Shown here: positions 1-64,000 of the stretch, in pieces
How the letters are laid out: the number at the start of each line of letters is the position of its first letter
Position numbering within the stretch: position 1 is the stretch's first letter
Assembly: GCF_005063415.1 (NCBI RefSeq)
Contig: NZ_SUEG01000008.1
Span: 1-64,000, forward strand
DNA length: 64,000 bases
From: Mesorhizobium sp.
GTDB taxonomy: Bacteria; Pseudomonadota; Alphaproteobacteria; Rhizobiales; Rhizobiaceae
Reading direction: 5' to 3'
Made by a program: the position numbers and the translations under genes
The notes under the pieces: generated by a model
What the model was told of the DNA's origin: nothing
Databases searched by the model: none
The model's input: only the letters and a program-made list of their open reading frames with translations

Positions 1-66
1 GGGCAGAAGTTCGTCAGGGATTTCGCTGCGGCCTGGACCAAGGTGATGAACGCCGACCGTTTTTGA
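1..66 (+). CDS. katG: catalase-peroxidase KatG, C-terminal end (partial)
   Basis: The first 21 codons and a TGA read GQKFVRDFAAAWTKVMNADRF, which matches the conserved C-terminus of bifunctional catalase-peroxidases (usual form: KFVxDFxxAWxKVMxxDRF). The enzyme destroys hydrogen peroxide with a haem cofactor in the cytoplasm. Only the tail is in the window; the gene starts upstream. A strong hairpin terminator follows 38 bases after the stop. Identification rests on a short but very characteristic motif. Confidence 0.8.
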   Translation, partial: GQKFVRDFAAAWTKVMNADRF

Positions 67-104
67 TCTCGCGGCCTGATCCGGGCATACGAATTTGTCG
101 ATGC

Positions 105-138
105 AAAAAAAGGCGCGGGCCTCGACCCGCGCCTTTTT
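105..138. terminator. bidirectional intrinsic terminator between katG and aqpZ
   Basis: Stem GGCGCGGG (112-119) pairs perfectly with CCCGCGCC (126-133) around a 6-nt loop. It is flanked by seven A on the left (105-111) and five T on the right (134-138), so it can terminate transcription from both sides. It lies between the convergent katG and aquaporin genes, where a shared terminator is expected. Confidence 0.85.
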
Positions 139-155
139 CGTTGGGTTCCGAAAAG

Positions 156-833
156 TCAGTATTTCTCGAAGATTTCGGTCTTGGCAACCACGCCGGCAAT
201 GGCGCCGCCGATCAGCGGCGCGACGATGAACAGCCACAGCTGGCCGATCGCCGCAGTTCCCGAAAACAGCGCCGGTCCGATCGAACGGGCCGGGTTGAGC
301 GATGTGCCGGTCACCGGAATGATGGCGAAGTGCAGGCCCGCCAGCGTCAGGCCGATGACGAGGCCGGCGAAGGCCGTGGTGTGCTTGGCGTTGGTGACAC
401 CGAGGATCACGGTGACGAAGGTGAAGGTGCCGATCAGCTCCCATAGGAAGGCCGAACTGACGCCCCATTTCGTCACGTCCCAGCCATTGGCGCCGAAGCC
501 GCCAGTGTGGCCGCCGACCTGTCCGGAGACGATGATCCACAGTGCCAGCGACGCGATGATGGCGCCGATGATCTGCGCGATCCAGTAGGGAATGACATCC
601 CTGGCCGGCATCCGCCCGGCGAGGAACACACCGAGCGTCACCGCCGGATTGAGGTGCGCGCCCGAAATCGGGCCGATCGCATAGGCCGCCGCGATCAGGC
701 CGATGCCGAACGCCAGACCGATACCTTCCTGGCCAAGCGGCAGCGCGCCGCCGAAGCCGCCCGTCACCACCGAAGCCGTGCCGATGAACACCAATAGAAA
801 CGTGCCTAGAACTTCCGCCAGATAAGTCTTCAT
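156..833 (-). CDS. aqpZ: aquaporin Z-type water channel (MIP family)
   Basis: This 225-residue inner-membrane channel has the two NPA boxes of the MIP family (HLNPAVT near residue 61 and SLNPARS near 178) and six hydrophobic segments. The length is typical for AqpZ (about 230 residues). Known family role: rapid passive water flow across the cytoplasmic membrane. The open frame extends upstream, but I place the start at the ATG ending at 833 (MKTYLAEVLGTF) because AGGAGAGGG sits just before it and homologues begin this way. It converges on katG through a shared terminator. AqpZ fits better than a glycerol facilitator because an Arg follows the second NPA box and the length is short. Confidence 0.92.
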   Translation of the reverse strand: MKTYLAEVLGTFLLVFIGTASVVTGGFGGALPLGQEGIGLAFGIGLIAAAYAIGPISGAHLNPAVTLGVFLAGRMPARDVIPYWIAQIIGAIIASLALWIIVSGQVGGHTGGFGANGWDVTKWGVSSAFLWELIGTFTFVTVILGVTNAKHTTAFAGLVIGLTLAGLHFAIIPVTGTSLNPARSIGPALFSGTAAIGQLWLFIVAPLIGGAIAGVVAKTEIFEKY

Positions 834-1180
834 TGCCCTCTCCTCGTATCGACCCGCGGGTCCGCCTTTTTCTGCGACGCGAATCACCGCGCAAAGAGTA
901 TTCGCAACCGCAAAAGTTGCAAAGCAGAGCAGTTGCACCAGTCGGCGTGCTTGTGCGTGTCAGACAAGCACATTAGAGACTTGTAATATATTGATCGAAT
1001 TATTTGGCTCCGCATGCCGACGCGCGCTTGGTGGCGGCGGCTCGCGATGCACCAACCCACATTCGTCACCCCCTTGCATGGATTGTCTCGCCGTCGGGGA
1101 AACAGAACTGTTTCAATCAGGACACGAAAAGCTCTAAGAGCAGGGCCGGATTTTATTTTGCTGAGTAATGGAAGACGACA

Positions 1181-2470
1181 ATGAGACTGGGCGGGCGGCT
1201 GGCGGCAGCCATCGAAGTGCTTGACGACATTGGCCGGCGTCACCGGCCGGTGGCCGATGCGCTGAAGGACTGGGGCCTGTCGCACCGCTTCGCCGGTGGC
1301 GGCGACCGCGCCGCGATCGGCAACATCGTCTATGACGCGCTGCGCCGCAAGCGCTCGGCCGGCTGGCTGCTCGGCGAGGATACGCCGCGCGCCATCGGCT
1401 TCGGCGCGCTGCTGCTCGAATGGGGCCAGACGGCGCAGTCGCTGAACGAGGCGCTCGAGGGCGACAAGTTCGCGCCGCCGCTGCTGAACGCCGACGAACT
1501 AACAGCGCTTGCGGCTCGCCGCCTTGCCGATGCGCCGCCGGCGGTCAGGGCAGACATCCCCGACTGGTGCATGCCGCTGTTCGAACGGGCGTTCGGCACG
1601 GCCTGGGTGGAAGAGGGTGCCGCGCTGGCGACACGCCCGCCGCTCGACCTCAGGGTCAACACGCTCAAGGCCGATCGCGGCAAGGTGCTGGCGGAATTGG
1701 CGGAGACCGGCGCCAAGCCTGCCCGGATCGCGCCGCACGGTATCCGCATCCCGCCGATCGAAGGCGATGGCAGGCACCCGAACGTGCAGGCCGAACCGGC
1801 CTTCCAGAAAGGCTGGTTCGAGGTTCAGGACGAGGGTTCCCAGATTGCGGCCGAACTGGCCGGCGCCGAACCTGGCATGCAGGTGCTCGACTTTTGCGCC
1901 GGCGCCGGCGGCAAGACGCTGGCGCTGTCTGCGGCGATGGACAATCGCGGCCAGATCTTCGCCCATGATGCCGAGAAGGCAAGGCTGGCGCCGATCTTCG
2001 ACCGCATACGCCGCTCGGAAAACCGCAATGTGCAGATCGTCACCAAGCCGGCCGAGCTCGCGCCGCTCGGCAAGCATATGGACATCGTCCTGATCGATGC
2101 GCCCTGCACCGGCAGCGGCACGTGGCGGCGCCGGCCGGATGCCAAATGGCGGCTGACGCAAAGGCAGCTCGACACCCGCAAGGGCGAGCAGGAGACGATC
2201 CTCGATGCCGCCAGGGACTTCGTCAAACCCGGCGGCCTGCTGGTCTATATCACCTGTTCGGTGTTCGACGAGGAGAATGGCGACCAGGTTTCGGCCTTCC
2301 GGGATCGCCATCCCGGTTTTGCCCCGGTCGATCACCGCCAGCTTTGGGACAGCCGTTTTGCGGGCCACGAAGCGGCAGTGCGTATTGGCGCTGCGGGCGG
2401 CATTTCGCTGTCGCCATTGCTGAGCGGCACCGACGGCTTTTACTTCTGCGCGCTGCGGCGGACCGGCTGA
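1181..2470 (+). CDS. rsmB: RsmB/NOP-family rRNA cytosine-C5 methyltransferase
   Basis: This is a 429-residue SAM-dependent RNA (cytosine-5) methyltransferase of the RsmB/NOP2/Sun family, expected to act on 16S rRNA. The N-terminal ~150 residues are a helical NusB-like region. The catalytic domain has SAM motif I (VLDFCAGAGGKT, near 236), motif IV (LIDAPCTGSGTWRRRPD, near 304) and motif VI with the second cysteine (YITCSVFDEENG, near 360). The two cysteines of PCTG and TCS are the expected catalytic pair. GGAAG precedes the ATG. It appears monocistronic. Rhizobial RsmB proteins of this length are common, so the call is safe, though the exact target base is inferred. Confidence 0.93.
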   Translation: MRLGGRLAAAIEVLDDIGRRHRPVADALKDWGLSHRFAGGGDRAAIGNIVYDALRRKRSAGWLLGEDTPRAIGFGALLLEWGQTAQSLNEALEGDKFAPPLLNADELTALAARRLADAPPAVRADIPDWCMPLFERAFGTAWVEEGAALATRPPLDLRVNTLKADRGKVLAELAETGAKPARIAPHGIRIPPIEGDGRHPNVQAEPAFQKGWFEVQDEGSQIAAELAGAEPGMQVLDFCAGAGGKTLALSAAMDNRGQIFAHDAEKARLAPIFDRIRRSENRNVQIVTKPAELAPLGKHMDIVLIDAPCTGSGTWRRRPDAKWRLTQRQLDTRKGEQETILDAARDFVKPGGLLVYITCSVFDEENGDQVSAFRDRHPGFAPVDHRQLWDSRFAGHEAAVRIGAAGGISLSPLLSGTDGFYFCALRRTG

Positions 2471-2615
2471 ACGGTTGCCGGATGTCGCCGATCTCGCTTC
2501 TTATCAGCAGGTTTAGCCAATTGCTGCAGTGCAGCATTTGCGATTGCCTGCCGCCCACCCCTCTGCGATAAATGCCTTTGCAATAAGATTTGTCGAGAAA
2601 CGAAGGTCGACGGCC

Positions 2616-3074
2616 ATGGCAGCAAAGATCGTTCCTGCTCCCGATTATGAGGACCGCGTCAGGACGTCCTTTGCGCGCCAGAACGCGATGATGACCATTG
2701 GCGCCGAGCTGACGCTGGTGACGCCCGGCATTATCGAGATCGAAATGCCCTATTCTGCGGCACTGACCCAGCAGCACGGCTTTCTTCATGCCGGCGTCAT
2801 TTCGACGGCTCTCGACTCGGCCTGCGGCTATGCGGCATTCTCGCTGATGCCGGAAAATTCCGGCGTGCTGACCATCGAGTTCAAGGTCAATCTGCTGGCG
2901 CCGGGCCGGGGCGAGCGTTTTCTGTTCCGCGGCTCGGTGACCAAGCCCGGCCGCACCATCATCGTCGCCGACGGCCAGGCCTATGCGTTCGCCACCGACG
3001 GCGAGGCCAAGCTGATCGCCACGATGACCGGAACGATGATGACGGTGCTCGGCCGCGACGGTATCGAGGGGTGA
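2616..3074 (+). CDS. PaaI-type hot-dog-fold thioesterase
   Basis: This 152-residue protein has the hot-dog thioesterase signature QQHGFLHAGVISTALDSACGYAA (residues ~57-79), where HG-x-x-HAG and the following acidic residue form the acyl-CoA site, as in PaaI/YbgC/HGG-type enzymes. It probably hydrolyses a small acyl- or aryl-CoA thioester in the cytoplasm. The open frame starts 87 bases earlier. I chose the ATG at 2616 (MAAKIVP) because the upstream residues are low-complexity and outside the usual family length. The gene follows rsmB in the same direction after 145 bases. The substrate cannot be inferred from context. Confidence 0.85.
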   Translation: MAAKIVPAPDYEDRVRTSFARQNAMMTIGAELTLVTPGIIEIEMPYSAALTQQHGFLHAGVISTALDSACGYAAFSLMPENSGVLTIEFKVNLLAPGRGERFLFRGSVTKPGRTIIVADGQAYAFATDGEAKLIATMTGTMMTVLGRDGIEG

Positions 3075-3080
3075 GGAGCG

Positions 3081-3120
3081 GTCCGCGCAGCGGACGAAAA
3101 GCCCCTAAATGGGCTTTTCG
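3081..3120. repeat. tandem hairpins, terminator or rhizobial palindromic element
   Basis: Two perfect hairpins lie back to back after the thioesterase gene. The first is GTCCGC-GCA-GCGGAC (3081-3095). The second has a 10-bp stem CGAAAAGCCC / GGGCTTTTCG (3095-3104 and 3111-3120) with a 6-nt loop. The second ends in T-rich sequence and could terminate transcription. The following ~100 bases (to ~3200) are GC-rich and resemble the mosaic repeats common in rhizobial intergenic DNA, but no second copy occurs in this window. Confidence 0.6.
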
Positions 3121-3226
3121 AGCGACGAACGCCCGGAGCCATAGCGAAGGGCCGGGGGCCGGTGAGGGCACGTCGCCCTTCTTACCTTCCGGCTCCGGTG
3201 GTAGGGCCAGAAAGGAGTAGATCGTC

Positions 3227-3889
3227 GTGACCTGTAAAGTGTCTCGCCTGTCCGGCAGATCCGTTCTTTTCGTCATGGCGGCCGAGGCCGAATACGGTCC
3301 ACACCTGCAGCGGCTGTTCACGCCGCTGCTGACCGGCGTCGGGCCGGTCGAGGCCGGTGTCGGGCTCAGCGCCGAACTGTCCCGGCGGGCGGGCGAAAAC
3401 GCGCTGCCGGATCTCGTCGTGTCGCTCGGGTCGGCGGGCAGCCGGACGCTGGAGCAGACGGAAATCTACCAGGCCGTTTCAGTCGCCTACCGCGACATGG
3501 ATGCCTCCCCCTTGGGGTTCGAGAAGGGCGCCACGCCGTTTCTCGATCTGCCGGTGAGCGTGCCGCTGCCGTTCAGGATACCAGGCATCAGGCAGGCGAC
3601 GCTGTCGACCGGGGCGGCAATTGTCACCGGCGCCGCCTACGACGCGATCGCCGCTGACATGGTCGACATGGAAACCTTCGCCTGCCTGCGCGCCTGCCAG
3701 CTGTTCGACGTGCCGCTTATCGGCCTGCGCGGCATTTCCGACGGCGCGGCCGATCTGAGGCATGTCGGCGACTGGACCGAATATCTGCACGTCATCGACG
3801 AGAAGCTGGCCGGGGCGGTGCAACTGCTGGAACAGGCGATCGCCTCCGGCGCGATCGACTTCAAGCTTGTTGGGGCGGCAGGTTCTTAG
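3227..3889 (+). CDS. MTA/SAH nucleosidase-like nucleoside phosphorylase family protein
   Basis: This 220-residue protein has the PNP/UDP family features: FVMAAEAEYGP near the N-terminus, LTGVGPVEAG (~36-45), VSLGSAGS (~66-73) and VDMETFACLRAC near residue 146 (the substrate-binding Met-Glu), followed by GLRGISDGA. It most resembles 5'-methylthioadenosine/S-adenosylhomocysteine nucleosidases, which cleave adenine from these by-products of SAM metabolism. The start is GTG, supported by AAAGGAG ten bases upstream. Its 3' end overlaps the convergent 3861-4187 gene by 29 bases. Whether the substrate is MTA/SAH or another nucleoside is not settled by the sequence. Confidence 0.82.
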   Translation: MTCKVSRLSGRSVLFVMAAEAEYGPHLQRLFTPLLTGVGPVEAGVGLSAELSRRAGENALPDLVVSLGSAGSRTLEQTEIYQAVSVAYRDMDASPLGFEKGATPFLDLPVSVPLPFRIPGIRQATLSTGAAIVTGAAYDAIAADMVDMETFACLRACQLFDVPLIGLRGISDGAADLRHVGDWTEYLHVIDEKLAGAVQLLEQAIASGAIDFKLVGAAGS

Positions 3890-4187
3890 CGTTGCCGAAC
3901 AGCACGCCGATCATCCTGAAGCGAACGGCGTTGTCGCGATTGACGTAAGTGACTGACCCGGGCTCATGATCGAGAGTCCAGCGTCCGGTCGCGCCGGTGT
4001 CCCAGTCGGCGACATAACCGTCATCGAGCATCCGCCAGCGCCCGCTTCGCGCCTCGCCATCGTCGAGCAGCATGTGCGCGGCACCCTCGCTTTCAAAAAA
4101 GACGTAAGCCTCCTTGCCGTTTCGTTCCAACACATGGGTCATCCCCGGAATGAGCATTGCAAGGGTTTCCTTCCGAAGTGCTGCCAT
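3861..4187 (-). CDS. conserved hypothetical protein, 108 aa
   Basis: I do not recognise a named domain. The protein is soluble with a regular pattern of short beta strands (HVLERNGKEAYVFF, GRWRMLDDGYVADWDTG, GRWTLDHEPGSVTYV), suggesting a small beta-barrel or lipocalin-like fold. The strong site AGGAGG six bases before the ATG supports the start. It is divergently transcribed from the MarR gene, and the shared 70-base region carries the MarR-type palindromes, so MarR control is plausible. It overlaps the end of the nucleosidase gene. Confidence 0.7.
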   Translation of the reverse strand: MAALRKETLAMLIPGMTHVLERNGKEAYVFFESEGAAHMLLDDGEARSGRWRMLDDGYVADWDTGATGRWTLDHEPGSVTYVNRDNAVRFRMIGVLFGNAKNLPPQQA

Positions 4188-4252
4188 GATTTCCTCCTGA
4201 ATTGAAGTCGCCGATTGCCTTGACCGGCATCGCCACTTAGAGTGAACCAGTA

Positions 4253-4306
4253 GTCAAGATGCTTGACTATGTATCGGGTGAGAAGAATTTGGTCAAGAGC
4301 CTTGAC
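4253..4306. promoter_or_regulatory. twin palindromic operator sites of the MarR regulator
   Basis: Two copies of GTCAAG-N3-CTTGAC occur, at 4253-4267 (extended to AGTCAAG/CTTGACT) and 4292-4306, with centres 39 bp apart. A lone CTTGAC half-site is at 4219-4224. They lie between and into the 5' ends of the divergent 108-aa gene and the MarR gene. The first palindrome contains the putative ATG of marR in its 3-nt spacer. The arrangement is typical of MarR-family autoregulation. Confidence 0.7.
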
Positions 4307-4792
4307 GAAAAATCCGAAACGCTGCCGGATCACATAGGTTGGCGGCTGTGGCAGGCGAGCCGCGCCTGGCAGACCGAATTCGCCGCGGCGATGCGCGCTG
4401 CCGGCCATCACTGGTTCACCGAAGCGCGTGCCGGCCTGCTTGGACACATCCCGCGCGGCGGCATGCGCCAGTCGGCGCTGATCGAGCGCTCGGCGATCTC
4501 AAAGCAGGCGGTTCAGCAATTGCTCGACGGCTTGGAGACGGAAGGTGTGTTGCAGCGTCTCCCCGATCCGCAAGACGGTCGCGGCAAGCTTGTTCGCTAC
4601 ACGCGCAAGGGCCTGGACGCCCTCCGCGATGGCGACCGCATCAAGCTGCAGATCGAACGGAGCTATGTTGCCCGCCTTGGTCATGAGCGTTTCGCAGCGC
4701 TGATGGGCGCTTTGCGGTCACTCGATAGAACGCAAGCTGATGCATTGGACAAAGCCTCTGGCGTTCAGGACGACGCACCGGAATCGAAGTGA
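4259..4792 (+). CDS. MarR-family transcriptional regulator
   Basis: This 177-residue winged-helix regulator has a helical dimerisation N-terminus, a recognition region (MRQSALIERSAISKQAVQQLLDGLETEGVLQR, ~69-100) and a wing (PDPQDGRGKLVRYTRKG), the classic MarR DPxDxR signature. Its ligand is unknown. The first ATG (4259) sits inside an operator palindrome, so the real start may be the in-frame TTG at 4289, which follows GAGAAG and precedes the conserved IGWRLWQAS. It is divergent from the 3861-4187 gene, its most likely target besides itself. Confidence 0.88.
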   Translation: MLDYVSGEKNLVKSLDEKSETLPDHIGWRLWQASRAWQTEFAAAMRAAGHHWFTEARAGLLGHIPRGGMRQSALIERSAISKQAVQQLLDGLETEGVLQRLPDPQDGRGKLVRYTRKGLDALRDGDRIKLQIERSYVARLGHERFAALMGALRSLDRTQADALDKASGVQDDAPESK

Positions 4793-4847
4793 AAGCGCGA
4801 CCTCGCAACCCATTGCGCCGACTCGTTTCTTTCTCTAAACGCTCGCC

Positions 4848-6410
4848 ATGAAAACAGCCAATCATCCCGACACCGTCCTGATTGTCGATTTCGGCAGCCA
4901 GTTCACCCAGCTGATCGCGCGCCGCATCCGCGAGGCCGGCGTCTTTTCCGAGATCGTGCCCTTCCAGTCGGCCGAGGCGGCGTTCAAGCGCATCAACCCG
5001 AAGGCGGTGATCCTGTCCGGCGGCCCGGCCTCGACCAGCGACATCGGCAGCCCGCGCGCGCCGCAGATCGTCTTCGATGCCGGCGTGCCGGTGCTCGGCA
5101 TCTGCTACGGCCAGATGGCGATGTGCGTGCAGATGGGCGGCGTCGCCGAAAGCTCCGACCATCGCGAATTCGGCCGCGCCTTCGTCGAGATCGCCAAGGA
5201 CAGCCCGCTGTTCGAGGGCCTGTGGGCGCCCGGCCAGCGCCACCAGGTGTGGATGAGCCATGGCGACCGCGTCATCACCCTGCCGAAGGGGTTCGAGGTG
5301 CTCGGAAAATCGGAGGGCTCGCCCTTCGCCATCTTCGGCGATGTCGAGCGCAAGATGTACGGCCTCATGTTCCACCCCGAAGTGGTGCATACGCCGGACG
5401 GCGCCAGGCTGCTCCGCAACTTCGTCCACAACATCGCCGGCATCGAAGGCGACTGGACGATGCGCGCCTATCGCGAGCACGCGGTCGAGACGATCCGCAA
5501 ACAGGTCGGCAAGGGCAAGGTGATCTGCGCGCTGTCGGGCGGCGTCGATTCCTCGGTCGCGGCCCTGCTGATCCACGAGGCGGTCGGCGACCAGCTCACC
5601 TGCATCCTCGTCGACCACGGGCTGATGCGCAAGGACGAGGCGGCCGGCGTGGTGGAGATGTTTCGCCAGCATTACAATCTGCCGCTGATCCTGGTCGACG
5701 CTTCGGACCGTTTTATCGGCGCGCTCGAGGGCGAGTCGGACCCCGAGAAGAAGCGCAAGACCATCGGCCGGCTGTTCATCGAAGTGTTCGAGGAGGAGGC
5801 CGAGAAGCTCGGCGGCGCCGATTTCCTGGCGCAAGGCACGCTCTATCCCGACGTCATCGAAAGCGTCTCTTTCAGCGGCGGACCGTCGGTGACCATCAAG
5901 TCGCACCACAATGTCGGCGGCTTGCCCGAGCGCATGAACATGCAGCTGGTCGAGCCGCTGCGCGAATTGTTCAAGGACGAGGTGAGGGCGCTCGGCAAGG
6001 AGCTCGGCCTGCCCGACAGCTTCATTGGTCGGCATCCGTTCCCCGGTCCCGGTCTCGCCATCCGCTGCCCGGGCGGCATCACCCGCGAAAAGCTGGAGAT
6101 CCTGCGCGAGGCCGACGCCATCTATCTCGACGAGATCCGCAAGGCCGGCCTCTACGACGCCATCTGGCAGGCCTTCGCCGTGCTGCTGCCGGTGCAGACC
6201 GTCGGCGTCATGGGCGACGGCCGCACCTACGAATTCGTCTGCGCATTGCGTGCCGTCACCTCGGTCGACGGCATGACGGCAGACTTCTACCATTACGACA
6301 TGGCATTCCTGGGCGCCGCCGCCACCCGCATCATCAATGAGGTGCGCGGCATCAACCGCGTCGTCTACGACGTGACCTCAAAGCCGCCGGGCACCATCGA
6401 GTGGGAGTGA
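4848..6410 (+). CDS. guaA: GMP synthase (glutamine-hydrolysing)
   Basis: The full-length 520-residue GuaA converts XMP to GMP using glutamine and ATP. The class I glutamine amidotransferase domain (1-~195) has the nucleophile in GICYGQM (Cys near 86) and the His-Glu pair in MFHPEVVHT. The ATP pyrophosphatase domain has the P-loop [10 protein letters not shown] (near 228), and the dimerisation domain ends in the invariant KPPGTIEWE. No clear Shine-Dalgarno site is visible. The 3' end is a known integration target for rhizobial and other genomic islands, and a second imperfect copy of the last codons lies at 9364. Confidence 0.98.
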
Positions 6411-6423
6411 CGGGGCGTGCTGT
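6396..6423 (+). other. putative attachment site within the guaA 3' end (left direct repeat)
   Basis: The 28 bases covering the last four guaA codons, the stop and 13 bases beyond match 9364-9391 at 24 of 28 positions in the same orientation. The core is ATCGAGTGGGA(G/A)TGA, which encodes I-E-W-E-stop in both copies. Integrases that use the 3' end of guaA regenerate the end of the gene in this way. The intervening 2.97 kb holds accessory genes but no integrase, so this would be an old or deleted island. Confidence 0.6.
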
Positions 6424-6756
6424 GGAGTAAAGTAGGATAGGATATCGCGCTGTAGGTAATACCAGCACGGCAAAAGTAGCCGATACTTCTCAATTTGCGA
6501 TGATTGGGATCAGCCGGCATTAGCGTCGGCTCCAATGATACAAACCCTCGGACTGCAGAGGTCACGTTCCGAGGATTTGTATCAAATCCGGCTGTGCCTG
6601 GTGTGGGGCGGTCGCGACCAGCATTCCTTGTCGAGCGCCTTCGACTATGGCTAGTTCCGCGATGCCTTCGACCGGCCGCGGGATCGTCTCGGCGGATGCG
6701 CTTCCGCTTCCGACGTCGGCTTTCGAACTTGCGCTCCGCGGGTCTTGACCTTCTCG
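6424..6756. other. non-coding stretch after guaA
   Basis: No supportable gene lies here. The open frames on both strands run through the inverted repeat described separately (6521-6594) and lack family features or ribosome sites. The rest shows no promoter or known repeat that I can identify. It forms the left margin of the putative guaA island. Confidence 0.6.
6521..6594. repeat. nested inverted repeat, possible structured RNA or terminator
   Basis: An inner inverted repeat pairs 6537-6552 with 6568-6583 (16-bp arms, one mismatch, ending GATAC/GTATC) around a 15-nt loop. An outer 7-bp arm pairs CAGCCGG (6521-6527) with CCGGCTG (6588-6594). The transcript could fold into one long hairpin. 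No T-run follows immediately, so a simple terminator is less likely than an island-end structure or small RNA. Confidence 0.5.
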
Positions 6757-7107
6757 CTATGCGGCTTCCTCCGACTGGACGCGGTCGAGCACATCGTCGG
6801 GAAGCGAATCTCCCCAATCCTTCATCGAAAGGAGAATGTCTTGCAGGGACATTCCTAGCGGCGTCAGTTGATAGACCACCCGCGGCGGTGTCTCCGCATA
6901 GGCGGTGCGCGTCACCAGACCAAAGAGTTCAAATCGGCGCAGGCGGTGGGTCAGTGTATGGGCACTGATGCCCTCTAATGCGACGCGAAGCTCGGTAAAA
7001 CGCCGAGGGCCGTCAAGCAATTCGCGAATGATCAGAGTCGCCCACGGCCCATCCAGCACGAGCAGGAATCTCGCGACGCCACACTCTGGCAGTCTTTTTT
7101 CGCCCAT
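6757..7107 (-). CDS. HxlR-family transcriptional regulator (YtfH/QorR-like)
   Basis: This 116-residue HxlR winged helix has a single N-terminal Cys (LPECGVARFLLVLDGPWATLIIRELLDGPRRFTELR), the recognition segment ISAHTLTHRLRRFELFGLV and the wing RTAYAETPPRVVYQLTPLG. The start is at MGEKRLPEC because the 20 residues upstream are not family-like. It is divergent from an NmrA-type reductase. This pairing mirrors E. coli ytfH-ytfG (qorB), where the regulator senses quinones or electrophiles through the cysteine. The intergenic region carries matching half-sites, so autoregulation and control of the reductase are likely. Confidence 0.88.
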   Translation of the reverse strand: MGEKRLPECGVARFLLVLDGPWATLIIRELLDGPRRFTELRVALEGISAHTLTHRLRRFELFGLVTRTAYAETPPRVVYQLTPLGMSLQDILLSMKDWGDSLPDDVLDRVQSEEAA

Positions 7108-7120
7108 AGCGTTTTCTTCT

Positions 7121-7161
7121 ATTAGTGCATTTGACGTAACTGATGCACGTGCTGCACTAAT
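7121..7161. promoter_or_regulatory. HxlR operator region, inverted half-sites
   Basis: ATTAGTGCA (7121-7129) and TGCACTAAT (7153-7161) form a perfect 9-bp inverted repeat separated by 23 bases. A third partial site, ATGCAC (7143-7148), lies between them and is inverted relative to GTGCAT (7125-7130). They lie midway between the divergent hxlR and reductase starts, where an HxlR dimer would control both promoters. Confidence 0.6.
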
Positions 7162-7196
7162 GGGCATGCCAAGCCTATTTTGTCAAGGAGAACAAC

Positions 7197-8036
7197 GTGT
7201 CTTATGCTATTCATGCCGCCACTGGCGCGCAGGGCAGGCCCCTTCATGCCCGCCTACTCGCGACCGGCAAAAAGCCCATTGCGCTCGTTCGCAACACTGC
7301 AAACGTCAGCGATGGCTCTGCCGTCGCCGTGGATTATGCGTCGGTGAATTCTTTGGTCGCGGCCTATCGCGGCGCCGAAGGAGTGTTCGTGCATCTCCCG
7401 GTGGCCGCTGAACCGCAGCGAGTCCAGTTTGCCCAAAACATCGTAGCCGCCGTCAACGAGGCAAAGCCAGCGCGTGTTGTCGTGTTGTCCAGCGGGGCGC
7501 CCATCGATCTGCCTGGCACCAGAGGGAGCGCCGTCATGACGCTGGTGCACGGCATTCGCGAGTCCGGCGTTTCACATGCAATCGTGGCGCCGCGGCTTTA
7601 TCTCGAGAACCTCTTGCTGCCATTCGTGATTGATGCGGTGCGATCGGACGGCGTGCTGCGCTATCCCATCCGCGACGATTTCAGCGTGTCGTGGAGCTCC
7701 CACCTCGACGTGGCCGAGGTCATCGAGCGTCTCCTGACGGACCACAAAGTCTCTGGAGTGGTGGGGCTTGGTCACGTCCCCGGTTTGCTTGGCAAAGACT
7801 TGGCCGCTGGTTTTGCCGAATATTTCGGTCGTGCCGTCAGCTTCGAGGCGATGACGCCGCAAGAACTCGGCCAACGCATCGAACCGATGTATGGCGACGC
7901 GGCCGGCGGCGTCGTCGCGCTCTATGACGCCTTATGGCAGGCACCCAACAGTGTCATCGCGGAAGACACCAGCGCACAAGCTTTGCTAGGTCTGCGTCCG
8001 CTTGGCGTCGAGCAGTGGCTGAAGCAGACGCTCTAG
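7197..8036 (+). CDS. NmrA-like NAD(P)-binding protein, QorB-type quinone reductase
   Basis: This 279-residue Rossmann protein of the atypical SDR/NmrA family starts at a GTG with AAGGAG seven bases upstream. The N-terminus (SYAIHAATGAQGRPLHARLLATGKKPIALVRN) is the dinucleotide-binding region, with ATGAQG in place of the usual TGATGxxG. Residues ~60-100 (YRGAEGVFVHLPV; VVVLSSGAP) are typical of NmrA/QorB. The family reduces quinones or senses NAD(P). Its divergent HxlR partner supports a quinone or electrophile detoxification role. Lack of a visible catalytic Tyr-Lys pair means redox activity is inferred. Confidence 0.82.
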   Translation: MSYAIHAATGAQGRPLHARLLATGKKPIALVRNTANVSDGSAVAVDYASVNSLVAAYRGAEGVFVHLPVAAEPQRVQFAQNIVAAVNEAKPARVVVLSSGAPIDLPGTRGSAVMTLVHGIRESGVSHAIVAPRLYLENLLLPFVIDAVRSDGVLRYPIRDDFSVSWSSHLDVAEVIERLLTDHKVSGVVGLGHVPGLLGKDLAAGFAEYFGRAVSFEAMTPQELGQRIEPMYGDAAGGVVALYDALWQAPNSVIAEDTSAQALLGLRPLGVEQWLKQTL

Positions 8037-8285
8037 CGAGCCTGAAAAGGTCCGAGGGCGGCAAAGAAGCCTAAGGCGGAGGTCACGCGCAAGCTGCCCG
8101 AGCACCAGGTCGGACAGCTGCTCTCGGATTGCGGTCACCAGTGCATGGCAGGACGAACGTTGGCGAATGCCAGCGTGCAGCCAGACCGAATAAATCCCGA
8201 CGCGCCAAATCGGAAAAGAAAGCCTCGGCACTGTTCCGCGATGGCCTCACGCCAATCTCAATTCAACGACTTAGCGGAAACCGAT

Positions 8286-8927
8286 ATGTATCCCTTCAAA
8301 GAAAAGTCCGTAGTTTACGTTTTCGACGCATACTGCGGCTGGTGCTGGGGCTTTTCCCAACGCATAAGCGAGTTTGAACGATCAAACCGGGATCGCGTAA
8401 AGTTCTCCGCCATTTCGGGTGGTCTTTTCACAGGGAGTCGGATTGTTCCCATCTCCCATTTGACCCACGTTCCGGAAGCCACTGAGAGGATTATCCGTCT
8501 AACCGGCGCTGAATTCGGCCCGGACTTCAGGACGATCGTCGAACAAGGCTCCTTCGAAATGGATTCAGGTGCTGCCGGAGCCGCCATGGCCGCCCTGCGG
8601 GCACAGGCTCCCGATCGCGCCGTCCATTGGGCCAAGCAGCTGCAGGCCGCATTCTACACTCATGGCCTCAGCCTCTCCGAGCCGAGCACCATCGCTGCCA
8701 TAGCGTCCGCAAATGGCCTCGATAAGGACAAGGTATTGCAGTCCATTACCGATGGCACAGCACAAGCTCAGGCTGAAGCGGACTTCGCCTTGACCCGCAC
8801 CCTGCGAGTATCTTCATACCCGACGCTGCTCTACATCGATGGCACTAGCGTCCACCAGCTTCCCGCCACCGGTACGCCACTGGTCACGCTGAACGGGGTC
8901 CTGGACGAATTGCTAGCGAAAAAATAG
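8286..8927 (+). CDS. DsbA-family (COG3531-like) thioredoxin-fold protein
   Basis: This 213-residue thioredoxin-fold protein has the active-site-like motif YCGWCWG near residue 15, followed by a long helical insertion and the cis-proline loop RVSSYPTLLYIDG near 178. The family includes disulfide isomerase-like and FrnE-like cytoplasmic oxidoreductases. No signal peptide is visible when starting at the ATG at 8286, so it probably works in the cytoplasm. The open frame starts at 8145, but those residues are low-complexity and unlike the family. Base use is slightly less GC-biased than in the core genes, consistent with an island gene. Confidence 0.8.
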   Translation: MYPFKEKSVVYVFDAYCGWCWGFSQRISEFERSNRDRVKFSAISGGLFTGSRIVPISHLTHVPEATERIIRLTGAEFGPDFRTIVEQGSFEMDSGAAGAAMAALRAQAPDRAVHWAKQLQAAFYTHGLSLSEPSTIAAIASANGLDKDKVLQSITDGTAQAQAEADFALTRTLRVSSYPTLLYIDGTSVHQLPATGTPLVTLNGVLDELLAKK

Positions 8928-8950
8928 CCGCCACAGCGACAGAGCCGCCT

Positions 8951-9077
8951 TCAATATTGGCCACCGAAAGTTGGCCATAAGTAGCCCTTGTATTGCCGGC
9001 GAAAGCCGATGGGGGTAATCCGTCTCGCGCTTGAAGAACTTGGCGAAGTTGGTTGCCTCCCTCGAAACCCAGGGGGT
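8951..9077 (-). pseudogene. frameshifted C-terminal remnant of an AraC-family regulator
   Basis: On the minus strand, 9053-9021 reads TNFAKFFKRET, and, shifted by one frame, 9019-8951 reads ITPIGFRRQYKGYLWPTFGGQY-stop. Together these reproduce the end of an AraC/XylS helix-turn-helix domain (usual form: ATNFAKFFKRETGITPIGFRRQYKG). The junction at 9020 has the wrong number of bases, and an in-frame stop lies about nine codons upstream of TNF. Only the last ~40 residues remain. Confidence 0.7.
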
Positions 9078-9635
9078 TCATGACCCAATGCCCGTGATCC
9101 ATCGATCCAAGGTCGAAATGGTCGTATTGATTTAGTCAGTTACGACGGTACTTTGTCGGAGGCTTGGATTCGACCTTCACCGTTCATGGCTGTCCGCGAA
9201 ATGGCCGATAGGTGTCGATAGTTCACAGAATTTTTTCTGTCCGGCCGTTGCTAAAAACCCAGTAAAATCAATAGGCTAACTTTTTGACGGCCTCATTCGC
9301 GGTGCTCGGCGCGGAAATAGAAATTTTCCGCAATAAAATCAAGTTCTTAGAGTAGAAAAAATAATCGAGTGGGAATGAAGGGGAGTACTGTCGACCCCTG
9401 AGCATGGCACGGAAGACTCTCGGCGAACTGCTCCCGTCGATAGTTGCCGATAGTCCGTCCGTCTGCTGGTTAGCTTAGTCACCGAACCCCGCTCCGAGAG
9501 AACGAGTCCCGCAAACGACATTGGCTAAATTCCACCCCAGATAGGTCCGGGCAGACGGAAGATCGAGTCGAGCGCGTCGGCTGATACCGTCTTCCTTGTC
9601 TCGGCAATCCACTCGCGGTCCATTCTGCCCCTTAA
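9078..9635. other. non-coding right margin of the guaA island
   Basis: No gene can be supported here. The segment 9220-9363 is distinctly A/T-rich compared with its surroundings, as is common beside attachment sites. It contains the second guaA-end copy (9364-9391). The short frames on the minus strand have no ribosome sites or family motifs. Confidence 0.55.
9364..9391 (+). other. putative right attachment site, copy of the guaA 3' end
   Basis: It matches 6396-6423 at 24 of 28 bases in direct orientation, with no similarity further left. It still spells ATC GAG TGG GAA TGA (I-E-W-E-stop), the conserved end of GuaA. All four differences are changes to A. No guaA coding sequence precedes it. 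It lies at the edge of an A/T-rich segment and bounds the hxlR-qor-dsbA-araC' segment. Confidence 0.6.
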
Positions 9636-10448
9636 TCAGGCGACGAAACGGACCACGCCGCCATCCACCCGCAGAGCCGCGCCGGTTGTCGCCGAAGCCT
9701 GCTCCGAGCATGCGTAGATGATCATGTTGGCCACCTCATCGGTGGTCGCGAAGCGTTGGATGAGGGTGGTCGGACGCATCGCCTTCAAGAAGCCCTGTTC
9801 GGCCTCCTGCTGAGTGATTCCGTTTGCGCCAGCCTGCTTCGCCATGAAGTCGCCCAGGATCTCAGAGCGGGTAGGTCCCGGCAGGACGGCGTTGATTGTG
9901 ACACCCGTGCCCGCGACCGCCTCGGCGAGCCCGCGCGACACCGCGAGTTGAGCGGTCTTGGTCATGCCGTAGTCGAGCATTTCCTTGGGGATGTTGACTG
10001 CGGACTCGCTGCTTACAAACACGACGCGGCCCCAGCCTTTTGCCACCATCCGCGGCAGGTAATGACGGGTCACGCGCACGCCACTCATTACGTTCAACTG
10101 GAAGAGGCCAAGCCAGTCCTCGTCGGGGATCTTCGCGATGTCCTCGACGCCATTGTAGCTCCGGATGTGAGCCGTACCAACATTGTTCACAAGGATATCG
10201 GCGTCCGGCGCCTGCGCGATCAAGGCCTCGGCACCCTCCGCTGTCGCAAGATCGGCGGCGATGCCCGAGATGTCGCTTCCGGGAAAGGCCTGCCGCATCT
10301 GCCGCACCGCCTCGTCGACCCGGGTATTCCCACGGCCGTTGACGACGACCGATGCACCGGCACGGGCCAACCCCTCCGCCGTCGCGCGGCCGATACCGGC
10401 GGTGGATCCGGTGACAATCGCCTTGCGGCCCCTGAGTTCAATATTCAT
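9636..10448 (-). CDS. SDR-family oxidoreductase
   Basis: This 270-residue classical short-chain dehydrogenase has the cofactor motif TGSTAGIG near residue 12, DILVNNVG near 85, the catalytic Ser in VFVSSESAVN and the YGMTK motif (Tyr and Lys). It ends RVDGGVVRFVA. It is expected to oxidise or reduce a small alcohol or ketone with NAD(P). I start it at the ATG at 10448 (MNIELRG) with GGAGA upstream. It is the last gene of a minus-strand group with the SRPBCC and F420-reductase-like genes but separated by 162 bases, so it may have its own promoter. Confidence 0.9.
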   Translation of the reverse strand: MNIELRGRKAIVTGSTAGIGRATAEGLARAGASVVVNGRGNTRVDEAVRQMRQAFPGSDISGIAADLATAEGAEALIAQAPDADILVNNVGTAHIRSYNGVEDIAKIPDEDWLGLFQLNVMSGVRVTRHYLPRMVAKGWGRVVFVSSESAVNIPKEMLDYGMTKTAQLAVSRGLAEAVAGTGVTINAVLPGPTRSEILGDFMAKQAGANGITQQEAEQGFLKAMRPTTLIQRFATTDEVANMIIYACSEQASATTGAALRVDGGVVRFVA

Positions 10449-10610
10449 ATCATTTATCTCCAATGGTAGATGGGTGATCATCCGCCGATCCAGGCTGGAA
10501 GCGCCCGTCGTCTGTTGAGTACCGACAATATTCGGACGAAGGCAGGCCCAGTACTGTTCGGTCGAAAGCGTTGCGGCCCAAGCAACGGGCCAGGCCTCAA
10601 GACAAGCGCA

Positions 10611-11114
10611 TCAACTTGCCTTGCTTACCACTTCCGCCTCCGCAGCGCGGGCGAGGCTTTCGACCCATTCCTGGTGATAGCGGTAGAGGGCACCGGGATG
10701 CTTGCGCCCGAGTTCCTCAAGGAACCAAGGGCCCTGCTGCGTTTCTTCGGTCAGCACATGGCAGCCATCGACCGTAGGAGTGATGACCCAGCCGTGGTAC
10801 GCGCTCGAGCCGGTCTCATCGCCGTCGACTGTCGTCGTCCACGCGAGCCTGCGGAAGGGTTCACACTCCGTCACGACCAGACTCATCGGAAAGCCAACCG
10901 TCACCCGGCTGTATCTGGTTTCAAGCGCCAGTTCCGGCTTGCCGGTCAGGATCTTGACCTGATCTTCGGCGGGAAAGTAGCTCGACCAATTCTCGGCATC
11001 AACGAGCAGCTTCCAGACCACTTCAGGCGGCGCCTTCACGTCAATGTCATTGAGTGCGTAGATGGCCGACGTTTTCGGATCATATCGCTCGGGCCAAATC
11101 ACATGGTCATACAT
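10611..11114 (-). CDS. SRPBCC-family (START-like) protein
   Basis: This 167-residue protein has the SRPBCC/polyketide-cyclase-like pattern: an N-terminal strand with IDVKAPPEVVWKLLVDAENWSSYFP, then beta strands RYSRVTVGFPMSLVVTECEPFRRLAWTTT and a long C-terminal helix (RYHQEWVESLARAAEAEV). These helix-grip proteins bind small hydrophobic ligands. It begins 3 bases after the stop of the upstream F420-reductase-like gene, so the two are cotranscribed. Its ligand is unknown. The LysR regulator nearby suggests an inducible detoxification or catabolic set. Confidence 0.82.
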   Translation of the reverse strand: MYDHVIWPERYDPKTSAIYALNDIDVKAPPEVVWKLLVDAENWSSYFPAEDQVKILTGKPELALETRYSRVTVGFPMSLVVTECEPFRRLAWTTTVDGDETGSSAYHGWVITPTVDGCHVLTEETQQGPWFLEELGRKHPGALYRYHQEWVESLARAAEAEVVSKAS

Positions 11115-11117
11115 CGG

Positions 11118-11717
11118 TCACTGCTCCTTCTTGAACAGGTCCTGGAAGATGAGCTGGCCCCAAGTGCGGCCGCGTGCGTGCACCAGCGCGCCACCCTCGT
11201 TGAGCTTTCCCAGCTTGACGGGTGCGAACCCGAGTTGTTTGGCCAAGGCCGCCACGGGAGCGGTCGCGTCCTCGTCGTCGCTCGACAGAAAGACGACCCG
11301 GTGGCTGCCCTCGACGATCGGATCGGCAGCCAGGGTGGCCGCAATCAGGTGATTGAACCCTTTCACGAACTTGGCGCCGGTGAACGCCTTCGCGACGACG
11401 GCAGAGGCCGGGAGACCGTCCAGCTCTTCAGGGACCGGAAAGAGATTCATAGCGTCGATGACCATCTTGCCTTTCCAGCTCGGCAGGGCTTTCGCAACCT
11501 CGCGATGCTCCCCGAACGGGACCGCCAGGATGATCGTGTCGGCCTCGAGTGCATCCCGCAGCGACTTGGCGACGACCGTGGGTCCAATCGCCCGAGCCTG
11601 CGGCGCCAACGCCTCGGGCGGCCGGCGGCTTGCGACGGTCACGTCGATGTTTTTACGGGCGAAGGCGTGGGCGAGGGCCTGGCCTATCTTACCGAATCCT
11701 ACAATTGCGTAGCTCAT
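11118..11717 (-). CDS. NADPH-dependent F420 reductase-like (FNO/ProC-type) Rossmann protein
   Basis: This 199-residue protein begins MSYAIVGFGKIGQALAHAF, a GxGxxG nucleotide-binding motif, followed by ADTIILAVPFGEH and KMVIDAMNLFP, as in F420:NADP oxidoreductase and related NAD(P)-binding proteins. Rhizobia are not known as major F420 producers, so a plain NAD(P)-dependent reductase is more likely. The start is set at the ATG with GGAGAAG upstream. The C-terminal segment GRTWGQLIFQDLFKKE is typical of these short homologues. It is cotranscribed with the SRPBCC gene (3-base gap). Confidence 0.82.
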   Translation of the reverse strand: MSYAIVGFGKIGQALAHAFARKNIDVTVASRRPPEALAPQARAIGPTVVAKSLRDALEADTIILAVPFGEHREVAKALPSWKGKMVIDAMNLFPVPEELDGLPASAVVAKAFTGAKFVKGFNHLIAATLAADPIVEGSHRVVFLSSDDEDATAPVAALAKQLGFAPVKLGKLNEGGALVHARGRTWGQLIFQDLFKKEQ

Positions 11718-11825
11718 AATCTTCTCCGATTTGTTTTGAGATTGGTTCGCGGCTTTCAAGGGCGCTGGGTTATCCGGTCCGCTGTGGCGACCGCGTAGAG
11801 GTCCTGCGGTGAATGAGACGCGATT

Positions 11826-12560
11826 TCAGATGGCCGAGAAGCCGCCGTCGACAGACAATTCCACCCCATTCACGAAGCTCGAATCGTCTGAAGCAAGGAA
11901 TACCGCGGCCGCCGCAATTTCCTCAGGACGCCCCATCTTTCCCCGCGGGATCAGGGATTCGAACATCTGCTTCGCTTCTTCAGTGAGAACTTGGTCCTGC
12001 ATCGGTGTGGCGATCGGCCCCGGGTGCAGCACGTTCACCCGGATATTCCTGCCCTTGAGTTCGTTGAGCCACCCGCGTGCGAATGCGTGCAGCGCCGCCT
12101 TGCTCGCCGCATACACGCTGTAACCCGGAAAACCTTTGATCGAAGCAACTGACCCGGTCATGAAGATCGATCCGCCGTCGTTGAACAGCGGCAACGCCTT
12201 CTGAACCGTAAACAGCGTGCCGCGCGTATTCAGGCCGAAGGTCGCATCGAAGTGCTGTTCGGTAATCTCGCCCAGTGGGACGGCTTCGCCTGTGCCGGCG
12301 CTCGCGTACAGGACGTCGATCCTGCCCTTTTCCCGCTTGACTGTATCGAACAGGCGGTCGAGGTCGTCGAGATTGGCCGCGTCGCCGCGCACGCCGGTCA
12401 CGTTCCGGCCGATCAGCTTGACGGCCTCGTCCAGCGCCTCCTGTCTCCGGCCTGTGATGAAAACATAGGCGCCTTCTTCAACGAACCGCCTGGCGCTCGC
12501 CAGCGCCATGCCGCTCGATCCACCCGTGACGACTGCAACCTTACCCTCAAGCTTTCCCAT
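11826..12560 (-). CDS. SDR-family oxidoreductase with altered glycine motif
   Basis: This 244-residue classical SDR begins GKLEGKVAVVTGGSSGMALASARRF. The cofactor motif reads TGGSSGMA, so the last glycine of TGxxxGxG is alanine. The rest is standard: DVLYASAG (replacing NNAG), the catalytic Ser in MTGSVASI, YSVYAASKAAL with Tyr-Lys, and the ending ELSVDGGFSAI. It is probably an NAD(P)-dependent dehydrogenase of unknown substrate. It is divergent from the LysR gene and is the first gene of the minus-strand group, so LysR is its likely regulator. Confidence 0.9.
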   Translation of the reverse strand: MGKLEGKVAVVTGGSSGMALASARRFVEEGAYVFITGRRQEALDEAVKLIGRNVTGVRGDAANLDDLDRLFDTVKREKGRIDVLYASAGTGEAVPLGEITEQHFDATFGLNTRGTLFTVQKALPLFNDGGSIFMTGSVASIKGFPGYSVYAASKAALHAFARGWLNELKGRNIRVNVLHPGPIATPMQDQVLTEEAKQMFESLIPRGKMGRPEEIAAAAVFLASDDSSFVNGVELSVDGGFSAI

Positions 12561-12798
12561 GACTTCTCCTTTCGTGTTGTCGGGACAGCATCTGCCTCCG
12601 AGAGCCTCGAAATGGGGCCGCCGGCGTCAGTTGTTGAGTGCGGAAGCACGCACATCGATGGTGCAAAATCGATCCGGCTGGACGCCAGCCGCGACGATCG
12701 GTGTCCGCCGTTCGGAATTGGGCCGCCGCGCTCGTCGACATAGGCGATGATGACCGCCCGTACTGCTGTTCGATGTGTTAGATACGGCTTTGGAAGGC

Positions 12799-12812
12799 GC
12801 ACCGCGCGGTGC
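12799..12812. promoter_or_regulatory. 14-bp perfect palindrome just upstream of the lysR start
   Basis: GCACCGCGCGGTGC is self-complementary over 14 bases and ends 11 bases before the lysR ATG, where a ribosome site would lie. It could be an operator for autoregulation or a hairpin hiding the start region. No other copy is nearby. Confidence 0.4.
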
Positions 12813-12823
12813 GGGATTGCACC

Positions 12824-13720
12824 ATGATCGACTGGGATGACGTTCGCTACTTTCTTGCCGTCGCGCGCAGAGGCTCAGTGCGGGCCGCCGCCGAGCGCCT
12901 CGGAGTGAATCACTCGACCGTGCTGCGACGCATCGCACAGCTCGAGGAACGCCTCGGGGCGCAGATGTTCGAAAAGCTGCCTTCGGGCTACCGCCTGACG
13001 GCTGCGGGCGAGGAGGTCCTCGAGCTCGCGAACCAGATGGAAGCGTCGTCGCACCAGCTGGAGACGCGCGTCTTCGGGCGCGACCAGAGCGTGCGCGGGC
13101 TTCTGCGGGTGACGTTGGCTCCGACCCTCGCGACACACCTGCTCATGCCGGACTTCGCCGATTTCGCGCGTCTGCATCCGGACATCGAGATGGAAATCTT
13201 GTCGTCCGGCGAGCTGGCAAATCTGACCAACCGAGAGGCCGACGTAGCGATCCGCGTCGTCTACGACCGCAAAACCCTGCCGCTCAATCTTCACGGCCTG
13301 AAGGGACCGGAGCTGTTCGGCGGGGTCTACATGTCTCGCGATCGACTAGCCGCGTGGCGTGCGGGTGCGCCCGATCCCATCCGGTGGATCGTCATAAGCA
13401 TTCATGGAATTCCGGATTGGGCCAGCGAGGGTGAGGTTCGTACCACGGGGGTTCCGTTCAGGACCACGGACGGCGAGGCGCAGATCGTTGCAGTACGGCA
13501 AGGGCTCGGGATGACGACACTGCCGTGCTTCGTCGGAGATGCCGACCTCCTACTGGTGAGGGTGCCGGGCACCGACCTGCACATGTACGGAACGCTCTGG
13601 CTTCTCACACAGGGGGAGACACGCAAGACGAAGCGCGTGCAGCTCTTCACGGAGTTCGTATCCCGCAGGCTCGCCGCGTACGCTCCGCTTCTCGCGGGGC
13701 TGTCCATATCGCGCGACTGA
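12824..13720 (+). CDS. LysR-family transcriptional regulator
   Basis: This 298-residue regulator has the LysR HTH at its N-terminus (WDDVRYFLAVARRGSVRAAAERLGVNHSTVLRRIAQLEERLGAQMFEKLPSGYRLT) and a periplasmic-binding-protein-like effector domain (LLRVTLAPTLATHLLMPDFADF... LTNREADVAIRVV). I start it at the ATG (MIDWDDVRYF), the usual LysR beginning, rather than the GTG five codons earlier. It is divergent from the SDR at 11826-12560, the standard layout for a LysR controlling its neighbour. The effector domain is shortish but complete. Confidence 0.9.
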   Translation: MIDWDDVRYFLAVARRGSVRAAAERLGVNHSTVLRRIAQLEERLGAQMFEKLPSGYRLTAAGEEVLELANQMEASSHQLETRVFGRDQSVRGLLRVTLAPTLATHLLMPDFADFARLHPDIEMEILSSGELANLTNREADVAIRVVYDRKTLPLNLHGLKGPELFGGVYMSRDRLAAWRAGAPDPIRWIVISIHGIPDWASEGEVRTTGVPFRTTDGEAQIVAVRQGLGMTTLPCFVGDADLLLVRVPGTDLHMYGTLWLLTQGETRKTKRVQLFTEFVSRRLAAYAPLLAGLSISRD

Positions 13721-14091
13721 CGCGCGGCAGGTAGCCGATGGCGCTGTCTCGAGCGTACCGCTGTATCAACTACGCAGCCCGACATAAAACTCGCGACCGA
13801 CTCTGGTTGTAGGCAGCCTCGCGACGGTCTTTTTTGGGAACTGCCTCGCCACAAAGCATTGAAATAGATCCGTTCGTTGGCGTTCGGCATCTATCGGCAT
13901 GTAGAGGTTGACGCCAACGCCACGTCTAACGGACTCCGGCATACTGCCGGCCGAATTTTTCAAGGTACCGTCAGGGTCGGTGAGGCTCGTGACGGTGCTT
14001 TTTCGTCTTAAACGGTAGAAGATAAAAGAGTATCCCTGCCACGGGCGATGCGCGGAAAGTCGCGTTGTGACCGGCAGGTGTCACAGTTTTT
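13721..14091. other. intergenic region with no recognised feature
   Basis: 371 bases lie between the LysR and MscS-type stop codons. The minus-strand frame 13766-13963 (ending FPKKTVARLPTTRVGREFYVGLRS) has no ribosome site or family resemblance. I see no clear terminator hairpin with a T-run. Confidence 0.5.
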
Positions 14092-16392
14092 CTACTCCGT
14101 TGTGCTAGCTTTTTTCCTGCGTCGAATAGTGTGCGACTGCGCGACGGCCATTTTCAACTCGGGTGTGATCTCCAACGGCGCATTCTCTGCCCCATGTGGG
14201 TTCTGTAGCCCCTGGACCTGGACGGTCGGAAATGGGAGTTCGATGCCCTGCTCCTTGAAGACTTGGCGGAGGCGTACATAGAATTTGCGTTTCATACCGA
14301 AGGCGCCTCCCGGTCTGGTTGTAGCCTTGACCCTCAATACGATGCCGTACTCGCCGAACTCCTGTACGCCCTGCATCTTGATCGGGTCGAGCACCCAGTG
14401 TTTGAACTCGGGATCTTCCGCCAGTTCGAGGCCGATCCGCTTGATCAGCTTGCGAGCGAAGTCGATATCGGTGTCATAGCCAACGGTGATGTTGAATTTG
14501 TCGATGACCCAGTCACGGCTCTGGTTCTGGACTGCCCCGAGTTCACCGAAAGGTACCGTGAACAGCGGACCACGATGGTGGCGCAGCTTCACCGAGCGCA
14601 GCGAAAAGCTTTCCACAGTACCCTTGTAATTGCCCGACGAAATGTATTCGCCAACACGAAACGCATCATCGAGCAGAAAAAACACGCCTGAAATGACGTC
14701 CTTGACGATGGTTTGTGCCCCAAAGCCCACTGCGACGCCGACGACGCCGGCGCCGGCGATCAATGGGCCGATCTGGATACCCAGCGAGGCGAGCATCATA
14801 AGTACCGCCATCACGATGATCGATGCGAGCAGAATGTTCTGGAGGATCGGCAAGAGCGTGTGCAGCCGCGCCTGCTGCGGATCGAGGATCGGGACCTCCT
14901 CGTCGCTGATCACAGGGTGCGGTATTTCGATGCCCAGCTTTCGTTCGATCAAAGCTTTGATAATCGACCAGCCGAAATCGGCTGCGAGGGCAATGACCAC
15001 GACATTGATCAAGCCGCGCAATATGAACGTCGTCGTCGTATCGCTGTCCCGCATGGATTGCATGTCCAGACCCCAGACACGTGCGAGAAAGTAAGCCGCC
15101 ACCAGGATATAAATCATTCGGATTCCGCGATCGATGACAGCGATCGTCACCGCCGGGATCGTAGGCCGGCCGACATCTTCCGAACCTGGCCGCAGAACGA
15201 AATTAACCCCGCGCTGCGTCATCACGATTGCCAAAGGCAGGAAGAATGCGGCGAAGGTAAACCAGAAGTATGTATACAGGCCGGCGATGCGCTGCAGGAA
15301 CAGGACGACGAAATAAGCAGTCAATAGCCATGTCGCTTCCGTGTGACCGATGTGGCGCGCACCGTCTCGCTGCGTTCTTGGCCGACGCCAAATGGCGAGC
15401 AGCAGGAGCAACAGCAGCACGAAATCGGCGCCCAGTGACAGGACCATCATTCCGTCCTGATCGATGCCGAGACCTGGCAAGAGAATAAACGCGGCGCCGA
15501 AGAAGGCGAAGACGCCGACGATCCGAGGTAGCCAATAGGACCAATGGTCAGCCGCTTCGTTGGTGATCGGCAAAGCACGAACCTCGACAGCGTTCTCGAC
15601 GTTCATGAAGGAAGGGACGAGCATGGCCATGACGTACATGCGCACACCCCATGTAACGACCGCCGCCATCAGAAATGTCAGTACAATCTCGCGGATAAGC
15701 ATTGGCCAGTCGAACAACATGAACGCGCCGGCGCTGCCCAGTGCGAAAGAGACGATCAGCATGCTGGAATAAAGCGCGCGCCCCCCAATCTTCTTGGCTC
15801 GCCCAACGGGCGTATCCTTCGGTTGAGCGATAATCCAAAGACGAAATGGACGGGTGAACTTGTACGTTGCCCAAGTGAGTGCCAGGCCGGCAGCGATGAA
15901 CATCGCAATCAGCACAAATACGCCCGCAGACCCCTTGCTGGACATATCCTCCATCGTCTCTGCCCGAACGCGCGCGAACTGGCCTGGCAGCAAGGGCAAA
16001 GTTCGCACGATTCTTTCGATATGATGCCTGATCCGATCGAGCGTCGAGGATGCCATCGTATTCATCTGGCCGGGTGCGGCCACGGCACCGGACGATGCGT
16101 CGGCCGGCGAAGCTCCTGCCTCGGCAGGCGCTCCCGTTGACCCGGCGTCCTGATTTCGCTGTTCGGCCACCCAGGCCTTCACTGACGGATCGTCGAGAAG
16201 CTCGAATAGCTGTTTGACCCTTTCAGGCGGGACCGTCGCCGGCGCCTGCGCCTGTGCCGGACCAGCCAACAAGAGGGCGATACCGAAGACGAGCGGCCTG
16301 GCAATCAGGACAAACATCGCAATCAGATGTCGGAGACGTCGTGCCGGGCGCACCAGATTCCTGGCTTCCAATCGTCGAATCATGAGTGGCAT
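14092..16392 (-). CDS. MscS-family mechanosensitive ion channel with large N-terminal region
   Basis: This 766-residue protein has a signal-like hydrophobic stretch at ~26-49 (LIARPLVFGIALLLAGPAQAQA), a proline/alanine-rich periplasmic segment with VKQLFELLDDPSVKAWVAEQ, many TM helices, and the C-terminal MscS core from ~540. That core includes the pore helix AGVVGVAVGFGAQTIVKDVI and the beta domain (VGEYISSGNYKGTVESFSLRSV; FTVPFGELGAVQNQSRDW). The family opens under membrane tension to release solutes during osmotic downshock. Its size resembles E. coli YbiO (about 740 residues). GGAAGG upstream supports the first ATG. It lies downstream of the GTPase operon on the same strand, with a 356-base gap. 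Confidence 0.92.
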   Translation of the reverse strand: MPLMIRRLEARNLVRPARRLRHLIAMFVLIARPLVFGIALLLAGPAQAQAPATVPPERVKQLFELLDDPSVKAWVAEQRNQDAGSTGAPAEAGASPADASSGAVAAPGQMNTMASSTLDRIRHHIERIVRTLPLLPGQFARVRAETMEDMSSKGSAGVFVLIAMFIAAGLALTWATYKFTRPFRLWIIAQPKDTPVGRAKKIGGRALYSSMLIVSFALGSAGAFMLFDWPMLIREIVLTFLMAAVVTWGVRMYVMAMLVPSFMNVENAVEVRALPITNEAADHWSYWLPRIVGVFAFFGAAFILLPGLGIDQDGMMVLSLGADFVLLLLLLLAIWRRPRTQRDGARHIGHTEATWLLTAYFVVLFLQRIAGLYTYFWFTFAAFFLPLAIVMTQRGVNFVLRPGSEDVGRPTIPAVTIAVIDRGIRMIYILVAAYFLARVWGLDMQSMRDSDTTTTFILRGLINVVVIALAADFGWSIIKALIERKLGIEIPHPVISDEEVPILDPQQARLHTLLPILQNILLASIIVMAVLMMLASLGIQIGPLIAGAGVVGVAVGFGAQTIVKDVISGVFFLLDDAFRVGEYISSGNYKGTVESFSLRSVKLRHHRGPLFTVPFGELGAVQNQSRDWVIDKFNITVGYDTDIDFARKLIKRIGLELAEDPEFKHWVLDPIKMQGVQEFGEYGIVLRVKATTRPGGAFGMKRKFYVRLRQVFKEQGIELPFPTVQVQGLQNPHGAENAPLEITPELKMAVAQSHTIRRRKKASTTE

Positions 16393-16748
16393 CGTGCTGT
16401 AACCTTCCGGTCAAATCGGCAAGCAACGACATCTATGTCCGCCGTTGTTCCTACCTTGGAGAAACCGATGTTGTGGTGCAAGACGTCATCGTTCCGAGCT
16501 AGACCTTGCGCCAGGTACTTGGCGGTGTTTATTTAGCCGCCGGGGCAGGGCATTCCGACCTCGGCCCAGGCCTCCGGCCGTTCTATGAACTGGGCATGAC
16601 GTTAATCTCCAGGATCCGATGCCCTGATTTGACCCGGGACAGACCTGTGGCGGTCGCCCGACTGCTTCGCGCACCGCTGCGGACATTCGAAACCATGATG
16701 TTGCTTGAGATGCAATGCGCTCCAGGATCGGCACTGCCATGCGGCAAA
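16393..16748. other. intergenic region upstream of the MscS-type gene
   Basis: 356 bases contain no supportable gene. It follows the end of the GTPase-cyclase operon and should hold the promoter of the MscS-type gene (ribosome site GGAAGG at its left end, minus strand). No terminator or operator stands out. Confidence 0.5.
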
Positions 16749-17819
16749 TCAGGCTGGGAGCCGCCACATTCGCACACGACCTGTACCACGCAATTCCGTT
16801 TCCGCGAGTGGGTCGCAAGCAAAATTTGGTCCAAGCAGTTGATGAGTTGCATCCGAAATACGGATTTCATCGGGCTCCGCGGACGTTTGGATACGTGCGG
16901 CGAGATTAACGGTGTCGCCCCATAGGTCATAGGCAAACCGCCTTTTGCCTATGACGCCCGCCACGATTGGTCCTGAGTGAATTCCAATTCTGAGTCTTAT
17001 CGGTTCTCCTGCGAAGCGTTCGAGCTTAACCGCCTTCCGCAGTTCAAGTGCATAGTGCGCAAGGGCTTCCGCATGATCGGATCGCGCGGCGGGCAGGCCA
17101 GCGACCACCATAACACAATCGCCGATTGTCTTGATCTTTTCGCAGCCGTATCGCTCCGAGAGCAGATCCGCCGCCTTGAAGAAGTAATTTAAAATAGCGA
17201 GCGTCGTCACGGCTCCGACGTTCCGCGCTCTTTCCGTAAAACCGACGATGTCGGCAAAAAGCACACTCACCTCTGCGTAGTTGTCTGCAATTTCTTCGTG
17301 CGCTTTTAGCCGCTCCGCGATAGACGCCGGAAGAATGTTGAGGAGCAGGGCTTCGGCGCGCTGGTATTCACGCGACAATCCCTCTTGGCTCGCCCTCAAC
17401 GCCTCGTTCATCGATTGTAATTTCTCGTTGAGTTGACGCTCCCTCTCTTGCAGGAGCGTCATTTCATAAGCCTTCTGTTGAAGTCGCTGCCTATTGTCGC
17501 GTTCGGCAGTGGCGTCAAGAAAGAGCAGCCACACGTAGGCATTGTCAGCAAAAAGATGGAGGTCCGCGACACGCCCGCTGGGCAGTTCGACCATGGCCAT
17601 ATGATATGGAAGCTCCGGGCAAGGCAGCAAACCTTCCATGAATTCAAGCTGCTCGGCAACAGGCTTACCTATGCGAACTGATGAGAGCCCGTAATGTTCA
17701 ACGTTACCGCCCTTCGCAGCTATGCAAAGCTCGGCGTCGATTTTCAGATATGCGACGGAGTGCTCGTTGTCGAAGAAATCGTAAATCCAGCTTCTGACTT
17801 CTCGTGGCAATTCATGCAT
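16749..17819 (-). CDS. class III adenylate cyclase, GTPase-operon member
   Basis: This 356-residue soluble protein has a PAS-like N-terminal domain (~10-103: DFFDNEHSVAYLKIDAELCIAAKGG... YVWLLFLDA), a coiled coil (~105-155) and a class III cyclase domain (~181-330). All catalytic elements are visible: metal aspartates D190 (LFADIVGFT) and D234 (KIKTIGD), the adenine-recognising Lys (K228/K230) and D298 (FAYDLWGD), and N305 and R309 (TVNLAAR). It should make cAMP. It starts 3 bases after the GTPase stop, making it the last gene of a four-gene operon and a natural output module for the GTPase. No TM segment is present. Confidence 0.92.
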   Translation of the reverse strand: MHELPREVRSWIYDFFDNEHSVAYLKIDAELCIAAKGGNVEHYGLSSVRIGKPVAEQLEFMEGLLPCPELPYHMAMVELPSGRVADLHLFADNAYVWLLFLDATAERDNRQRLQQKAYEMTLLQERERQLNEKLQSMNEALRASQEGLSREYQRAEALLLNILPASIAERLKAHEEIADNYAEVSVLFADIVGFTERARNVGAVTTLAILNYFFKAADLLSERYGCEKIKTIGDCVMVVAGLPAARSDHAEALAHYALELRKAVKLERFAGEPIRLRIGIHSGPIVAGVIGKRRFAYDLWGDTVNLAARIQTSAEPDEIRISDATHQLLGPNFACDPLAETELRGTGRVRMWRLPA

Positions 17820-17822
17820 GGT

Positions 17823-18314
17823 CTATTTGCTAACCATCGAAGCAAGCTGACGAAACGCATCATCAACATGTTCACCCGAAAGCGCACTTGTTAGATAGAT
17901 TTGCCATCCACGTTGCCTCAGTTCGTTGATTTCACTATCCGATATTGCCCACCGATCGGCCAGATCGGATTTGTTGAACAGCAATACAAACGGCATAGCG
18001 CCGAATTCCGCCTCGGCCCGCTCGCGCAACGTGAGCGCCACGGCAAGAGTAGCAGCGCGTGTTCCATCGACGACAAGCACGAGCCCGCTCGCACCTCGCA
18101 CATAGCTGACGCGGAATGAGCCGATATCGTCTTCGCCGGCCAAATCCCACAAAATCAGATCCACGGTTTTGTCCGGGAATGCGACACTCTTCTTGTCGAT
18201 TTTCACTCCCACCGTGGTCAAGTAGGTTTCTGAAAAGATGCTTTGCACAAACCTGCGAACCAGACTCGTCTTTCCGACAGCGAACCCGCCCAACATGCAG
18301 ATCTTCTTTTGCAA
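17823..18314 (-). CDS. bacterial Ras-like small GTPase
   Basis: This 163-residue single-domain GTPase has all five G boxes: P-loop GGFAVGKTSL (9-18), switch I Thr (YLTTVGV, 33-34), G3 WDLAGED (56-62), G4 NKSD (114-117) and G5 TSAL (142-145). Two key positions are unusual. The residue equal to Ras Gly12 is Phe11, and the catalytic Gln61 equivalent is Glu61, so intrinsic hydrolysis may be altered and partner-dependent. There is no C-terminal lipidation cysteine. It sits between the OmpA-repeat sensor gene (16-base gap) and the adenylate cyclase (3-base gap). Similar stand-alone Ras-like proteins are known in bacteria (MglA and relatives), but this one is not MglA. Confidence 0.93.
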   Translation of the reverse strand: MQKKICMLGGFAVGKTSLVRRFVQSIFSETYLTTVGVKIDKKSVAFPDKTVDLILWDLAGEDDIGSFRVSYVRGASGLVLVVDGTRAATLAVALTLRERAEAEFGAMPFVLLFNKSDLADRWAISDSEINELRQRGWQIYLTSALSGEHVDDAFRQLASMVSK

Positions 18315-18330
18315 TTTCCTGGGCTCCGCC

Positions 18331-21300
18331 CTAGTGGAAGTTTACCGTAACCGAAACTCTGCGGTTGGCGGAGTTCCCAGTTCGGCTATTTTCAATCTCC
18401 GCTGGCTCAAAGGTGCCCGCGCCGCGAACCAAGAGCAATTCCGGATCGACGCCGCGCTTCTTGAGAAGCGCACGAACTGTTTCCGCGCGCGCGGCGCTGA
18501 TCGACAATTTGGCCGTTTCACGGCCCGTCTCGTCCGAATGGCCGGTCAACATGAACTGTGCTGTTACGCCTGCCTTGCGGGCGTCCTTGGCCAATTGCTT
18601 CAACTGATTCGCCAATTTGTCGAGAACCGGCAGTTGCTCTGGTCCCGGTACAGCCTTGCCAGAATCGAAGAAAATGTCGACCGCTTGAATAGCCTCCCTC
18701 AAATGAGTGAGTTCCGGAGGGGTCAACTCACGCAACTCGGAGATTTCTAGAGAGAGTCCGTCCGCGGACAGCTGTTGGGCGGCGAGCCGCGCCCGATCTA
18801 TCCAGGCGGCAGGAGCCTCACCCTGGGCAACGATGCGATCCTTGATGATCGTAAGCCGAACCGATTTCGGCGGAGCCAGAGACGCCACCAGCCGCTTCAG
18901 CACGAACTTCGGATCAAGGCTCTGATAGAATTGCCACTGCGAATGAACGCGAGCAGGATCAACGCCTGTTCCGGACAGCAGAGCCTGCGGGTCGGCGGCC
19001 TGCGGGTCTCTCAGGCCGGAAATATAGAAATGTCCGCCCCTCGCCGTTTGTTGGGCGACGATGATTCCCGCTTGGGCCTCCAGTCGCGACACATAAGTCT
19101 GCCAGTGCTCCGCCGCGCGTGCTTCGGGGCTCACATCACGAACTCTGGAGATGTCGAATTCCGGTCCGCCTGCCGAAAGCTGTCGGGCCGCTGCGCGTGC
19201 GCGATCTATCCAGGTGTCGGGAGCCTCACCCTCGGCAACGATGCGATCCTCGACGATCGAAAGTCGTACTGAATCCGGCGGAACCAGCGACACCATCAGC
19301 CGCTTCAACACGAACTTCGGATCGAGGCTCTGATAGAATTGCCACTGCGAATGAACGCGGGCGGGATCGACCTCCGTTCCGGACAGCAGAGCCTGCGGGT
19401 CGGCGGCAAGCGGGTCTCTCAGGCCGGAAATATAGAAATATCCGCCCCTCGCCGTTTGTTGGGCGACGATGATTCCCGGTTGGGCCTCCAGTCGAGACAC
19501 ATAAGTCTGCCAGTGCTTCGTCGCGCGTGCTTCGGGGCTCACATCACGAACTCTGGAGATGTCGAATTCCGGTCCGCCTGCCGAAAGCTGTCGGGCCGCT
19601 GCGCGTGCGCGATCTATCCAGGTGTCGGGAGCCTCACCCTCGGCAACGATGCGATGATTGACGATCGAAAGTCGTACTGAATCCGGCGGAACCAGCGACG
19701 CCGTTAGCCGCTTCAACACGAACTCCGGATCAAGGCTCTGATAGAATTGCCACTGCGAATGAACGCGGGCGGGATCGACCTCCGTTCCGGACAGCAGAGC
19801 CTGCGGGTCGGCGGCAAGCGGGTCTCTCAGGCCAGAAATATAGAATTGGCCATCGCGCACCTTTTGTTCGGCAACGATGATGCCCTGCTGGCTCCCCAGT
19901 CGCGACACATAGGCCTGCCAGCGCTCCGCCGCGCGTGCTTCGGGGCTCACATCACGAACCCTGGAGATATCGAATTCCGGTCCGCCTGCCGAAAGTTGTT
20001 GGGCCGCTGCGCGCGCCCGATCTATCCAGGTGTCGGGAGCCTCACCCTCGGCAACGATGCGATCATTGACGATCGAAAGTCGTACTGAATCCGGCGGAAC
20101 CAGCGACGCCGTTAGCCGCTTTAACACGAACTCCGGATCAAGACTCTGATAGAATTGCCAGCGTGAATGAACGCGGGCGGGATCGACCTGCGTTCCGGCC
20201 AACAGCGACTGCGGGTCGGCGGCAAGCGGGTCTCTCAAGCCGGCAATATAGAATTGGCCATCGCGCACCTTTTGTTCGGCAACGATGATGCCCTGCTGGG
20301 TCCCCAGTCGCGACACATAGGCCTGCCAGCGCTGCCCGGATTGCCAGGAAAGAAAGAACCAACCGCCTGCGGGAATCAAAACCAGCAGGACTGCAGCCAC
20401 TACCAGCCACGGAAATCCCTGGTTTGATTCCTCCTGCTTCAGTTCAACGCAGGTCTGCAACTGCGTCTCTACGCCGGCCAACTGCGAACTGTCGCCGTCA
20501 AACTGCTCTAGAGCCTGTGAGCATTCATCATGGATGCGAAGCAATACATCGCGAATTATTTCATGTAATTCCTCCGGCGGATTTCCCCGGATCACCGCAA
20601 CCAAGGTCGCAAACGGTCCAACTTCCGACCAGAGACGAAGCTCCCCGAAACGGATAGTGTCCAGGCCGCTCTGTTCTTTCTCGTTAAATGAGTCCTTTAC
20701 AAAATCTTGAATTGCACTAAGCATAGAAGAAATGAGTTGAGGATCTTCGCTAGTTGCATTATCAGCAGTTACATGCGCTATCAAAAGACCGGAATTGCGA
20801 TTGATGAGAAAGACATGTTCCACACGATAGACAAGAGAATGCTTAAGAACAACTTCTGAGAAGCTTGCTCCCGTTCTCCAGGCTTCAAGTCTCCACTTGA
20901 GCCCATGCCAGGTAAAAATATGTCTTAAAGTTTCATTCAGCGATTGAAAGGTTTGGTCGATCTTTTCGCCGATCGACTTGCGAATAGCCGGCAGAAACAC
21001 CGGATACAATATATCCGTAAGCGTACGCGGGCTCTTCTGGATGGACCGTTGCACGGCCCTCTCGACAGCTGGCGCAAGGGCCTCTCCGAGTTGCGCATGA
21101 GGCACACGTGCGGCTGCACTGGGGAGAACGCTCCCCACTGCAGCCGCAAGCTGCTCGGGTTCGTCGAGCAGGTGCGTAACTCGCGAAAGCTCCGAAATTT
21201 CGCGGCCGACCAGCAGCTGGCGCAGCGTTTCCATGCGAGGATCGGCGGTTGGGATTCCGTCGAGACGCGCACGATAGTCCGGATCAACGTTCCGGGCAAT

Positions 21301-21396
21301 TTCGATCAAAAGGCGAGCCAGAGCCTCGCGATCAATCTCTGTATCGTTCGAAGCTGCTCGTTGAGGAAGGCTGATTGGGTCGACAGTCGACGTCAA
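18331..21396 (-). CDS. trans-envelope protein: longin-like domain, TM, four repeats, OmpA domain
   Basis: This 1021-residue protein has a cytoplasmic helical start (~20-185). A longin/roadblock-like alpha-beta segment follows (~188-297: HVFLINRNSGLLIAHVT; ATLVAVIRGN; LLRIHDECSQAL), then one TM helix (~329-350). Four 136-residue repeats start at 356, 492, 628 and 764, each with WQ(A/T)YVSRL, FYISGLRDP, FYQSLDP and a BON-like unit SVRLSIVxDRIVAEGEAP. The C-terminal OmpA peptidoglycan-binding domain (~905-1021) includes TGHSDETGRETAKLS and NRRVSV. It could couple peptidoglycan or outer-membrane state to the cytoplasm. It lies 7 bases after the coiled-coil gene and 16 bases before the GTPase gene. 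The longin assignment is my inference from pattern. Confidence 0.88.
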   Translation of the reverse strand: MTSTVDPISLPQRAASNDTEIDREALARLLIEIARNVDPDYRARLDGIPTADPRMETLRQLLVGREISELSRVTHLLDEPEQLAAAVGSVLPSAAARVPHAQLGEALAPAVERAVQRSIQKSPRTLTDILYPVFLPAIRKSIGEKIDQTFQSLNETLRHIFTWHGLKWRLEAWRTGASFSEVVLKHSLVYRVEHVFLINRNSGLLIAHVTADNATSEDPQLISSMLSAIQDFVKDSFNEKEQSGLDTIRFGELRLWSEVGPFATLVAVIRGNPPEELHEIIRDVLLRIHDECSQALEQFDGDSSQLAGVETQLQTCVELKQEESNQGFPWLVVAAVLLVLIPAGGWFFLSWQSGQRWQAYVSRLGTQQGIIVAEQKVRDGQFYIAGLRDPLAADPQSLLAGTQVDPARVHSRWQFYQSLDPEFVLKRLTASLVPPDSVRLSIVNDRIVAEGEAPDTWIDRARAAAQQLSAGGPEFDISRVRDVSPEARAAERWQAYVSRLGSQQGIIVAEQKVRDGQFYISGLRDPLAADPQALLSGTEVDPARVHSQWQFYQSLDPEFVLKRLTASLVPPDSVRLSIVNHRIVAEGEAPDTWIDRARAAARQLSAGGPEFDISRVRDVSPEARATKHWQTYVSRLEAQPGIIVAQQTARGGYFYISGLRDPLAADPQALLSGTEVDPARVHSQWQFYQSLDPKFVLKRLMVSLVPPDSVRLSIVEDRIVAEGEAPDTWIDRARAAARQLSAGGPEFDISRVRDVSPEARAAEHWQTYVSRLEAQAGIIVAQQTARGGHFYISGLRDPQAADPQALLSGTGVDPARVHSQWQFYQSLDPKFVLKRLVASLAPPKSVRLTIIKDRIVAQGEAPAAWIDRARLAAQQLSADGLSLEISELRELTPPELTHLREAIQAVDIFFDSGKAVPGPEQLPVLDKLANQLKQLAKDARKAGVTAQFMLTGHSDETGRETAKLSISAARAETVRALLKKRGVDPELLLVRGAGTFEPAEIENSRTGNSANRRVSVTVNFH
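18700..20331 (-). repeat. four tandem 408-bp coding repeats
   Basis: Four in-frame units of 408 bp (136 codons each) begin near 20331, 19923, 19515 and 19107. Neighbouring units are nearly identical over long stretches. Units 1 and 2 share the variant VAEQKVRDGQF, while 3 and 4 share VAQQTARGG(Y/H)F, suggesting two rounds of duplication or local gene conversion. The end of unit 4 has diverged (APPKSVRLTIIKDRIVAQ). Copy number could vary between strains. Confidence 0.9.
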
Positions 21397-21403
21397 GTTC
21401 CGA

Positions 21404-22069
21404 TCAACTCACTTTCCACGTACGCTCCGAGTTGTTCTTGCTGCCTGCGGGATCCTGATTTAGACATTTTGCAACCTCGACAAACAGGCCAGCCAAAAGA
21501 TTTCGGTCGGTCTTGACATTGCCAAGATCGGAAAACATTTTCTCCATCAGCATCTGAATGCTTTCATTCTTTTGCTTGATTTCCTCACGCAACAAATGAT
21601 CGTTTCGATTTATCCGGTCCGCAACTTCCCGCTCAAGCTCGCTCAACTGATCCGACAACGCGCGCACCTGCTTTTCGAGCGCCTGATTTTGCTCCCGAAG
21701 ATTCCGATCAATCTCCTTGTCGGCGTCGGCTCGCGCGTCTTTTTCGTTCCGCAATTGCGCCGCAAGCGAGTCGACCTGCTTCTTTGCATTTGACTCGTAC
21801 ATTTCAAGATTGCGCTTGGCCTCGGATTCGACATCCTTGAAGCGCTGCAAGACCCGTTCTTCAAGCTTGGAAAAGCGGCGGTCATAGTCCTGCATCTGGT
21901 TGCCGAACAGCAGATCACGTATCTTGTCGACACCTACAGCGTCGCCGGGGGCCCCGCTCTCGCGAGCCTGGCCCGCCATGAAGGTCAGCCCGCTTCCTTC
22001 TGCATTACTTATCAGATTTGCGTCCGCTTTATTTGCCGAAGAAGCGGTACTCGAAGATTCCTTGGCCAT
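21404..22069 (-). CDS. coiled-coil protein, first gene of the small-GTPase operon
   Basis: This 221-residue soluble protein has a low-complexity Ser/Ala N-terminus (1-~48) and a short conserved-looking segment (VDKIRDLLFGNQMQDYDRRF, ~48-67). A charged coiled coil of about 100 residues follows (~68-172), then a C-terminal helix (KTDRNLLAGLFVEVAKCL). No catalytic motif is visible. The coiled coil and position suggest an effector or adaptor for the GTPase. It starts the four-gene operon, with the next gene only 7 bases downstream. I do not know a named family. Confidence 0.85.
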   Translation of the reverse strand: MAKESSSTASSANKADANLISNAEGSGLTFMAGQARESGAPGDAVGVDKIRDLLFGNQMQDYDRRFSKLEERVLQRFKDVESEAKRNLEMYESNAKKQVDSLAAQLRNEKDARADADKEIDRNLREQNQALEKQVRALSDQLSELEREVADRINRNDHLLREEIKQKNESIQMLMEKMFSDLGNVKTDRNLLAGLFVEVAKCLNQDPAGSKNNSERTWKVS

Positions 22070-22166
22070 CCCATGCCCCTCCTTTTGAACATTTTCACAG
22101 CGCTAATTTAGCAACTGATAAACTTGCCAGCAAAATTGCCGACCCGCAAGCCGGAATCTTCTCGGC

Positions 22167-22352
22167 TTAAGTCAGTTCGTACGTCCCATTCGGGTAGATT
22201 TCGACATGCGGCTCGATCCGGATCAGCTTGCGCTCGCGTCTTCGCCCGCGATCATCTTTTTGCAGATCAATTGCGCGAAAGGAAATGCCCGGCGCATCGG
22301 CCTCAGCTCTAAGCCGTCGGGCATGCGCGCTTGCCATTCGGCCTGTCTTCAA
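22167..22352 (-). CDS. possible small hypothetical protein, 61 aa
   Basis: The frame encodes a basic peptide (MKTGRMASAHARRLRAEADA... LIRIEPHVEIYPNGTYELT) with codon use like the neighbours. No ribosome site is obvious, and the open frame continues upstream without an ATG, so it may use a TTG start or be the tail of a decayed gene. I recognise no family. It reads toward the small-GTPase operon on the same strand, ending 97 bases before the coiled-coil gene. Confidence 0.35.
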   Translation of the reverse strand: MKTGRMASAHARRLRAEADAPGISFRAIDLQKDDRGRRRERKLIRIEPHVEIYPNGTYELT

Positions 22353-22478
22353 GTCTTTTTTGCCCGCCTCTAATTCGCCCTTATCTTGACAGGGCAGTGC
22401 TGCCAGCCGATGCCGTCATCCGGTTTTGACATTTGCCGACTCTTGCCGAAGAAGACGAAAGCTCGATGATCCAGGACA

Positions 22479-22685
22479 ATGCTACCGCAAGGCGGTGTGG
22501 TACCGATGTTCAATGCCGAGCAAACCGTCGGCGCAACGCTTGCCGGCATCCGCCGGCAGACCTGCCAGATACTGGATATAGTGGTGATGGACGATGGGTC
22601 GACGGACTGATCGGCGTCGATTGTGACGGCTTCCGCCGAGAAAGATCAACACATCCTGTTCTACCTCGAACCAGGCGCGGGTAAG
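22479..22685 (+). pseudogene. truncated GT2 glycosyltransferase remnant with internal stop
   Basis: From the ATG at 22479 the frame reads VVPMFNAEQTVGATLAGIRR... DIVVMDDGSTD, the unmistakable N-terminus of a GT2 glycosyltransferase. It then hits TGA at 22608-22610 where GGA (Gly) is normal (DDGSTDGSASIV). After the stop, the same frame continues SASIVTASAEKDQH before losing similarity. It ends where the intact GT2-fusion gene begins, so it looks like a decayed tandem relative of that gene's first domain. Confidence 0.75.
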
Positions 22686-22690
22686 ACGGC

Positions 22691-25663
22691 GTGGCGGATG
22701 TTCCCTTGGTTTCAATCGTGGTTCCTGCGCACAACGCGGAGGTAACGCTGGCGCGCGCACTCGATTGCCTTCTCGATCAGGAAATAGTGGATTGGGAGGC
22801 GATCATCGTCGACGACGCCTCCACGGACCGCACCCCCGCGATCATCGCCGGTTATGTAGAGCACGATGCCCGATTTCGGACGTTGCAGTCTCGTGCGCAT
22901 AGCCCCGCCGACGCGCGCAATAGCGGGATTTCGACAGCGCGCGGCCGCTGGCTCATGTTTCTGGATGCGGACGATTGGGTGGATGCCAGCTTCCTTGCGA
23001 AAATGCTGGCCGCACTGAAATCCGCTCCCGATGCTGTGGCCGCCTATTGCGGTTCCCGGCGCGTGATGCCCGATGGCGAACTCACCCCGGCGAGCATCAC
23101 AACGGAGGTCGCGATCCAGCCCTTCGAAACATTCGCCCGCCGGTGCGCCATTCGCACTCACGCGCTGCTGGTCGACCGGGAGACAATTGTCGAGTTGGGC
23201 GGTTTCGATGTGTCTCTGCGCACCTGCGAGGACTGGGACCTGTGGCAGCGCCTCGCACGTCTGGGCAGAAATTGGCTGATGGTCGACGAGCCGCTCGCTT
23301 TGTATCGGGCCAGCCCCAACGCGCTCAGCCGCAATTCGGCGCAGATGCTGGCAGATGCGGAAGTCGTGATCGCCCGCGGCTTTTCCGCCGATCCCAGGGT
23401 CAAACACCCGGCATCGGCTCACGCCAATGGAGCGATCGAGGCGAGCGGCCGCACCGCTTCCGAAGCACTCGCGTGGTTCGCGTTGTGGAACGCCGCATCG
23501 GATTGCGGCTGCGGCTCGCGCTCGATCAACCCGCAGTCCCTGCGCGCGCTCCCGCCAGGACGTAAATGGGCGCGTGAGATCGCCAAGGTGGCCATCGATG
23601 GCCTTATGGCAGGAAGCCTGTCGGTGCCAGCGCAATTGGCTGCCAGGTGGGACAGGTTCGGCGGCTCCCTCACCGAGTTGATCATCGAACTCGGCAAGGT
23701 CTGGGACAATCCCGACGCGGCTCGCCGCGTCCAGTATCACCTTGAGCAAATGCTGCTCGATGTCGACGATCTTGCCGCGCCGCGCAGGCTGGCGCGCACA
23801 CTTGGAATTCGTGTCGACGCGCGAAATCCGGCCTCGACCGAAGTGCCGGAAGGAATCGATCAAATCTATGCCTATCTGATGATGGATGGCCAGATCGAGG
23901 CTCTCGTGCAGTTCGGCGTACTCGGGAACGTGACAAGGCGTCATTGGATTGAATTGATCCTGAATTTCGTGCCCCCTGAGCGGCTTATGCACAGTGCCGC
24001 GCGACTTGCGAGGCGATCGCCTGTACATGCACCGCAAAAGGGCGCCGGTGCCGACAAGTCAAACATCTTTGCAGCCGAGGCATTGTTGTCCATAGCGGAA
24101 CGCCGGTCTGATCGGGACAGCCACTTCGGCAAACTCGCGGGATTGGCCGCGGAAGCGCAGGCGCTGGTTCGGTCGAGCGCCGAAACTAAAGAGCCTTTTG
24201 CAGCGCCGCGCCGTGCACGGGCCGCGGATGGGCACGACAATGATCGCACGTCTTTCTGGAATCGCCATTTCGCGACCGAGGATCCCTGGAACTACGGTTC
24301 GCCTTATGAGCAGGAAAAATATGAGCGGCAGCTCGAAATTCTGCCTGCCGTTCCCATCGGACGGGCGCTTGAGCTGGCCTGTGCGGAGGGCCACTTCACG
24401 CGGCAGCTGGCGCCGCGCGTGGGCCATTTGACCGCAACTGACATCTCCGCCGTAGCCGTCTGGCGGGCGCGCGCGCGATGCAGCGATCAGCCGAATGTTG
24501 AGTTCGGCGTACTGGATTTTTCTGCGGACACGCTGCCGGGCGAGATGGATCTGATCGTCTGTTCGGAAGTGCTCTACTACCTGGATGATCTCGCCGAGTT
24601 GCGGCGCATCGCCAAAAAACTCGTTGAGGCGTTGGCGCCTGGCGGCAGTTTCATCAGCGCACACGCATTCGTGCTACGTGACAATGTTGAAAGGACGGGC
24701 TTCGACTGGAACACATTCGGTGCGCAAGCAATCTCAGAGACGCTGGCAGCGACCGACGGTTTCGTCCTCGAGCAATCGATCCAGACCGAGCTTTACCGCA
24801 TAGACCGCTTCCGCCGCCTGTCACCAGGCGACGTGGCGACGGAACCGATGATAGATCATGTGCCAATCCGCGCACCCGTCGAAATCGGGGTCGCGCGAAA
24901 TATCGTCTGGGGCGGGGCGCGGGCCTTGCGCCGCGACGTCGCACGTAGCGAGCGGCGACAGCGTATCCCTGTCCTCATGTATCACAGCGTCTCCGATGAA
25001 GGTCCGGCCGCGCTCGCCCGTTTTCGGCTCACGCCCGCCGCATTCGCCAGCCAAATGGCATGGCTGCGCGCCAATGGCTTTCACGCGATTAGGTCCGAGC
25101 AGCTGGAGTGGTTCATCGCCAACCGTCAGCCTATCGTTGGCCGCCCAGTGCTCATCACGTTCGATGACGGCTTCCAGAACTTTGCCGACTATGCCTGGCC
25201 GACCTTGCGCGCGAACGATCTGACCGCGGAAATGTTCCTGGTGACGGACTTGGTGGGTGAAAGTGCACAGTGGGACGCCTACAGCGGCCCGCCGACGCAG
25301 CTTATGGACGCCGGGACGGTGCGACGCCTCGCCGGCGAAGGTGCGTTCTTCGGAAGCCATCTGGCGACGCATCGCGCGATCGATGGTCTGTCGAGCTCTG
25401 ACTTGGCCGCCGAGCTCCTGCGCTCTCGTATGTTCATCGAACGGTGGACCGGTCGGCCAACCACGGCGTTCGCGGCACCCTTCTCTGTCACTGACCGACG
25501 GCTTGGCCGGCTGGCCAGGGAGTGCGGCTATCGAATCGGCTTCGGCGGCAGACACGGGCCGGCGGACCTCGATTGCGATCCCATTGACCTTCCGCGCATC
25601 GAGATTCGCGGGGATCGCTCGCTCGATGACTTCGTTGCCAAAGTCGAGGCCGTGCTCGCATGA
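22691..25663 (+). CDS. GT2 glycosyltransferase / NodS-like methyltransferase / NodB-like deacetylase fusion
   Basis: This 990-residue protein has three enzyme-like parts. Residues 5-~230 are a GT2 domain with DDAST (41-45), DAD (92-94) and the acceptor-side ED (180-181). Residues ~240-510 are helical with no recognised domain. Residues ~520-705 match NodS-like SAM methyltransferases (EDPWNYGSPYEQEKYERQL; SAM motif LELACAEGHFT, 560-570). Residues ~758-990 match NodB-type polysaccharide deacetylases (TFDDG, 823-827; HLATH, 890-894). The start is GTG with a weak ribosome site. It probably builds and trims an N-acetylated glycan in the cytoplasm; no TM or signal is visible. The Nod-like domains do not make it a nod gene, and no nod cluster is nearby. 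Confidence 0.88.
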   Translation: MADVPLVSIVVPAHNAEVTLARALDCLLDQEIVDWEAIIVDDASTDRTPAIIAGYVEHDARFRTLQSRAHSPADARNSGISTARGRWLMFLDADDWVDASFLAKMLAALKSAPDAVAAYCGSRRVMPDGELTPASITTEVAIQPFETFARRCAIRTHALLVDRETIVELGGFDVSLRTCEDWDLWQRLARLGRNWLMVDEPLALYRASPNALSRNSAQMLADAEVVIARGFSADPRVKHPASAHANGAIEASGRTASEALAWFALWNAASDCGCGSRSINPQSLRALPPGRKWAREIAKVAIDGLMAGSLSVPAQLAARWDRFGGSLTELIIELGKVWDNPDAARRVQYHLEQMLLDVDDLAAPRRLARTLGIRVDARNPASTEVPEGIDQIYAYLMMDGQIEALVQFGVLGNVTRRHWIELILNFVPPERLMHSAARLARRSPVHAPQKGAGADKSNIFAAEALLSIAERRSDRDSHFGKLAGLAAEAQALVRSSAETKEPFAAPRRARAADGHDNDRTSFWNRHFATEDPWNYGSPYEQEKYERQLEILPAVPIGRALELACAEGHFTRQLAPRVGHLTATDISAVAVWRARARCSDQPNVEFGVLDFSADTLPGEMDLIVCSEVLYYLDDLAELRRIAKKLVEALAPGGSFISAHAFVLRDNVERTGFDWNTFGAQAISETLAATDGFVLEQSIQTELYRIDRFRRLSPGDVATEPMIDHVPIRAPVEIGVARNIVWGGARALRRDVARSERRQRIPVLMYHSVSDEGPAALARFRLTPAAFASQMAWLRANGFHAIRSEQLEWFIANRQPIVGRPVLITFDDGFQNFADYAWPTLRANDLTAEMFLVTDLVGESAQWDAYSGPPTQLMDAGTVRRLAGEGAFFGSHLATHRAIDGLSSSDLAAELLRSRMFIERWTGRPTTAFAAPFSVTDRRLGRLARECGYRIGFGGRHGPADLDCDPIDLPRIEIRGDRSLDDFVAKVEAVLA

Positions 25664-25747
25664 ACGGTGAACTTGTCGGTGTTTAGACTTGTAACGAATT
25701 AGTTCCGCTTTTGGTCAGTATCCCGCCCGTTTACCTCGTTCGCAAGT

Positions 25748-26428
25748 CTATTGGGCGACTTGGGACACGGCTGACATCAGCTCCTGCGGGCTTGGCTTTC
25801 CAAACATGTATCGCCCACCCTCTGGAACCTCCGTGAAGCTCCAGCGGACGATCCCCTGCCGGTCCAATAGGAATTGACCGACCAGTTGTCCGTGTCCTGT
25901 TGCCATCATCTGCTCGTCGGCTTCGGTCACTTCGTAATGGTCCTTCTTGTTGAGGAATTCGCTGGCCACCAAAGGATCCATAGGACCGGGCAACTCGCCG
26001 GGTATGTCGACCCGCATATCCTTTGCCGCTGCCATCGAGACCTTGTACGGCCAGTTCGTCTCGTTTTGGGTGAATTCGAGATTGGGCAGCCCAAAGGCAC
26101 GATGTGAAGCACGTTCAGGGTCGGAGGCCGCAAGCAGATTCGGCATCGGATGGTAGCGGAAATAGAGACGTGCCCGTTCGATCGGCGTGTTGACCACCGT
26201 CAGGCTCTCCACGCCCTTTTCGCGCAGCTCCGGATCAAGCCGCGCCTGGGCGGCGATATAGCGCCGGCAAAACGCACAATGCAGACCTCGAAACAGGCCG
26301 ACCAGCACCGGTTTTTGGCCGCGAAAGTCGTCAAGCGCGATCTTGCCTTCCTGGGTAATGGCGTCGAGTACCAAGTTCGGCGCACGGTCGCCCGGTTGAA
26401 GCGGCACCAAGTCACTACGCGCGGACAT
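25748..26428 (-). CDS. AhpC/TSA-type redoxin family protein
   Basis: This 226-residue thioredoxin-fold protein begins MSARSDLVPLQPGDRAPNLVLDA, the peroxiredoxin/redoxin entry motif. Its redox centre is GLHCAFCRRYIAA, a CxxC rather than the single peroxidatic Cys of typical AhpC. After ~150 it has KKDHYEVTEADEQM and GQLVGQFLLDRQGIVRWSF, typical of SelL/redoxin-like proteins. It is probably a cytoplasmic thiol-disulfide or peroxide-handling enzyme. The start is chosen at 26428 with GGAGG upstream. It lies 19 bases after the cyclase-ATPase stop, so the two are likely cotranscribed, an unusual pairing. Confidence 0.82.
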   Translation of the reverse strand: MSARSDLVPLQPGDRAPNLVLDAITQEGKIALDDFRGQKPVLVGLFRGLHCAFCRRYIAAQARLDPELREKGVESLTVVNTPIERARLYFRYHPMPNLLAASDPERASHRAFGLPNLEFTQNETNWPYKVSMAAAKDMRVDIPGELPGPMDPLVASEFLNKKDHYEVTEADEQMMATGHGQLVGQFLLDRQGIVRWSFTEVPEGGRYMFGKPSPQELMSAVSQVAQ

Positions 26429-26447
26429 TTCCAACCTCCAACCCCGG

Positions 26448-29400
26448 CTAGTCGAGAAAAGGCAGCACCACAAGCGCTTCCGGGTCGAGCCCGTGCTGGG
26501 CGCATATACCCTGCGCCAGGGAAAAGTAGCGTTCGGCCTCGGCCAGATTGTCGAGGTCGAGATTAAGCGTTGCAAGACCATCATAGCACGGAAACAGCAG
26601 TTGGGGTTCGCCCGTTTCGCGGGCTACGTCCAGTGCTTCGTGAAACAACCCAACCGCCAGGTCCGGACGGCCGTTGCACTGGTGGATCTGTCCAAGCACG
26701 ATCAACGGCACCGGCAGGTGCTCGCGCTGGTCGAGCGCCCGGTCGATCTCGATGGCCTTCTCGGCAGCAGGCACGCCCTCCGTTGGACAGCGATCCGTGA
26801 AAGTACAACAAGCGACAGCCAGATTGGCGAGAAGGCGCGCCTGGAAACCCAAATCACCAATACGGCGCGCCACTTCAAGACCGCGCCGACAGACCTCCAT
26901 CGCCTGTGCCGGATCGATGGTCGTGTAAAGCACGCCGAGATTGGTGTAGCCGCGGCAGGCCGCGCCCAGCAGACCGGCGGCTTCGGCCAATTCAATGCTG
27001 CGCTCAACCTGACGCACGGCCTCACGGTTTCGCCCAAGGCGAGCCAGCGCGACAGCCTTGGTATTGAGTGCCTCGGCGGTCACAAGAGTGGCATCACGCC
27101 CTACCTCGGAGACATGCTCCGTTGTCAGAGTGCGTACGCAATCCAGCGCCGCGTCTGCCCATTTTGCCGCGAGAGCGTGATCTCCGCTACGGAACGCCTG
27201 CCGGCCACGTTCTTGCCACAGATGCGCCTGCTCGATCGGGGCATCCGCTCCATCGAGGAGCGCTGCCGCCTCAGCATAGCGAGGTTCTGCCTTGTCCCGC
27301 TTGCCGACGTCCCAGAGCAGCCGGCCGATCTTACGCAAAACTCGCGCCGAGGCGACGCGATTGGCCGACTCGCGGTATGCCTGCAACACCGTCTCGTAGT
27401 GGTGGTGCGCGATCTCGCGGCGGCCTGCCGGGCCGCTCAAATCGGCAATGCGCTCCGCAATTGCCAGTTTGAGCGGTGTCTGCCCGATCGCGTCCAATGC
27501 AGTCAGTGCTCGCTCGTAGAAACGAAGGGCGTCGTCGTTGGCGTATATTATACGAGCGCGATCGCCCGCCGCCTGCAGGTAGTGCGCGCCCTTCTCCCGC
27601 TCGGCGCTCTGTGCAAAATGATGACCGAGCACGGTCAAATCCTCGAGCCGTTCCGGCTTGTCGCCGCACAGTTGCTCCAAGGCAGCTCCGACCCGCCCGT
27701 GGATGTCGGTCCGGCGTTGCAGGAGCAGATTCTGGTAGATCACGTCCTGCAGCAATGTTTGCGTAAAGCGGTAGCTTTGCGACGAGACCGAGCCTGATCC
27801 GGCAACTTCCTCGATGATTTCCGCATCGCAAAGCAGTTCGCAGCCGGCTTCTAGCCGGGCGGGGTCGGCTGTCACGGTTTTCAGAAGTGTGGCATCGAAG
27901 CGCGGGCCGATTACCGCGGCCTCCTGGGCCAACCGGCGCACCTCTTGGGGCAGCCGGTCGACGCGGGCAAGCAACATTGCCTGGATAGTGGCGGGGATGC
28001 CGGTTGCGACTTCGCCTGCCACAGCCCGCCATCGCTGGCCCTCTCGCATCAGTACACCGCGATCGATAAGGCCGCGAACGATCTCCTCTACAAAAAGGGG
28101 GTTGCCGCCCGCGCGCTCGAGGATCTGGTCGAGAAGCCCTCCTGCGGAGTTTACCCAGCTCTCGCCGAAAAGCGCTGCCAGCAGGCTGCGTCCGTCATCT
28201 CTGTTGAGCGGCGGAAGCCTGAGCGCTGTGTGACTGACCCGACTTGAGTCGAGCTGGTCGTTGTCCGGCGCCGGACGATGCGTGACCAGCAACATCAACC
28301 GTGTACGTTCCAACCTGTCCATCACGAAACGTAGTGCCTCGAGCGACACGGCGTCGGCCCAGTGCAGGTCTTCGACGACAATCAACAGCGGCGACAACGC
28401 AAGCCGCCGTTCGATGATTGTGCGGACTGCGTAGAGAATTTGCCGCCGCAGCTGCTCGGGTTCGACATGCTGCAAGGTGGCATCGGGGTCGCCAAGGCCG
28501 AGCACATGGTAGAGCAAAGGCATCAGCCGCATCGCCTCCTCGCCCTGCAGGCCGAGATCGGTAAGCAAGCCTGCGAGCTTCCCCCGCATTTCGTCCCCAT
28601 TGTCGTTTTGCATCATCCCGGCGGCGCTGCGCACCACAGCGCCCAAGGCGCCAAAAGATTGCTCACCCAGCGGTGAGCACGTGGCCTGCCGCACGGCGAC
28701 GTTGCGAAAACGATCCTCGTCGCCGACGCGGGCGACGAACTCCTTCACCAGCCGCGATTTCCCGATACCGGCTTCTCCGACGAGGCGGACAAGTTGGGCC
28801 GAGCCGCCGCACGCCTGGTCAAGGCTCGCCAGCATTCTATTGAGCTCCGCACCACGACCTATTAGCGGCGCACTGAGGCCGAGCGCCTCGAGCCCGCGCG
28901 CTGCACGCGGCGTCGCAAGCGGTGCGTCCAGTCGATGGACGAGAACGCTGCCAGCCTTGCCGCGAAACACGACATCGCCCAGCGACTCGTAAGAGAAGGC
29001 ATGCCGGGTCAGCCTGTGAGTGAGCTCGCCTACCAGCACCTCACCCGGTGCGGCCAGCGATTGCAGGCGTTGCGCCGTATTCACTGTGTCGCCGGTCACC
29101 GAATAGGATCTCGCGGTGCCGATGCCCAATCCGCCAGTAACGACCGGACCGGTGTTTATGCCGATATGGAGTAACAGAGGCGAGCCGGAGTGGGGAGTGC
29201 TTTCGCCGAGCCGCGCCGTCCGGGCGATCATGTCGAGAGCGGCGCGAAGCGCACGTTCCGGATCGTCCTCATGCGCGACCGGCGCACCGAACAAAGCCAG
29301 CAGTGCATCGCCGATGAATTTGTCGACAAAACCACCAAAGTTTCGCACGGCCGACGTCAATTCCTTGAACAGTTTGTTCTGCAGCGCTTGCATGACCTCG

Positions 29401-29747
29401 GGGTCGAGCTGCTCGCTGAGTGTCGTGAAGCCGCAAAGGTCGGCGAACAGCACCGTTACCGTCCGGCGATCGGCGTCAGAGACGGGATGCGGCCCTTCTT
29501 CGCTTTCGATGTTCGGAAGCAGCGACGGAGTTCGAGAAGGCGGCACAATGGTCCGGCTTGGTGTCGGAGCAGGCCGTTCGACGGCTTTTGCGGACGCACC
29601 GACGCTTGCCCCACATTTCGGACAGAACTCGAAATCAGGTGCGCAGGGGTAGCCGCAACTGGCGCATGGCACGGGCTGGCGCCTGCCACACCTCGGACAG
29701 AAGGCGTAACCGCCCTCAATCTCGAAACCGCAGCCCGAGCAGTCCAT
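26448..29747 (-). CDS. zinc-ribbon / class III cyclase / AAA ATPase / TPR signalling protein
   Basis: This ~1099-residue multidomain protein has two N-terminal zinc ribbons (CSGCGFEI... CPRCG; CASCGY... CPKCG). Next is a class III cyclase domain (VTVLFADLCGFTTLSEQL; DKFIGDALLALFG; SYSVTGDTVNTAQRL). An AAA/STAND ATPase follows, with Walker A GEAGIGKSRL and Walker B LLIVVEDLHWAD. The C-terminus is a long TPR-like helical region. Both metal aspartates and the Lys, Asn and Arg of the cyclase are visible; the adenine-contact Asp appears to be Ser (SYSVTG), so nucleotide choice is uncertain. Homologues are common in rhizobia and mycobacteria. The start is the ATG after TGAGGT; a GTG five codons earlier is possible. 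Confidence 0.92.
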   Translation of the reverse strand: MDCSGCGFEIEGGYAFCPRCGRRQPVPCASCGYPCAPDFEFCPKCGASVGASAKAVERPAPTPSRTIVPPSRTPSLLPNIESEEGPHPVSDADRRTVTVLFADLCGFTTLSEQLDPEVMQALQNKLFKELTSAVRNFGGFVDKFIGDALLALFGAPVAHEDDPERALRAALDMIARTARLGESTPHSGSPLLLHIGINTGPVVTGGLGIGTARSYSVTGDTVNTAQRLQSLAAPGEVLVGELTHRLTRHAFSYESLGDVVFRGKAGSVLVHRLDAPLATPRAARGLEALGLSAPLIGRGAELNRMLASLDQACGGSAQLVRLVGEAGIGKSRLVKEFVARVGDEDRFRNVAVRQATCSPLGEQSFGALGAVVRSAAGMMQNDNGDEMRGKLAGLLTDLGLQGEEAMRLMPLLYHVLGLGDPDATLQHVEPEQLRRQILYAVRTIIERRLALSPLLIVVEDLHWADAVSLEALRFVMDRLERTRLMLLVTHRPAPDNDQLDSSRVSHTALRLPPLNRDDGRSLLAALFGESWVNSAGGLLDQILERAGGNPLFVEEIVRGLIDRGVLMREGQRWRAVAGEVATGIPATIQAMLLARVDRLPQEVRRLAQEAAVIGPRFDATLLKTVTADPARLEAGCELLCDAEIIEEVAGSGSVSSQSYRFTQTLLQDVIYQNLLLQRRTDIHGRVGAALEQLCGDKPERLEDLTVLGHHFAQSAEREKGAHYLQAAGDRARIIYANDDALRFYERALTALDAIGQTPLKLAIAERIADLSGPAGRREIAHHHYETVLQAYRESANRVASARVLRKIGRLLWDVGKRDKAEPRYAEAAALLDGADAPIEQAHLWQERGRQAFRSGDHALAAKWADAALDCVRTLTTEHVSEVGRDATLVTAEALNTKAVALARLGRNREAVRQVERSIELAEAAGLLGAACRGYTNLGVLYTTIDPAQAMEVCRRGLEVARRIGDLGFQARLLANLAVACCTFTDRCPTEGVPAAEKAIEIDRALDQREHLPVPLIVLGQIHQCNGRPDLAVGLFHEALDVARETGEPQLLFPCYDGLATLNLDLDNLAEAERYFSLAQGICAQHGLDPEALVVLPFLD

Positions 29748-30025
29748 CGAACAAGACCTCACTGGTGGCCGTGACGGCGTGATCTCGCCCGCACTTCACG
29801 GCCAGGCTATTCATAAGGATGCACCGATAGCCGTCGACGGGCAAGCGGCAGCGCAAATGGGCATCGTGCGACCCGTGCGGATCCTGTGGCAGAGCGCTGC
29901 GGGCAGGCATTGTTGAAGGCGCAATAGTTGTCGGATCCGCGAACGACGCCGAGATAGTCGCGCTTGCCGAAGGGGCTGTCGGCTCTGGCGGGATTGGCGT
30001 AAGCTACAGCTAAAGGGGTGCGCAC

Positions 30026-31120
30026 ATGCACCGCATCATCGCCATAGTGATCTTAGTTCTCGCGGCCGCGTTCAGCTCCGCGCGGGCGGAGGTGCTGATC
30101 GGCGTCTCGGCTGCGATGACGGGACGGCTAGCCTGGATCGGCGAGCAGGGACAGCGCGGCGCAGAGATGGCGGTGGCCGACGTCAACACTGCGGGCGGCG
30201 TCCTCGGCCAGAAGGTGAGGCTCATCTCGGTCGACGACTTCTGCGATCCCGAGCAAGCTGTGGCGGCCGCCAAGAAGCTGGTGGCTGACGGGGTCGTGCT
30301 CGTCGTCGGGCATTATTGCTCCGGGGCCTCGATCCCCGCATCAAAAGTGTACGAGGAGGCGGGCGTCGTTGAGATATCCCCAGGCTCGACCAATCCGCAG
30401 CTGACCGAACAGGGCCGTGCCAATGTCTTTCGCACCATTGGCCGCGACGACGCGCAAGGTTTCATCGCCGGCAACTACCTTGCCGATCGCTGGGGCAACA
30501 AGAAGATTGCGATCCTCCACGACAACTCGACCTATGGGAAGGGTCTCGCCGACGAGACCAGGAAGCAGCTGAACAAGCGGGGCGTGACTGAGGCCGTTTA
30601 CGACGCATACATTCCCGGGAAGGACGACTATTCGGCCGAGGTCGCTGCATTGCAGACCGCCGGCGTCTCCGCCTTATATGTGGGTGGGTATCATGCCGAG
30701 GTTGCGCTGATTGCTCGCGCTGCACACGACAGTGGCTACACGGTTCAGCTCATATCCGGAGATGCTTTGGCGACCGAGGAATTTGCCCTGATCGCCGGCC
30801 CCGCGGCGGAGGGGACCCTCTTCACGTTCCCGGCGGACCCCAGGCGAGGCCTCGAAGCGGCCGCGGTCGTTGAGCAGTTCCGTGCGGAGAACTTCGAACC
30901 CGCGGGCTACACGCTGTTGAGCTACTGCGCGGTCCAGGTCTGGGCCCAGGCAGTCTCGAAGGCAGGTTCGTTGGAGCCGAAGGCCGTCATTGCGGCACTG
31001 CACGAACGGGAATTCGACACCGTCATCGGCCGGGTCGATTTCGACGACAAGGGCGACCTCACGAAGCAGAGCTGGGTTTGGTACGTCTGGCGCGGCGGAG
31101 AGTACGTGCCGGTTCAATAG
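30026..31120 (+). CDS. branched-chain amino acid-type periplasmic binding protein
   Basis: This 364-residue protein has a clear Sec signal peptide (MHRIIAIVILVLAAAFSSARA) and the type I periplasmic-binding fold of LivJ-like proteins: IGVSAAMTGRLAWIGEQGQRGAEMAVADVN, GGVLGQKVRL, VVGHYCSGASIPAS, and DNSTYGKGLADE in the second lobe. It should bind an amino acid or similar small ligand in the periplasm. No ABC permease or ATPase genes lie nearby. Instead, a membrane adenylate cyclase follows after 9 bases, suggesting use as a sensory ligand receptor. AAGGGG precedes the ATG. Confidence 0.92.
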   Translation: MHRIIAIVILVLAAAFSSARAEVLIGVSAAMTGRLAWIGEQGQRGAEMAVADVNTAGGVLGQKVRLISVDDFCDPEQAVAAAKKLVADGVVLVVGHYCSGASIPASKVYEEAGVVEISPGSTNPQLTEQGRANVFRTIGRDDAQGFIAGNYLADRWGNKKIAILHDNSTYGKGLADETRKQLNKRGVTEAVYDAYIPGKDDYSAEVAALQTAGVSALYVGGYHAEVALIARAAHDSGYTVQLISGDALATEEFALIAGPAAEGTLFTFPADPRRGLEAAAVVEQFRAENFEPAGYTLLSYCAVQVWAQAVSKAGSLEPKAVIAALHEREFDTVIGRVDFDDKGDLTKQSWVWYVWRGGEYVPVQ

Positions 31121-31129
31121 GGTTCGTTG

Positions 31130-33670
31130 ATGGCCGGCGTGCCGGCTGGGACGTCTAGTCTGATGCAGACCAGTGTGGCCCGACTGTTCCGACTCGCCGA
31201 GATGCTTGAACGCCTCGGCATACGCGGCCGGCTGTTGCTCGCCTTTTTCGGGATCAGCGCCCTTGCGGTGCTGGCAACCGCTGCGGCGCTTTATGCCTTC
31301 CTCCAGGTTGGCGACGTCGTCGACCGGATTACCACGGATCGAGTGCCCTCGGCGCTCGCCTCCCTCCAGCTGTCGCGCCAGGCCGAACGGGTCGCTGCTG
31401 CCGCGCCATCGGTGCTGGCAGCGACAAGCAGGGCTCAGCACAGCGAGGTCTCGGCTGCCGTCGCGCTCGAGATGTCCCGCCTCGAGGCCCTGCGCACGGA
31501 CCTCCGGGGCACCACGTTGGGCACAGTGCCTTTGGCCGAGATCGAGGAAGCCGCGATTGTTCTGAGGCGCAACCTGAAGGAGCTCGACTCTCTTGTTGTC
31601 GCCCGGCTCGACGTGGTCACCCGCAAGGAGGCGCTCCTGAACCGCCTCGCCGCGACGACGACCGGAAGCCAGCGCCTTGTCGCCACCGGCATCCTAGTGA
31701 TGGATTCCAGGCTCCCGCAATGGCGGGCGGTCGCGGCCGACACGTCGCTGTCGCCCGATCGACGCGCAGCGGCGATGGCCGACCTGGTCCAGGCGATTGC
31801 GGCCTATATCCCCCAGCAGAAGGCGCAGCTGGAGATCTCGGCTGTCAACGACGCGCTGGTGAAGGTCGCGAACGCGCCGACGCCGGGCGACCTGGCGTTG
31901 ATCCTTTTTCCGCTACGCCGTTCGCTCACTGCTCTTGAAAAGGTTTCCACGGAGATCGACGAAAAGCTGCGGACCCGCTTCCGGCAGCGTGTCGACGAAT
32001 TCAAGGGTTTGACCGACGGCGAGGACAGCATCCCCAAGGCGCGGGAGGACGAGTTTGCTGTCCTGGCACAGGGTGAAAGGCTTCTGGCCGAGAACAATCG
32101 ACTGTCGCGCAATCTCACCGCTGGCGTCGATCGCCTGGTCGCCACGGCAGACCAGGAGATCGCTGCGTCCGGTCGCGAAGCCGCGCTCGTCCAGCGCTAC
32201 GGCACCGCGGTTGTGCTCGGCTCCGCCTTCCTCAGCCTCCTGAGTTCGGTTCTGGTTGTCTGGCTCTATGTCGACCGCAGCCTCCTCGCCCGACTGGGGG
32301 CCGTGAGCCAGGGCATGCTCGCAATTGCGGGGGGCAACCTTCGTGCGCCGCTGCCAGCCGCGGGCCGCGACGAAATCGGGCGCATGGCCGAAGCGCTGAG
32401 ACTCTTCCGGGATACTGCTGTCGAGGTCGAGGAAAAGAACCTGCGCGACGTTGCGGAAGCTCGTCAACGGCTCATCGATGCCATCGAAAGCATCTCCGAA
32501 GGATTCGCTCTGTACGACGGGGAGGACCGGCTCGTCCTCAGCAACAGCCGCTACCGCGAATTGCTCTACACCGGCCTGGAGACCGAACTGACGCCCGGCA
32601 CGACATTCGAGCAAATCATTCGCCGATCCGCTGAGCGCGGCTACATCAGGGACGCCGAGGGGCGGGTCGAGGAGTGGGTCGCCGAGCGCCTCGCTCGGCA
32701 CCGCAAGCCTGGCGAACCTTGGGTGCAGCGGCGAGGCGACGGGCGGTGGGTCATGATCAGCGAGCGGCGGATCAGCGCCGGCGGCACGGTCGCCGTCTAT
32801 TCGGACATCACTGAGTTGAAGCAAAGGGAGGAGAACCTCGCCGAGAAATCCGTGGTTCTGGAGGCGCTTTCCAGCAAGCTGGCGAAGTATCTGGCGCCCC
32901 AAGTGTATCGCTCGATATTCACCGGCCGCCAGGAGGTCAGGATCGCCAGCCAGCGGAAGAAACTGACAATATGCTTCTCCGATATCGCGGGCTTTACCGA
33001 GACCACTGACAAAATGGAATCCGAGGATCTCACCCAACTCCTCAATCATTATCTGACGGAAATGTCGAAAATTGCTTCGGATCACGGCGCGACGATCGAC
33101 AAATATGTCGGCGACGCGATCCTGATGTTTTTCGGCGATCCCGAGACTCGCGGCATCAAGGAGGACGCGCTGGCTTGCGCGCAGATGGCACTTGCAATGC
33201 AAAAGCGGATCAGCGAGCTTGCCGAAGTCTGGCGGGACATGGGGATCGAAACACCGTTGCGCTGTCGCATCGGCATCCATACCGACTACTGCACCGTCGG
33301 TAACTTCGGCAGCGAGGACAGGATGGACTACACGATAATCGGCGGCGCCGTGAATCTCGCCTCGCGTCTGGAGCAGGAGGCGCCGCCGGGGGCCATCCTC
33401 ATTTCCTACGAGACGTTTGCGCAAGTGAAGGACTCAATCGACTGTGAGGAGCTGGGGCACGTCCAGGTCAAGGGGATCGCCTATCCCGTCGCCACCTATC
33501 GCGTCATCGATCTGAAGGCCAATCTGGCGGCCGCTCGTCATGCCGTTCGAACCGAGCTGCCGCACTTCAGGCTGGAACTTGAACCGGAGCTGATGTCCCC
33601 TGACGAGCGTGGCGATGCCGCCACTGCACTTCGAGACGCGCTGGATCGGCTTTGTCGCAAGCCGGGGTAG
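31130..33670 (+). CDS. membrane adenylate cyclase with HAMP and PAS domains
   Basis: This ~846-residue protein has TM1 (~35-60), a large periplasmic helical sensor region (~61-355), TM2 (~359-381) and HAMP (~382-436). A PAS-like domain follows (~448-565: [22 protein letters not shown]), then a class III cyclase (~610-800). Catalytic residues are complete: [18 protein letters not shown], the adenine-specific MDYTIIG and VNLASRL. It should make cAMP in response to a periplasmic signal. It begins 9 bases after the binding-protein gene, so the binding protein probably delivers the signal. The start could also be the ATG at 31163. The layout resembles a chemoreceptor with a cyclase output. Confidence 0.92.
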
Positions 33671-34218
33671 TAAGGCTTGGCCCACAACGACCCCTCCCAA
33701 TGGATGCAAGGAGTGGGATGCGGACGTCGCTCATTGGCGCTATCGATGCGGAGGCCGTAGAACGGTCGCGGTCAGTCTTCGAACTCGGACGGAACGTCCG
33801 CATCGGAGCCGAGACTTAACATTCACGGCATCACTGAAGGTCCGGATATGGCGCGAGTTGCCCGTTCCGGGCGCCGCCTTAAACCGCAAAGTTTGACCCA
33901 GAGCGGGCGCGCGGCGTGACAGTGTCGTACGTCCGAAAGCGTGATAGAGCTGTCGTTGCCGATTTCGAACTCGTGGTGGACGGGTTCCGCAAGGCCGGTG
34001 TCGTGCAATGACAGGTGAGGCCAAGTCAGGTCAGGCCTTGAACTGCAGACAGCTTCCAGGCAAGCCATATGATTGTCGAGGCGGAAGCCGTCGTTGAAAT
34101 CCCAAACGCATCAGCGTCAAGGAAGCGGCCGGACCAGACGCCAGAGGCTCACCGATAGTCGCCGTCGCTTGCGGCCGCGCACCAGAAAATCAACCTGAAA
34201 TAAGGCTTGAAGTAAGGC
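33671..34218. other. intergenic region between convergent genes, nothing recognised
   Basis: 548 bases separate the membrane cyclase from the 461-aa protein, both ending here. Short frames exist on both strands (for example a 33-codon ATG frame at 33718-33819), but none has a ribosome site or family motif. No tandem repeat or clear terminator is visible. Confidence 0.45.
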
Positions 34219-35604
34219 TCAGGTCGCCTTGATCTCTGCCCGGCCGATCTTGCGCCATCGGGCGTTTTCGCGAACCAGTTTCAGGTCGTCGGTCGTCTCG
34301 GCAAATGTCCGCAATCGGTATTGCCGGAGCAGGTCCGGGAAGAGCGCTCCTTCCGGCAGGCCGGCAAGCTGCTCGCGGACCGAGATCTTTTCATCGATGA
34401 CCCGCATGCCCCAGGCATTTTCCCGAACCTGCAGCTCCGCAGCCAGATCGCGCTCTTCCGGCGCGTTTTCGTCCAGCGCGGCCAGAAGGACCGAGTGGAA
34501 AAGCGCTACATAGCCAATCTGTCTCAGGCCCCCCACGACTCGCACGCGCGGCAATATGGCAAGGACGAGGAACGTCAGGAACAAGTTCGGCAGCAGCACG
34601 CCGTCCAGCAGCGCCTGCCTGAGATACGGCCGCTCGAAGGGGATGGAAAGACCTTGCGGCCTGTCGGGCTCGATCAGGTGCCCGTTCTCGAGAACGAGCT
34701 TGCGCACGCGCTCCTCGCGGATGCCCCAGAAATAGTCCGTGGCATTGGGCAGGAATCTGCCAAATGGGCTCGATGCGGCCTCTTGCAAGGCATGTTCGAG
34801 ACGCTGGCGTCTTTCGGGTTCAATGAGCAGCCTGGAAAGAAGGCTGCCGTCACATTCTAGATGCCGCGCCATGGCAGCCGCGGCGGCCCGATCATCGATG
34901 AAAACCGGCAGGGCCATGCCGGCACGATCCCAATTGGCGACCAGATCCTCGTTGAGGGCTGTCAGCGCATCGGCGGCGGTTCCAAACACCTTGTCCTGGC
35001 TGGCAAGCAGGGTGCCCAGCCAGCGGCTGGCATCCGTTTCGTCGCCCACCGCTTCGAGTGCGCGCTTGTTGAGGGAGACGGGACCGGCCACGCAGGCGCT
35101 TTTGCGGCACAGTTTGTGGCGGCCCATGCCAAACAGGTTGACCTTGTCGTCGCCGACATCGAGCCATCCGGGCCCCTCCCGGCCAACTGTCTCCATGGTC
35201 ATTGTCGTTCCCATGAAGCCGACGAAGGCCGACAGCCCGTTTTCGACCGCGCCGAGCCAGGCAAGCAGGAGGGCATCGAAGGTGACCCGGTCCATCAGAA
35301 GCAGGCAGTGCAGGCCGGACTGAATCACCGGTCTGTGCTCGAACTCGTCGAGGGCTTTGCCGATCTCCTCAGGCTGCATAATCCTACCGAGGCGCTGATG
35401 CAGGACCTCGCGCAGGATCGAGCGGGCAGCGATCGCCGGGCCCGATGCAGGCCTTGCCACCGGCCGCCACAGATGGCGGGCGTAGTCGGAAACCGGTGCA
35501 TTCCAGTTCTGCTCGATGTCGCGCACGACCTCCGGGCAGAGCAGCGACAGCACAGCCAGAATTTCCGCCGGAGGCGTAGGGCTTGGGTCAAAGACGGCGG
35601 TCAT
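34219..35604 (-). CDS. hypothetical protein, 461 aa, no recognised family
   Basis: The long frame has good codon use and few alternatives on other strands, so it is very likely a real gene. I recognise no domain. The protein looks mostly soluble and mixed alpha/beta, with one hydrophobic stretch near 330-350 (LPNLFLTFLVLAILPRVRVVGG). A central segment is rich in conserved-looking residues: SGLHCLLLMDRVTFDALLL, GPGWLDVGDDKVNLFGMGRHKLCRKS. This could be an enzyme pocket. Its neighbours (cyclase, GNAT) give no clear function. Confidence 0.8.
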   Translation of the reverse strand: MTAVFDPSPTPPAEILAVLSLLCPEVVRDIEQNWNAPVSDYARHLWRPVARPASGPAIAARSILREVLHQRLGRIMQPEEIGKALDEFEHRPVIQSGLHCLLLMDRVTFDALLLAWLGAVENGLSAFVGFMGTTMTMETVGREGPGWLDVGDDKVNLFGMGRHKLCRKSACVAGPVSLNKRALEAVGDETDASRWLGTLLASQDKVFGTAADALTALNEDLVANWDRAGMALPVFIDDRAAAAAMARHLECDGSLLSRLLIEPERRQRLEHALQEAASSPFGRFLPNATDYFWGIREERVRKLVLENGHLIEPDRPQGLSIPFERPYLRQALLDGVLLPNLFLTFLVLAILPRVRVVGGLRQIGYVALFHSVLLAALDENAPEERDLAAELQVRENAWGMRVIDEKISVREQLAGLPEGALFPDLLRQYRLRTFAETTDDLKLVRENARWRKIGRAEIKAT

Positions 35605-35802
35605 TGGTCCCGTCTAGCCGCTTGCGGTGCAAACGCCAAGGGAGAGACCAGACTTGCTGGATGCGGCCGGCCCGCACACAGATTGTCAATTCGATCAAGA
35701 TGGTGTGACCGTGCCCTACGCAGTTCTCCATGAGCAATCACCTGTTCGCTGACCCGGCACGAATTGTCAGATTGGCTAAACAGCTGAGGCAAACAGCTGA
35801 CC

Positions 35803-36327
35803 TTAGAACCGCAGCCGGGCCATGCTCAGGAGGTCGTGGTACTGCCCGTCGGTAAAGCCGGCCTTCACATGCCGGCCTTCGACCTCAAAGCCGTGGCTCT
35901 TGTAGAGACGGAGGGCCGGTTCGTTGTCGGCATAGACGGTCAATTCGACCCGCTTCAGGGCGCGCCAGTTGTCGGCTACGTCAAGCAGCGCGCCAAGTAT
36001 GGCAGAGCCGATACCTTTGCCGACAAAGGCATCGTCAAGGCCGATATTGATCTCGCCGATGTGCGAACGGCGCGGCGAACCCTGCACGACCAGGCTGCCA
36101 TGGCCGACGACCTTGCCGTCCAGCTCGGCAACGATCCAGGTGGTTTCCGGGCCGGACTTGGCGATGCGCCGCGCCACCTGCTCCACCATCTCGAAAGGCA
36201 TCCTGAGCGTGCCCCAGCGAAAGCCCGGCATGTTGAAGATAGCGCAAAGCGCCTCCGCATCGCTTGGCCGGACGGACCGGAGCAGCGGCTGGATTTTCTC
36301 GGAGGGTGGCGAGGTCGTGCTGGTCAT
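35803..36327 (-). CDS. GNAT-family N-acetyltransferase
   Basis: This 174-residue GNAT protein has the acetyl-CoA-binding core GEINIGLDDAFVGKGIGSAILGALLD (Q/R-x-x-G-x-G/A equivalent is VGKGIGSA) and the C-terminal YADNEPALRLYKSHGFEVEGRHV motif. It resembles the RimI/phosphinothricin N-acetyltransferase type that transfers acetyl groups to amines. I use the ATG at 36327 (MTSTTSPPSEK), since upstream residues are not family-like. It lies between two same-strand genes without tight spacing. The substrate is unknown. Confidence 0.88.
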   Translation of the reverse strand: MTSTTSPPSEKIQPLLRSVRPSDAEALCAIFNMPGFRWGTLRMPFEMVEQVARRIAKSGPETTWIVAELDGKVVGHGSLVVQGSPRRSHIGEINIGLDDAFVGKGIGSAILGALLDVADNWRALKRVELTVYADNEPALRLYKSHGFEVEGRHVKAGFTDGQYHDLLSMARLRF

Positions 36328-36400
36328 GGCGTTCCCGGCGAAGGCAATCGGCCCGGTACGATGCACCGGACGTCACCTGAAAATCCAGCCGTCTCTGCAC

Positions 36401-37225
36401 CTATGATGCCGATTGCGAGCTAAAATGCCGGGAGGCGGCGTAGAGTTTGAAGACGCCGCTGATGCCGATCCAGCCGAAAAGCGCGAGCCAGCACAATGTC
36501 CCGGTCGCCGTCCAGTCGATCCGGTGCAGCGCAGCGTCGGTGATGACGACGCCCAGGATGGCAAGCAGGCCAACCAGAAACTGCGCCAGCCCGAGCACCA
36601 GCAGTTCCTCGCGCGGCGCGCTTCTCCAGACGAGATATGTACCGCCCGCACCGGCGAGGAAGATGGCGCTGTAGACCTGAGCGTGGAAGGCATCGATCGG
36701 CCATGGCCAGATGCCGCTGAATGTCAGGGGAAACGCCAACAGGCCGACGCCATAGAGCCCAAGGATCGCGGATTCCGCCGGCATGTAGCCGCGCCATGCG
36801 GGACTTAAGGTCACGCCCTTTGCAGAAGGACGGGCCCTGGCCCGCCACAGAAACAGCCCGGATACCGCGACCGAAGCAAGATAGACCAAAAACCACAGCC
36901 AGGGCGCTTTGCGCTCGAAGTTGAAATAGCCGAGATTGATGAACGAAGCCACCGACACGATGACGGTGAAGATGAAGGCCATGACGAGCACGAGCCTGCC
37001 GGGCGACCAGCGATTCCAGACCAGCAGCGCCGCCATCACGACCATTTCGGCGGTGTAGAAGCCGCCGAGGAAGCGCGCATTGAACGGCGTGACGGCCCAA
37101 GGCCAGCCCGGTTTCACCAGCACAGGCATGAAAAACAGGCCGGCGCCTACGATCAGGACGATGATGACCACCGCAGAGAAAAGGCGCAGGGCCGCGGGAA
37201 ATGGCGGGTTGTCGGATGTCGGCAT
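36401..37225 (-). CDS. integral membrane protein of unknown function
   Basis: This ~274-residue hydrophobic protein has about eight TM helices (first at LFSAVVIIVLIVGAGLFFM) and repeating Trp-Pro motifs (PGWPWAVTPFNARFLGGFY; GIWPWPIDAFHAQVY). The two similar halves suggest an internal duplication. I do not recognise a family. An alternative start is the ATG at 37255, inside a 16-bp palindrome. It is divergent from the DUF5939 cyclase, and the shared intergenic region is 170-200 bases. Confidence 0.78.
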   Translation of the reverse strand: MPTSDNPPFPAALRLFSAVVIIVLIVGAGLFFMPVLVKPGWPWAVTPFNARFLGGFYTAEMVVMAALLVWNRWSPGRLVLVMAFIFTVIVSVASFINLGYFNFERKAPWLWFLVYLASVAVSGLFLWRARARPSAKGVTLSPAWRGYMPAESAILGLYGVGLLAFPLTFSGIWPWPIDAFHAQVYSAIFLAGAGGTYLVWRSAPREELLVLGLAQFLVGLLAILGVVITDAALHRIDWTATGTLCWLALFGWIGISGVFKLYAASRHFSSQSAS

Positions 37226-37246
37226 GGGAGAAAATCCCAAAGATGA

Positions 37247-37262
37247 ATGCTCCATGGAGCAT
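37247..37262. promoter_or_regulatory. 16-bp perfect palindrome between membrane protein and cyclase genes
   Basis: ATGCTCCATGGAGCAT is self-complementary over 16 bases. It covers the alternative ATG (37255) of the membrane protein gene and lies in the divergent region. A small hairpin TGGGA-GAAAA-TCCCA lies beside it at 37225-37239. It could be an operator; no regulator gene is adjacent. Confidence 0.4.
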
Positions 37263-37428
37263 CATAGTGCTGCTTGCGGCCGGTTAAAATCCGCCGAATG
37301 GAATTGAACGGTCACCAAGCTTAGCCATTCGAATGGCCGTACGGGCCGTTTCGAAGTAAGATGGAGCAGTCGGACCAAAGACCGGTCGGGTCAAAACGCC
37401 TTGGGGCGCATTTTCCGGAGCCTGCACG

Positions 37429-38844
37429 ATGAACGAAGCTCAGGATCTGTTCTCGCTTCTGCGACAATCGGCCGATGTCGATCCACAGGCGATCGACGCG
37501 ATCAAGCGAACCATCGCGGAGGGTGAGGACCGCGAACTTTGCCGCATCAACGCGCCAGCCTTCGCCAGCAAGCATGGCCTCGACGAGGAGCGCGCCATAA
37601 GCGCCTTTCTCCATGCGGCGCGGGTGGGCATCTTCGACATTTCCTGGAATGTTCTGTGCCCCGGCTGTGGCGGCGTGCTCGACACCAACGCCACGCTGAA
37701 AACCCTGCAAAAGGACGAATACACCTGCGCGCTGTGCTCCGAGGGCTATTCGCCGACCCTCGACGAGATGGTCGAGGTGACATTCACCGTCAGTCCCCGC
37801 GTGCGCAGGATTGCCGCCCACAATCCACACGAACTGCCGGTGGTGGAATATTTCCGCCAGATCTACTGGGCGTCCGGCGTCGATCTGCCGGAAGAGGATT
37901 TCGCGAAAAAGATGGAAGCGTTCTCGCTGGAGGATATCGAGCTTGCGCCCGGTGAAAAGGCGGTTCTGCCCATACAGCTTCCGTCCGAATTCATCATCGT
38001 CTTCGAGCCGGTCACCCATTCAGCGCAGTTCATCGACGGGAAGGGCGAACCAACAAAGGAGCGCCGGAGCCTCTCTTTGATCTTCGATCGCGACCATGTC
38101 CAGAACCAGACGCTGGAGATGCAACCCGGCCCGTTGCGCATTTCGCTGGAAAACAGGACCGACACCCGCGTGCTGCCGACGGTCTTCATAGCCGGCCCGG
38201 CATTGCATGATTTCCTGGGTAAACGCCGGCCCTTCCTGACCGCCAAGCGCCTGCTCACCAACCAGACGTTCCGCGATCTCTATCGCACGGATACACTCGA
38301 CATCAATCAGCGCCTGAAGATCACCAGCCTGACGTTCCTGTTCACTGACCTGCGCGGATCGACCGAGCTTTACGAGCGGGTGGGCGACCTTTCAGCCTTC
38401 GATCTCGTGCGCGAGCATTTCCAGGTTCTGCACGAGATCGTCGCGGCGGAGGCAGGCGCGGTGGTGAAGACGATCGGTGATGCGGTGATGGCGACCTTCG
38501 CGACGCCTGATCGTGCGATTGCTGCAGCCCTCAGGATGCGCGATGCGATGCGTACGCTCAACGACAAGAGCGGGCGCGAGGATCTGCTGCTCAAGATCGG
38601 AGTCCATGCCGGCCCCTGCATCGCCGTGTCTATGAATGAGCGACAGGACTATTTCGGCCAGACGGTCAACATTGCTTCGCGGGTGCAGAACCTTGCCAAC
38701 GCACAGGCTATCTTCGCCACTCGGGCGGTGGTCGACGACAATCTCACCGCCGATCTGTTGCACAGGAACGCGCTGACGCCCGTGCCCCACGAGGTCTCGC
38801 TGCGCGGCATTGAGCGGGAGATAGCAGTATATACGATCCCTTGA
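37429..38844 (+). CDS. class III adenylate cyclase with DUF5939 N-terminal domain
   Basis: This 471-residue cytoplasmic protein has an N-terminal DUF5939 region (~1-280) containing a zinc-ribbon-like CPGCG... CALC pair (~77-103) and a C-terminal cyclase domain (~300-440). It has metal-binding FLFTDLRGST and KTIGDAVMATF, the adenine-side Asp in QDYFGQTVN and the Asn-Arg of VNIASR, so cAMP synthesis is expected. GGAG upstream supports the start. It is divergent from the membrane protein gene. DUF5939-cyclase fusions are widespread in Rhizobiales; the signal sensed is unknown. Confidence 0.92.
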   Translation: MNEAQDLFSLLRQSADVDPQAIDAIKRTIAEGEDRELCRINAPAFASKHGLDEERAISAFLHAARVGIFDISWNVLCPGCGGVLDTNATLKTLQKDEYTCALCSEGYSPTLDEMVEVTFTVSPRVRRIAAHNPHELPVVEYFRQIYWASGVDLPEEDFAKKMEAFSLEDIELAPGEKAVLPIQLPSEFIIVFEPVTHSAQFIDGKGEPTKERRSLSLIFDRDHVQNQTLEMQPGPLRISLENRTDTRVLPTVFIAGPALHDFLGKRRPFLTAKRLLTNQTFRDLYRTDTLDINQRLKITSLTFLFTDLRGSTELYERVGDLSAFDLVREHFQVLHEIVAAEAGAVVKTIGDAVMATFATPDRAIAAALRMRDAMRTLNDKSGREDLLLKIGVHAGPCIAVSMNERQDYFGQTVNIASRVQNLANAQAIFATRAVVDDNLTADLLHRNALTPVPHEVSLRGIEREIAVYTIP

Positions 38845-38881
38845 AGACTTGGCCCCTGAAGATTTGGGTCGTCCCGGCCCC

Positions 38882-39361
38882 TCACACGCGCCTGTAGATA
38901 AAATAACGATCGGCGGGCACCGAAGGCGGCAGCGGGAGGCGTTGCAACTGCGGGTGATCGAGCGGCGTGCCGCTGACAGCGATGCCGCCGACGCGAAGCA
39001 GGCGCGCGGTCAGATCGGAAAGCCAGGTAGACGTCACCGCATCGCGATCTTCATAGCCGGTGCCGATGTCGGCATGAACAAGAGCGGCGTCGATGCCAAT
39101 GAACCTTCTCGCCGTCTCGCGTATTTCGCCAAGCACGAGGTTTTCAGCTTCGGGAATTGAGCTCGCGTGTGCGGCAAGTGCGCGGTCGAACGCTACGATC
39201 CGGCGTCCGGGCAGGCGCTCGCGCAGATGGTGGAACGTCCGGCCATTGCCGAGGCCGAGTTCGAGCACGGGCCCCTCCATCTTAGCCACCTCGGCGCAGA
39301 CATGATCGAGTATGTCGCGCTGTGCGGTCATCCTCCGGATGAAACTGTCGAGGCGACTCAT
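38882..39361 (-). CDS. small class I SAM-dependent methyltransferase
   Basis: This 159-residue protein has SAM motif I GPVLELGLGNGRTFHHLRERL (~30-50) and motif II ending VAFDRALAAH, then IDAALVHADIGTGYEDRD. It ends after GIAVSGTPLDHPQLQRLPLP, shorter than most class I methyltransferases but complete for a minimal Rossmann core. The target is unknown. It lies 94 bases after the ABC permease gene on the same strand and could be a late operon member. No strong ribosome site is visible. Confidence 0.8.
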   Translation of the reverse strand: MSRLDSFIRRMTAQRDILDHVCAEVAKMEGPVLELGLGNGRTFHHLRERLPGRRIVAFDRALAAHASSIPEAENLVLGEIRETARRFIGIDAALVHADIGTGYEDRDAVTSTWLSDLTARLLRVGGIAVSGTPLDHPQLQRLPLPPSVPADRYFIYRRV

Positions 39362-39455
39362 GTGCGATTGTATGTCCTGAACCAGTCCACGAAATCAACT
39401 GCCCCCGACCAGAGCATTTCGCGGCTGGCGGCACTGGCGCGGCCGAACAGCGATG

Positions 39456-40637
39456 TCACTTGTATGGGTCCGCGGCGTCCCGCAACCCGTCGCCGAGGAA
39501 ATTGAACGCCAAGATGACGAGAACGACGGGGAGCATCGGCAAAAGCAGCCATGGATAGAACGCGATCACGCTGACGCTGCGCGCCTCGGTGAGCAGGATG
39601 CCCCAGCTGGTTATCGGTGCCCTCAGGCCGAGCCCGAGGAAGCTCAGCGCCGTCTCGCCCAGGATCATGCCGGGTATGGAGATCGTCGCCGTCGCGATCA
39701 GATGCGACATGAAGCCGGGAATGAGGTGCCGCCCGATGATGCGGCTGCTTCTGGCGCCCATCAACTGCGCGGCCAGAACGTAATCCTCCTCGCGCAAGGC
39801 TAGAAGCTTTGAACGCACGGCCCGCGCCAGTCCGGTCCAGTCGAGCAGCCCGAGGATGACGGTGATGCCGAAATAGATCAGGATCGGACTCCAGGTAATC
39901 GGCATGATCGCCGCCAGAGCCAGCCATAGCGGAATGCTGGGGATCGATTGCAGAACTTCGATTATCCGTTGAACGATCAGGTCGAAGATACCGCCGTGAT
40001 AGCCGGCCAGTCCGCCGATGACAATGCCGAGCAGGAAGCTGAAACTGATGCCGACGAGGCCTATTGTCAGTGAAATGCGTGCGCCATAGATGATGCGCGA
40101 GAGCACATCGCGCCCCAGCCTGTCAGTGCCGGCCAGAAAGAGCTGGCCGTTTTCGGCGGGGCAGACAAAATGCCTGTCACCTTCGATCAGGCCCCAGAAC
40201 CGGTAACTGTCGCCCTTGCAGAAGAAACGGATCCGCTGAACATCATCCTGTTTCTCGATGTAGTTCCGCTTGAGCGTGTCCATATCCAGCGTCATCTGGC
40301 GGCCATAGACGAACGGGCCGACGAACTGGCCGTCGTGGAACAGGTGCACCCGCTGCGGCGGCGAATAGATGTAGTCCATGTTGCGCGTGTGCAGATCGTA
40401 GGGCGCCAGGAATTCGCAGATCAGTATCCCGAAATAAAGCGCTGCCAGGAATATGCCGGATAGAAGGGCAAGCCGGTGCCGACGGAATTTCCACCACATC
40501 AGCCGCAACTGCGACGCCTGAAAGACCTTCTCCTGCTCCGGCGTCATCGCCTCGACGGACTGCAGGTCAAAGGGCTCGATGGAAACGTAGTGTTGCAGTG
40601 GGGCACCCGGAGCGGGCAGCGGCGATGGCGTGTTCAT
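39456..40637 (-). CDS. peptide-type ABC transporter permease (OppC/YejE-like)
   Basis: This 393-residue inner-membrane permease has the cytoplasmic N-terminal extension typical of OppC/DppC proteins. It has one early TM (~58-78) and a long periplasmic loop with LFLAGTDRLGRDVLSRIIYGARISLTIG. The EAA-type coupling motif ARAVRSKLLALREEDYVLAAQLMGA is near 270. The loop before the TDRLGRD motif is longer than in OppC and resembles YejE and alpha-galactoside-type transporters. It overlaps the upstream permease gene by 4 bases (ATGA). It imports a peptide, oligosaccharide or related solute with the ATPase and binding protein encoded upstream. Confidence 0.9.
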   Translation of the reverse strand: MNTPSPLPAPGAPLQHYVSIEPFDLQSVEAMTPEQEKVFQASQLRLMWWKFRRHRLALLSGIFLAALYFGILICEFLAPYDLHTRNMDYIYSPPQRVHLFHDGQFVGPFVYGRQMTLDMDTLKRNYIEKQDDVQRIRFFCKGDSYRFWGLIEGDRHFVCPAENGQLFLAGTDRLGRDVLSRIIYGARISLTIGLVGISFSFLLGIVIGGLAGYHGGIFDLIVQRIIEVLQSIPSIPLWLALAAIMPITWSPILIYFGITVILGLLDWTGLARAVRSKLLALREEDYVLAAQLMGARSSRIIGRHLIPGFMSHLIATATISIPGMILGETALSFLGLGLRAPITSWGILLTEARSVSVIAFYPWLLLPMLPVVLVILAFNFLGDGLRDAADPYK

Positions 40638-41632
40638 TTGGTGCTGCCGCCTTGCAAACGAATTCGCGGATCAAGTAACGCCAGCGCCAGGTCGGAAATC
40701 AGGACGCCGATGACCGTCAGGAAGGCGAGGAACATCAGGAACGACCCCGCCAGATACATGTCCTGGCTTTGCAGCGCCTTGATCAGCATCGGCCCGGTCG
40801 TTTCCAAAGACAGCACGATCGCCGTGATTTCGGCGCCGGAGATGATGGCCGGCAGGATAGAGCCGATGTCTGAAATGAAGAAATTGAGCGCCATGCGCAG
40901 CGGATATTTGACCAGCGCCCTGAAGGGATGAAGGCCTTTGGCGCGCGCGGTCACGACATATTGCTTATGTAGCTCATCGAGCAGATTGGCGCGCAGCCGC
41001 CGGATCATGCTTGCCGTGCCCCCGGTGCCGATGATCAAGACCGGGATCCAGAGATGGGCGAGGATCGACTTCGCCTTGGCCCAACTCATCGGCTCGCCGA
41101 GATATTGCTGGTCCATGAGATGGCCGATGGACGTGCCGAACCAGATGTTGGCGAAATACATCAGGATCAGCGCCAGCATGAAGTTCGGAATGGCAAGGCC
41201 GAGAAGGCCGAAGAAAGTCAGGCCGTAGTCGCCCCAGCTGTATTGATGCGTAGCGGAGTACATGCCGATCGGAAAGGCGATGAGCCAGGTGAAGATGATC
41301 GTGACGAAGGAAACCAGCACGGTCAGCCACATTCGGTCCCCGACGACGTCGCGAACCGGCAGCTCATATTCGAAGGAATAGCCGAAATCGCCGTGCAGCA
41401 TCCCGCCGACCCAGTAGAAGTAGCGAATGACCGGTGGCTGGTCGAAACCATATTCCTTGCGCATCATCTGGATGCGATCGGAATCCACCGCTTCGCCCTG
41501 AGCCCGAAGCTCGGCAACATAGCTGTCGAAATAGTCGCCTGGTGGAAGTTCGATGATCGTGAACACCAGTGCCGATATGACCAGCAGCGTTGGAACCATC
41601 ACGGCGATGCGCCAGACAAAATATCGAAGCAC
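40634..41632 (-). CDS. peptide-type ABC transporter permease (OppB/YejB-like)
   Basis: This 332-residue permease has six TM helices. Its N-terminal YFVWRIAVMVPTLLVISALVF is typical of the DppB/OppB family, as is the coupling-loop motif HKQYVVTARAKGLHPFRALVKYPLR. The periplasmic segment RMMRKEYGFDQPPVIRYFYWVGGML is the usual OppB loop. It follows the binding-protein gene after 2 bases and overlaps the next permease by 4 bases. It forms the channel heterodimer with the downstream permease. Confidence 0.92.
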   Translation of the reverse strand: MLRYFVWRIAVMVPTLLVISALVFTIIELPPGDYFDSYVAELRAQGEAVDSDRIQMMRKEYGFDQPPVIRYFYWVGGMLHGDFGYSFEYELPVRDVVGDRMWLTVLVSFVTIIFTWLIAFPIGMYSATHQYSWGDYGLTFFGLLGLAIPNFMLALILMYFANIWFGTSIGHLMDQQYLGEPMSWAKAKSILAHLWIPVLIIGTGGTASMIRRLRANLLDELHKQYVVTARAKGLHPFRALVKYPLRMALNFFISDIGSILPAIISGAEITAIVLSLETTGPMLIKALQSQDMYLAGSFLMFLAFLTVIGVLISDLALALLDPRIRLQGGSTK

Positions 41633-41634
41633 GC

Positions 41635-43539
41635 TCAGGACTCTCCAAGCCAGAATGTATCCGGCATGTAGACACCGAAATACGCGGTCGGGTCGTAGCC
41701 GTAGAGCGCCTTGTCAGGCAGATTGCGCAGCCGCGAGGACGCCAGAATCGGCTGATGCGTTCCGTTCACGGTGCCGATCGAAAACACCTGATCGGTATAG
41801 ATCGACAGCATTGAATTCCAGATTTCGGCGCGCTCCGTGGCTTCGGTCGATGCGTTCCAGCGCTTGAGTAAAGCCATCAACTCGACCACAGGCGGAAGAT
41901 CGGGCGCTTCACCGACCTTGCCATGAGACAAGTAGTGAGCACCCCAGAGCGGCCATTGCAGCTGGTCGTCGACGGTGGGGGCCAGTTGGTACGGGTTCAT
42001 GTCGGCGGTCGGCACGCCATTGTCGATGCCCGACCACATCGACATCATGATCTGGCCACCAAGCGCGCGGCTGCGGAAGATGTCGCGCTGCGAAGTCCGG
42101 ATGAACAGGGCGATGCCGATCTTGCGCCAGTGATCGGTGATGAGCTCGAGCGCGTCGGTTTCCAGCGTGCTTTCGCCGGCCGTTTCCACTACGAGCTGCG
42201 CCGGGCGTCCGTCGGGAAGTATCCGCAGGCCGTCATCGTCACGCGCCTGAAGCCCGACCTCGTCGAGCAGGGCATTGGCCTGGTCGGGATCATGGGCGAC
42301 CCAGGCTTTCGCGAATTCCGGCCGGTAGAGCGGGCTCTCCGGCAGGACCGTATCGGCACTTTCCTGCGCCAATCCGTAGAACACAGCCAAATTGATCTCG
42401 CGCCTGTCCACAGCGAGCGAAAGTGCGCGGCGCACGCGCACGTCACGAAAAAGGCCACGCCACAACTGGTCGGCACAATTCAGATTGGGCAGCAGCGCCA
42501 GCCGCGAACCCTGCGTGCGTTTCCAGAGATGCATTTTCACCGGGTATCGTTTCTCCGCGTCCTTCAGGAAGGAGTAATCGCTGAAGTCAATTCCCATGCA
42601 TTGCAGGTCGCTCTCGCCCGCACCGGTCTTGGCGGAAATGATCGCCGACGAGCTGACATTCATAACAATCCGGTCAACATAGGGCAGTTGCCGGCCATTC
42701 TCGTCTATTCGATGAAAGAACGGGTTCCGCTCGAAGACGAACTGCTCAGCCGGCGGCTTGGTCCGGTTCTGCCAGGGATCGAGCGTCGGCAGTTCCGGGT
42801 TCTCCGGGCGATACTGCCGCGACATGCGGATATGCAAGAGCGTCCATTTCTGGGCGCGGTTCTCCTTCATTAGGCCGGCGAGCCGGAATGGATCCTGGTA
42901 TTTCTTGTGGAACTGCTTGAGATAGGCGGCGGGCAGAACAAGCGATAGGGGCGAAGCAGCGGCGAGCTTGGGCAGGAAGTCGGGATTGGGCGCATCCCAA
43001 CTGTAGCGGACCGTCGACGGATCGACGATCTCGAAGCGTGGCGGCTTGCCGTCTGCCAGCAGGGCCGGGGCGAGCCCGCCTTGCGAAAGCTCATCGTTCA
43101 GCCAGACATCTTCCCAGCAATAGCGAAAATCCTCCGGCGTCAGCAGGCTACCGTCAGACCATTTATGCCCTTCCCGTATCTTGAAAGTGAAGACACGATC
43201 ATCCGCTACATCGAAACTTTCGAGAATGTCGGCTTGCAAGTTAAGCTTTTCGTCATAGCCGACCAGGCGAGCGTACCCGTAGATCGTCATCATCCGGATA
43301 TCTTTCTGGCTGCCGATGATCGTGCGCAGCGTGCCGCCATATTGGCCCGGCTGCCGGCCCATCGCAGCGAGATTCAACGCGCGGGGGCGCTTGGGCAGGC
43401 GTTCAGCGAGTGCCGGCAGCGCCCTGGCCTTCAGCTGCGGCTCAAGAAATTCCGGCTCCAGATCGCCGGCGCGCAACGTGCCCGGCAGAAATGCCGAAGC
43501 CATGAGCCCAAGGACGGTCCGCCGGCTGATCAATGGCAT
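41635..43539 (-). CDS. family 5 extracellular solute-binding protein (Tat-like signal)
   Basis: This 634-residue binding protein begins [25 protein letters not shown], with twin arginines suggesting Tat export. It has the SBP_bac_5 body (KIREGHKWSDGSLLTPEDFRYCWEDV; RDVRVRRALSLAVDRREIN). It is larger than OppA/DppA (about 540), like the long YejA- or AgpA-type proteins that bind peptides or alpha-galactosides. Its 5' end overlaps the ATPase gene by 10 bases. The ligand is not predictable from sequence alone. The longer open frame upstream is a shadow of the ATPase gene. Confidence 0.9.
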   Translation of the reverse strand: MPLISRRTVLGLMASAFLPGTLRAGDLEPEFLEPQLKARALPALAERLPKRPRALNLAAMGRQPGQYGGTLRTIIGSQKDIRMMTIYGYARLVGYDEKLNLQADILESFDVADDRVFTFKIREGHKWSDGSLLTPEDFRYCWEDVWLNDELSQGGLAPALLADGKPPRFEIVDPSTVRYSWDAPNPDFLPKLAAASPLSLVLPAAYLKQFHKKYQDPFRLAGLMKENRAQKWTLLHIRMSRQYRPENPELPTLDPWQNRTKPPAEQFVFERNPFFHRIDENGRQLPYVDRIVMNVSSSAIISAKTGAGESDLQCMGIDFSDYSFLKDAEKRYPVKMHLWKRTQGSRLALLPNLNCADQLWRGLFRDVRVRRALSLAVDRREINLAVFYGLAQESADTVLPESPLYRPEFAKAWVAHDPDQANALLDEVGLQARDDDGLRILPDGRPAQLVVETAGESTLETDALELITDHWRKIGIALFIRTSQRDIFRSRALGGQIMMSMWSGIDNGVPTADMNPYQLAPTVDDQLQWPLWGAHYLSHGKVGEAPDLPPVVELMALLKRWNASTEATERAEIWNSMLSIYTDQVFSIGTVNGTHQPILASSRLRNLPDKALYGYDPTAYFGVYMPDTFWLGES

Positions 43540-45425
43540 AGCTCGCTGACATCGGCCGAACGTCGAGCCAGCACGAGGTGGCCGCCGCCAAGATCGAGCG
43601 GCGACAGCATATCCTCGTCGCCCTCGTCGTGGAATTGCGGTCCCCATGCGCTGGTGTCGGAAGCGCCGCTGAGCTTCAGTGTCTTGAAATCCATCGGCCT
43701 GTCGAGATCGGGGAAAGGTACTGCGGCGACCAGTGAGCGCGTGTAGGGGTGGACCGGTTTCCTAAGCAGAATTTCGCGCGGCGCAAGCTCGACGATACGC
43801 CCCCCGCACATCACCGCGATGCGGTCTGCCATGTAGTCCACCACCGCCAGGTTGTGGGATATGAACAGGTAGGTCAGGCCCAGCTCCTTCTGCAGGTCCT
43901 TCAGGAGGTTTAGGATCTGCGCCTGGACAGAGACATCGAGCGCCGAAACCGGCTCGTCGCAGATCAGGAGTTCAGGCCCCAGCGCCAACGCGCGCGCGAT
44001 GCCGATACGCTGACGCTGCCCGCCGGAGAAACTGTGCGGATAACGCTTGATGAAGCGCGGATCGAGCCCGATTGCCTGCATCAGGCTCTTGACCGTGGCG
44101 AGTCGGGACGCGGCATTGCCGCGTTGATGGATTTCCAGCGGCTCGCTCAAGATGTTCTCCACCGTCATGCGAGGTGAAAGCGACGAAACCGGATCCTGAA
44201 AGACCATCTGGATTTTCGCGCGCAACAGGCGCAGCGCGTCTCCCTCGGCTTCCAAGACGTCGATCGGACCATCGCGGCCGTTGAAGATCACAGAGCCGCC
44301 GCTAGGGGTGACAGCCCGCATGAGGATCTTGCTGACGGTGGTTTTGCCGGAGCCGCTTTCGCCGACAAGACCCAGGCACTCACCCCGCCTGATATCAAAG
44401 CTCACGCCGTCCACGGCGCGAACAGAGGTTTGATGATCTCCGCCGAACCATCCGGACTTGCGGATCGTGAAGGTCTTTGTCAGATCCCTGACCGACAGCA
44501 GGAGGTCGTCCGGCCCCTTCGATGCCGGCGCCGTCTGCTTGCCGAGCAGGTTCCCGACATTCACCGGCACCTCGCGGAGCGCCTTTAGCCTTTCGCCAGG
44601 CTTCAGGTCGAAATGCGGAACGGCTGCCATCAGGCCCTTCAGGTAAGGGTGGCCTGGACGGCGGAATATCGCCTCCACAGGTCCCGCTTCCATGATCTCG
44701 CCATGGTACATGACCACCACCTCGTCGGCGACATTGGCGACTACGCCAAGGTCGTGCGTGATCAGCAGCATCGCCATGTTCAGCTTCGTCTGAAGCTCGC
44801 GCAGCAATTGCAGGATTTGCGCCTGGATGGTGACGTCCAACGCCGTCGTCGGCTCGTCGGCGATCAACAGGGCGGGCCGGCAGATAAGCGCCATGGCGAT
44901 CATTGCGCGCTGACGCAATCCTCCCGAAAGTTCAAACGGATACATGTCATAGGCGCGCTTGGGATTGGGAAAGCCGACAAGGCTGAGCATTTCCTCGGCT
45001 TGCGCCTTGCGCTCCACCCGAGCCATGGGCGTATGAATCTGCAGGGATTCGCTGACCTGATTGCCGATCGTGTGCAGCGGCGACAGTGATGTCATCGGCT
45101 CCTGAAAGATCTTGCCAATGCGGCTGCCTCTCAACGCGCGGATTTCGGGTCCGTCACGCGGCATCTGCAGGATATCCTGCGTCGTGCCGGGCTTTTCAGG
45201 ATCGGAAAACAGGATACGGCCGCGAACATGGGCTGTGTTCGGCAAAATGCCCATCACTGCCTGGCTGAGAACCGATTTTCCGGAACCGGACTCGCCCACA
45301 AGCGCGGTAACCTTGCCGGGCAGGACGCGAAGATTTGCACGCCTGACGGCATGCAACGGTCCCCCGATAATGGCAAAAGAGATGCCAACATCCTCGATCC
45401 GCAGCAGATCAACGCACGAATTCAT
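43530..45425 (-). CDS. peptide-type ABC transporter ATPase, fused double nucleotide-binding domain
   Basis: This 631-residue cytoplasmic protein contains two complete ABC ATPase domains fused in tandem (OppD+OppF type). Each has Walker A (GESGSGKSV and GESGSGKTT), a signature (ELSGGLRQ and SFSGGQRQ), Walker B ([12 protein letters not shown] and [12 protein letters not shown]) and the H-loop (THDL, SHNL). The region after each domain carries the usual [12 protein letters not shown] / [12 protein letters not shown] oligopeptide C-motif. It is the first gene of the operon ATPase, binding protein, permease, permease. The start at 45425 avoids a 98-residue extension lacking family features. Confidence 0.93.
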
Positions 45426-45588
45426 TCTCACACCAGCCCCACTCTGGCGGCCTGCCGGTCGGCAAGCCCAGAAGGCGAGACTAACGCATTGCCAGCCTAG
45501 AGCAACTTGGATTCGAACACTCGTCAGTTCCCTGGCGGAACCGGCGACCGGACTGCATACCAAACGCGTTCGGATCAGATCGTGGCGG

Positions 45589-46929
45589 TTACTGGAGCTT
45601 CCTCGGGTCGCCCGCGGAGACCCGCGCGGCATTGCGATGAAGCAGCATGACCTGCTCGGCGTCCGATATTCGGTCGTAAATCGGCTCCAGCGCACCGTCT
45701 TCATCGAGTGCGAGAGCACCCGACAAATCGGGTGAAAGCACCGTCAGCTTTTGCTTGATGCCCGCCAGTTCCTCCATGCCGAGCGCCAGCCAGTTGTTGG
45801 CGCCGCAGTAGCTGGCGAAGTCTTTGCTGGCGAGAACACTGTGGGGATATTTCTTGGTCAGGGTCTGGAGGCGCTGGACCTCGTTTACAGCCGAGCCGAA
45901 GACAGAGAATGTGAGCCGGTCGGTAAGCCCGACATTGCCGAACATCACATTGCCGACATGCAGGCCGATACCATAGTTTATGTCGCTCAATCCCTGCTGC
46001 TTTCTGCGCAGATTGAGATCCATCATGCGCGCGGTGGCCTTGTGCGCTGCTGCAAGAGCAGCCTGGCAGGCGATCTCGGACTGCGAACGGTGCCTTGCGC
46101 AAGGGTAGACGGCAATGAAGCCATCACCTATGAAACTCATGATTTGCCCGCCCTTGCGATTGAAAGGTGCAGCAGCGGCGTCGAAAAACTGGTTCAGCGT
46201 ATCGATATAGACTTCGCGGCCGGAGGTTTCGGCAAGTCTTGACGACCCGCGCATGTCGCCCATGACCAGTGCCGCCCGGATTGTATCACCCTCGCCGCGC
46301 TTGATCTGGCCGTCGAGCACGCGCCTGCCGGCGTCGCCGCCGAGATAAGTGGTCATCATGTTGTCGGCAAGCTTGGTGAGCACCGCCATCTTGGTTGCGA
46401 TAGCGAGATGGTTCTGGAGGCGCAGCAGCGCCGAAATCATGCTGTCGCTGAAGCCTGCAGCACTGTCGGTGGACCAAGACCCGATCATGCCCTGACTGGT
46501 GTTGCCGCTGAAGGGATGGACGAAAGCCATGTAATCGGTGACGCCCATAAGCTTGAGGTCGTCGAAAATAGGAAATTCCGACGGCACCGACGGGTCGAGC
46601 CGGCGCCGCAGATGGTCGAGCTTGTGGCTGAGCAGATGGTAGTATGGGCTGGTCAGGAATCTGTCAGAATGAACGCCGTTCTCCTTGCGGAAGCCCTCCA
46701 CTTCCAGGCCCTGGCCGCGCAGCCAGGTGAAGCCGAGCGCGTCATAAAGCGGATGAAGCATCGAAAAGCTCAAATGCACCCGCTTCAGCGGCAGGCCGGC
46801 AGCAGCCAGCCGTTCACAAAAGCCCCTTACCAATGTTTCCAGGTCGTCGCCCGCCAACGCCGATTGGGTCAGCCAATCGGCAACCTTATCCATGAGAATG
46901 GCAGAAATTTCTGCTTGCGCTGTGCTCAT
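45589..46929 (-). CDS. class III nucleotidyl cyclase, soluble
   Basis: This 446-residue protein has an N-terminal sensor-like region (~1-205: LVRGFCERLAAAGLPLKRVHLSFSMLHPLYDALGFTW) common in rhizobial cyclases and a C-terminal cyclase domain (~215-400). Metal aspartates are present (VMGDMRGSS and SFIGDGFIAVYP), as are VN and R in AVNEVQRL. The usual adenine-contact Asp region reads RLTFSVFG, lacking that Asp, so substrate choice may differ or the site is tuned. AAGGAG precedes the ATG at a rather long distance. It lies 51 bases upstream of nothing coding on its strand except the UDP-sugar dehydrogenase, which ends just before it. Confidence 0.88.
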   Translation of the reverse strand: MSTAQAEISAILMDKVADWLTQSALAGDDLETLVRGFCERLAAAGLPLKRVHLSFSMLHPLYDALGFTWLRGQGLEVEGFRKENGVHSDRFLTSPYYHLLSHKLDHLRRRLDPSVPSEFPIFDDLKLMGVTDYMAFVHPFSGNTSQGMIGSWSTDSAAGFSDSMISALLRLQNHLAIATKMAVLTKLADNMMTTYLGGDAGRRVLDGQIKRGEGDTIRAALVMGDMRGSSRLAETSGREVYIDTLNQFFDAAAAPFNRKGGQIMSFIGDGFIAVYPCARHRSQSEIACQAALAAAHKATARMMDLNLRRKQQGLSDINYGIGLHVGNVMFGNVGLTDRLTFSVFGSAVNEVQRLQTLTKKYPHSVLASKDFASYCGANNWLALGMEELAGIKQKLTVLSPDLSGALALDEDGALEPIYDRISDAEQVMLLHRNAARVSAGDPRKLQ

Positions 46930-46980
46930 GCTATCTCGAAATCTCCTTGATCCGCCACAAATTCGCCGGCTCGGACGCCG

Positions 46981-48366
46981 TCAGGCCTTCACCACCGTCT
47001 CTCGGGCTAGCCCGAGGCGGCCAAAAACATTGCGTGTATCGACGATCAGTCGAGCGTGATCCGCGATCGCCTGATAGTCGATCGCGTCGTGGTCGGTTGC
47101 AACGACGACAGCGTCGAAATCCTTCAAGGCCACCTCGGTCAATTCGACCGAGCGACGCCCCTTGATCGCCATGTGCTCCCGTGTGGCCGGGATTTCGGTA
47201 ACATGCGGATCGTGGAATTCCGCCTTGCCGCCCCATTCCTCGATGAGTTCAATGAGCCGCAATGAGGGGCTTTCGCGGATGTCGGGCACATTCTTCTTAT
47301 AGGCGAGCCCGATGATGAGAATGCGCGAGCGGCTGAGCGCCTTGCCGCAGCGCCGGTCCAGCGCCTTCGCCAGTTCATCGACCACATGACGCGGCATAGC
47401 CGTGTTGATCTCTGCCGCCAGCTCGATGAAGCGGGTCGGCAGTTCGTATTCGCGCGCCTTCCACGTCAGGTAGAAGGGATCGATCGGAACGCAGTGCCCG
47501 CCAAGTCCAGGGCCAGGATAGAAAGGCATGTAGCCGAAGGGCTTGGTCTTTGCCGCCTCGATCACCTCCCAGATGTCGATTCCCATCGCACCGAGCACGA
47601 CCTTCAACTCGTTGACGAGGGCTATGTTGACCGAGCGGAAGATGTTTTCCGTCAGCTTGACCGCCTCGGCGGTCGCCGTGGTGGAAACCGGAACGACGGT
47701 CTTGACCACGCCGTGGTAGAAAGCCTGCACGAGCGTCGCCGCTTCAATGCCGTCACCGGCCACGACCTTGGGGATCGTCGCGACTTCAAAGCTGCGGTTG
47801 CCGGGATCCTCGCGTTCGGGCGAGAAGCCCAGGAAGAAGTCTATCCTCGACTGCAAGCCGGTTTTTTCCAGGATGGGCTTGATCACGTCGTCGGTGGTGC
47901 CGGGATAGGTGGTCGATTCCAGCACGATCAGCTGACCGAGACGCAGATGCTTCGCGATGGTGCCTGCCGTGTTCCTGACAAAGGAGAGATCCGGCTCGCG
48001 GTGTTTCGTCAGTGGTGTCGGAACGCATATGATGATGACATCGCAGACGGCCAGTTCGGCAAAATCCGCAGTGGCGCGGAACCGTCCGCTCGCCACCTGG
48101 CCGGCAAGGGCTGTCGACGTCACCGCCTCGATGTAGGATTGGCCGTTGTTCAGGCTCTCGACCTTCTGGCCTTCGATATCGAAACCGGAAACCGGGAAGC
48201 CGGCGCGTGCGATCGCAACCGCCAGCGGCAACCCGACATAGCCCAGTCCGATCACGCCGACTTGCGCGGCGCGCGTCGAAATCCGGTTCAGAAGACGGTC
48301 ATATATCGATCGTGAGGCGTCCAAAAATCTGCTTTCCGTTAGTTCGGACAGGCCGTCCGCTTCCAT
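46981..48366 (-). CDS. nucleotide-sugar dehydrogenase (UDP-glucose/UDP-HexNAc 6-dehydrogenase family)
   Basis: This ~461-residue UDPGDH-family enzyme has the NAD-binding VGVIGLGYVGLPLAVAIA, the conserved ESTTYPGTT and SPERED segments, and the catalytic cysteine loop GPGLGGHCVPIDPFYLTWKA. It ends with the C-terminal UDP-binding domain (GLAYKKNVPDIRESPSLRLIELI). It resembles WbpA/VipA/WecC proteins that oxidise UDP-GlcNAc or UDP-GalNAc to the uronic acid rather than Ugd. It probably supplies an acidic sugar for the nearby glycosyltransferases. The start is taken as the ATG at 48366; a TTG seven codons earlier is possible. Confidence 0.93.
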   Translation of the reverse strand: MEADGLSELTESRFLDASRSIYDRLLNRISTRAAQVGVIGLGYVGLPLAVAIARAGFPVSGFDIEGQKVESLNNGQSYIEAVTSTALAGQVASGRFRATADFAELAVCDVIIICVPTPLTKHREPDLSFVRNTAGTIAKHLRLGQLIVLESTTYPGTTDDVIKPILEKTGLQSRIDFFLGFSPEREDPGNRSFEVATIPKVVAGDGIEAATLVQAFYHGVVKTVVPVSTTATAEAVKLTENIFRSVNIALVNELKVVLGAMGIDIWEVIEAAKTKPFGYMPFYPGPGLGGHCVPIDPFYLTWKAREYELPTRFIELAAEINTAMPRHVVDELAKALDRRCGKALSRSRILIIGLAYKKNVPDIRESPSLRLIELIEEWGGKAEFHDPHVTEIPATREHMAIKGRRSVELTEVALKDFDAVVVATDHDAIDYQAIADHARLIVDTRNVFGRLGLARETVVKA

Positions 48367-48429
48367 GGTGAGGCTCACCGGTCCCAAGAGCCCCGAGGCA
48401 TATTGCGGAAAATCGACGTCCGCAAGCCG

Positions 48430-49590
48430 TCAGACCGGCACCTTCGCCTTCAGGCTTGCGGCAGCCATCGCATAGCCGCCGGCGGCGCCATCGATGAAAT
48501 GAACATGATCGCGCTGCAGCGGCGATGCGACGAGACATGTCATCAAGGCCGATTTCTGGCGGTGCAGGCCATAGTTGCAGATGCCCGCCTCTTCCGCCTG
48601 TTTCAGCCGGTTCTCGATCCGTTGCAACACATCCGCGTCAACGTCGATGGTCATCTTCAAGCCATCGTCGAACTTCCGGAAATCCGAATTGCTGGCCACT
48701 TCGCGTTTGTAGATCTTCGGATCGAATCTGCCGATCGTCCAGCCATATCTATCAGTAACAGCCGTAAGCGTCATCAGGAACACTATCCACAGCTTCGACA
48801 GCCACCGCCGTCCTGCCGGCGCCATGGCCCGCGCCTCGATATCGAGGCCGGCGGGCAGCACACTGTAGTCCGGCCCGTTCACCGGCACCGGGTGGCCATC
48901 GCGTTCCTGCCTGCCGGCAAGCGCGATGATGTCGGAAACCAGAAACTGAAAATCGCGCAAGTCGCGCGACGCCCCCGGGATGGCTATGATCGAGACGATT
49001 TCGCCATGCCGGGCTTCGATCGGGTTCCAGCGGCACGAGAGGCCGGTCAGGTCCGGCCGCGCGCCGGCCGGCGCAGGATCGATGCGGTAGCGCCCCGCTT
49101 TCATCTCGGCTTCCGCCCAACTGCCGCCACCTCCGGCGAACATGGCATAGAAGACCGCATCGGAGGCCTGGAACCTCGCCACGCGAACGTCGAGGCCTTG
49201 CGCTCTTATATCCTTTATCGGCACGATTGCGGCACGCAAGGTCAGGTCCAGTTCGTCCGCCACCCATCTTTGGACAGCCGCCAGCGCGTTGCGGGTGATC
49301 TCCAGCGCCGAGGCGGGAAACGCCACGAGCGCGCCGTCGCCGCCGAAGACAAAGGGAAGATCTTGCCTACCCAGCGCATTGAGCAGCGCCGAAATGACGC
49401 TGGCGCCGGCCATATTGACGGTTTTATAGCGCCCCGCCTCGATCGCCTTGGTCGAGCCGACGATGTCGGCGGTGGCCAGCGCCCAGCTATCGGGGAGAGG
49501 CCGATAGTTATCGATATCGGCAACGCTTTCGAACTTTGCGAAGACCGGCAAAGAAGCGACAAACGGGTCGGACGTGGCAGCTGTTTCCAT
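48430..49590 (-). CDS. DUF3095 protein, adenylate-cyclase-related
   Basis: This ~386-residue protein of the DUF3095 family is a distant relative of class III cyclases. The signature FVASLPVFAKFESVADIDNYRPLPDSWALATADIVGST begins the domain, and the cyclase-like metal aspartates are present in ATADIVGST and VFGGDGALVAFP. The later Asn-Arg catalytic elements are not clearly visible, so activity is uncertain. I chose the ATG at 49590; the frame opens at 49608. It ends 63 bases before the dehydrogenase start and may be cotranscribed with it. Confidence 0.82.
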   Translation of the reverse strand: METAATSDPFVASLPVFAKFESVADIDNYRPLPDSWALATADIVGSTKAIEAGRYKTVNMAGASVISALLNALGRQDLPFVFGGDGALVAFPASALEITRNALAAVQRWVADELDLTLRAAIVPIKDIRAQGLDVRVARFQASDAVFYAMFAGGGGSWAEAEMKAGRYRIDPAPAGARPDLTGLSCRWNPIEARHGEIVSIIAIPGASRDLRDFQFLVSDIIALAGRQERDGHPVPVNGPDYSVLPAGLDIEARAMAPAGRRWLSKLWIVFLMTLTAVTDRYGWTIGRFDPKIYKREVASNSDFRKFDDGLKMTIDVDADVLQRIENRLKQAEEAGICNYGLHRQKSALMTCLVASPLQRDHVHFIDGAAGGYAMAAASLKAKVPV

Positions 49591-49682
49591 GAGCATCAGA
49601 TAGCACATTCCAGTGCTTGAGGGTGAAGTCGATCATGCTTCGAAATTGACTTGCGCAGGCTTTCCGATGATAGGGTCCGGCG

Positions 49683-50786
49683 ATGCGAATTGCTTTCTAC
49701 GCGCCGCTGAAGTCGCCCAATCATCCCGTTGCCTCGGGCGACCGCCAGATGGCACGGATGCTGGTCAAGGCGCTGGAGCATGGAGGGCATAGCGTCGAAC
49801 TGGCATCCGAATTGCGCTTCTATCTACGTGAACCGGATTCGAAAAGTTTCGATGCGCTCAAGTTCGATGCGCTCAAGATCGACGCCCGGGAGGACGCCGC
49901 GCGGCTGGCAGGGCTTTGGGATCGTGACGGCAAGCCCGACCTGTGGTTCACCTATCATCCCTATTACAAGGCGCCCGACCTGATCGGGCCCGAACTGGCG
50001 TTGGCCTTTGGCGTCCCCTATGTGACGGCGGAAGCCTCCTATTCGAGGCGGCGCAACACCGGCTTGTGGGCCGATACGCAAGCGTTGGTGGCGCGAGCCG
50101 TCGAACAGGCGGCGCTGAACATCTGCTTCACGCAAAGGGATCGTCAGGGACTGGCAGATGCGATACCCGACGCCGCTTTCGGCATGCTTTCGCCTTTCAT
50201 CGACACATCGGGATTCCGGGAAACGCCGGCACGGGGTTGTCCGACGCGCCTCGTTACGGTCGCCATGATGCGCCCGGGCGACAAAGTCGAAAGCTATCGC
50301 ATGCTGGCGCAAGCGCTCGGTTCGATCGGTCATGTGCCCTGGACCATGTCAGTCGTCGGGGACGGACCTGCGCGCGAAGAGGTCAAAGCGCAATTCGCCG
50401 GCTTGCCCGCCGACCGTATCGAATGGCTTGGCGCGATTGAGCCAGCCGCCGTGCCGGATGTCCTTTACAGTGGGGGAATTTACGTCTGGCCGGGTTTCGG
50501 CGAGGCCTATGGCGTTGCCTATCTTGAAGCACAGGCCGCCGGCCTTCCGGTTGTGGCTCAGGACATCGCCGGCGTGCCGGAGGTCGTGCGGAATGGCCAG
50601 GCCGGGTTTCTCACCCCGCCGGGCGATGTGGCGGCATTCGCTTCTGCCATTGAAAGGCTTCTGGCTCGTAACGACGAAAGATCCATCATGGCCGCAGAAG
50701 CCAGACGTTTCATCCTCGAAGAACGTTCTCTCGGTGCTGCGGCGGCGCGTCTGGCCGAACTTCTTGCGACGATCCCGGTCTCATGA
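49683..50786 (+). CDS. GT4-type glycosyltransferase
   Basis: This 367-residue GT-B fold enzyme of the glycosyltransferase group 1 family has an N-terminal domain starting MRIAFYAPLKSPNHPVASGDRQMARML (nucleotide-independent half). Its C-terminal domain includes VGDGPAREEVKAQF, the E-x7-E motif in GFGEAYGVAYLEAQAAGLPVVA and GGIYVWPG. It transfers a sugar from an activated donor to a glycan or lipid. It overlaps the deacetylase gene by 4 bases (ATGA), so they are cotranscribed. Together they fit synthesis and trimming of an N-acetylated surface sugar. Confidence 0.9.
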   Translation: MRIAFYAPLKSPNHPVASGDRQMARMLVKALEHGGHSVELASELRFYLREPDSKSFDALKFDALKIDAREDAARLAGLWDRDGKPDLWFTYHPYYKAPDLIGPELALAFGVPYVTAEASYSRRRNTGLWADTQALVARAVEQAALNICFTQRDRQGLADAIPDAAFGMLSPFIDTSGFRETPARGCPTRLVTVAMMRPGDKVESYRMLAQALGSIGHVPWTMSVVGDGPAREEVKAQFAGLPADRIEWLGAIEPAAVPDVLYSGGIYVWPGFGEAYGVAYLEAQAAGLPVVAQDIAGVPEVVRNGQAGFLTPPGDVAAFASAIERLLARNDERSIMAAEARRFILEERSLGAAAARLAELLATIPVS

Positions 50787-51559
50787 CATCAGATCAGATC
50801 TGGCAACCCTTGGTGGAGGAACTGGCGAGCCGGCAACGGGCAAACCGTAAGGCAGAGTTCTGGCTGCGCGACGACGACGCCGTGGATCCGACGCCTGCGC
50901 TTGATCGGCTGCTCGACCTCACCGGTGAATTCGCGGTTCCGGTGACCCTGGCCGTCATTCCCGCCTTGACTGACGAGAAGCTTGCCGTTCGGCTTGACGA
51001 GGCGCCGCATGCCACGGTCGCCATCCATGGCTGGGCGCACCGAAATCATGCGCCCGAGGGCCAGAAGAAGCAGGAGCTCGGCGCGCATCGGCCACGCGAG
51101 GCGGTGCTCGATGATCTGGCTCGCGGGCTGTCGCACGTAACCGGCCTGCATGGCGCACGTGCCGTTCCGATGCTGGTGCCACCCTGGAACAGGATCGACG
51201 CCGGCTTGGTATCCGACCTTGGATCGATAGGATTTTCGGCATTGTCGGTCTATGGGCCGCCGAGGCCGGCTTCGCTGGCGGTCATCAACAGCAATGTCGA
51301 CATCATGGATTGGCATGGTACGCGCGGCTGCTGCGATCACGGCCTATTGGTTCAGGCTATCATCGCGCAATTGCAGCATGCATTCGATGGCGGCGAACCG
51401 GTCGGCCTGCTCACCCACCATCTCGTACATGATGAATCGGCCTGGCTTTTCCTCGAACGGCTGTTCACCGTCACCGCACAGACTGAAGCCTGCGCATGGC
51501 TTCCGATCAGGACATTGATCGGGCGCAGCGCCGGCAGAGCAATTCCAGGAAAAGTGTGA
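50783..51559 (+). CDS. polysaccharide deacetylase-like protein
   Basis: This 258-residue protein carries the marks of the NodB-homology TIM-barrel-like fold seen in divergent deacetylases: WLRDDDAV (~28-35, metal Asp pair), AIHGWAHRNHA (His motif, ~80-90) and MLVPPWNRID (~129-138, Arg/Pro-Trp motif). It probably removes acetyl groups from a glycan. It is translationally coupled to the GT4 gene. Its last residues (RAIPGKV) and stop codon are encoded by a rhizobial palindromic repeat that begins at 51536, so the original C-terminus has been replaced. Confidence 0.85.
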   Translation: MTSDQIWQPLVEELASRQRANRKAEFWLRDDDAVDPTPALDRLLDLTGEFAVPVTLAVIPALTDEKLAVRLDEAPHATVAIHGWAHRNHAPEGQKKQELGAHRPREAVLDDLARGLSHVTGLHGARAVPMLVPPWNRIDAGLVSDLGSIGFSALSVYGPPRPASLAVINSNVDIMDWHGTRGCCDHGLLVQAIIAQLQHAFDGGEPVGLLTHHLVHDESAWLFLERLFTVTAQTEACAWLPIRTLIGRSAGRAIPGKV

Positions 51560-51604
51560 ACGGTTTTCCGTCCGAAATTGCGTCAACAAAGAGATAGAGG
51601 AAAA
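51536..51604. repeat. rhizobial intergenic palindromic repeat, copy A
   Basis: It begins AGAGCAATTCCAGGAAAAG and ends AAATTGCGTCAACAAAGAG plus ATAGAGG. The same units recur at 57129-57220. Its internal symmetry (GGAAAAGTGTGAA / CGGTTTTCC and AATTCC / AAATTG) is typical of the mosaic elements scattered in Mesorhizobium-type genomes. This copy covers the end of the deacetylase gene. Confidence 0.8.
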
Positions 51605-51608
51605 TAGC

Positions 51609-52463
51609 TCAGCGCTTTTTGCGCAATGAGACTGGAAGTTTGAGCGTCTGGCCATCCCGCGCGGCAAAAGCGCCGGTAAACCTGTCCTTGGCCAGTTTCT
51701 CGATCTTGTCCAGTTCCTTGTCGGTGCGTGTCGGATCGTGGTGAAACAGGGCAAGCCCGCGCGCACCCGCCGCCTCACAGAGCTTGACGCCCTGTTGCCA
51801 CGTCGAGTGCCCGTAACCGCGGCGGCGTTCCATTTCCTCCTCGGTGTAGGTGCAATCGTAAATGACGAGGTCGGCATCTTCGATCAGGCCGAGCACCGCC
51901 TGATCGAGTTTGTCCGGCTCGTGCTCAGTGTCTGTGATCACCGCCACGACGCGGCCGCCCCATTCGACCCGGTAGCCTATGCAGCCGCCCGGATGGATAA
52001 GACTGCCCGTTCGGACCACCACCCCTTCGCGCGGGCGAAGCACGTCTCCGGATACGAAATCGCGATAGTCGAGGCTTGCCTTGCAGGCCTCCAGTTTCAC
52101 CGGAAACCACGGCGGCCGCATGAACTCATCGACCATCTGCCGGGTCGTCATGTGTCCTGCAAGATGCCCGGACCAAAGCGTAACCTTGGCGCTCCGGTCA
52201 TAGATCGGCGCAAAAGACGGCAGCCCGATGATGTGATCGTAATGGCAATGGGTGAAAAGCAGGTCGAAATCGGTCACGCCCAACGCCTGAAGCGCCGCGC
52301 CGGCAGGCCGTAGGCCAGAGCCTGCGTCGAACAGAAGCGTATGCTTACCGCATCGCATCTCGACGCAGATTGAGTTGCCGCCATAGCGAGAGAATTCTGG
52401 CCCTGATACCGAAATGCTGCCGCGGACACCCCAAAACCTGACCAGGAAAACGTTGTCGTCCAT
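51609..52463 (-). CDS. MBL-fold metallohydrolase
   Basis: This 284-residue metallo-beta-lactamase-fold enzyme has the metal motif THCHYDHIIGLP (~70-81, HxHxDH form), further ligands near HPGGCIGYRVEW, VITDTEHEPD and FHHDPTRTD, and the N-terminal FWGVRGSISVSGPEFSRYGGNSICVEM. That opening is typical of the phosphodiesterase/RNase Z-like branch. Because its immediate upstream neighbour on the same strand is a cyclic-nucleotide-binding protein, a cyclic-nucleotide or phosphodiester substrate is possible but unproven. GAAGGGG precedes the ATG at 52463. Confidence 0.9.
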   Translation of the reverse strand: MDDNVFLVRFWGVRGSISVSGPEFSRYGGNSICVEMRCGKHTLLFDAGSGLRPAGAALQALGVTDFDLLFTHCHYDHIIGLPSFAPIYDRSAKVTLWSGHLAGHMTTRQMVDEFMRPPWFPVKLEACKASLDYRDFVSGDVLRPREGVVVRTGSLIHPGGCIGYRVEWGGRVVAVITDTEHEPDKLDQAVLGLIEDADLVIYDCTYTEEEMERRRGYGHSTWQQGVKLCEAAGARGLALFHHDPTRTDKELDKIEKLAKDRFTGAFAARDGQTLKLPVSLRKKR

Positions 52464-52568
52464 GCTACCCCTTCGCCCATCATATCCAAACAACTGCTGC
52501 TAGGCGAGACAGGCTTTGTCCGGGTGATCTTCTCAGCGAGAGGACAGTGCCGTCACGACGGCGAGGCG

Positions 52569-53018
52569 TCATTTGGCGCTTCGTGCGTCGATCAGATCCG
52601 CGGTCGTATGGCTTAGGCGATCGGCAAGAACCCGCAATATCTCGATGGTCATTTCCGGGAACTCCCTCATAAGCCTCAGGAAATGATCCTTGCGGATTCT
52701 CAGGGCTTCCAGCGGACTTGCCGCTCTGACGGTGGCAGTGCGGGAGCTGTTGCACAATATGGCGATCTCGCCAACGATCGAATTTGGCTCCAGTTCGGCA
52801 ACTTTTATCGGTCCGCTGTCGGAATCGACAAGAATATCCGCCCTGCCTGAAAGGATGACATAGGCGGCGTCTCCCTCGTCGCCCTGCCGGAAAAGGATCT
52901 GGCCGGCGCTGTAGCTCACACGATCGGATGTGAACGCAAGCAGCTTGAGCTTTGTCGGCTCGATGGCAGAGAACAAGGGAACGCGTTGCAGCATTCCAAC
53001 TTCATCCTTGAGCAGCAT
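52569..53018 (-). CDS. stand-alone cyclic-nucleotide-binding domain protein
   Basis: This 149-residue protein is a single cNMP-binding (Crp-type) domain: LQRVPLFSAIEPTKLKLLAF, the beta roll with GQILFRQGDEGDAAYVILSGRADI, and the phosphate-binding cassette VGEIAILCNSSRTATVRA (Glu and Arg contacts). It ends with a C-helix (LRVLADRLSHTTADLI). There is no HTH, so it is not a transcription factor; it may relay cAMP/cGMP to a partner protein. The strong ribosome site GGAAGG precedes the ATG. It lies between the exporter and MBL genes on the same strand. Confidence 0.92.
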   Translation of the reverse strand: MLLKDEVGMLQRVPLFSAIEPTKLKLLAFTSDRVSYSAGQILFRQGDEGDAAYVILSGRADILVDSDSGPIKVAELEPNSIVGEIAILCNSSRTATVRAASPLEALRIRKDHFLRLMREFPEMTIEILRVLADRLSHTTADLIDARSAK

Positions 53019-53053
53019 TGTCGCAAACCTTCCAAAATTCGCGTTTGCCAGAC

Positions 53054-53178
53054 TAGAGCAACGGACGCCCAGATGGAATCAATTCTCTTTCCGGGATGGC
53101 GAGACAAACCACGCGAAAGGCCGCGAGCCCGATGTCGTGCACCGGCAGAATGATCCCATCTGCATGTCCGTTGCTCTA
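53054..53178. repeat. long imperfect inverted repeat, rhizobial palindromic element
   Basis: TAGAGCAACGGAC (53054-53066) and GTCCGTTGCTCTA (53166-53178) are perfectly complementary, and pairing continues inward with CAGATGGAATC and its counterpart near 53155-53163. The 125-bp element separates the exporter and cNMP-binding genes. Its right end supplies the TAG stop codon (read as CTA at 53176-53178) of the exporter gene. Confidence 0.75.
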
Positions 53179-55890
53179 TGACAACAGTTCCTTGAAGATA
53201 CCGTTCCCTGCCAAAAGTGTCTCGTGTGATCCGTCTTCCGCCAATTGACCCGAGTCGAAGACGATAACCCGATCGAACATCATCGCCATTGCCGGATTCG
53301 TCACGACCCACACAATTGCCGGCGAATGGCCGTCGCGCCTGGCTTCCTCGAGCACATTTCGCAGCACCTTATCCTGCATGCGCTGGTCGAGCGCCGACAG
53401 CGGCCGGTTGAGAATGAGAAAATCGGGACGCTTGAGCAAGGCACGGGCAACATCGAGCTTCTGTCGCTGTCCACCGGTGAGCCGCCTGCCGCCGGAGCCG
53501 ACGTTGAAGTCCAGGCCGACATCCAGAAGTTCGCCATAAAGCCCCAGTTCGTCAAGAATGTCATAGACGATGGAGCGTATGCGGTCCGGCGCGTCGGGAT
53601 GATTGTTGCCCACACGCCCGAACAGGACATTATCCATGACGGTGGCCGCGGCAATGTATTTGGCAGGATCATACCGTTCGACCGCATTGTGCAGCTCGGG
53701 CGGCAGGTCTTCATAGAACCGGTTGCGTGCAGCGACGATCTTGCTCATCAGCTCGTCGCTCAGCAGGCCGAAGCGGTGCCGGGGCTCGATATAGGCAAAG
53801 CTCAAGGTGACGATCATGGCGCGATCGTGCTCCGGAACCGCCTCGTAGGGACGGTTCTTGAGCCGTTGCAGCAAGGTTTCGTAGGCGGGTATCTCCTCCG
53901 CGCTCATGAAGGCAAGCTGCTGGAAGAACTGGTGATCGGGCGGCAGGTCGGCAAACAGCTCGATCGCCTGTTTGGCGATCTCCAAGCCCATTTCGTAGAG
54001 CGTGCGGTCGAGGCCGGCTTGCCTCAGCACGGAAGCAAAATAGGGATTGGCCGCCAGGGCCCTGTCGGCCAGTTCGGGGCCGGCGGCAGCGCCGAAGAGC
54101 AGGTTTTGGCCGATCGTTGCTTCCTTATTGTACGCGCCCGGTTCGAAAGGAACCACCAGTCCGCTCAGCCCTTCTTGTTCCAGCCGGGTCCGCAGCGCCG
54201 CACGCAGCTCGACGATCCGCCTGGCAAGTTCCGTGTGACGCGTGAGGTCGGCCGAAGAGCGCAAGCCAAGATCCAGAATGTCGCGCGACAGAACAACCGC
54301 GTCGAGCACCCGACGCACGGCTTCAAAGAGGTCGTGCGGGCCGGTAGCGCCAGCCGAAGCATAGTTGATCCAGTCGCTGTGGATATCAAGATCCGGATTG
54401 CCCGACCGGCGCGCCTCGTGGATGTTCCAGCGGTGCTGTTCTGCCGCAGCACCGTCATAAGGCACCGATGTCAGCGGCGCATGCTTCAACCCGTAGAGCA
54501 GGTTGTCGCGGAGGCTTGCCTGGAACAGGAAAACATCCGACGAGGCATACGACATGCGCCGTCCGGTTACTGCTTCGGGGAGTTCAAGCAGGTCGTCGGT
54601 GCCCGAAGCGACCCTTCCGCTGTCCGGCCAGTTCAGCCGCGCGAAGGCTTCTGCAAGCGCCTCCGCTCCACCTGTTGCGGTACTGACCAGCGCCACCGTC
54701 TCACCCGGCTTGACCTGGAGGGAGATGCGGTTGAGAAGCATTGCACCGCCATCGTCTGCTATGGACAGATTGATCGCCGAGAGCGGCTTGGTCATCGGAT
54801 CGGGATCGTCGATCGTCAATGCCCCGATTTTCGGCGCGATGAGACCTTCGACGGTGAACTGTTCAACGACCTGTTGATATTTGACCTGGACATCCTGCCG
54901 ATCCTGATCCCAGTCGATCAGTTCCTTCATCGGTCCGGGCAGGTCCTTGTAGGCGCCGATCACGGCCACGAGCTGGCCGACGTCCAGCCGCCCCAGGATA
55001 ACCAGATACCCGCCGATCATGTAGAACAGAAAGGGCGTGAGCTGCGCGAGAAAATTATTGAGGAACTTCACCATGAACTTCCATTGGTAAAGATCGAAGC
55101 GGATCTTGAAGATGAGCCCGAGCCGGGCAGCTATGTCGGCGCGCTCGTAGTTTGATGTATCGTGGACGTGAACCGCGCCGATGCCGTCGACGATTTCGCC
55201 AACCCGGCCCGAAAGCGCGCGCGCCGTCAACTGCCGTTGGCGCCCGAGCACGATCAGCCGCCGCCGCATTCGCGGGATGAGCACGATCTGGATCGCCACG
55301 ATCACGACCGCTATCATTCCGAGCCAGACGTTCTGGATCATGATGAACAGCATGGCCGTCAGCGCCTGGCCGCCGAGCAGCACCGGCTGCAGGAAGGCGT
55401 CGCCGATGAAGCCGCCCAGCGGCTCCACCTCGTCCTTCACCATAGTCGCCACTTCGGCGGATTTGACCCGCTTGAAGTAAACCGGCGGAAAACGCAGCAC
55501 ACGGTCGACCAGATCGAAGCGGATACGCCGCAGCATGCGTTCGCCGAGGCGGCCCTTGTAGGTGTTGATGTAGAATTTGAACAGGCCGTTGATGACGACT
55601 AGCAAGAGGAACACAAGGCTCAGGGCAAACAGGGTCTCTTTGCGGTCGAGCTGAAAACCGGAGAAGAACTGGACCTCTCCAATGAACGGCAGGTTATAGT
55701 GTAGCCTCATGAATGGCTGGGTCGCGCCCGGTTGCTCGAAGCCGCGACCTTGGATCGGTCCGTTGACGATCAGCTTCGGCAGGTCGAAGGACATGAAATA
55801 CGGGATCATCGAAAGCACGACGATCATCAATATCCAGAGCTGCTGCTTCTTGGTGTGCGTCCAGATATAGCGGGCTAGGCTGGCTTCCAT
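53176..55890 (-). CDS. ABC exporter-like protein with degenerate ATPase domain
   Basis: This ~904-residue protein has an N-terminal ABC exporter membrane domain (~1-330, six TM; intracellular loop RIRFDLVDRVLRFPP) and a highly altered ATPase domain. The Walker A position reads VSTATGGAEAL (no Lys), Walker B reads FLILNRP (Asp to Asn, Glu to Arg) and the switch His is Asn (VVTNP). Yet the signature LTGGQRQKLDVARALL is intact. Between the Q-loop (VFLFQASLRDN) and the signature lie ~347 residues instead of ~55. The insert contains two further N-(L/V)-L-F-G motifs. It may be a pseudo-ATPase transporter needing a partner. The start is set at the ATG at 55890; GTG at 55938 is possible. Confidence 0.85.
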   Translation of the reverse strand: MEASLARYIWTHTKKQQLWILMIVVLSMIPYFMSFDLPKLIVNGPIQGRGFEQPGATQPFMRLHYNLPFIGEVQFFSGFQLDRKETLFALSLVFLLLVVINGLFKFYINTYKGRLGERMLRRIRFDLVDRVLRFPPVYFKRVKSAEVATMVKDEVEPLGGFIGDAFLQPVLLGGQALTAMLFIMIQNVWLGMIAVVIVAIQIVLIPRMRRRLIVLGRQRQLTARALSGRVGEIVDGIGAVHVHDTSNYERADIAARLGLIFKIRFDLYQWKFMVKFLNNFLAQLTPFLFYMIGGYLVILGRLDVGQLVAVIGAYKDLPGPMKELIDWDQDRQDVQVKYQQVVEQFTVEGLIAPKIGALTIDDPDPMTKPLSAINLSIADDGGAMLLNRISLQVKPGETVALVSTATGGAEALAEAFARLNWPDSGRVASGTDDLLELPEAVTGRRMSYASSDVFLFQASLRDNLLYGLKHAPLTSVPYDGAAAEQHRWNIHEARRSGNPDLDIHSDWINYASAGATGPHDLFEAVRRVLDAVVLSRDILDLGLRSSADLTRHTELARRIVELRAALRTRLEQEGLSGLVVPFEPGAYNKEATIGQNLLFGAAAGPELADRALAANPYFASVLRQAGLDRTLYEMGLEIAKQAIELFADLPPDHQFFQQLAFMSAEEIPAYETLLQRLKNRPYEAVPEHDRAMIVTLSFAYIEPRHRFGLLSDELMSKIVAARNRFYEDLPPELHNAVERYDPAKYIAAATVMDNVLFGRVGNNHPDAPDRIRSIVYDILDELGLYGELLDVGLDFNVGSGGRRLTGGQRQKLDVARALLKRPDFLILNRPLSALDQRMQDKVLRNVLEEARRDGHSPAIVWVVTNPAMAMMFDRVIVFDSGQLAEDGSHETLLAGNGIFKELLS

Positions 55891-55907
55891 ATGCGACTGT
55901 GGACCCT

Positions 55908-56273
55908 TCAGTTGGAAGGATGCAGGATGTAAAAGCACCTGCTGGCGAATGGCGTATCGGCAATTTCTTCGTCGCCAACGGCAAGCTCGAAGCTGCTGTG
56001 CACGGACTTTGTACTGCGCTCAACGATGCAGGGAACCTGCGAGGCGGCGCGATCCGGTTCCGGCGGATGGTAGATGACAACGACATGGGCATTGTTGATC
56101 GGCGAAGAAAGCAGCTGGCCAAACGGTTCGCGGCTTCCGTAGGGCTTTGGCGAACAGCCGAACAGCACGAGGCCGCAGCTGCGCGGCTGGTGCCGGCGGA
56201 TGGACGCCGATGATCCGGACAGATGCAACAGGCACTCTCCGGCACCGGGCAATAGCCAAGCGGCTTGCAGCAT
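55908..56273 (-). CDS. hypothetical protein upstream of the ABC exporter, ~121 aa
   Basis: The frame from the ATG at 56273 (MLQAAWLLPGAGECLLHLSG) to a stop 17 bases before the exporter start has codon choice like its neighbours. It reads as a plausible small alpha/beta protein (RSCGLVLFGCSPKPYGSREPFGQLL; NNAHVVVIYHPPEPD; SFELAVGDEEIADTPF). I recognise no family. Position and strand suggest cotranscription with the exporter. An overlapping plus-strand frame (55899-56213) is less protein-like. It is divergent from the methyltransferase-like gene. Confidence 0.5.
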   Translation of the reverse strand: MLQAAWLLPGAGECLLHLSGSSASIRRHQPRSCGLVLFGCSPKPYGSREPFGQLLSSPINNAHVVVIYHPPEPDRAASQVPCIVERSTKSVHSSFELAVGDEEIADTPFASRCFYILHPSN

Positions 56274-56355
56274 GATCACGTCCGCGGAATCAAACAGTCT
56301 TGCGGGAGGCAAGATTGCGTTGTGTCGCCCAAAATCCCAACATACAAGACGAATT

Positions 56356-57027
56356 ATGATGGATGTCACGCAACCACGCAATGCCATGGACTGGCACGAG
56401 CAAGCCTTGGACCTCACGCGGGGAATTGCTGCTTATGTCGACTGCCCTCTCGTGGCAGGCCTGGCGCGCGTCGTCGCCAAGCATCCGAAGGCCGATATCG
56501 CCAACGCCTTCAACCACAAGCAGGTCGCCTGCAAGATGTGGGCGCTCGACAGGCTGTTCGAAAGCTGCGGCGGCCGGTTCGAGCACATATGGGTTCTGGG
56601 TGGATGGTACGGCGTATTGCCTGCAATGCTTTTCAACGATGCCCGCTTCGACATCGCGGCGGTCGATAGCATCGACATCGATCCCGAAGTCGCGCCGGTC
56701 GCCCGGACCCTCAACCGGGAAGCCGGCGACCGGTTCCGGGCGCTGACGGCAGATATGTACGAACTCGACTATGCGGCCGGGCGGCCCGACCTGATGGTCA
56801 ATACGAGCTGCGAACACATAGCCGATCTGCGCGCCTGGCTTGCTCTGCTTCCGCGGGGCACGAATGTACTGCTGCAATCGAACGATTATTTCAGCGAGCC
56901 GACGCACATCAACTGCGTGGCTTCACTTGCAGCCTTCGAAGCAATGGCGGCGCTACGGGAGGTGCGCTTCTCCGGCGAACTGCCGACAAAAAATTATACG
57001 CGCTTCATGCTGATTGGAACTGTTTAA
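56356..57027 (+). CDS. SAM-methyltransferase-like protein
   Basis: This 223-residue protein has the Rossmann pattern FEHIWVLGGWYGVLPAMLF (~80-97, motif-I-like with GGWYG), FDIAAVDSIDIDPEVAPVARTLN (motif II acidic residue) and a motif-IV-like PDLMVNTSCEHI. It lacks the strict GxGxG, so SAM binding is likely but not certain. The start is one of two adjacent ATGs (56356/56359). It ends at the beginning of a repeat mosaic. It lies between the exporter locus and the glycosyltransferase operon and may modify a sugar or lipid there. Confidence 0.75.
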   Translation: MMDVTQPRNAMDWHEQALDLTRGIAAYVDCPLVAGLARVVAKHPKADIANAFNHKQVACKMWALDRLFESCGGRFEHIWVLGGWYGVLPAMLFNDARFDIAAVDSIDIDPEVAPVARTLNREAGDRFRALTADMYELDYAAGRPDLMVNTSCEHIADLRAWLALLPRGTNVLLQSNDYFSEPTHINCVASLAAFEAMAALREVRFSGELPTKNYTRFMLIGTV

Positions 57028-57255
57028 TGCATTTCGCCCAAAAGTGCGTAGCGGTTTTGGGACAACGACATGCATAAAAACAGGACTTGAAGCGCGTCGC
57101 ACGAATCGCACCAGACGCGACGCGCGTTAGAGCAATTCCAGGAAAAGTGTGAAACGGTTTTCCCGGGAAAAAGCGCGTAGCGCTTTCCCTTGGGAATTGC
57201 GTCAAAACAAAGAGATAGAGCGGTTCGGCGTTTCCGTGAACCGATGAACCGCTCT
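57027..57255. repeat. mosaic of rhizobial palindromic elements, copy B and neighbours
   Basis: Four blocks fill the intergenic space. The first is a symmetric unit from ATGCAT to CGACATGCAT around CCCAAAA / TTTTGGG (57027-57075). The second is a GC hairpin GCGCGTCGC / GCGACGCGC (57092-57100, 57117-57125). The third is the AGAGCAATTCC unit shared with 51536-51604, enlarged by a GGGAAAAAGCGCG / CGCTTTCCC insert (57129-57220). The last is AGAGCGGTTC / GAACCGCTCT (57217-57226, 57246-57255), whose end supplies the stop codon of the downstream glycosyltransferase gene. Confidence 0.8.
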
Positions 57256-58447
57256 AGGATCTATCGTCTGTTTGATCATGAACCTTTCCGAAACCGGGCC
57301 CCACATTTAGGGACCATGTTCGATACCGCTCGCGCAGGATTTGCGCCGAGCGACGTGCGCCTTCCAGATCGAGATGATGCGCGGATGGCGTCGGCCCCCC
57401 AAGCGCCTGTTCGATCGCTTGCGCCAAACCTTCAGGTGTTAGGTCCTTTTCCATCAGCACCGTTGCAAGACCGAGTTCTTCGAGCATCAGGGCGCGAACC
57501 GTCTGTTCGGTTTCCCCGCCGGCTGCGAATGGAACGAGCAGGGAGCGACAACCCGCGCGCAGGACATCGCAGACCGTGTTGTAACCCGCCTGCGAGACTG
57601 ACAGGCGGGCGCCGGTCAGCAGGCTGGCGAAATCCTCGCGGAACCGGAAGATGGACAGGCCCGGCGTCGCATCGCGCGCGATGTCAAACTCGTCTTTCGG
57701 CAGGTTTGGGCCGGTGATCAAACACCATTTCCAAGCGTTGTTGGCATTCTGCGCCGCTGCGATGGTGGAGCTGACAAGGCTCTTTCCGGCAGCCCCGCCG
57801 CCAACCGACACCAGAACGTCGAAGCGCTCGGAGGCCGCGGGCGAGGGCGGCGCGGCAACGAGCCCTGTGTAGGTGACCTCGGCCCTGATCGCCCCAGCCA
57901 GTGGAAATGTCTTGTCGATGGTTGCGAAAGCCGGATCGCCGTGGACCAAAACGAGGTCGAAATGCCTGTTGATGAGATCGACCGTTTCCTCGTTTCGGCC
58001 CGGCTTGACGCGCTCCTGAAGGATATCACGGACGGACGTCGCCAGCAGCGGTCTGGGCGACGTCGCGTCGATGGCCTCGATCAGCGGCAAGAGTTCGAAA
58101 CGCATCTGCCGGCGTCCAAATGGAAACGCCTCGACAATGACGATATCAGGCCTGCAATCCCGGAATGCCTGCAGCAGCATCTCTGAACGCCATTTCTTGA
58201 AATCATCGTCGATGGGTTTGCCTTGCAGGTCGACAAGTCCGGAAAATCCTTCATCACCGGAGGTGACAGGTGGCAGGGTTACAGATTTTACACCCGGTCC
58301 CGGAAACCCCGCGATCGGCGCTCCGCCGGTCACGACGGTTACGTCAAACCCGTCATCGACCAGAGCCGCCGCAATGCGGCTGGCGCGCGCGAGATGGCCG
58401 ATACCGAGCAGGTGCTGGACATAGAAGAAAGCGCGCAGCCGCTTCAT
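57254..58447 (-). CDS. MurG-like (GT28-type) glycosyltransferase
   Basis: This ~397-residue GT-B enzyme begins MKRLRAFFYVQHLLGIGHLARASRIAAALV, the pattern of MurG/GT28-like transferases acting on long glycan or lipid acceptors. The C-terminal donor-binding half has VSVGGGAAGKSLV, SQAGYNTVCDVLRAGCRSLLVPF and the acidic/Gln motif GGETEQTVRA. It is the last gene of the three-gene operon and overlaps its neighbour by 4 bases (ATGA). The terminal codons adjoin a palindromic repeat. The donor and acceptor are unknown. Confidence 0.85.
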   Translation of the reverse strand: MKRLRAFFYVQHLLGIGHLARASRIAAALVDDGFDVTVVTGGAPIAGFPGPGVKSVTLPPVTSGDEGFSGLVDLQGKPIDDDFKKWRSEMLLQAFRDCRPDIVIVEAFPFGRRQMRFELLPLIEAIDATSPRPLLATSVRDILQERVKPGRNEETVDLINRHFDLVLVHGDPAFATIDKTFPLAGAIRAEVTYTGLVAAPPSPAASERFDVLVSVGGGAAGKSLVSSTIAAAQNANNAWKWCLITGPNLPKDEFDIARDATPGLSIFRFREDFASLLTGARLSVSQAGYNTVCDVLRAGCRSLLVPFAAGGETEQTVRALMLEELGLATVLMEKDLTPEGLAQAIEQALGGPTPSAHHLDLEGARRSAQILRERYRTWSLNVGPGFGKVHDQTDDRS

Positions 58448-59688
58448 TCGGCGGCCCGCCACTCCCGCTCGAACAGCTCCTTGAGCTGTCCAATGCTTGC
58501 CATATGATCGAAATTGCCGCGCACGCGCCGCTCCGCGGCGTCGCCGAGGCGGTCGCGGAGCACGGGATCACGGATCAGGCGCTCCAGCGCCTGTGCCAGG
58601 GCAATCGGGTTTTCCGTCGGAACCAGCAGCCCGGTTTCATCCGGCGATAAAAGCTCCGGCACGCCGGAAATATCGGTCGACACGCAGGCAAGCCGCTGGC
58701 TAGCCGCTTCCACCAGAACGTTCGGCAGACCGTCCCGGTCACCATTTGCGGTGATCCTGCAGGCAAGGGCGAAGATGTCGGCACACCGGTAGTGCTCAAG
58801 CACCTCCTCCTGCGCCAGCGCGCCTTTCCAAGAGACGCGACGATCCAGGCCGAGCTTTTGCGCCAGCGCCTTGAGCCGTTCCAGTTCCTCGCCGCCGCCG
58901 ATGTGCTCGAAACGCCACGCCAAATCACCAGGCAACAGGGCAAGGGCCTCCAGCAACGTATCGTAACCTTTCTTTTCAACGGCGCGCCCGACGCTCAGAA
59001 CGATAACGGGTTCGTCCGGCGCCGAGCCGTCATGCTGTTTTCGCGCCTCGCCGAAACTGCCGAAGCGATCAAGGTCGAGGCCATGATAGCTCAGATGCAC
59101 AGACGAGTTGCCGTTAGCGAGTTTTTTCAGACGGTCGAAGCCGGTTTTCGTGCAAGTGACCGTCCAGCGGGCCGAGGAAAGCTTCCCAGCCAGATCCCAG
59201 TCCGCTGAAGTCCAGATGTCCTTGGCATGGGCCGAGCAGCTCCAGGGCAGGCCACGAAGCTGGCTGGCATAGCGCGTCACCGATGCCGGTGTGTGCGCGA
59301 AATGTGCATGCAGCCAGCCTGCGTCTTCCGGCCATTCGGCCGCCAGCACGAGCGCTTGCCCGAAGCGGCGCGCGCGATTGCGCGTAAAGTCGCGGGGCAT
59401 ATCGGCAGCCAGCGATCCGAGCGCGCGCCAGAAGCACGGCCGCAGCAGATAGGCAAACAGCGAGCGAAGCACGCGCAGCGGCTCTTGATGCAGATATTCC
59501 GGCAGATAATGGACGGGCGCTTTGATCTCGTCATGCACGGGGTGGCGTTTTTCGTCGGTCGGCCGCCTGAGCGCGACGAGTATCAGGTCGAACCCCGCAC
59601 GCTCAAGACCGAGCAGTTCCTGCGCGATGAAGGTTTCGGACAGCCGCGGATAGCCCTTCAGAACCACGACGATCTTGCGATGTTGCAA
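58444..59688 (-). CDS. GT4-type glycosyltransferase
   Basis: This 414-residue GT-B protein has an N-terminal half MQHRKIVVVLKGYPRLSETFIAQELLGLERAGF, the entry motif shared by exopolysaccharide GT4 enzymes (PxLSETFI). The C-terminal half contains VLSVGRAVEKKGYDTLLEAL and DGLPNVLVEAASQRLACVST (donor site with Glu). It is the middle gene of a tight operon, 1 base after the upstream gene and overlapping the next by 4 bases. It is likely to add one sugar of the locus glycan in the cytoplasm or at the inner face of the membrane. Confidence 0.92.
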   Translation of the reverse strand: MQHRKIVVVLKGYPRLSETFIAQELLGLERAGFDLILVALRRPTDEKRHPVHDEIKAPVHYLPEYLHQEPLRVLRSLFAYLLRPCFWRALGSLAADMPRDFTRNRARRFGQALVLAAEWPEDAGWLHAHFAHTPASVTRYASQLRGLPWSCSAHAKDIWTSADWDLAGKLSSARWTVTCTKTGFDRLKKLANGNSSVHLSYHGLDLDRFGSFGEARKQHDGSAPDEPVIVLSVGRAVEKKGYDTLLEALALLPGDLAWRFEHIGGGEELERLKALAQKLGLDRRVSWKGALAQEEVLEHYRCADIFALACRITANGDRDGLPNVLVEAASQRLACVSTDISGVPELLSPDETGLLVPTENPIALAQALERLIRDPVLRDRLGDAAERRVRGNFDHMASIGQLKELFEREWRAAE

Positions 59689-59689
59689 C

Positions 59690-60904
59690 TCAGGTCATTC
59701 CTTCAATGACCGAAAGGTGATGGCCGGCCCGCCGGTCGAGCAGTTCCGCGACGATTTCGGAAATATGAGGCAGCCCCTCCAGCGTCAGATGCGGATTGCT
59801 CTGCGACGGGCGGGGCCGGTCCGGCAGCACCTTCAGTGCATCAGCAAACCGCCGGGAATCCTCGGCTTCTTCCGGCAAAAGCATCTCGATGAGGCCGAGT
59901 TCGGCTGCCCGCCGTGCGCGGATCAGTTGTTCCCGGCGGGGCTCGACGCGCGGCACGATCAGCGCCGGCTTGTCGAAAGACAGTATCTCGCAATAGGTGT
60001 TGTAGCCGCCCATCGCCACTACCGCCTTGGCGCCCGCAATCAGGTCTTCCATGCGGTTGTCGAACTCGATGATCTTGATGTAGGGGATCTTGGACCCCTT
60101 CCTGAGCAGCTTGTTGCGCTTGCGCGCCGGCATGTAAGGCCCAAGCACGATCAGGGCTCTATGCTGCAATTGCGGATCCTGCTGATAGGCATCGATGACG
60201 TCGTGGATCAGATCGGCGCCGTCACCGCCGCCACCGGTGGTAACGAGGATATAGTCGCCCTCGGGCCGGTGGCCGGGCAACTCGTTCCGCTGCAGGCTCC
60301 GTTGCAGGAAACCGACGAACCTCATCTTTGCCCTGACAGCCGGGGGTACATCCAGGCCGGTCAACGGATCGTAGAAATCCGGCGGACCATAGGCCCAGAC
60401 CTTGTCGTAGAAGACGCCTATCTTGCGCATCACGTCTCTGCGTGCCCACTCTGCTTCGAGCAGATGCGGCGCATCCATCACCTCGCGCAGGCCAAGCACC
60501 AGCGTGGTGCCCCGCGTCTTGAGGTAGGACAGCGTGTCCTCAATCTCACCGCGCAGGCCGAGCGGTTCCTTGTCGACGATGAAGATATCCGGCCGGAAGG
60601 TCTCAGCTGTATGGCGGATGATCGACTGGCGCATCCTTAGCGTCTCATGCAGATCGATGTCCTTTTCCAGCGAGGTGTATTCGCCGTTGCGCAGCTTGAT
60701 GACGCTGGGGATCTTCACGAAGTCGACACGGGCGCGGTAGTCGAAGGCGCCAGCGATAGTCGCACCCGAAATGATAAGCACCTGAAGTCCGCGGAAATCC
60801 TCGACCAGCGAATGCGCGATAGTCCGGCACCGCTGCAAATGGCCGAGCCCGAACGTGTCGTGGCTGTACATGAGAATTCGAGCGTTTTCTGCGTGCTGGG
60901 TCAT
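59690..60904 (-). CDS. MurG-like (GT28-type) glycosyltransferase
   Basis: This 404-residue protein starts MTQHAENARILMYSHDTFGLGHLQRCRTIAHSLVEDF, the same GLGHLxR pattern as the downstream 57254-58447 enzyme, so the two are probably paralogues. The C-terminal half has YILVTTGGGGDGADLIHDVI, AMGGYNTYCEILSFDKPALIVPR and VEPRREQLIRA. It is the first gene of the three-glycosyltransferase operon. No strong ribosome site is visible (weak AAGAGACG). Acceptor and sugar are not predictable. Confidence 0.85.
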   Translation of the reverse strand: MTQHAENARILMYSHDTFGLGHLQRCRTIAHSLVEDFRGLQVLIISGATIAGAFDYRARVDFVKIPSVIKLRNGEYTSLEKDIDLHETLRMRQSIIRHTAETFRPDIFIVDKEPLGLRGEIEDTLSYLKTRGTTLVLGLREVMDAPHLLEAEWARRDVMRKIGVFYDKVWAYGPPDFYDPLTGLDVPPAVRAKMRFVGFLQRSLQRNELPGHRPEGDYILVTTGGGGDGADLIHDVIDAYQQDPQLQHRALIVLGPYMPARKRNKLLRKGSKIPYIKIIEFDNRMEDLIAGAKAVVAMGGYNTYCEILSFDKPALIVPRVEPRREQLIRARRAAELGLIEMLLPEEAEDSRRFADALKVLPDRPRPSQSNPHLTLEGLPHISEIVAELLDRRAGHHLSVIEGMT

Positions 60905-61027
60905 TGTTGAACGTCTCTTAGAATTCTCGCTTTGAGGACCGTGAGCGACCCGACGGCTTCGAAACCATCCTGGTTTTGAAACATGAGGCCGCGATTTTCA
61001 ATTTGTATTACTTCTGTGGAATGCCTG
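60905..61027. promoter_or_regulatory. short upstream region of the glycosyltransferase operon
   Basis: The 123 bases between the operon start and a pseudogene should contain the promoter reading leftward. I see no clear -35/-10 pair or operator. Confidence 0.3.
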
Positions 61028-61429
61028 TCAGATAACTTTCTGATTGCCTGAGTCCGAAACTAGATGGATTGGCGAATATCGCCTCGGCGGGAGCGGGCCG
61101 AGACTCCCTGTTGTTGTTTTGGGATGGGTGGACGGGGAAAGCGGTGTCCAAAAGATCGGCAGAAGTCATCCCTCTTGATTCCAATAAGCTCCGGTCTCTC
61201 CGAACTCGATTGGTTTCGGAGCGGTGAAAGCGAATTCCGCTATCCTGCGCATATAGTCAATTGCTTGATCGGTATACGAAAGGACAGGGTCGCCGGGCGT
61301 CGCACGGCGCATGTTGTTGTAGAACTCATTTCGCGCGCCATTGGTCTCGGTCTTGGGGGACCAAAGGTGCTGCCCATCAATCTCTTGACGGGCGGTCTGA
61401 TTATGATTCACCGACCAGAACTGAGCCAT
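61028..61429 (-). pseudogene. HNH-nuclease-type (EVE/PUA-like N-terminus) gene broken by a stop codon
   Basis: From the ATG at 61429 the frame reads MAQFWSVNHNQTARQEIDG... LWSPKTETNGARNEFYNNM... PGDPVLSYTDQ... FAFTAPKP... GAYWNQEG, then TGA at 61166-61168. The same frame continues LLPIFWTPLSPSTHPK... LPPRRYSPIHLVSDSGNQ to a second stop at 61028. Intact relatives have Trp (TGG) at the stop and continue past the RYSPI...GNQ motif to an HNH nuclease domain, which is absent here. So it is both nonsense-mutated and truncated. Confidence 0.75.
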
Positions 61430-61773
61430 CTATCGCCCAAGCTAGCCGGAATTTCGGCAGGAATCGAGTGGATGCCAGCGGTCACAACACACCGCCTGCA
61501 GCAGGGTGTGTGCAACACCGGTTGCTTGTCGATCGCTTTGGCCTCTGGCTAATGCCTTAGCTGGGGCGGTGACGGTACTTTTTGAGACGACCTGAGCGCG
61601 TCGCCGAACGTCGCGAGGTGCGAAAATCGCTCGATTGGTCCCGATAGTTGGCGAAACCTCAATGAGTTTGATGATTGGCCTCGTAGGTTCACAGAGGGCG
61701 GCGACGATCTCGTCGGGGTTCTCTTCCGCCTAGTTGAAGATCCAGGCGGCCGACCGGGAGATCGACGACTTCA
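61430..61773. other. intergenic region with no recognised gene
   Basis: The 344 bases between the broken nuclease gene and the AHSA1 gene contain only unsupported frames. A short piece resembling the end of the guaA attachment core (ATCGAGTGG near 61462-61472) matches over too few bases to count. It may be decayed accessory DNA. Confidence 0.45.
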
Positions 61774-62292
61774 TCACCGTCGCACGCTCGCGCCTAGCGT
61801 GACGAGAAGCTCGTCCAGTTGCTCGAACGTCTCGCCCATCGCATCCGCCGCCCCGGTGCCGGCAGCGTCGAGAGCTTCCTTTGAGGGATAGAGCTCGTGC
61901 ATGACCAGCAGCGTCTTGCCACCTTTTTCCTCGAAGGTCACCGTGGTGATGGGTCCACCGTCACCACCCTCGTCATTGGTCCAGACGAGGCGCGAGTGCG
62001 GTGTCACTTCGATATACCTACCGAAGAACTCGTCAGGGTTTGAGGCATCGTGGCCGAACACCAAACGGTATCTGCCCCCGACACGAACATCCATCTCGCA
62101 GGAACGCAGGAACATGCCCATCGACTCCGGTGCCCACCACCGCATGAACAGCTCGGGCTTGGTCCAAGCCTCGAACACGGTGCGCGCCGGCGCGTCAAAG
62201 GTTCGCGTAACGACCAGCTCCCGGTCGGACTTCCGTTCCACCATCGTGCGGTTCTGCATGGGGGTGGGCTCACTAGCTCTTGTTTCGTCCAT
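61774..62292 (-). CDS. AHSA1/SRPBCC-domain protein
   Basis: This 172-residue START-like protein of the Aha1-C/SRPBCC group has DRELVVTRTFDAPARTVFEAWTKPELFMRWWAPE (~23-56), RYRLVF, FFGRYIEVTPHSRLVWTNDEG, TVTFEEKGGKTLLVM and a C-terminal helix. In rhizobia these are typically paired with an ArsR repressor, as here: the genes overlap by 20 bases, and the AHSA1 ribosome site GGAGAAAG lies inside arsR. The ligand or role is unknown; stress or metabolite binding is usual for the family. Confidence 0.9.
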   Translation of the reverse strand: MDETRASEPTPMQNRTMVERKSDRELVVTRTFDAPARTVFEAWTKPELFMRWWAPESMGMFLRSCEMDVRVGGRYRLVFGHDASNPDEFFGRYIEVTPHSRLVWTNDEGGDGGPITTVTFEEKGGKTLLVMHELYPSKEALDAAGTGAADAMGETFEQLDELLVTLGASVRR

Positions 62293-62635
62293 CGACTTTC
62301 TCCTTCCGTTTCAATTCCTCGACAACCTTGTCCAACTCGTTGAAGCGTGCGTCCCAGAGCTGGCGGTGCCTCTCGATCCATGCCGCCTCTTCCTCCAGTG
62401 CGCGTAGGCCAAGCTTGCAGGTCCGCACGCGCCCAACCTTCTCCGTGGTGACGAGCCCCGCCTTCTCCAAGACGCCGACGTGCTTCTTCATGCCCGTGAG
62501 GGTCATGTGGAACTTTTCGGCAAGGTCCGTGATCGAGGCGTCTGCTCGTCCGAGTTGCTCCAAAACGCCGCGCCGGGTGGCGTCCGAGAGCGCGGCGAAC
62601 GAGGCATCGAGGTGGGGCATTAAATACTGAACCAT
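62273..62635 (-). CDS. ArsR-family transcriptional repressor
   Basis: This 120-residue winged-helix repressor has LDASFAALSDATRRGVLEQLGRADASITDLAEKFHMTLTGMKKHVGVLEKAGLVTTEK, with the HTH at ~36-60. It has no metal-binding cysteine motif, so it belongs to the non-metal ArsR group coupled to AHSA1 proteins. The first ATG (MVQY, as in homologues) lies in the centre of a 32-bp perfect palindrome with no ribosome site, suggesting leaderless or weak translation under tight autoregulation. It is translationally coupled to the AHSA1 gene. Confidence 0.9.
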   Translation of the reverse strand: MVQYLMPHLDASFAALSDATRRGVLEQLGRADASITDLAEKFHMTLTGMKKHVGVLEKAGLVTTEKVGRVRTCKLGLRALEEEAAWIERHRQLWDARFNELDKVVEELKRKEKVDGRNKS

Positions 62636-62651
62636 ATGGTTCAGTATTTAA
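62620..62651. promoter_or_regulatory. 32-bp perfect palindromic operator over the arsR start
   Basis: TTAAATACTGAACCAT (62620-62635) is followed immediately by its exact reverse complement (62636-62651). The centre is CAT|ATG, so the arsR ATG forms half of the symmetry axis. This is the obvious binding site of the ArsR dimer and would block both transcription and start-codon access. Confidence 0.8.
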
Positions 62652-62739
62652 CAGACGGGTTGGCGGCGTGCAAGGGGAGGCCGAGTGGGCTGCGTTGCCG
62701 GCCGCCCCTTCTGGTAAATCGCAAGCGATTAGCGGATGT

Positions 62740-63093
62740 TCAAGTCGGAGCAGGGTCGGTGAGGAAGGGCATGATGTCCACGCCGTCTCCTGGGAAGACC
62801 GTGAAATGCGGGTGGTTCTCGAACAGGCGGGCGGCGGCATCGATGGTATCGGCCTCGACGACAATATAGCCGCAGAAAGGGTTCACGGCGTCGGCGATGC
62901 CGTCCCTGGTAACGCGCCTCGCCTTACCGACCATGCCGCCGCGATCGGGGAAAAATGCGGCATTTCTCTCCTCCCAGTCCGCCCACTGCTGTAGGCCGAC
63001 GGCATCAATCGCATCTTGCTCGGGCTTAGGCAGGCTACGAAAGCGGGCGAGGTCTTCGGGCTTCATGGTGTAGACGGCGAGAAAACGGGGCAT
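62740..63093 (-). CDS. YCII-related small protein
   Basis: This 117-residue protein resembles the YciI-like dimeric alpha-beta barrel family: MPRFLAVYTMKPEDLARFRSLPKPEQ, EERNAAFFPDRGGMVGKARRVT, VNPFCGYIVVEADTIDAAARLFENHPHFTVFPGDGVDIMP. The function is unknown; some relatives are small enzymes or binding proteins. It is transcribed toward the ArsR/AHSA1 pair with 104 bases between, so it may share regulation. AAGAAAA precedes the ATG. Confidence 0.78.
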   Translation of the reverse strand: MPRFLAVYTMKPEDLARFRSLPKPEQDAIDAVGLQQWADWEERNAAFFPDRGGMVGKARRVTRDGIADAVNPFCGYIVVEADTIDAAARLFENHPHFTVFPGDGVDIMPFLTDPAPT

Positions 63094-63576
63094 GCGGCGG
63101 TTTTTTCTTCATGCTGGCAGAAGCATGCTAGCTTAGTCTCCTGGAGGACCCAAGTCACTGCGCATTACCACCCTTTAAATGCCCGCCCGCTATTTGCGTC
63201 AGTCCTGTCGATGCCTGTCAGTGAGCGCAGGTCCGAGTTTATGGGGGCTGCCTTGTTCATCCTCGGCGATCGCTCCGGCGCGCCGGATTGCCGTAAACAC
63301 ACCTCGACCAGTCTTTGCTTGAGCGGAGCAACTCCTGATCTCCCGCTTCGGCGAAGTAACCTCGCCACACTCTACGATCTCCCAACTGCTGCGTCGGGCC
63401 GGTCTCAAGGGGCGTTCAGGCCAACAATGACCCGAGGCTGAAGCTGGCACCCATTTCGACGCTGACCTGCCGGCGGGCGGAACTGCTCCACCACCAGATC
63501 AACGGGCACATCAAGCGTCATCCCTGTTCGGGGGACAGCCCGAATGCAGTCCGGCCGCCAAACGATGTGCTCACGA
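63094..63576. other. intergenic region with no recognised gene
   Basis: 483 bases between the YCII-like and HxlR genes hold only unsupported frames. The minus-strand frame at 63405-63626 (LDVPVDLVVEQFRPPAG) overlaps the HxlR gene and shows no family match. It may be decayed accessory DNA. Confidence 0.45.
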
Positions 63577-63927
63577 TCATTCAGCCGAAGAATCACGGAG
63601 CAGCAGGCGCGACCCGACGTCCACAATAGACCTGATAGCGGGAAGCAGTTCCTGCCCCAGCGACGTCAGCTCATACTCCACGGTCGGCGGCGATGTCGGC
63701 ATCACGTTGCGATAGAGGACGCCGCGCTCCTCGAGGTCCCGCAGTCTGCTGGTCAGTACCTTCGCCGAAACGGCTGGGATATCGCGGCGGAGTTCCGAGA
63801 ACCGACGCGGGCCTTCGCTCAGGGACCAGAGCACCTCGGGTGTCCAGCAGCCGCCAAGCAGCGCCATGCACCTCGACATGGGGCAGCCGGCGAGAGCCTT
63901 CACCTTTTTTCGCGTCTTGAGAACCAT
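63577..63927 (-). CDS. HxlR-family transcriptional regulator
   Basis: This 116-residue HxlR winged helix has cysteines near the N-terminus (LAGCPMSRCMALLGGCWTPEVLWSLSEGPRRFSELRRDIPAVSAKVLTSRLRDLEERGVL), a wing (RNVMPTSPPTVEYELTSLGQ) and a C-terminal dimer helix. The conserved CP-x3-C pattern could be redox- or electrophile-sensing, as in HypR/YodB/QorR. The start is set at the ATG at 63927 with AAGGG upstream; the longer frame to 63984 lacks family features. An 8-bp inverted repeat upstream is a likely operator. Its divergent target would lie beyond the window. Confidence 0.88.
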   Translation of the reverse strand: MVLKTRKKVKALAGCPMSRCMALLGGCWTPEVLWSLSEGPRRFSELRRDIPAVSAKVLTSRLRDLEERGVLYRNVMPTSPPTVEYELTSLGQELLPAIRSIVDVGSRLLLRDSSAE

Positions 63928-63955
63928 CGTGCACCCTTCTCGGGGAGTTTCCAGT

Positions 63956-63981
63956 TGGTTACCGGAAAATAGTGGTAACCA
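63956..63981. promoter_or_regulatory. probable HxlR operator
   Basis: TGGTTACC (63956-63963) and GGTAACCA (63974-63981) are perfect inverted repeats with a 10-base spacer, 29 bases upstream of the hxlR start. A similar TGGTTTCC occurs at 63990. This is the expected place for autoregulation and control of a divergent gene outside the window. Confidence 0.55.
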
Positions 63982-64000
63982 CAAGATACGTGGTTTCCAA

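Follow-up and report, generated by a model that had tools for sequence, protein, structure and literature searches.

What becomes of an ABC exporter once the residues that power it are gone, and what could then control it? ABC exporters are defined by ATP-driven transport, and a large family represented in the window, a 64,000-nucleotide stretch of Mesorhizobium sp. DNA, keeps the exporter body, has lost the motor residues and retains a cyclic-nucleotide-binding domain (CNBD) as its companion. Two testable questions follow. Can a ligand other than ATP gate an ABC exporter fold? And how is the putative phazolicin-protecting polysaccharide (PPP) of rhizobia, of interest for resistance to a peptide antibiotic and possibly for symbiosis, controlled or exported? 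The start of the window gene is likely M17 of the open frame, at 55890, giving 904 amino acids; the N-terminal MEPSLARYIW that begins there is conserved among homologues, and the residue numbering of the original prediction, which was made from the DNA letters, agrees with it. Features are collected in Table 1.

Table 1. Coordinates in the window of the ABC gene, its protein motifs and its neighbours
Feature	Position	Strand	Remarks
Pseudo-ATPase ABC exporter-like ORF (predicted)	53176..55938	-	920 aa from GTG; likely CDS 53179-55890 plus stop
Transmembrane domain, residues 1-345	54856..55890	-	PF00664 E 2.6e-17; best-conserved part of family
Predicted beta-strand loop, TM1-TM2, residues 58-81	55648..55719	-	periplasmic side by exporter-fold position
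Degenerate Walker A, residues 402-411	54658..54687	-	Lys = A409, Ser/Thr = E410
Q-loop position	54538..54540	-	S451 in place of Gln
Repeat R1, residues 444-580	54151..54561	-	canonical position after Q-loop; N463
Repeat R2, residues 575-740	53671..54168	-	inserted; N596, R722
Repeat R3, residues 735-803	53482..53688	-	N754/G758; runs into signature
Signature LTGGQRQ, 804-810	53461..53481	-
Degenerate Walker B + D-loop	53386..53421	-	N828, R829; D835 kept
Switch His position	53299..53301	-	T864
Stand-alone CNBD, 149 aa	52569..53018	-	no other Pfam domain (no HTH)
MBL-fold hydrolase	51609..52493	-	weak similarity to RNase Z (73.5 bits, cut-off 252)
Polysaccharide deacetylase family protein	50783..51559	+	name of 86% match in WSM1497; no Pfam hit
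GT4 glycosyltransferase	49683..50786	+
DUF3095 protein	48430..49608	-
Nucleotide-sugar (UDP-glucose/GDP-mannose) dehydrogenase	46981..48387	-
Class III nucleotide cyclase	45589..46929	-	Lys -> Ser at usual purine-specifying position
Opp-type double ATPase	43530..45719	-
Family 5 solute-binding protein	41635..43647	-
OppB-type permease	40634..41632	-
OppC-type permease	39456..40637	-
Class I SAM methyltransferase	56350..57027	+	name of WSM1497 match; no Pfam hit
GT28-C (MurG-like) glycosyltransferase	57254..58462	-
GT4 glycosyltransferase	58444..59688	-
GT28-C glycosyltransferase	59690..60904	-	S. meliloti counterpart probably smb21265 (by order)

The ATP site across the family

In an alignment with canonical ABC ATPases encoded by its own genome, the protein reads VSTATGGAEA against VGPSGAGKTT in Walker A, with A409 at the lysine, and ILNRPLSALD against VLDEATSALD in Walker B, with N828 for the aspartate and R829 for the catalytic glutamate, as originally predicted. 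Loss of the switch histidine likewise stands, but the asparagine first assigned to it was off by one, the aligned residue being T864 and N865 matching the arginine that follows the histidine. The signature is present here as claimed, but it is not conserved in the family (first glycine in 11 of 88 members, second in 22), so that its being 'intact' means little. Loss of the Q-loop glutamine had been overlooked. With the Lys, Gln, Asp, Glu and His of these motifs all replaced, the ATP site is incomplete, and the protein is not filed as an ATP-driven exporter.

In the family alignment (A2, 88 of 150 sequences, with rows at least 93% identical or holding X left out) these losses run family-wide: the canonical residue is kept at Lys in 7, at Gln in 1, at Asp in 17, at Glu in 9 and at His in 2 of the 88 members, and the D-loop Asp is mostly kept (66 of 84). 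Adding 40 members picked for diversity from the hits of the sampled-genome search (L199–L238) gives 128, none of which combines all six of Lys, Ser/Thr, Gln, Asp, Glu and His; homologues with normal motifs, which would have spoken for mere decay of the window copy, are absent among them, and a search of the same set for a canonical ancestor found none complete. Lysine occupies position 409 in 33 of the 128, and two members retain Lys, Gln, Glu and His but carry Glu in place of the Ser/Thr and Ser in place of the Walker B Asp, and thus some relatives may still bind ATP. A single loss of the lysine was not upheld: a tree of the transmembrane domain (TMD) needs five changes for it (and four for CNBD fusion). 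The loss of the ATP site is well supported, and, judged by alignment, the ATP and Mg sites of the nucleotide-binding domain (NBD) are dismantled, in line with the pseudo-ATPase that had been proposed.

The exporter fold and its enlarged helical subdomain

The remainder of the molecule is recognizably that of a type I ABC exporter, in which an ABC_membrane TMD precedes an ABC-fold NBD (PF00005, E 3.9e-10, in the Pfam scan). Mean entropy of the TMD in the 88-member alignment is 1.20 bits, against 1.92–2.06 elsewhere in the protein. The structure prediction that had been proposed as a check returned an exporter fold (pLDDT 84.4, pTM 0.79) whose NBD is predicted to fold well, with values of ~90 for residues 361–904; the model matches whole exporters at Z ~26–27.5 over ~410–470 residues among the 50 matches listed, and the ComA NBD at Z 27.8. 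In the TMD tree the family is monophyletic with respect to nine canonical exporters (SH-aLRT 100), and only this monophyly is taken from the tree because the outgroup branches are very long. The canonical yardstick comprised ten usable ORFs from 9 of 14 fetched stretches, and tree and profiles omit one of them (L191), which resembles an importer-type ATPase. MsbA-type or ABCB-like type I (type IV fold) exporters share the TMD and NBD fold, the order of motifs and the D-loop Asp, but the score against the MsbA model TIGR02203 (175.6 bits) falls below the cut-off of 602, and the window protein differs in having no complete ATP site, a triplicated helical subdomain and a CNBD partner.

The distance from Q-loop (451) to signature (804) measures ~353 residues, close to the ~347 first reported, and the N-x-L-(Y/F)-G segments noticed at 463, 596 and 754 are real. 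The suspected triplication of the post-Q-loop region was borne out by profile comparison, repeats R1/R2, R2/R3 and R1/R3 matching with probabilities of 90.9, 98.3 and 95.4%, whereas the best-scoring of 30 column shuffles per pair reached 2.5, 2.6 and 2.1%. The canonical post-Q-loop segment matches R1 at 97.7% (28 columns) and R3 at 92.3% (56 columns), and R2 at 23.7% (shuffles at most 2.3%), so that the kinship of R2 rests on R3 and R1. On these profiles the ~290-residue insert is a triplication of the post-Q-loop segment, giving a predicted helical subdomain platform of ~330 residues. The repeat asparagines are kept, N463 in 81 of 88 and N596 and N754 in 88 of 88 members, and N596, N754, G758, R563 and R722 are invariant in the 88 and in all 40 further members.

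In a separate model of residues 470–800, only the R2 part superposes on exporter helical subdomains, as seen in the best 21 matches listed, with Z 5.4 at best, a value that may reflect no more than a common arrangement. A Foldseek search of these residues against the PDB gave no match at E 0.001 or better, and no other family stood out for the insert model; this does not amount to evidence for a novel fold.

The CNBD partner and the glycan-type cluster

The link of the ABC family to a CNBD is well supported. The domain (PF00027, E 4.9e-23 in the window) forms one polypeptide with the ABC protein in some other Alphaproteobacteria, Ruegeria among them, and it was fused (12) or encoded downstream on the same strand with its start within 323 bp (108) in 120 of 120 loci, one genome probably being present twice (L095, L166). 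Of these handles, L031–L110 are the best 80 of at least 517 confirmed stretches and L141–L180 are 40 loci picked for diversity from family hits; counting depended on an all-frame search, which found the CNBD in 80 of 80 loci as against 58 of 80 by the ORF caller. PF00027 was confirmed in all seven fused forms scanned. In 37 of 40 further loci a CNBD lies near the ABC gene, and in the other three (L204, L236, L237) none was found in 1.7–2 kb of downstream sequence (~1.7 kb for L204). Its pocket, which we take to be formed by Gly, Glu and Arg, is kept in the window copy and across the set (Gly in 121 of 121, Glu in 114 and Asp in 6 of 121, Arg in 118 of 121), and looks intact, in contrast to the dismantled ATP pocket. 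The original suggestion that the protein might be regulated gains support from this association. Automatic names mislead here: in S. meliloti the ABC protein is annotated as 'ABC transporter ATP-binding protein' and its partner as 'Crp/Fnr family transcriptional regulator', while the window copy of the latter shows a CNBD only (Pfam).

Pycsar systems pair PycC, making cCMP or cUMP, with a CNBD effector that brings about cell death or arrest. The window CNBD resembles that of PycTIR (8.9e-17) and the cluster cyclase PycC (3.6e-18), at the level of profile similarity only, but the domain is paired here with an ABC-exporter fold, and the cluster around it is of glycan type. PADLOC returned only generic-looking hits. 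The MBL-fold hydrolase also resembles, weakly, a cyclic-nucleotide phosphodiesterase family (40.1 bits against a cut-off of 400), so that a part in degrading the signal is a guess.

The surroundings point to a surface glycan. Sixteen of 22 window genes queried match a 49-kb S. meliloti stretch (L184) at 54–84% identity, among them all 16 genes of 39456–60904 including the ABC gene, and the six misses lie outside; the GT28-C gene at 57254 and DUF3095 match in two pieces each. By these matches the neighbours correspond to a pSymB cluster of Sinorhizobium meliloti, with gene content common to the PPP-type cluster, and gene order and anchors suggest that the stretch is the published putative PPP surface-polysaccharide locus, smb21252–smb21271 in the accessible text of PMC10128002 (the locus tag of the ABC orthologue, probably SMb21269, being counted by gene order). 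The same gene set surrounds that orthologue, but the gene may not be among the nine PPP genes of the paper, whose accessible text leaves these genes unnamed and gives no account of the ABC protein, its lost ATP site or the CNBD. According to that text the adenylate cyclase gene cyaA was depleted in the same screen. Two observations tell against the reading offered below: the change of phazolicin MIC in the cyaA mutant itself was small, and in the paper on the cAMP regulator Clr, whose targets appear in the adjoining cluster, no gene written smb2125x, smb2126x or smb2127x is found.

Possible roles: gate, half-transporter or scaffold

Taken together, these features suggest a conserved pseudo-ATPase ABC-fold membrane protein, switched by a cyclic nucleotide and serving the export or control of a surface glycan, a description for which the case is about evenly balanced. 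The protein is probably a signal-controlled gate or switch and not a fuel-driven pump. As to gating and substrate, we infer that it would act as a dimer whose opening and closing are set by CNBD occupancy, the cyclic nucleotide being supplied by the cluster cyclase or by other cyclases. The enlarged helical subdomain would convey the state of the CNBD to the membrane part, which would either permit downhill flipping of a lipid-linked glycan or switch the glycosyltransferases of a PPP-type polysaccharide, with no ATP hydrolysis by the ABC protein in either version. In its boldest form the proposal is tentative, and rather doubtful: that this is the first ABC-exporter fold turned into a gate, whether scramblase or channel, by which a lipid-linked surface glycan passes under the control of a cyclic nucleotide and independently of ATP, the ATP sites having been dismantled, the helical subdomain tripled into a coupling platform and control given over to a fused or adjacent CNBD. 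What is new here is the CNBD association of a dead-ATPase ABC exporter family; literature searches, which covered few subscription papers, found no description of such a family.

An unlikely alternative would make the protein the degenerate half of a heterodimer, an unlinked canonical ABC exporter supplying hydrolysis as in TM287/288, TmrAB or TAP. Non-canonical NBD catalytic residues are indeed shared with TM287/288, TmrAB, TAP, ABCC proteins and ABCG5/G8, degenerate sites being common in asymmetric exporters and the Walker A Lys of ABCG5/G8 being replaced by Arg in the accessible text of PMC7756269; Arg likewise stands at position 409 in 31 of the 128 members here, and the genome of the window has at least 150 NBD matches, so that candidate partners exist. 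Yet those exporters set one degenerate beside one canonical site, and their degenerate sites still hold ATP (same text), whereas here every catalytic position drifts, Walker A, Q-loop and Walker B included. Within flanks of up to 10 kb, moreover, just 2 of the 120 loci have a linked canonical exporter, leaving 118 without one, and the constant partner is the CNBD.

CFTR and SUR are ABC-exporter folds serving as channel or regulator and not as pump, although both still bind ATP; we know of no CNBD and no triplicated helical subdomain in either. A non-transporting scaffold in the manner of SUR, its transport path unused, might relay the cyclic-nucleotide signal either to the glycosyltransferases or to the Opp-type importer. 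Both are frequent company of the ABC gene across loci, the importer retains ordinary ABC ATPase domains, and SUR structures occur among the fold matches of the model, but the TMD is the most conserved part of the protein, which suits a working translocation path at least equally, and this role too is improbable.

A further alternative has ATP still binding in an altered pocket, where an acid replacing the Walker A Ser/Thr and an Asn replacing the Walker B Asp would make up a swapped Mg or phosphate-mimic site for locking or sensing ATP. An acid at 410 accompanies Asn or Ser at 828 in 88 of 128 members, as against Ser/Thr with Asp in 9, and the raw association of acid-or-not with Asp-or-not is strong (94, 5, 14, 15; Fisher p 4.9e-8). 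Significance disappears once relatedness is counted (median p of the sign test 0.63 and 0.25, the changes being too few), and coevolution of 410 and 828 is therefore not claimed; in Rhizobiales members, moreover, Lys, Gln, Glu and His are mostly gone, and such a pocket is quite improbable.

That the gene is a pseudogene or decaying copy, as the loss of every catalytic residue might suggest, can be dismissed, since its length is 904 aa in 24 of 24 same-genus copies fetched (window copy included), dN/dS over 21 pairs from 7 genomes is ~0.18 for the whole gene and 0.19 for the insert, and 129 of 385 sampled genomes of the class (Alphaproteobacteria) carry the family. Sequencing error or frameshift is likewise ruled out, the homologues having the same length and motifs, and purifying selection acts on the gene.

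An exporter fold and its catalytic positions

The ABC protein has the fold of an ABC exporter but lacks the complete ATP site by which an ATP-driven one is defined, which sets it apart from ATP-driven exporters. An AlphaFold2 model computed with the family alignment as input (pLDDT 84.4, pTM 0.79) predicts this fold, with residues 361–904 near a pLDDT of 90 and a transmembrane domain (TMD) of lower confidence containing two poor stretches (175–191 and 312–321). ABC folds with other jobs exist, as in CFTR and SUR, and a literature search covering few subscription journals found no description of this family. The likely first codon, at 55890, opens a conserved start (MEPSLARYIW) and gives 904 aa, a length found in all same-genus copies fetched (24/24).

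Aligned to ten canonical ABC ATPase ORFs of the same genome (nine of which were later used as exporters), the protein carries A409 and E410 at the Walker A Lys and Ser/Thr positions, S451 at the Q-loop Gln, N828 at the Walker B Asp, R829 at the catalytic Glu and T864 at the switch His. The original prediction of a missing Walker A Lys, and of Asn and Arg for the Walker B Asp and catalytic Glu, is borne out, as is loss of the switch His, although the Asn assigned to that position was one residue off; loss of the Q-loop Gln is an extra defect absent from its list. The signature LTGGQRQ, described as intact, is so in the window copy but not across the family, which keeps its Gly in only 11/88 and 22/88. 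Upon family alignment the motif changes recur, none of the 128 members (88 non-redundant and 40 picked by the analyst from class-wide matches) having all six catalytic residues. Two retain Lys, Gln, Glu and His but carry Glu at the Ser/Thr and Ser at the Asp position; the Walker A Lys survives in 33/128. The 88 non-redundant members retain the catalytic residues rarely (Lys 7, Gln 1, Asp 17, Glu 9, His 2). In a TMD tree with long outgroup branches, a single branch separates the family from nine canonical exporters (SH-aLRT 100), and five changes are required at the Walker A Lys, consistent with its repeated loss.

The ABC gene has a dN/dS of 0.18 (21 pairs, 7 sequences), and conservation is highest in the TMD (mean entropy 1.20 bits vs 1.92–2.06 elsewhere). 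Counting the window's own genome each time, the family occurs in 32/61 near genomes, 94/297 of the order, 129/385 of the class and 27/398 across the phylum, where all matches belong to the same class or closer. Members are found in Mesorhizobium, Rhizobium, Sinorhizobium, Phyllobacterium and others, and 262 plasmid records carry the family.

Positions of the ABC gene, its partner and other window features
Feature	Position	Strand	Remarks
ABC protein ORF	53176-55938	minus	ORF reading
CNBD (cyclic-nucleotide-binding domain)	52569-53018	minus	149 aa, directly downstream of ABC gene, no other Pfam domain
Class III cyclase	16749-17819		
Class III cyclase	31127-33670		
Class III cyclase	37429-38844		
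Class III cyclase of the cluster	45589-46929	minus	
1021-aa protein	18331-21396	minus	By eye, four similar tandem ~130-residue segments, then OmpA-like end
990-aa protein	22691-25663	plus	By eye, apparent GT2, methyltransferase and polysaccharide deacetylase fusion

The segment after the Q-loop

About 353 residues separate Q-loop from signature. The earlier suggestion of a triplicated post-Q-loop region, raised from its N-x-L-(Y/F)-G units, is supported: profiles of the three repeats (R1, R2 and R3, around N463, N596 and N754; 73 sequences) match mutually with probabilities of 90.9, 98.3 and 95.4%, as against 2.1–2.6% for the best-scoring of 30 column shuffles per pair. R1 and R3 match the post-Q-loop segment of nine same-genome exporters at 97.7 and 92.3%, and R2 at just 23.7% (shuffles ≤2.3%). 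Foldseek matched a separate model of residues 470–800 (pLDDT 89.8) to nothing in the PDB at E 0.001; in a second structural search the first 21 rows paired its R2 part with helical subdomains of ABC exporters, with low Z (best 5.4 over 72 residues). Together, the repeat-profile, canonical-segment and R2 structural matches support an insert that arose when the post-Q-loop unit was triplicated. Residues N596, N754, G758, R563 and R722 do not vary among the non-redundant members (88/88) or among the further ones (40/40).

The cyclic-nucleotide-binding partner and a proposed role

In distant family members the CNBD is fused to the C-terminus of the ABC protein. Of 120 loci, 12 have the fused form and 108 have the CNBD on the same strand, starting ≤323 bp downstream; 37 of 40 further loci (flanks up to 2 kb) also have one (5 fused, 32 same strand), and in L204, L236 and L237 none was found in the 1.7–2 kb downstream, family profile included. 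The predicted pocket, in the best CNBD match per locus, has Gly in 121/121, Glu in 114 and Asp in 6 of 121, and Arg in 118/121. Since these residues are conserved while the ABC protein has lost its catalytic ones, the sequences indicate erosion of the family's ATP site alongside retention of the cyclic-nucleotide site. The S. meliloti CNBD counterpart (CP050512 1488820–1489284) is annotated 'Crp/Fnr family transcriptional regulator'; its window orthologue is a CNBD alone by Pfam, without a DNA-binding domain.

The family joins an exporter body lacking a complete catalytic site (0/128) to a tripled helical subdomain, a near-constant CNBD and a glycan-type cluster. In the mechanism we propose, the enlarged helical subdomain would sense CNBD occupancy by cyclic nucleotide and relay it to the TMD, which would gate flipping of a lipid-linked glycan or control glycosyltransferases. 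Among the best rivals, the ABC protein could be the inactive subunit of a heterodimer, degenerate sites being common in asymmetric exporters (PMC7756269), or a non-transporting regulator. It could also retain an altered ATP-binding pocket, as an acid at 410 accompanies Asn/Ser at 828 in 88/128 members, but this association is not significant once relatedness is counted.

The gene cluster and its S. meliloti counterpart

Neighbours were counted in 80 named loci (the best 80 of at least 517 confirmed stretches; flanks up to 10 kb, custom ORF caller). Both GT28-type glycosyltransferases matched in 69 each, the GT4 enzymes at 58444 and 49683 in 60 and 47, and the Opp-type ATPase and its solute-binding protein in 58 and 50. 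Less frequent were the MBL hydrolase (33 loci), the deacetylase (26), the cyclase (25) and the nucleotide-sugar dehydrogenase (22). The 40 diverse loci carry part of the same gene set, and a canonical exporter is present in 2/120 loci.

Counterparts of 16/22 window genes queried, namely all those from 39456–60904, lie in one 49-kb S. meliloti plasmid stretch (54–84% identity). In this stretch (L184, strain RCAM1750), the counterparts of the GT28 gene at 57254 and of DUF3095 match in two adjoining pieces each (7084–8209 and 21187–22306) and are missing from the gene table, so both may be broken in RCAM1750; in S. meliloti 2011 (L181) the GT28 gene matches in one piece.

The annotated S. meliloti gene order ends in an FkbM methyltransferase and a LacI regulator. 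In excerpts of published work, SM_b21272 is given as a LacI-family factor (PMC11387232), SMb21249 is a sulfotransferase and SMb21247 a deacetylase (PMC5498481), and smb21252 and smb21265 are glycosyltransferases of the putative phazolicin-protecting polysaccharide, PPP (PMC10128002). By these anchors the published PPP locus smb21252–smb21271 probably corresponds to this cluster, and the ABC gene orthologue would lie at about SMb21269, by counting 20 genes for 22 numbers. The excerpt of PMC10128002 attributes phazolicin protection to nine genes of the locus, and reports that the adenylate cyclase gene cyaA was depleted in the same screen, the cyaA mutant itself being little changed; seven of these nine genes are reported to increase in expression under Myxococcus attack (PMC10315480, in part). 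The Clr paper, in excerpt, contains no gene name of the form smb2125x, smb2126x or smb2127x and has Clr targets in the adjoining cluster, which argues against a straightforward explanation by cAMP.

The window contains four domains of class III cyclases (PF00211), beside a CNBD. In the cluster's own cyclase the two metal-site Asp residues and the Asn are retained, but Ser stands where the other three carry the purine-specifying Lys, positions which we take to be metal and specificity sites. The same Ser appears in 24 rhizobial orthologues and in S. meliloti, and Lys is kept in 6/7 cyclases near more distant family members. This cyclase resembles PycC profiles, and its predicted product may be an unusual nucleotide.
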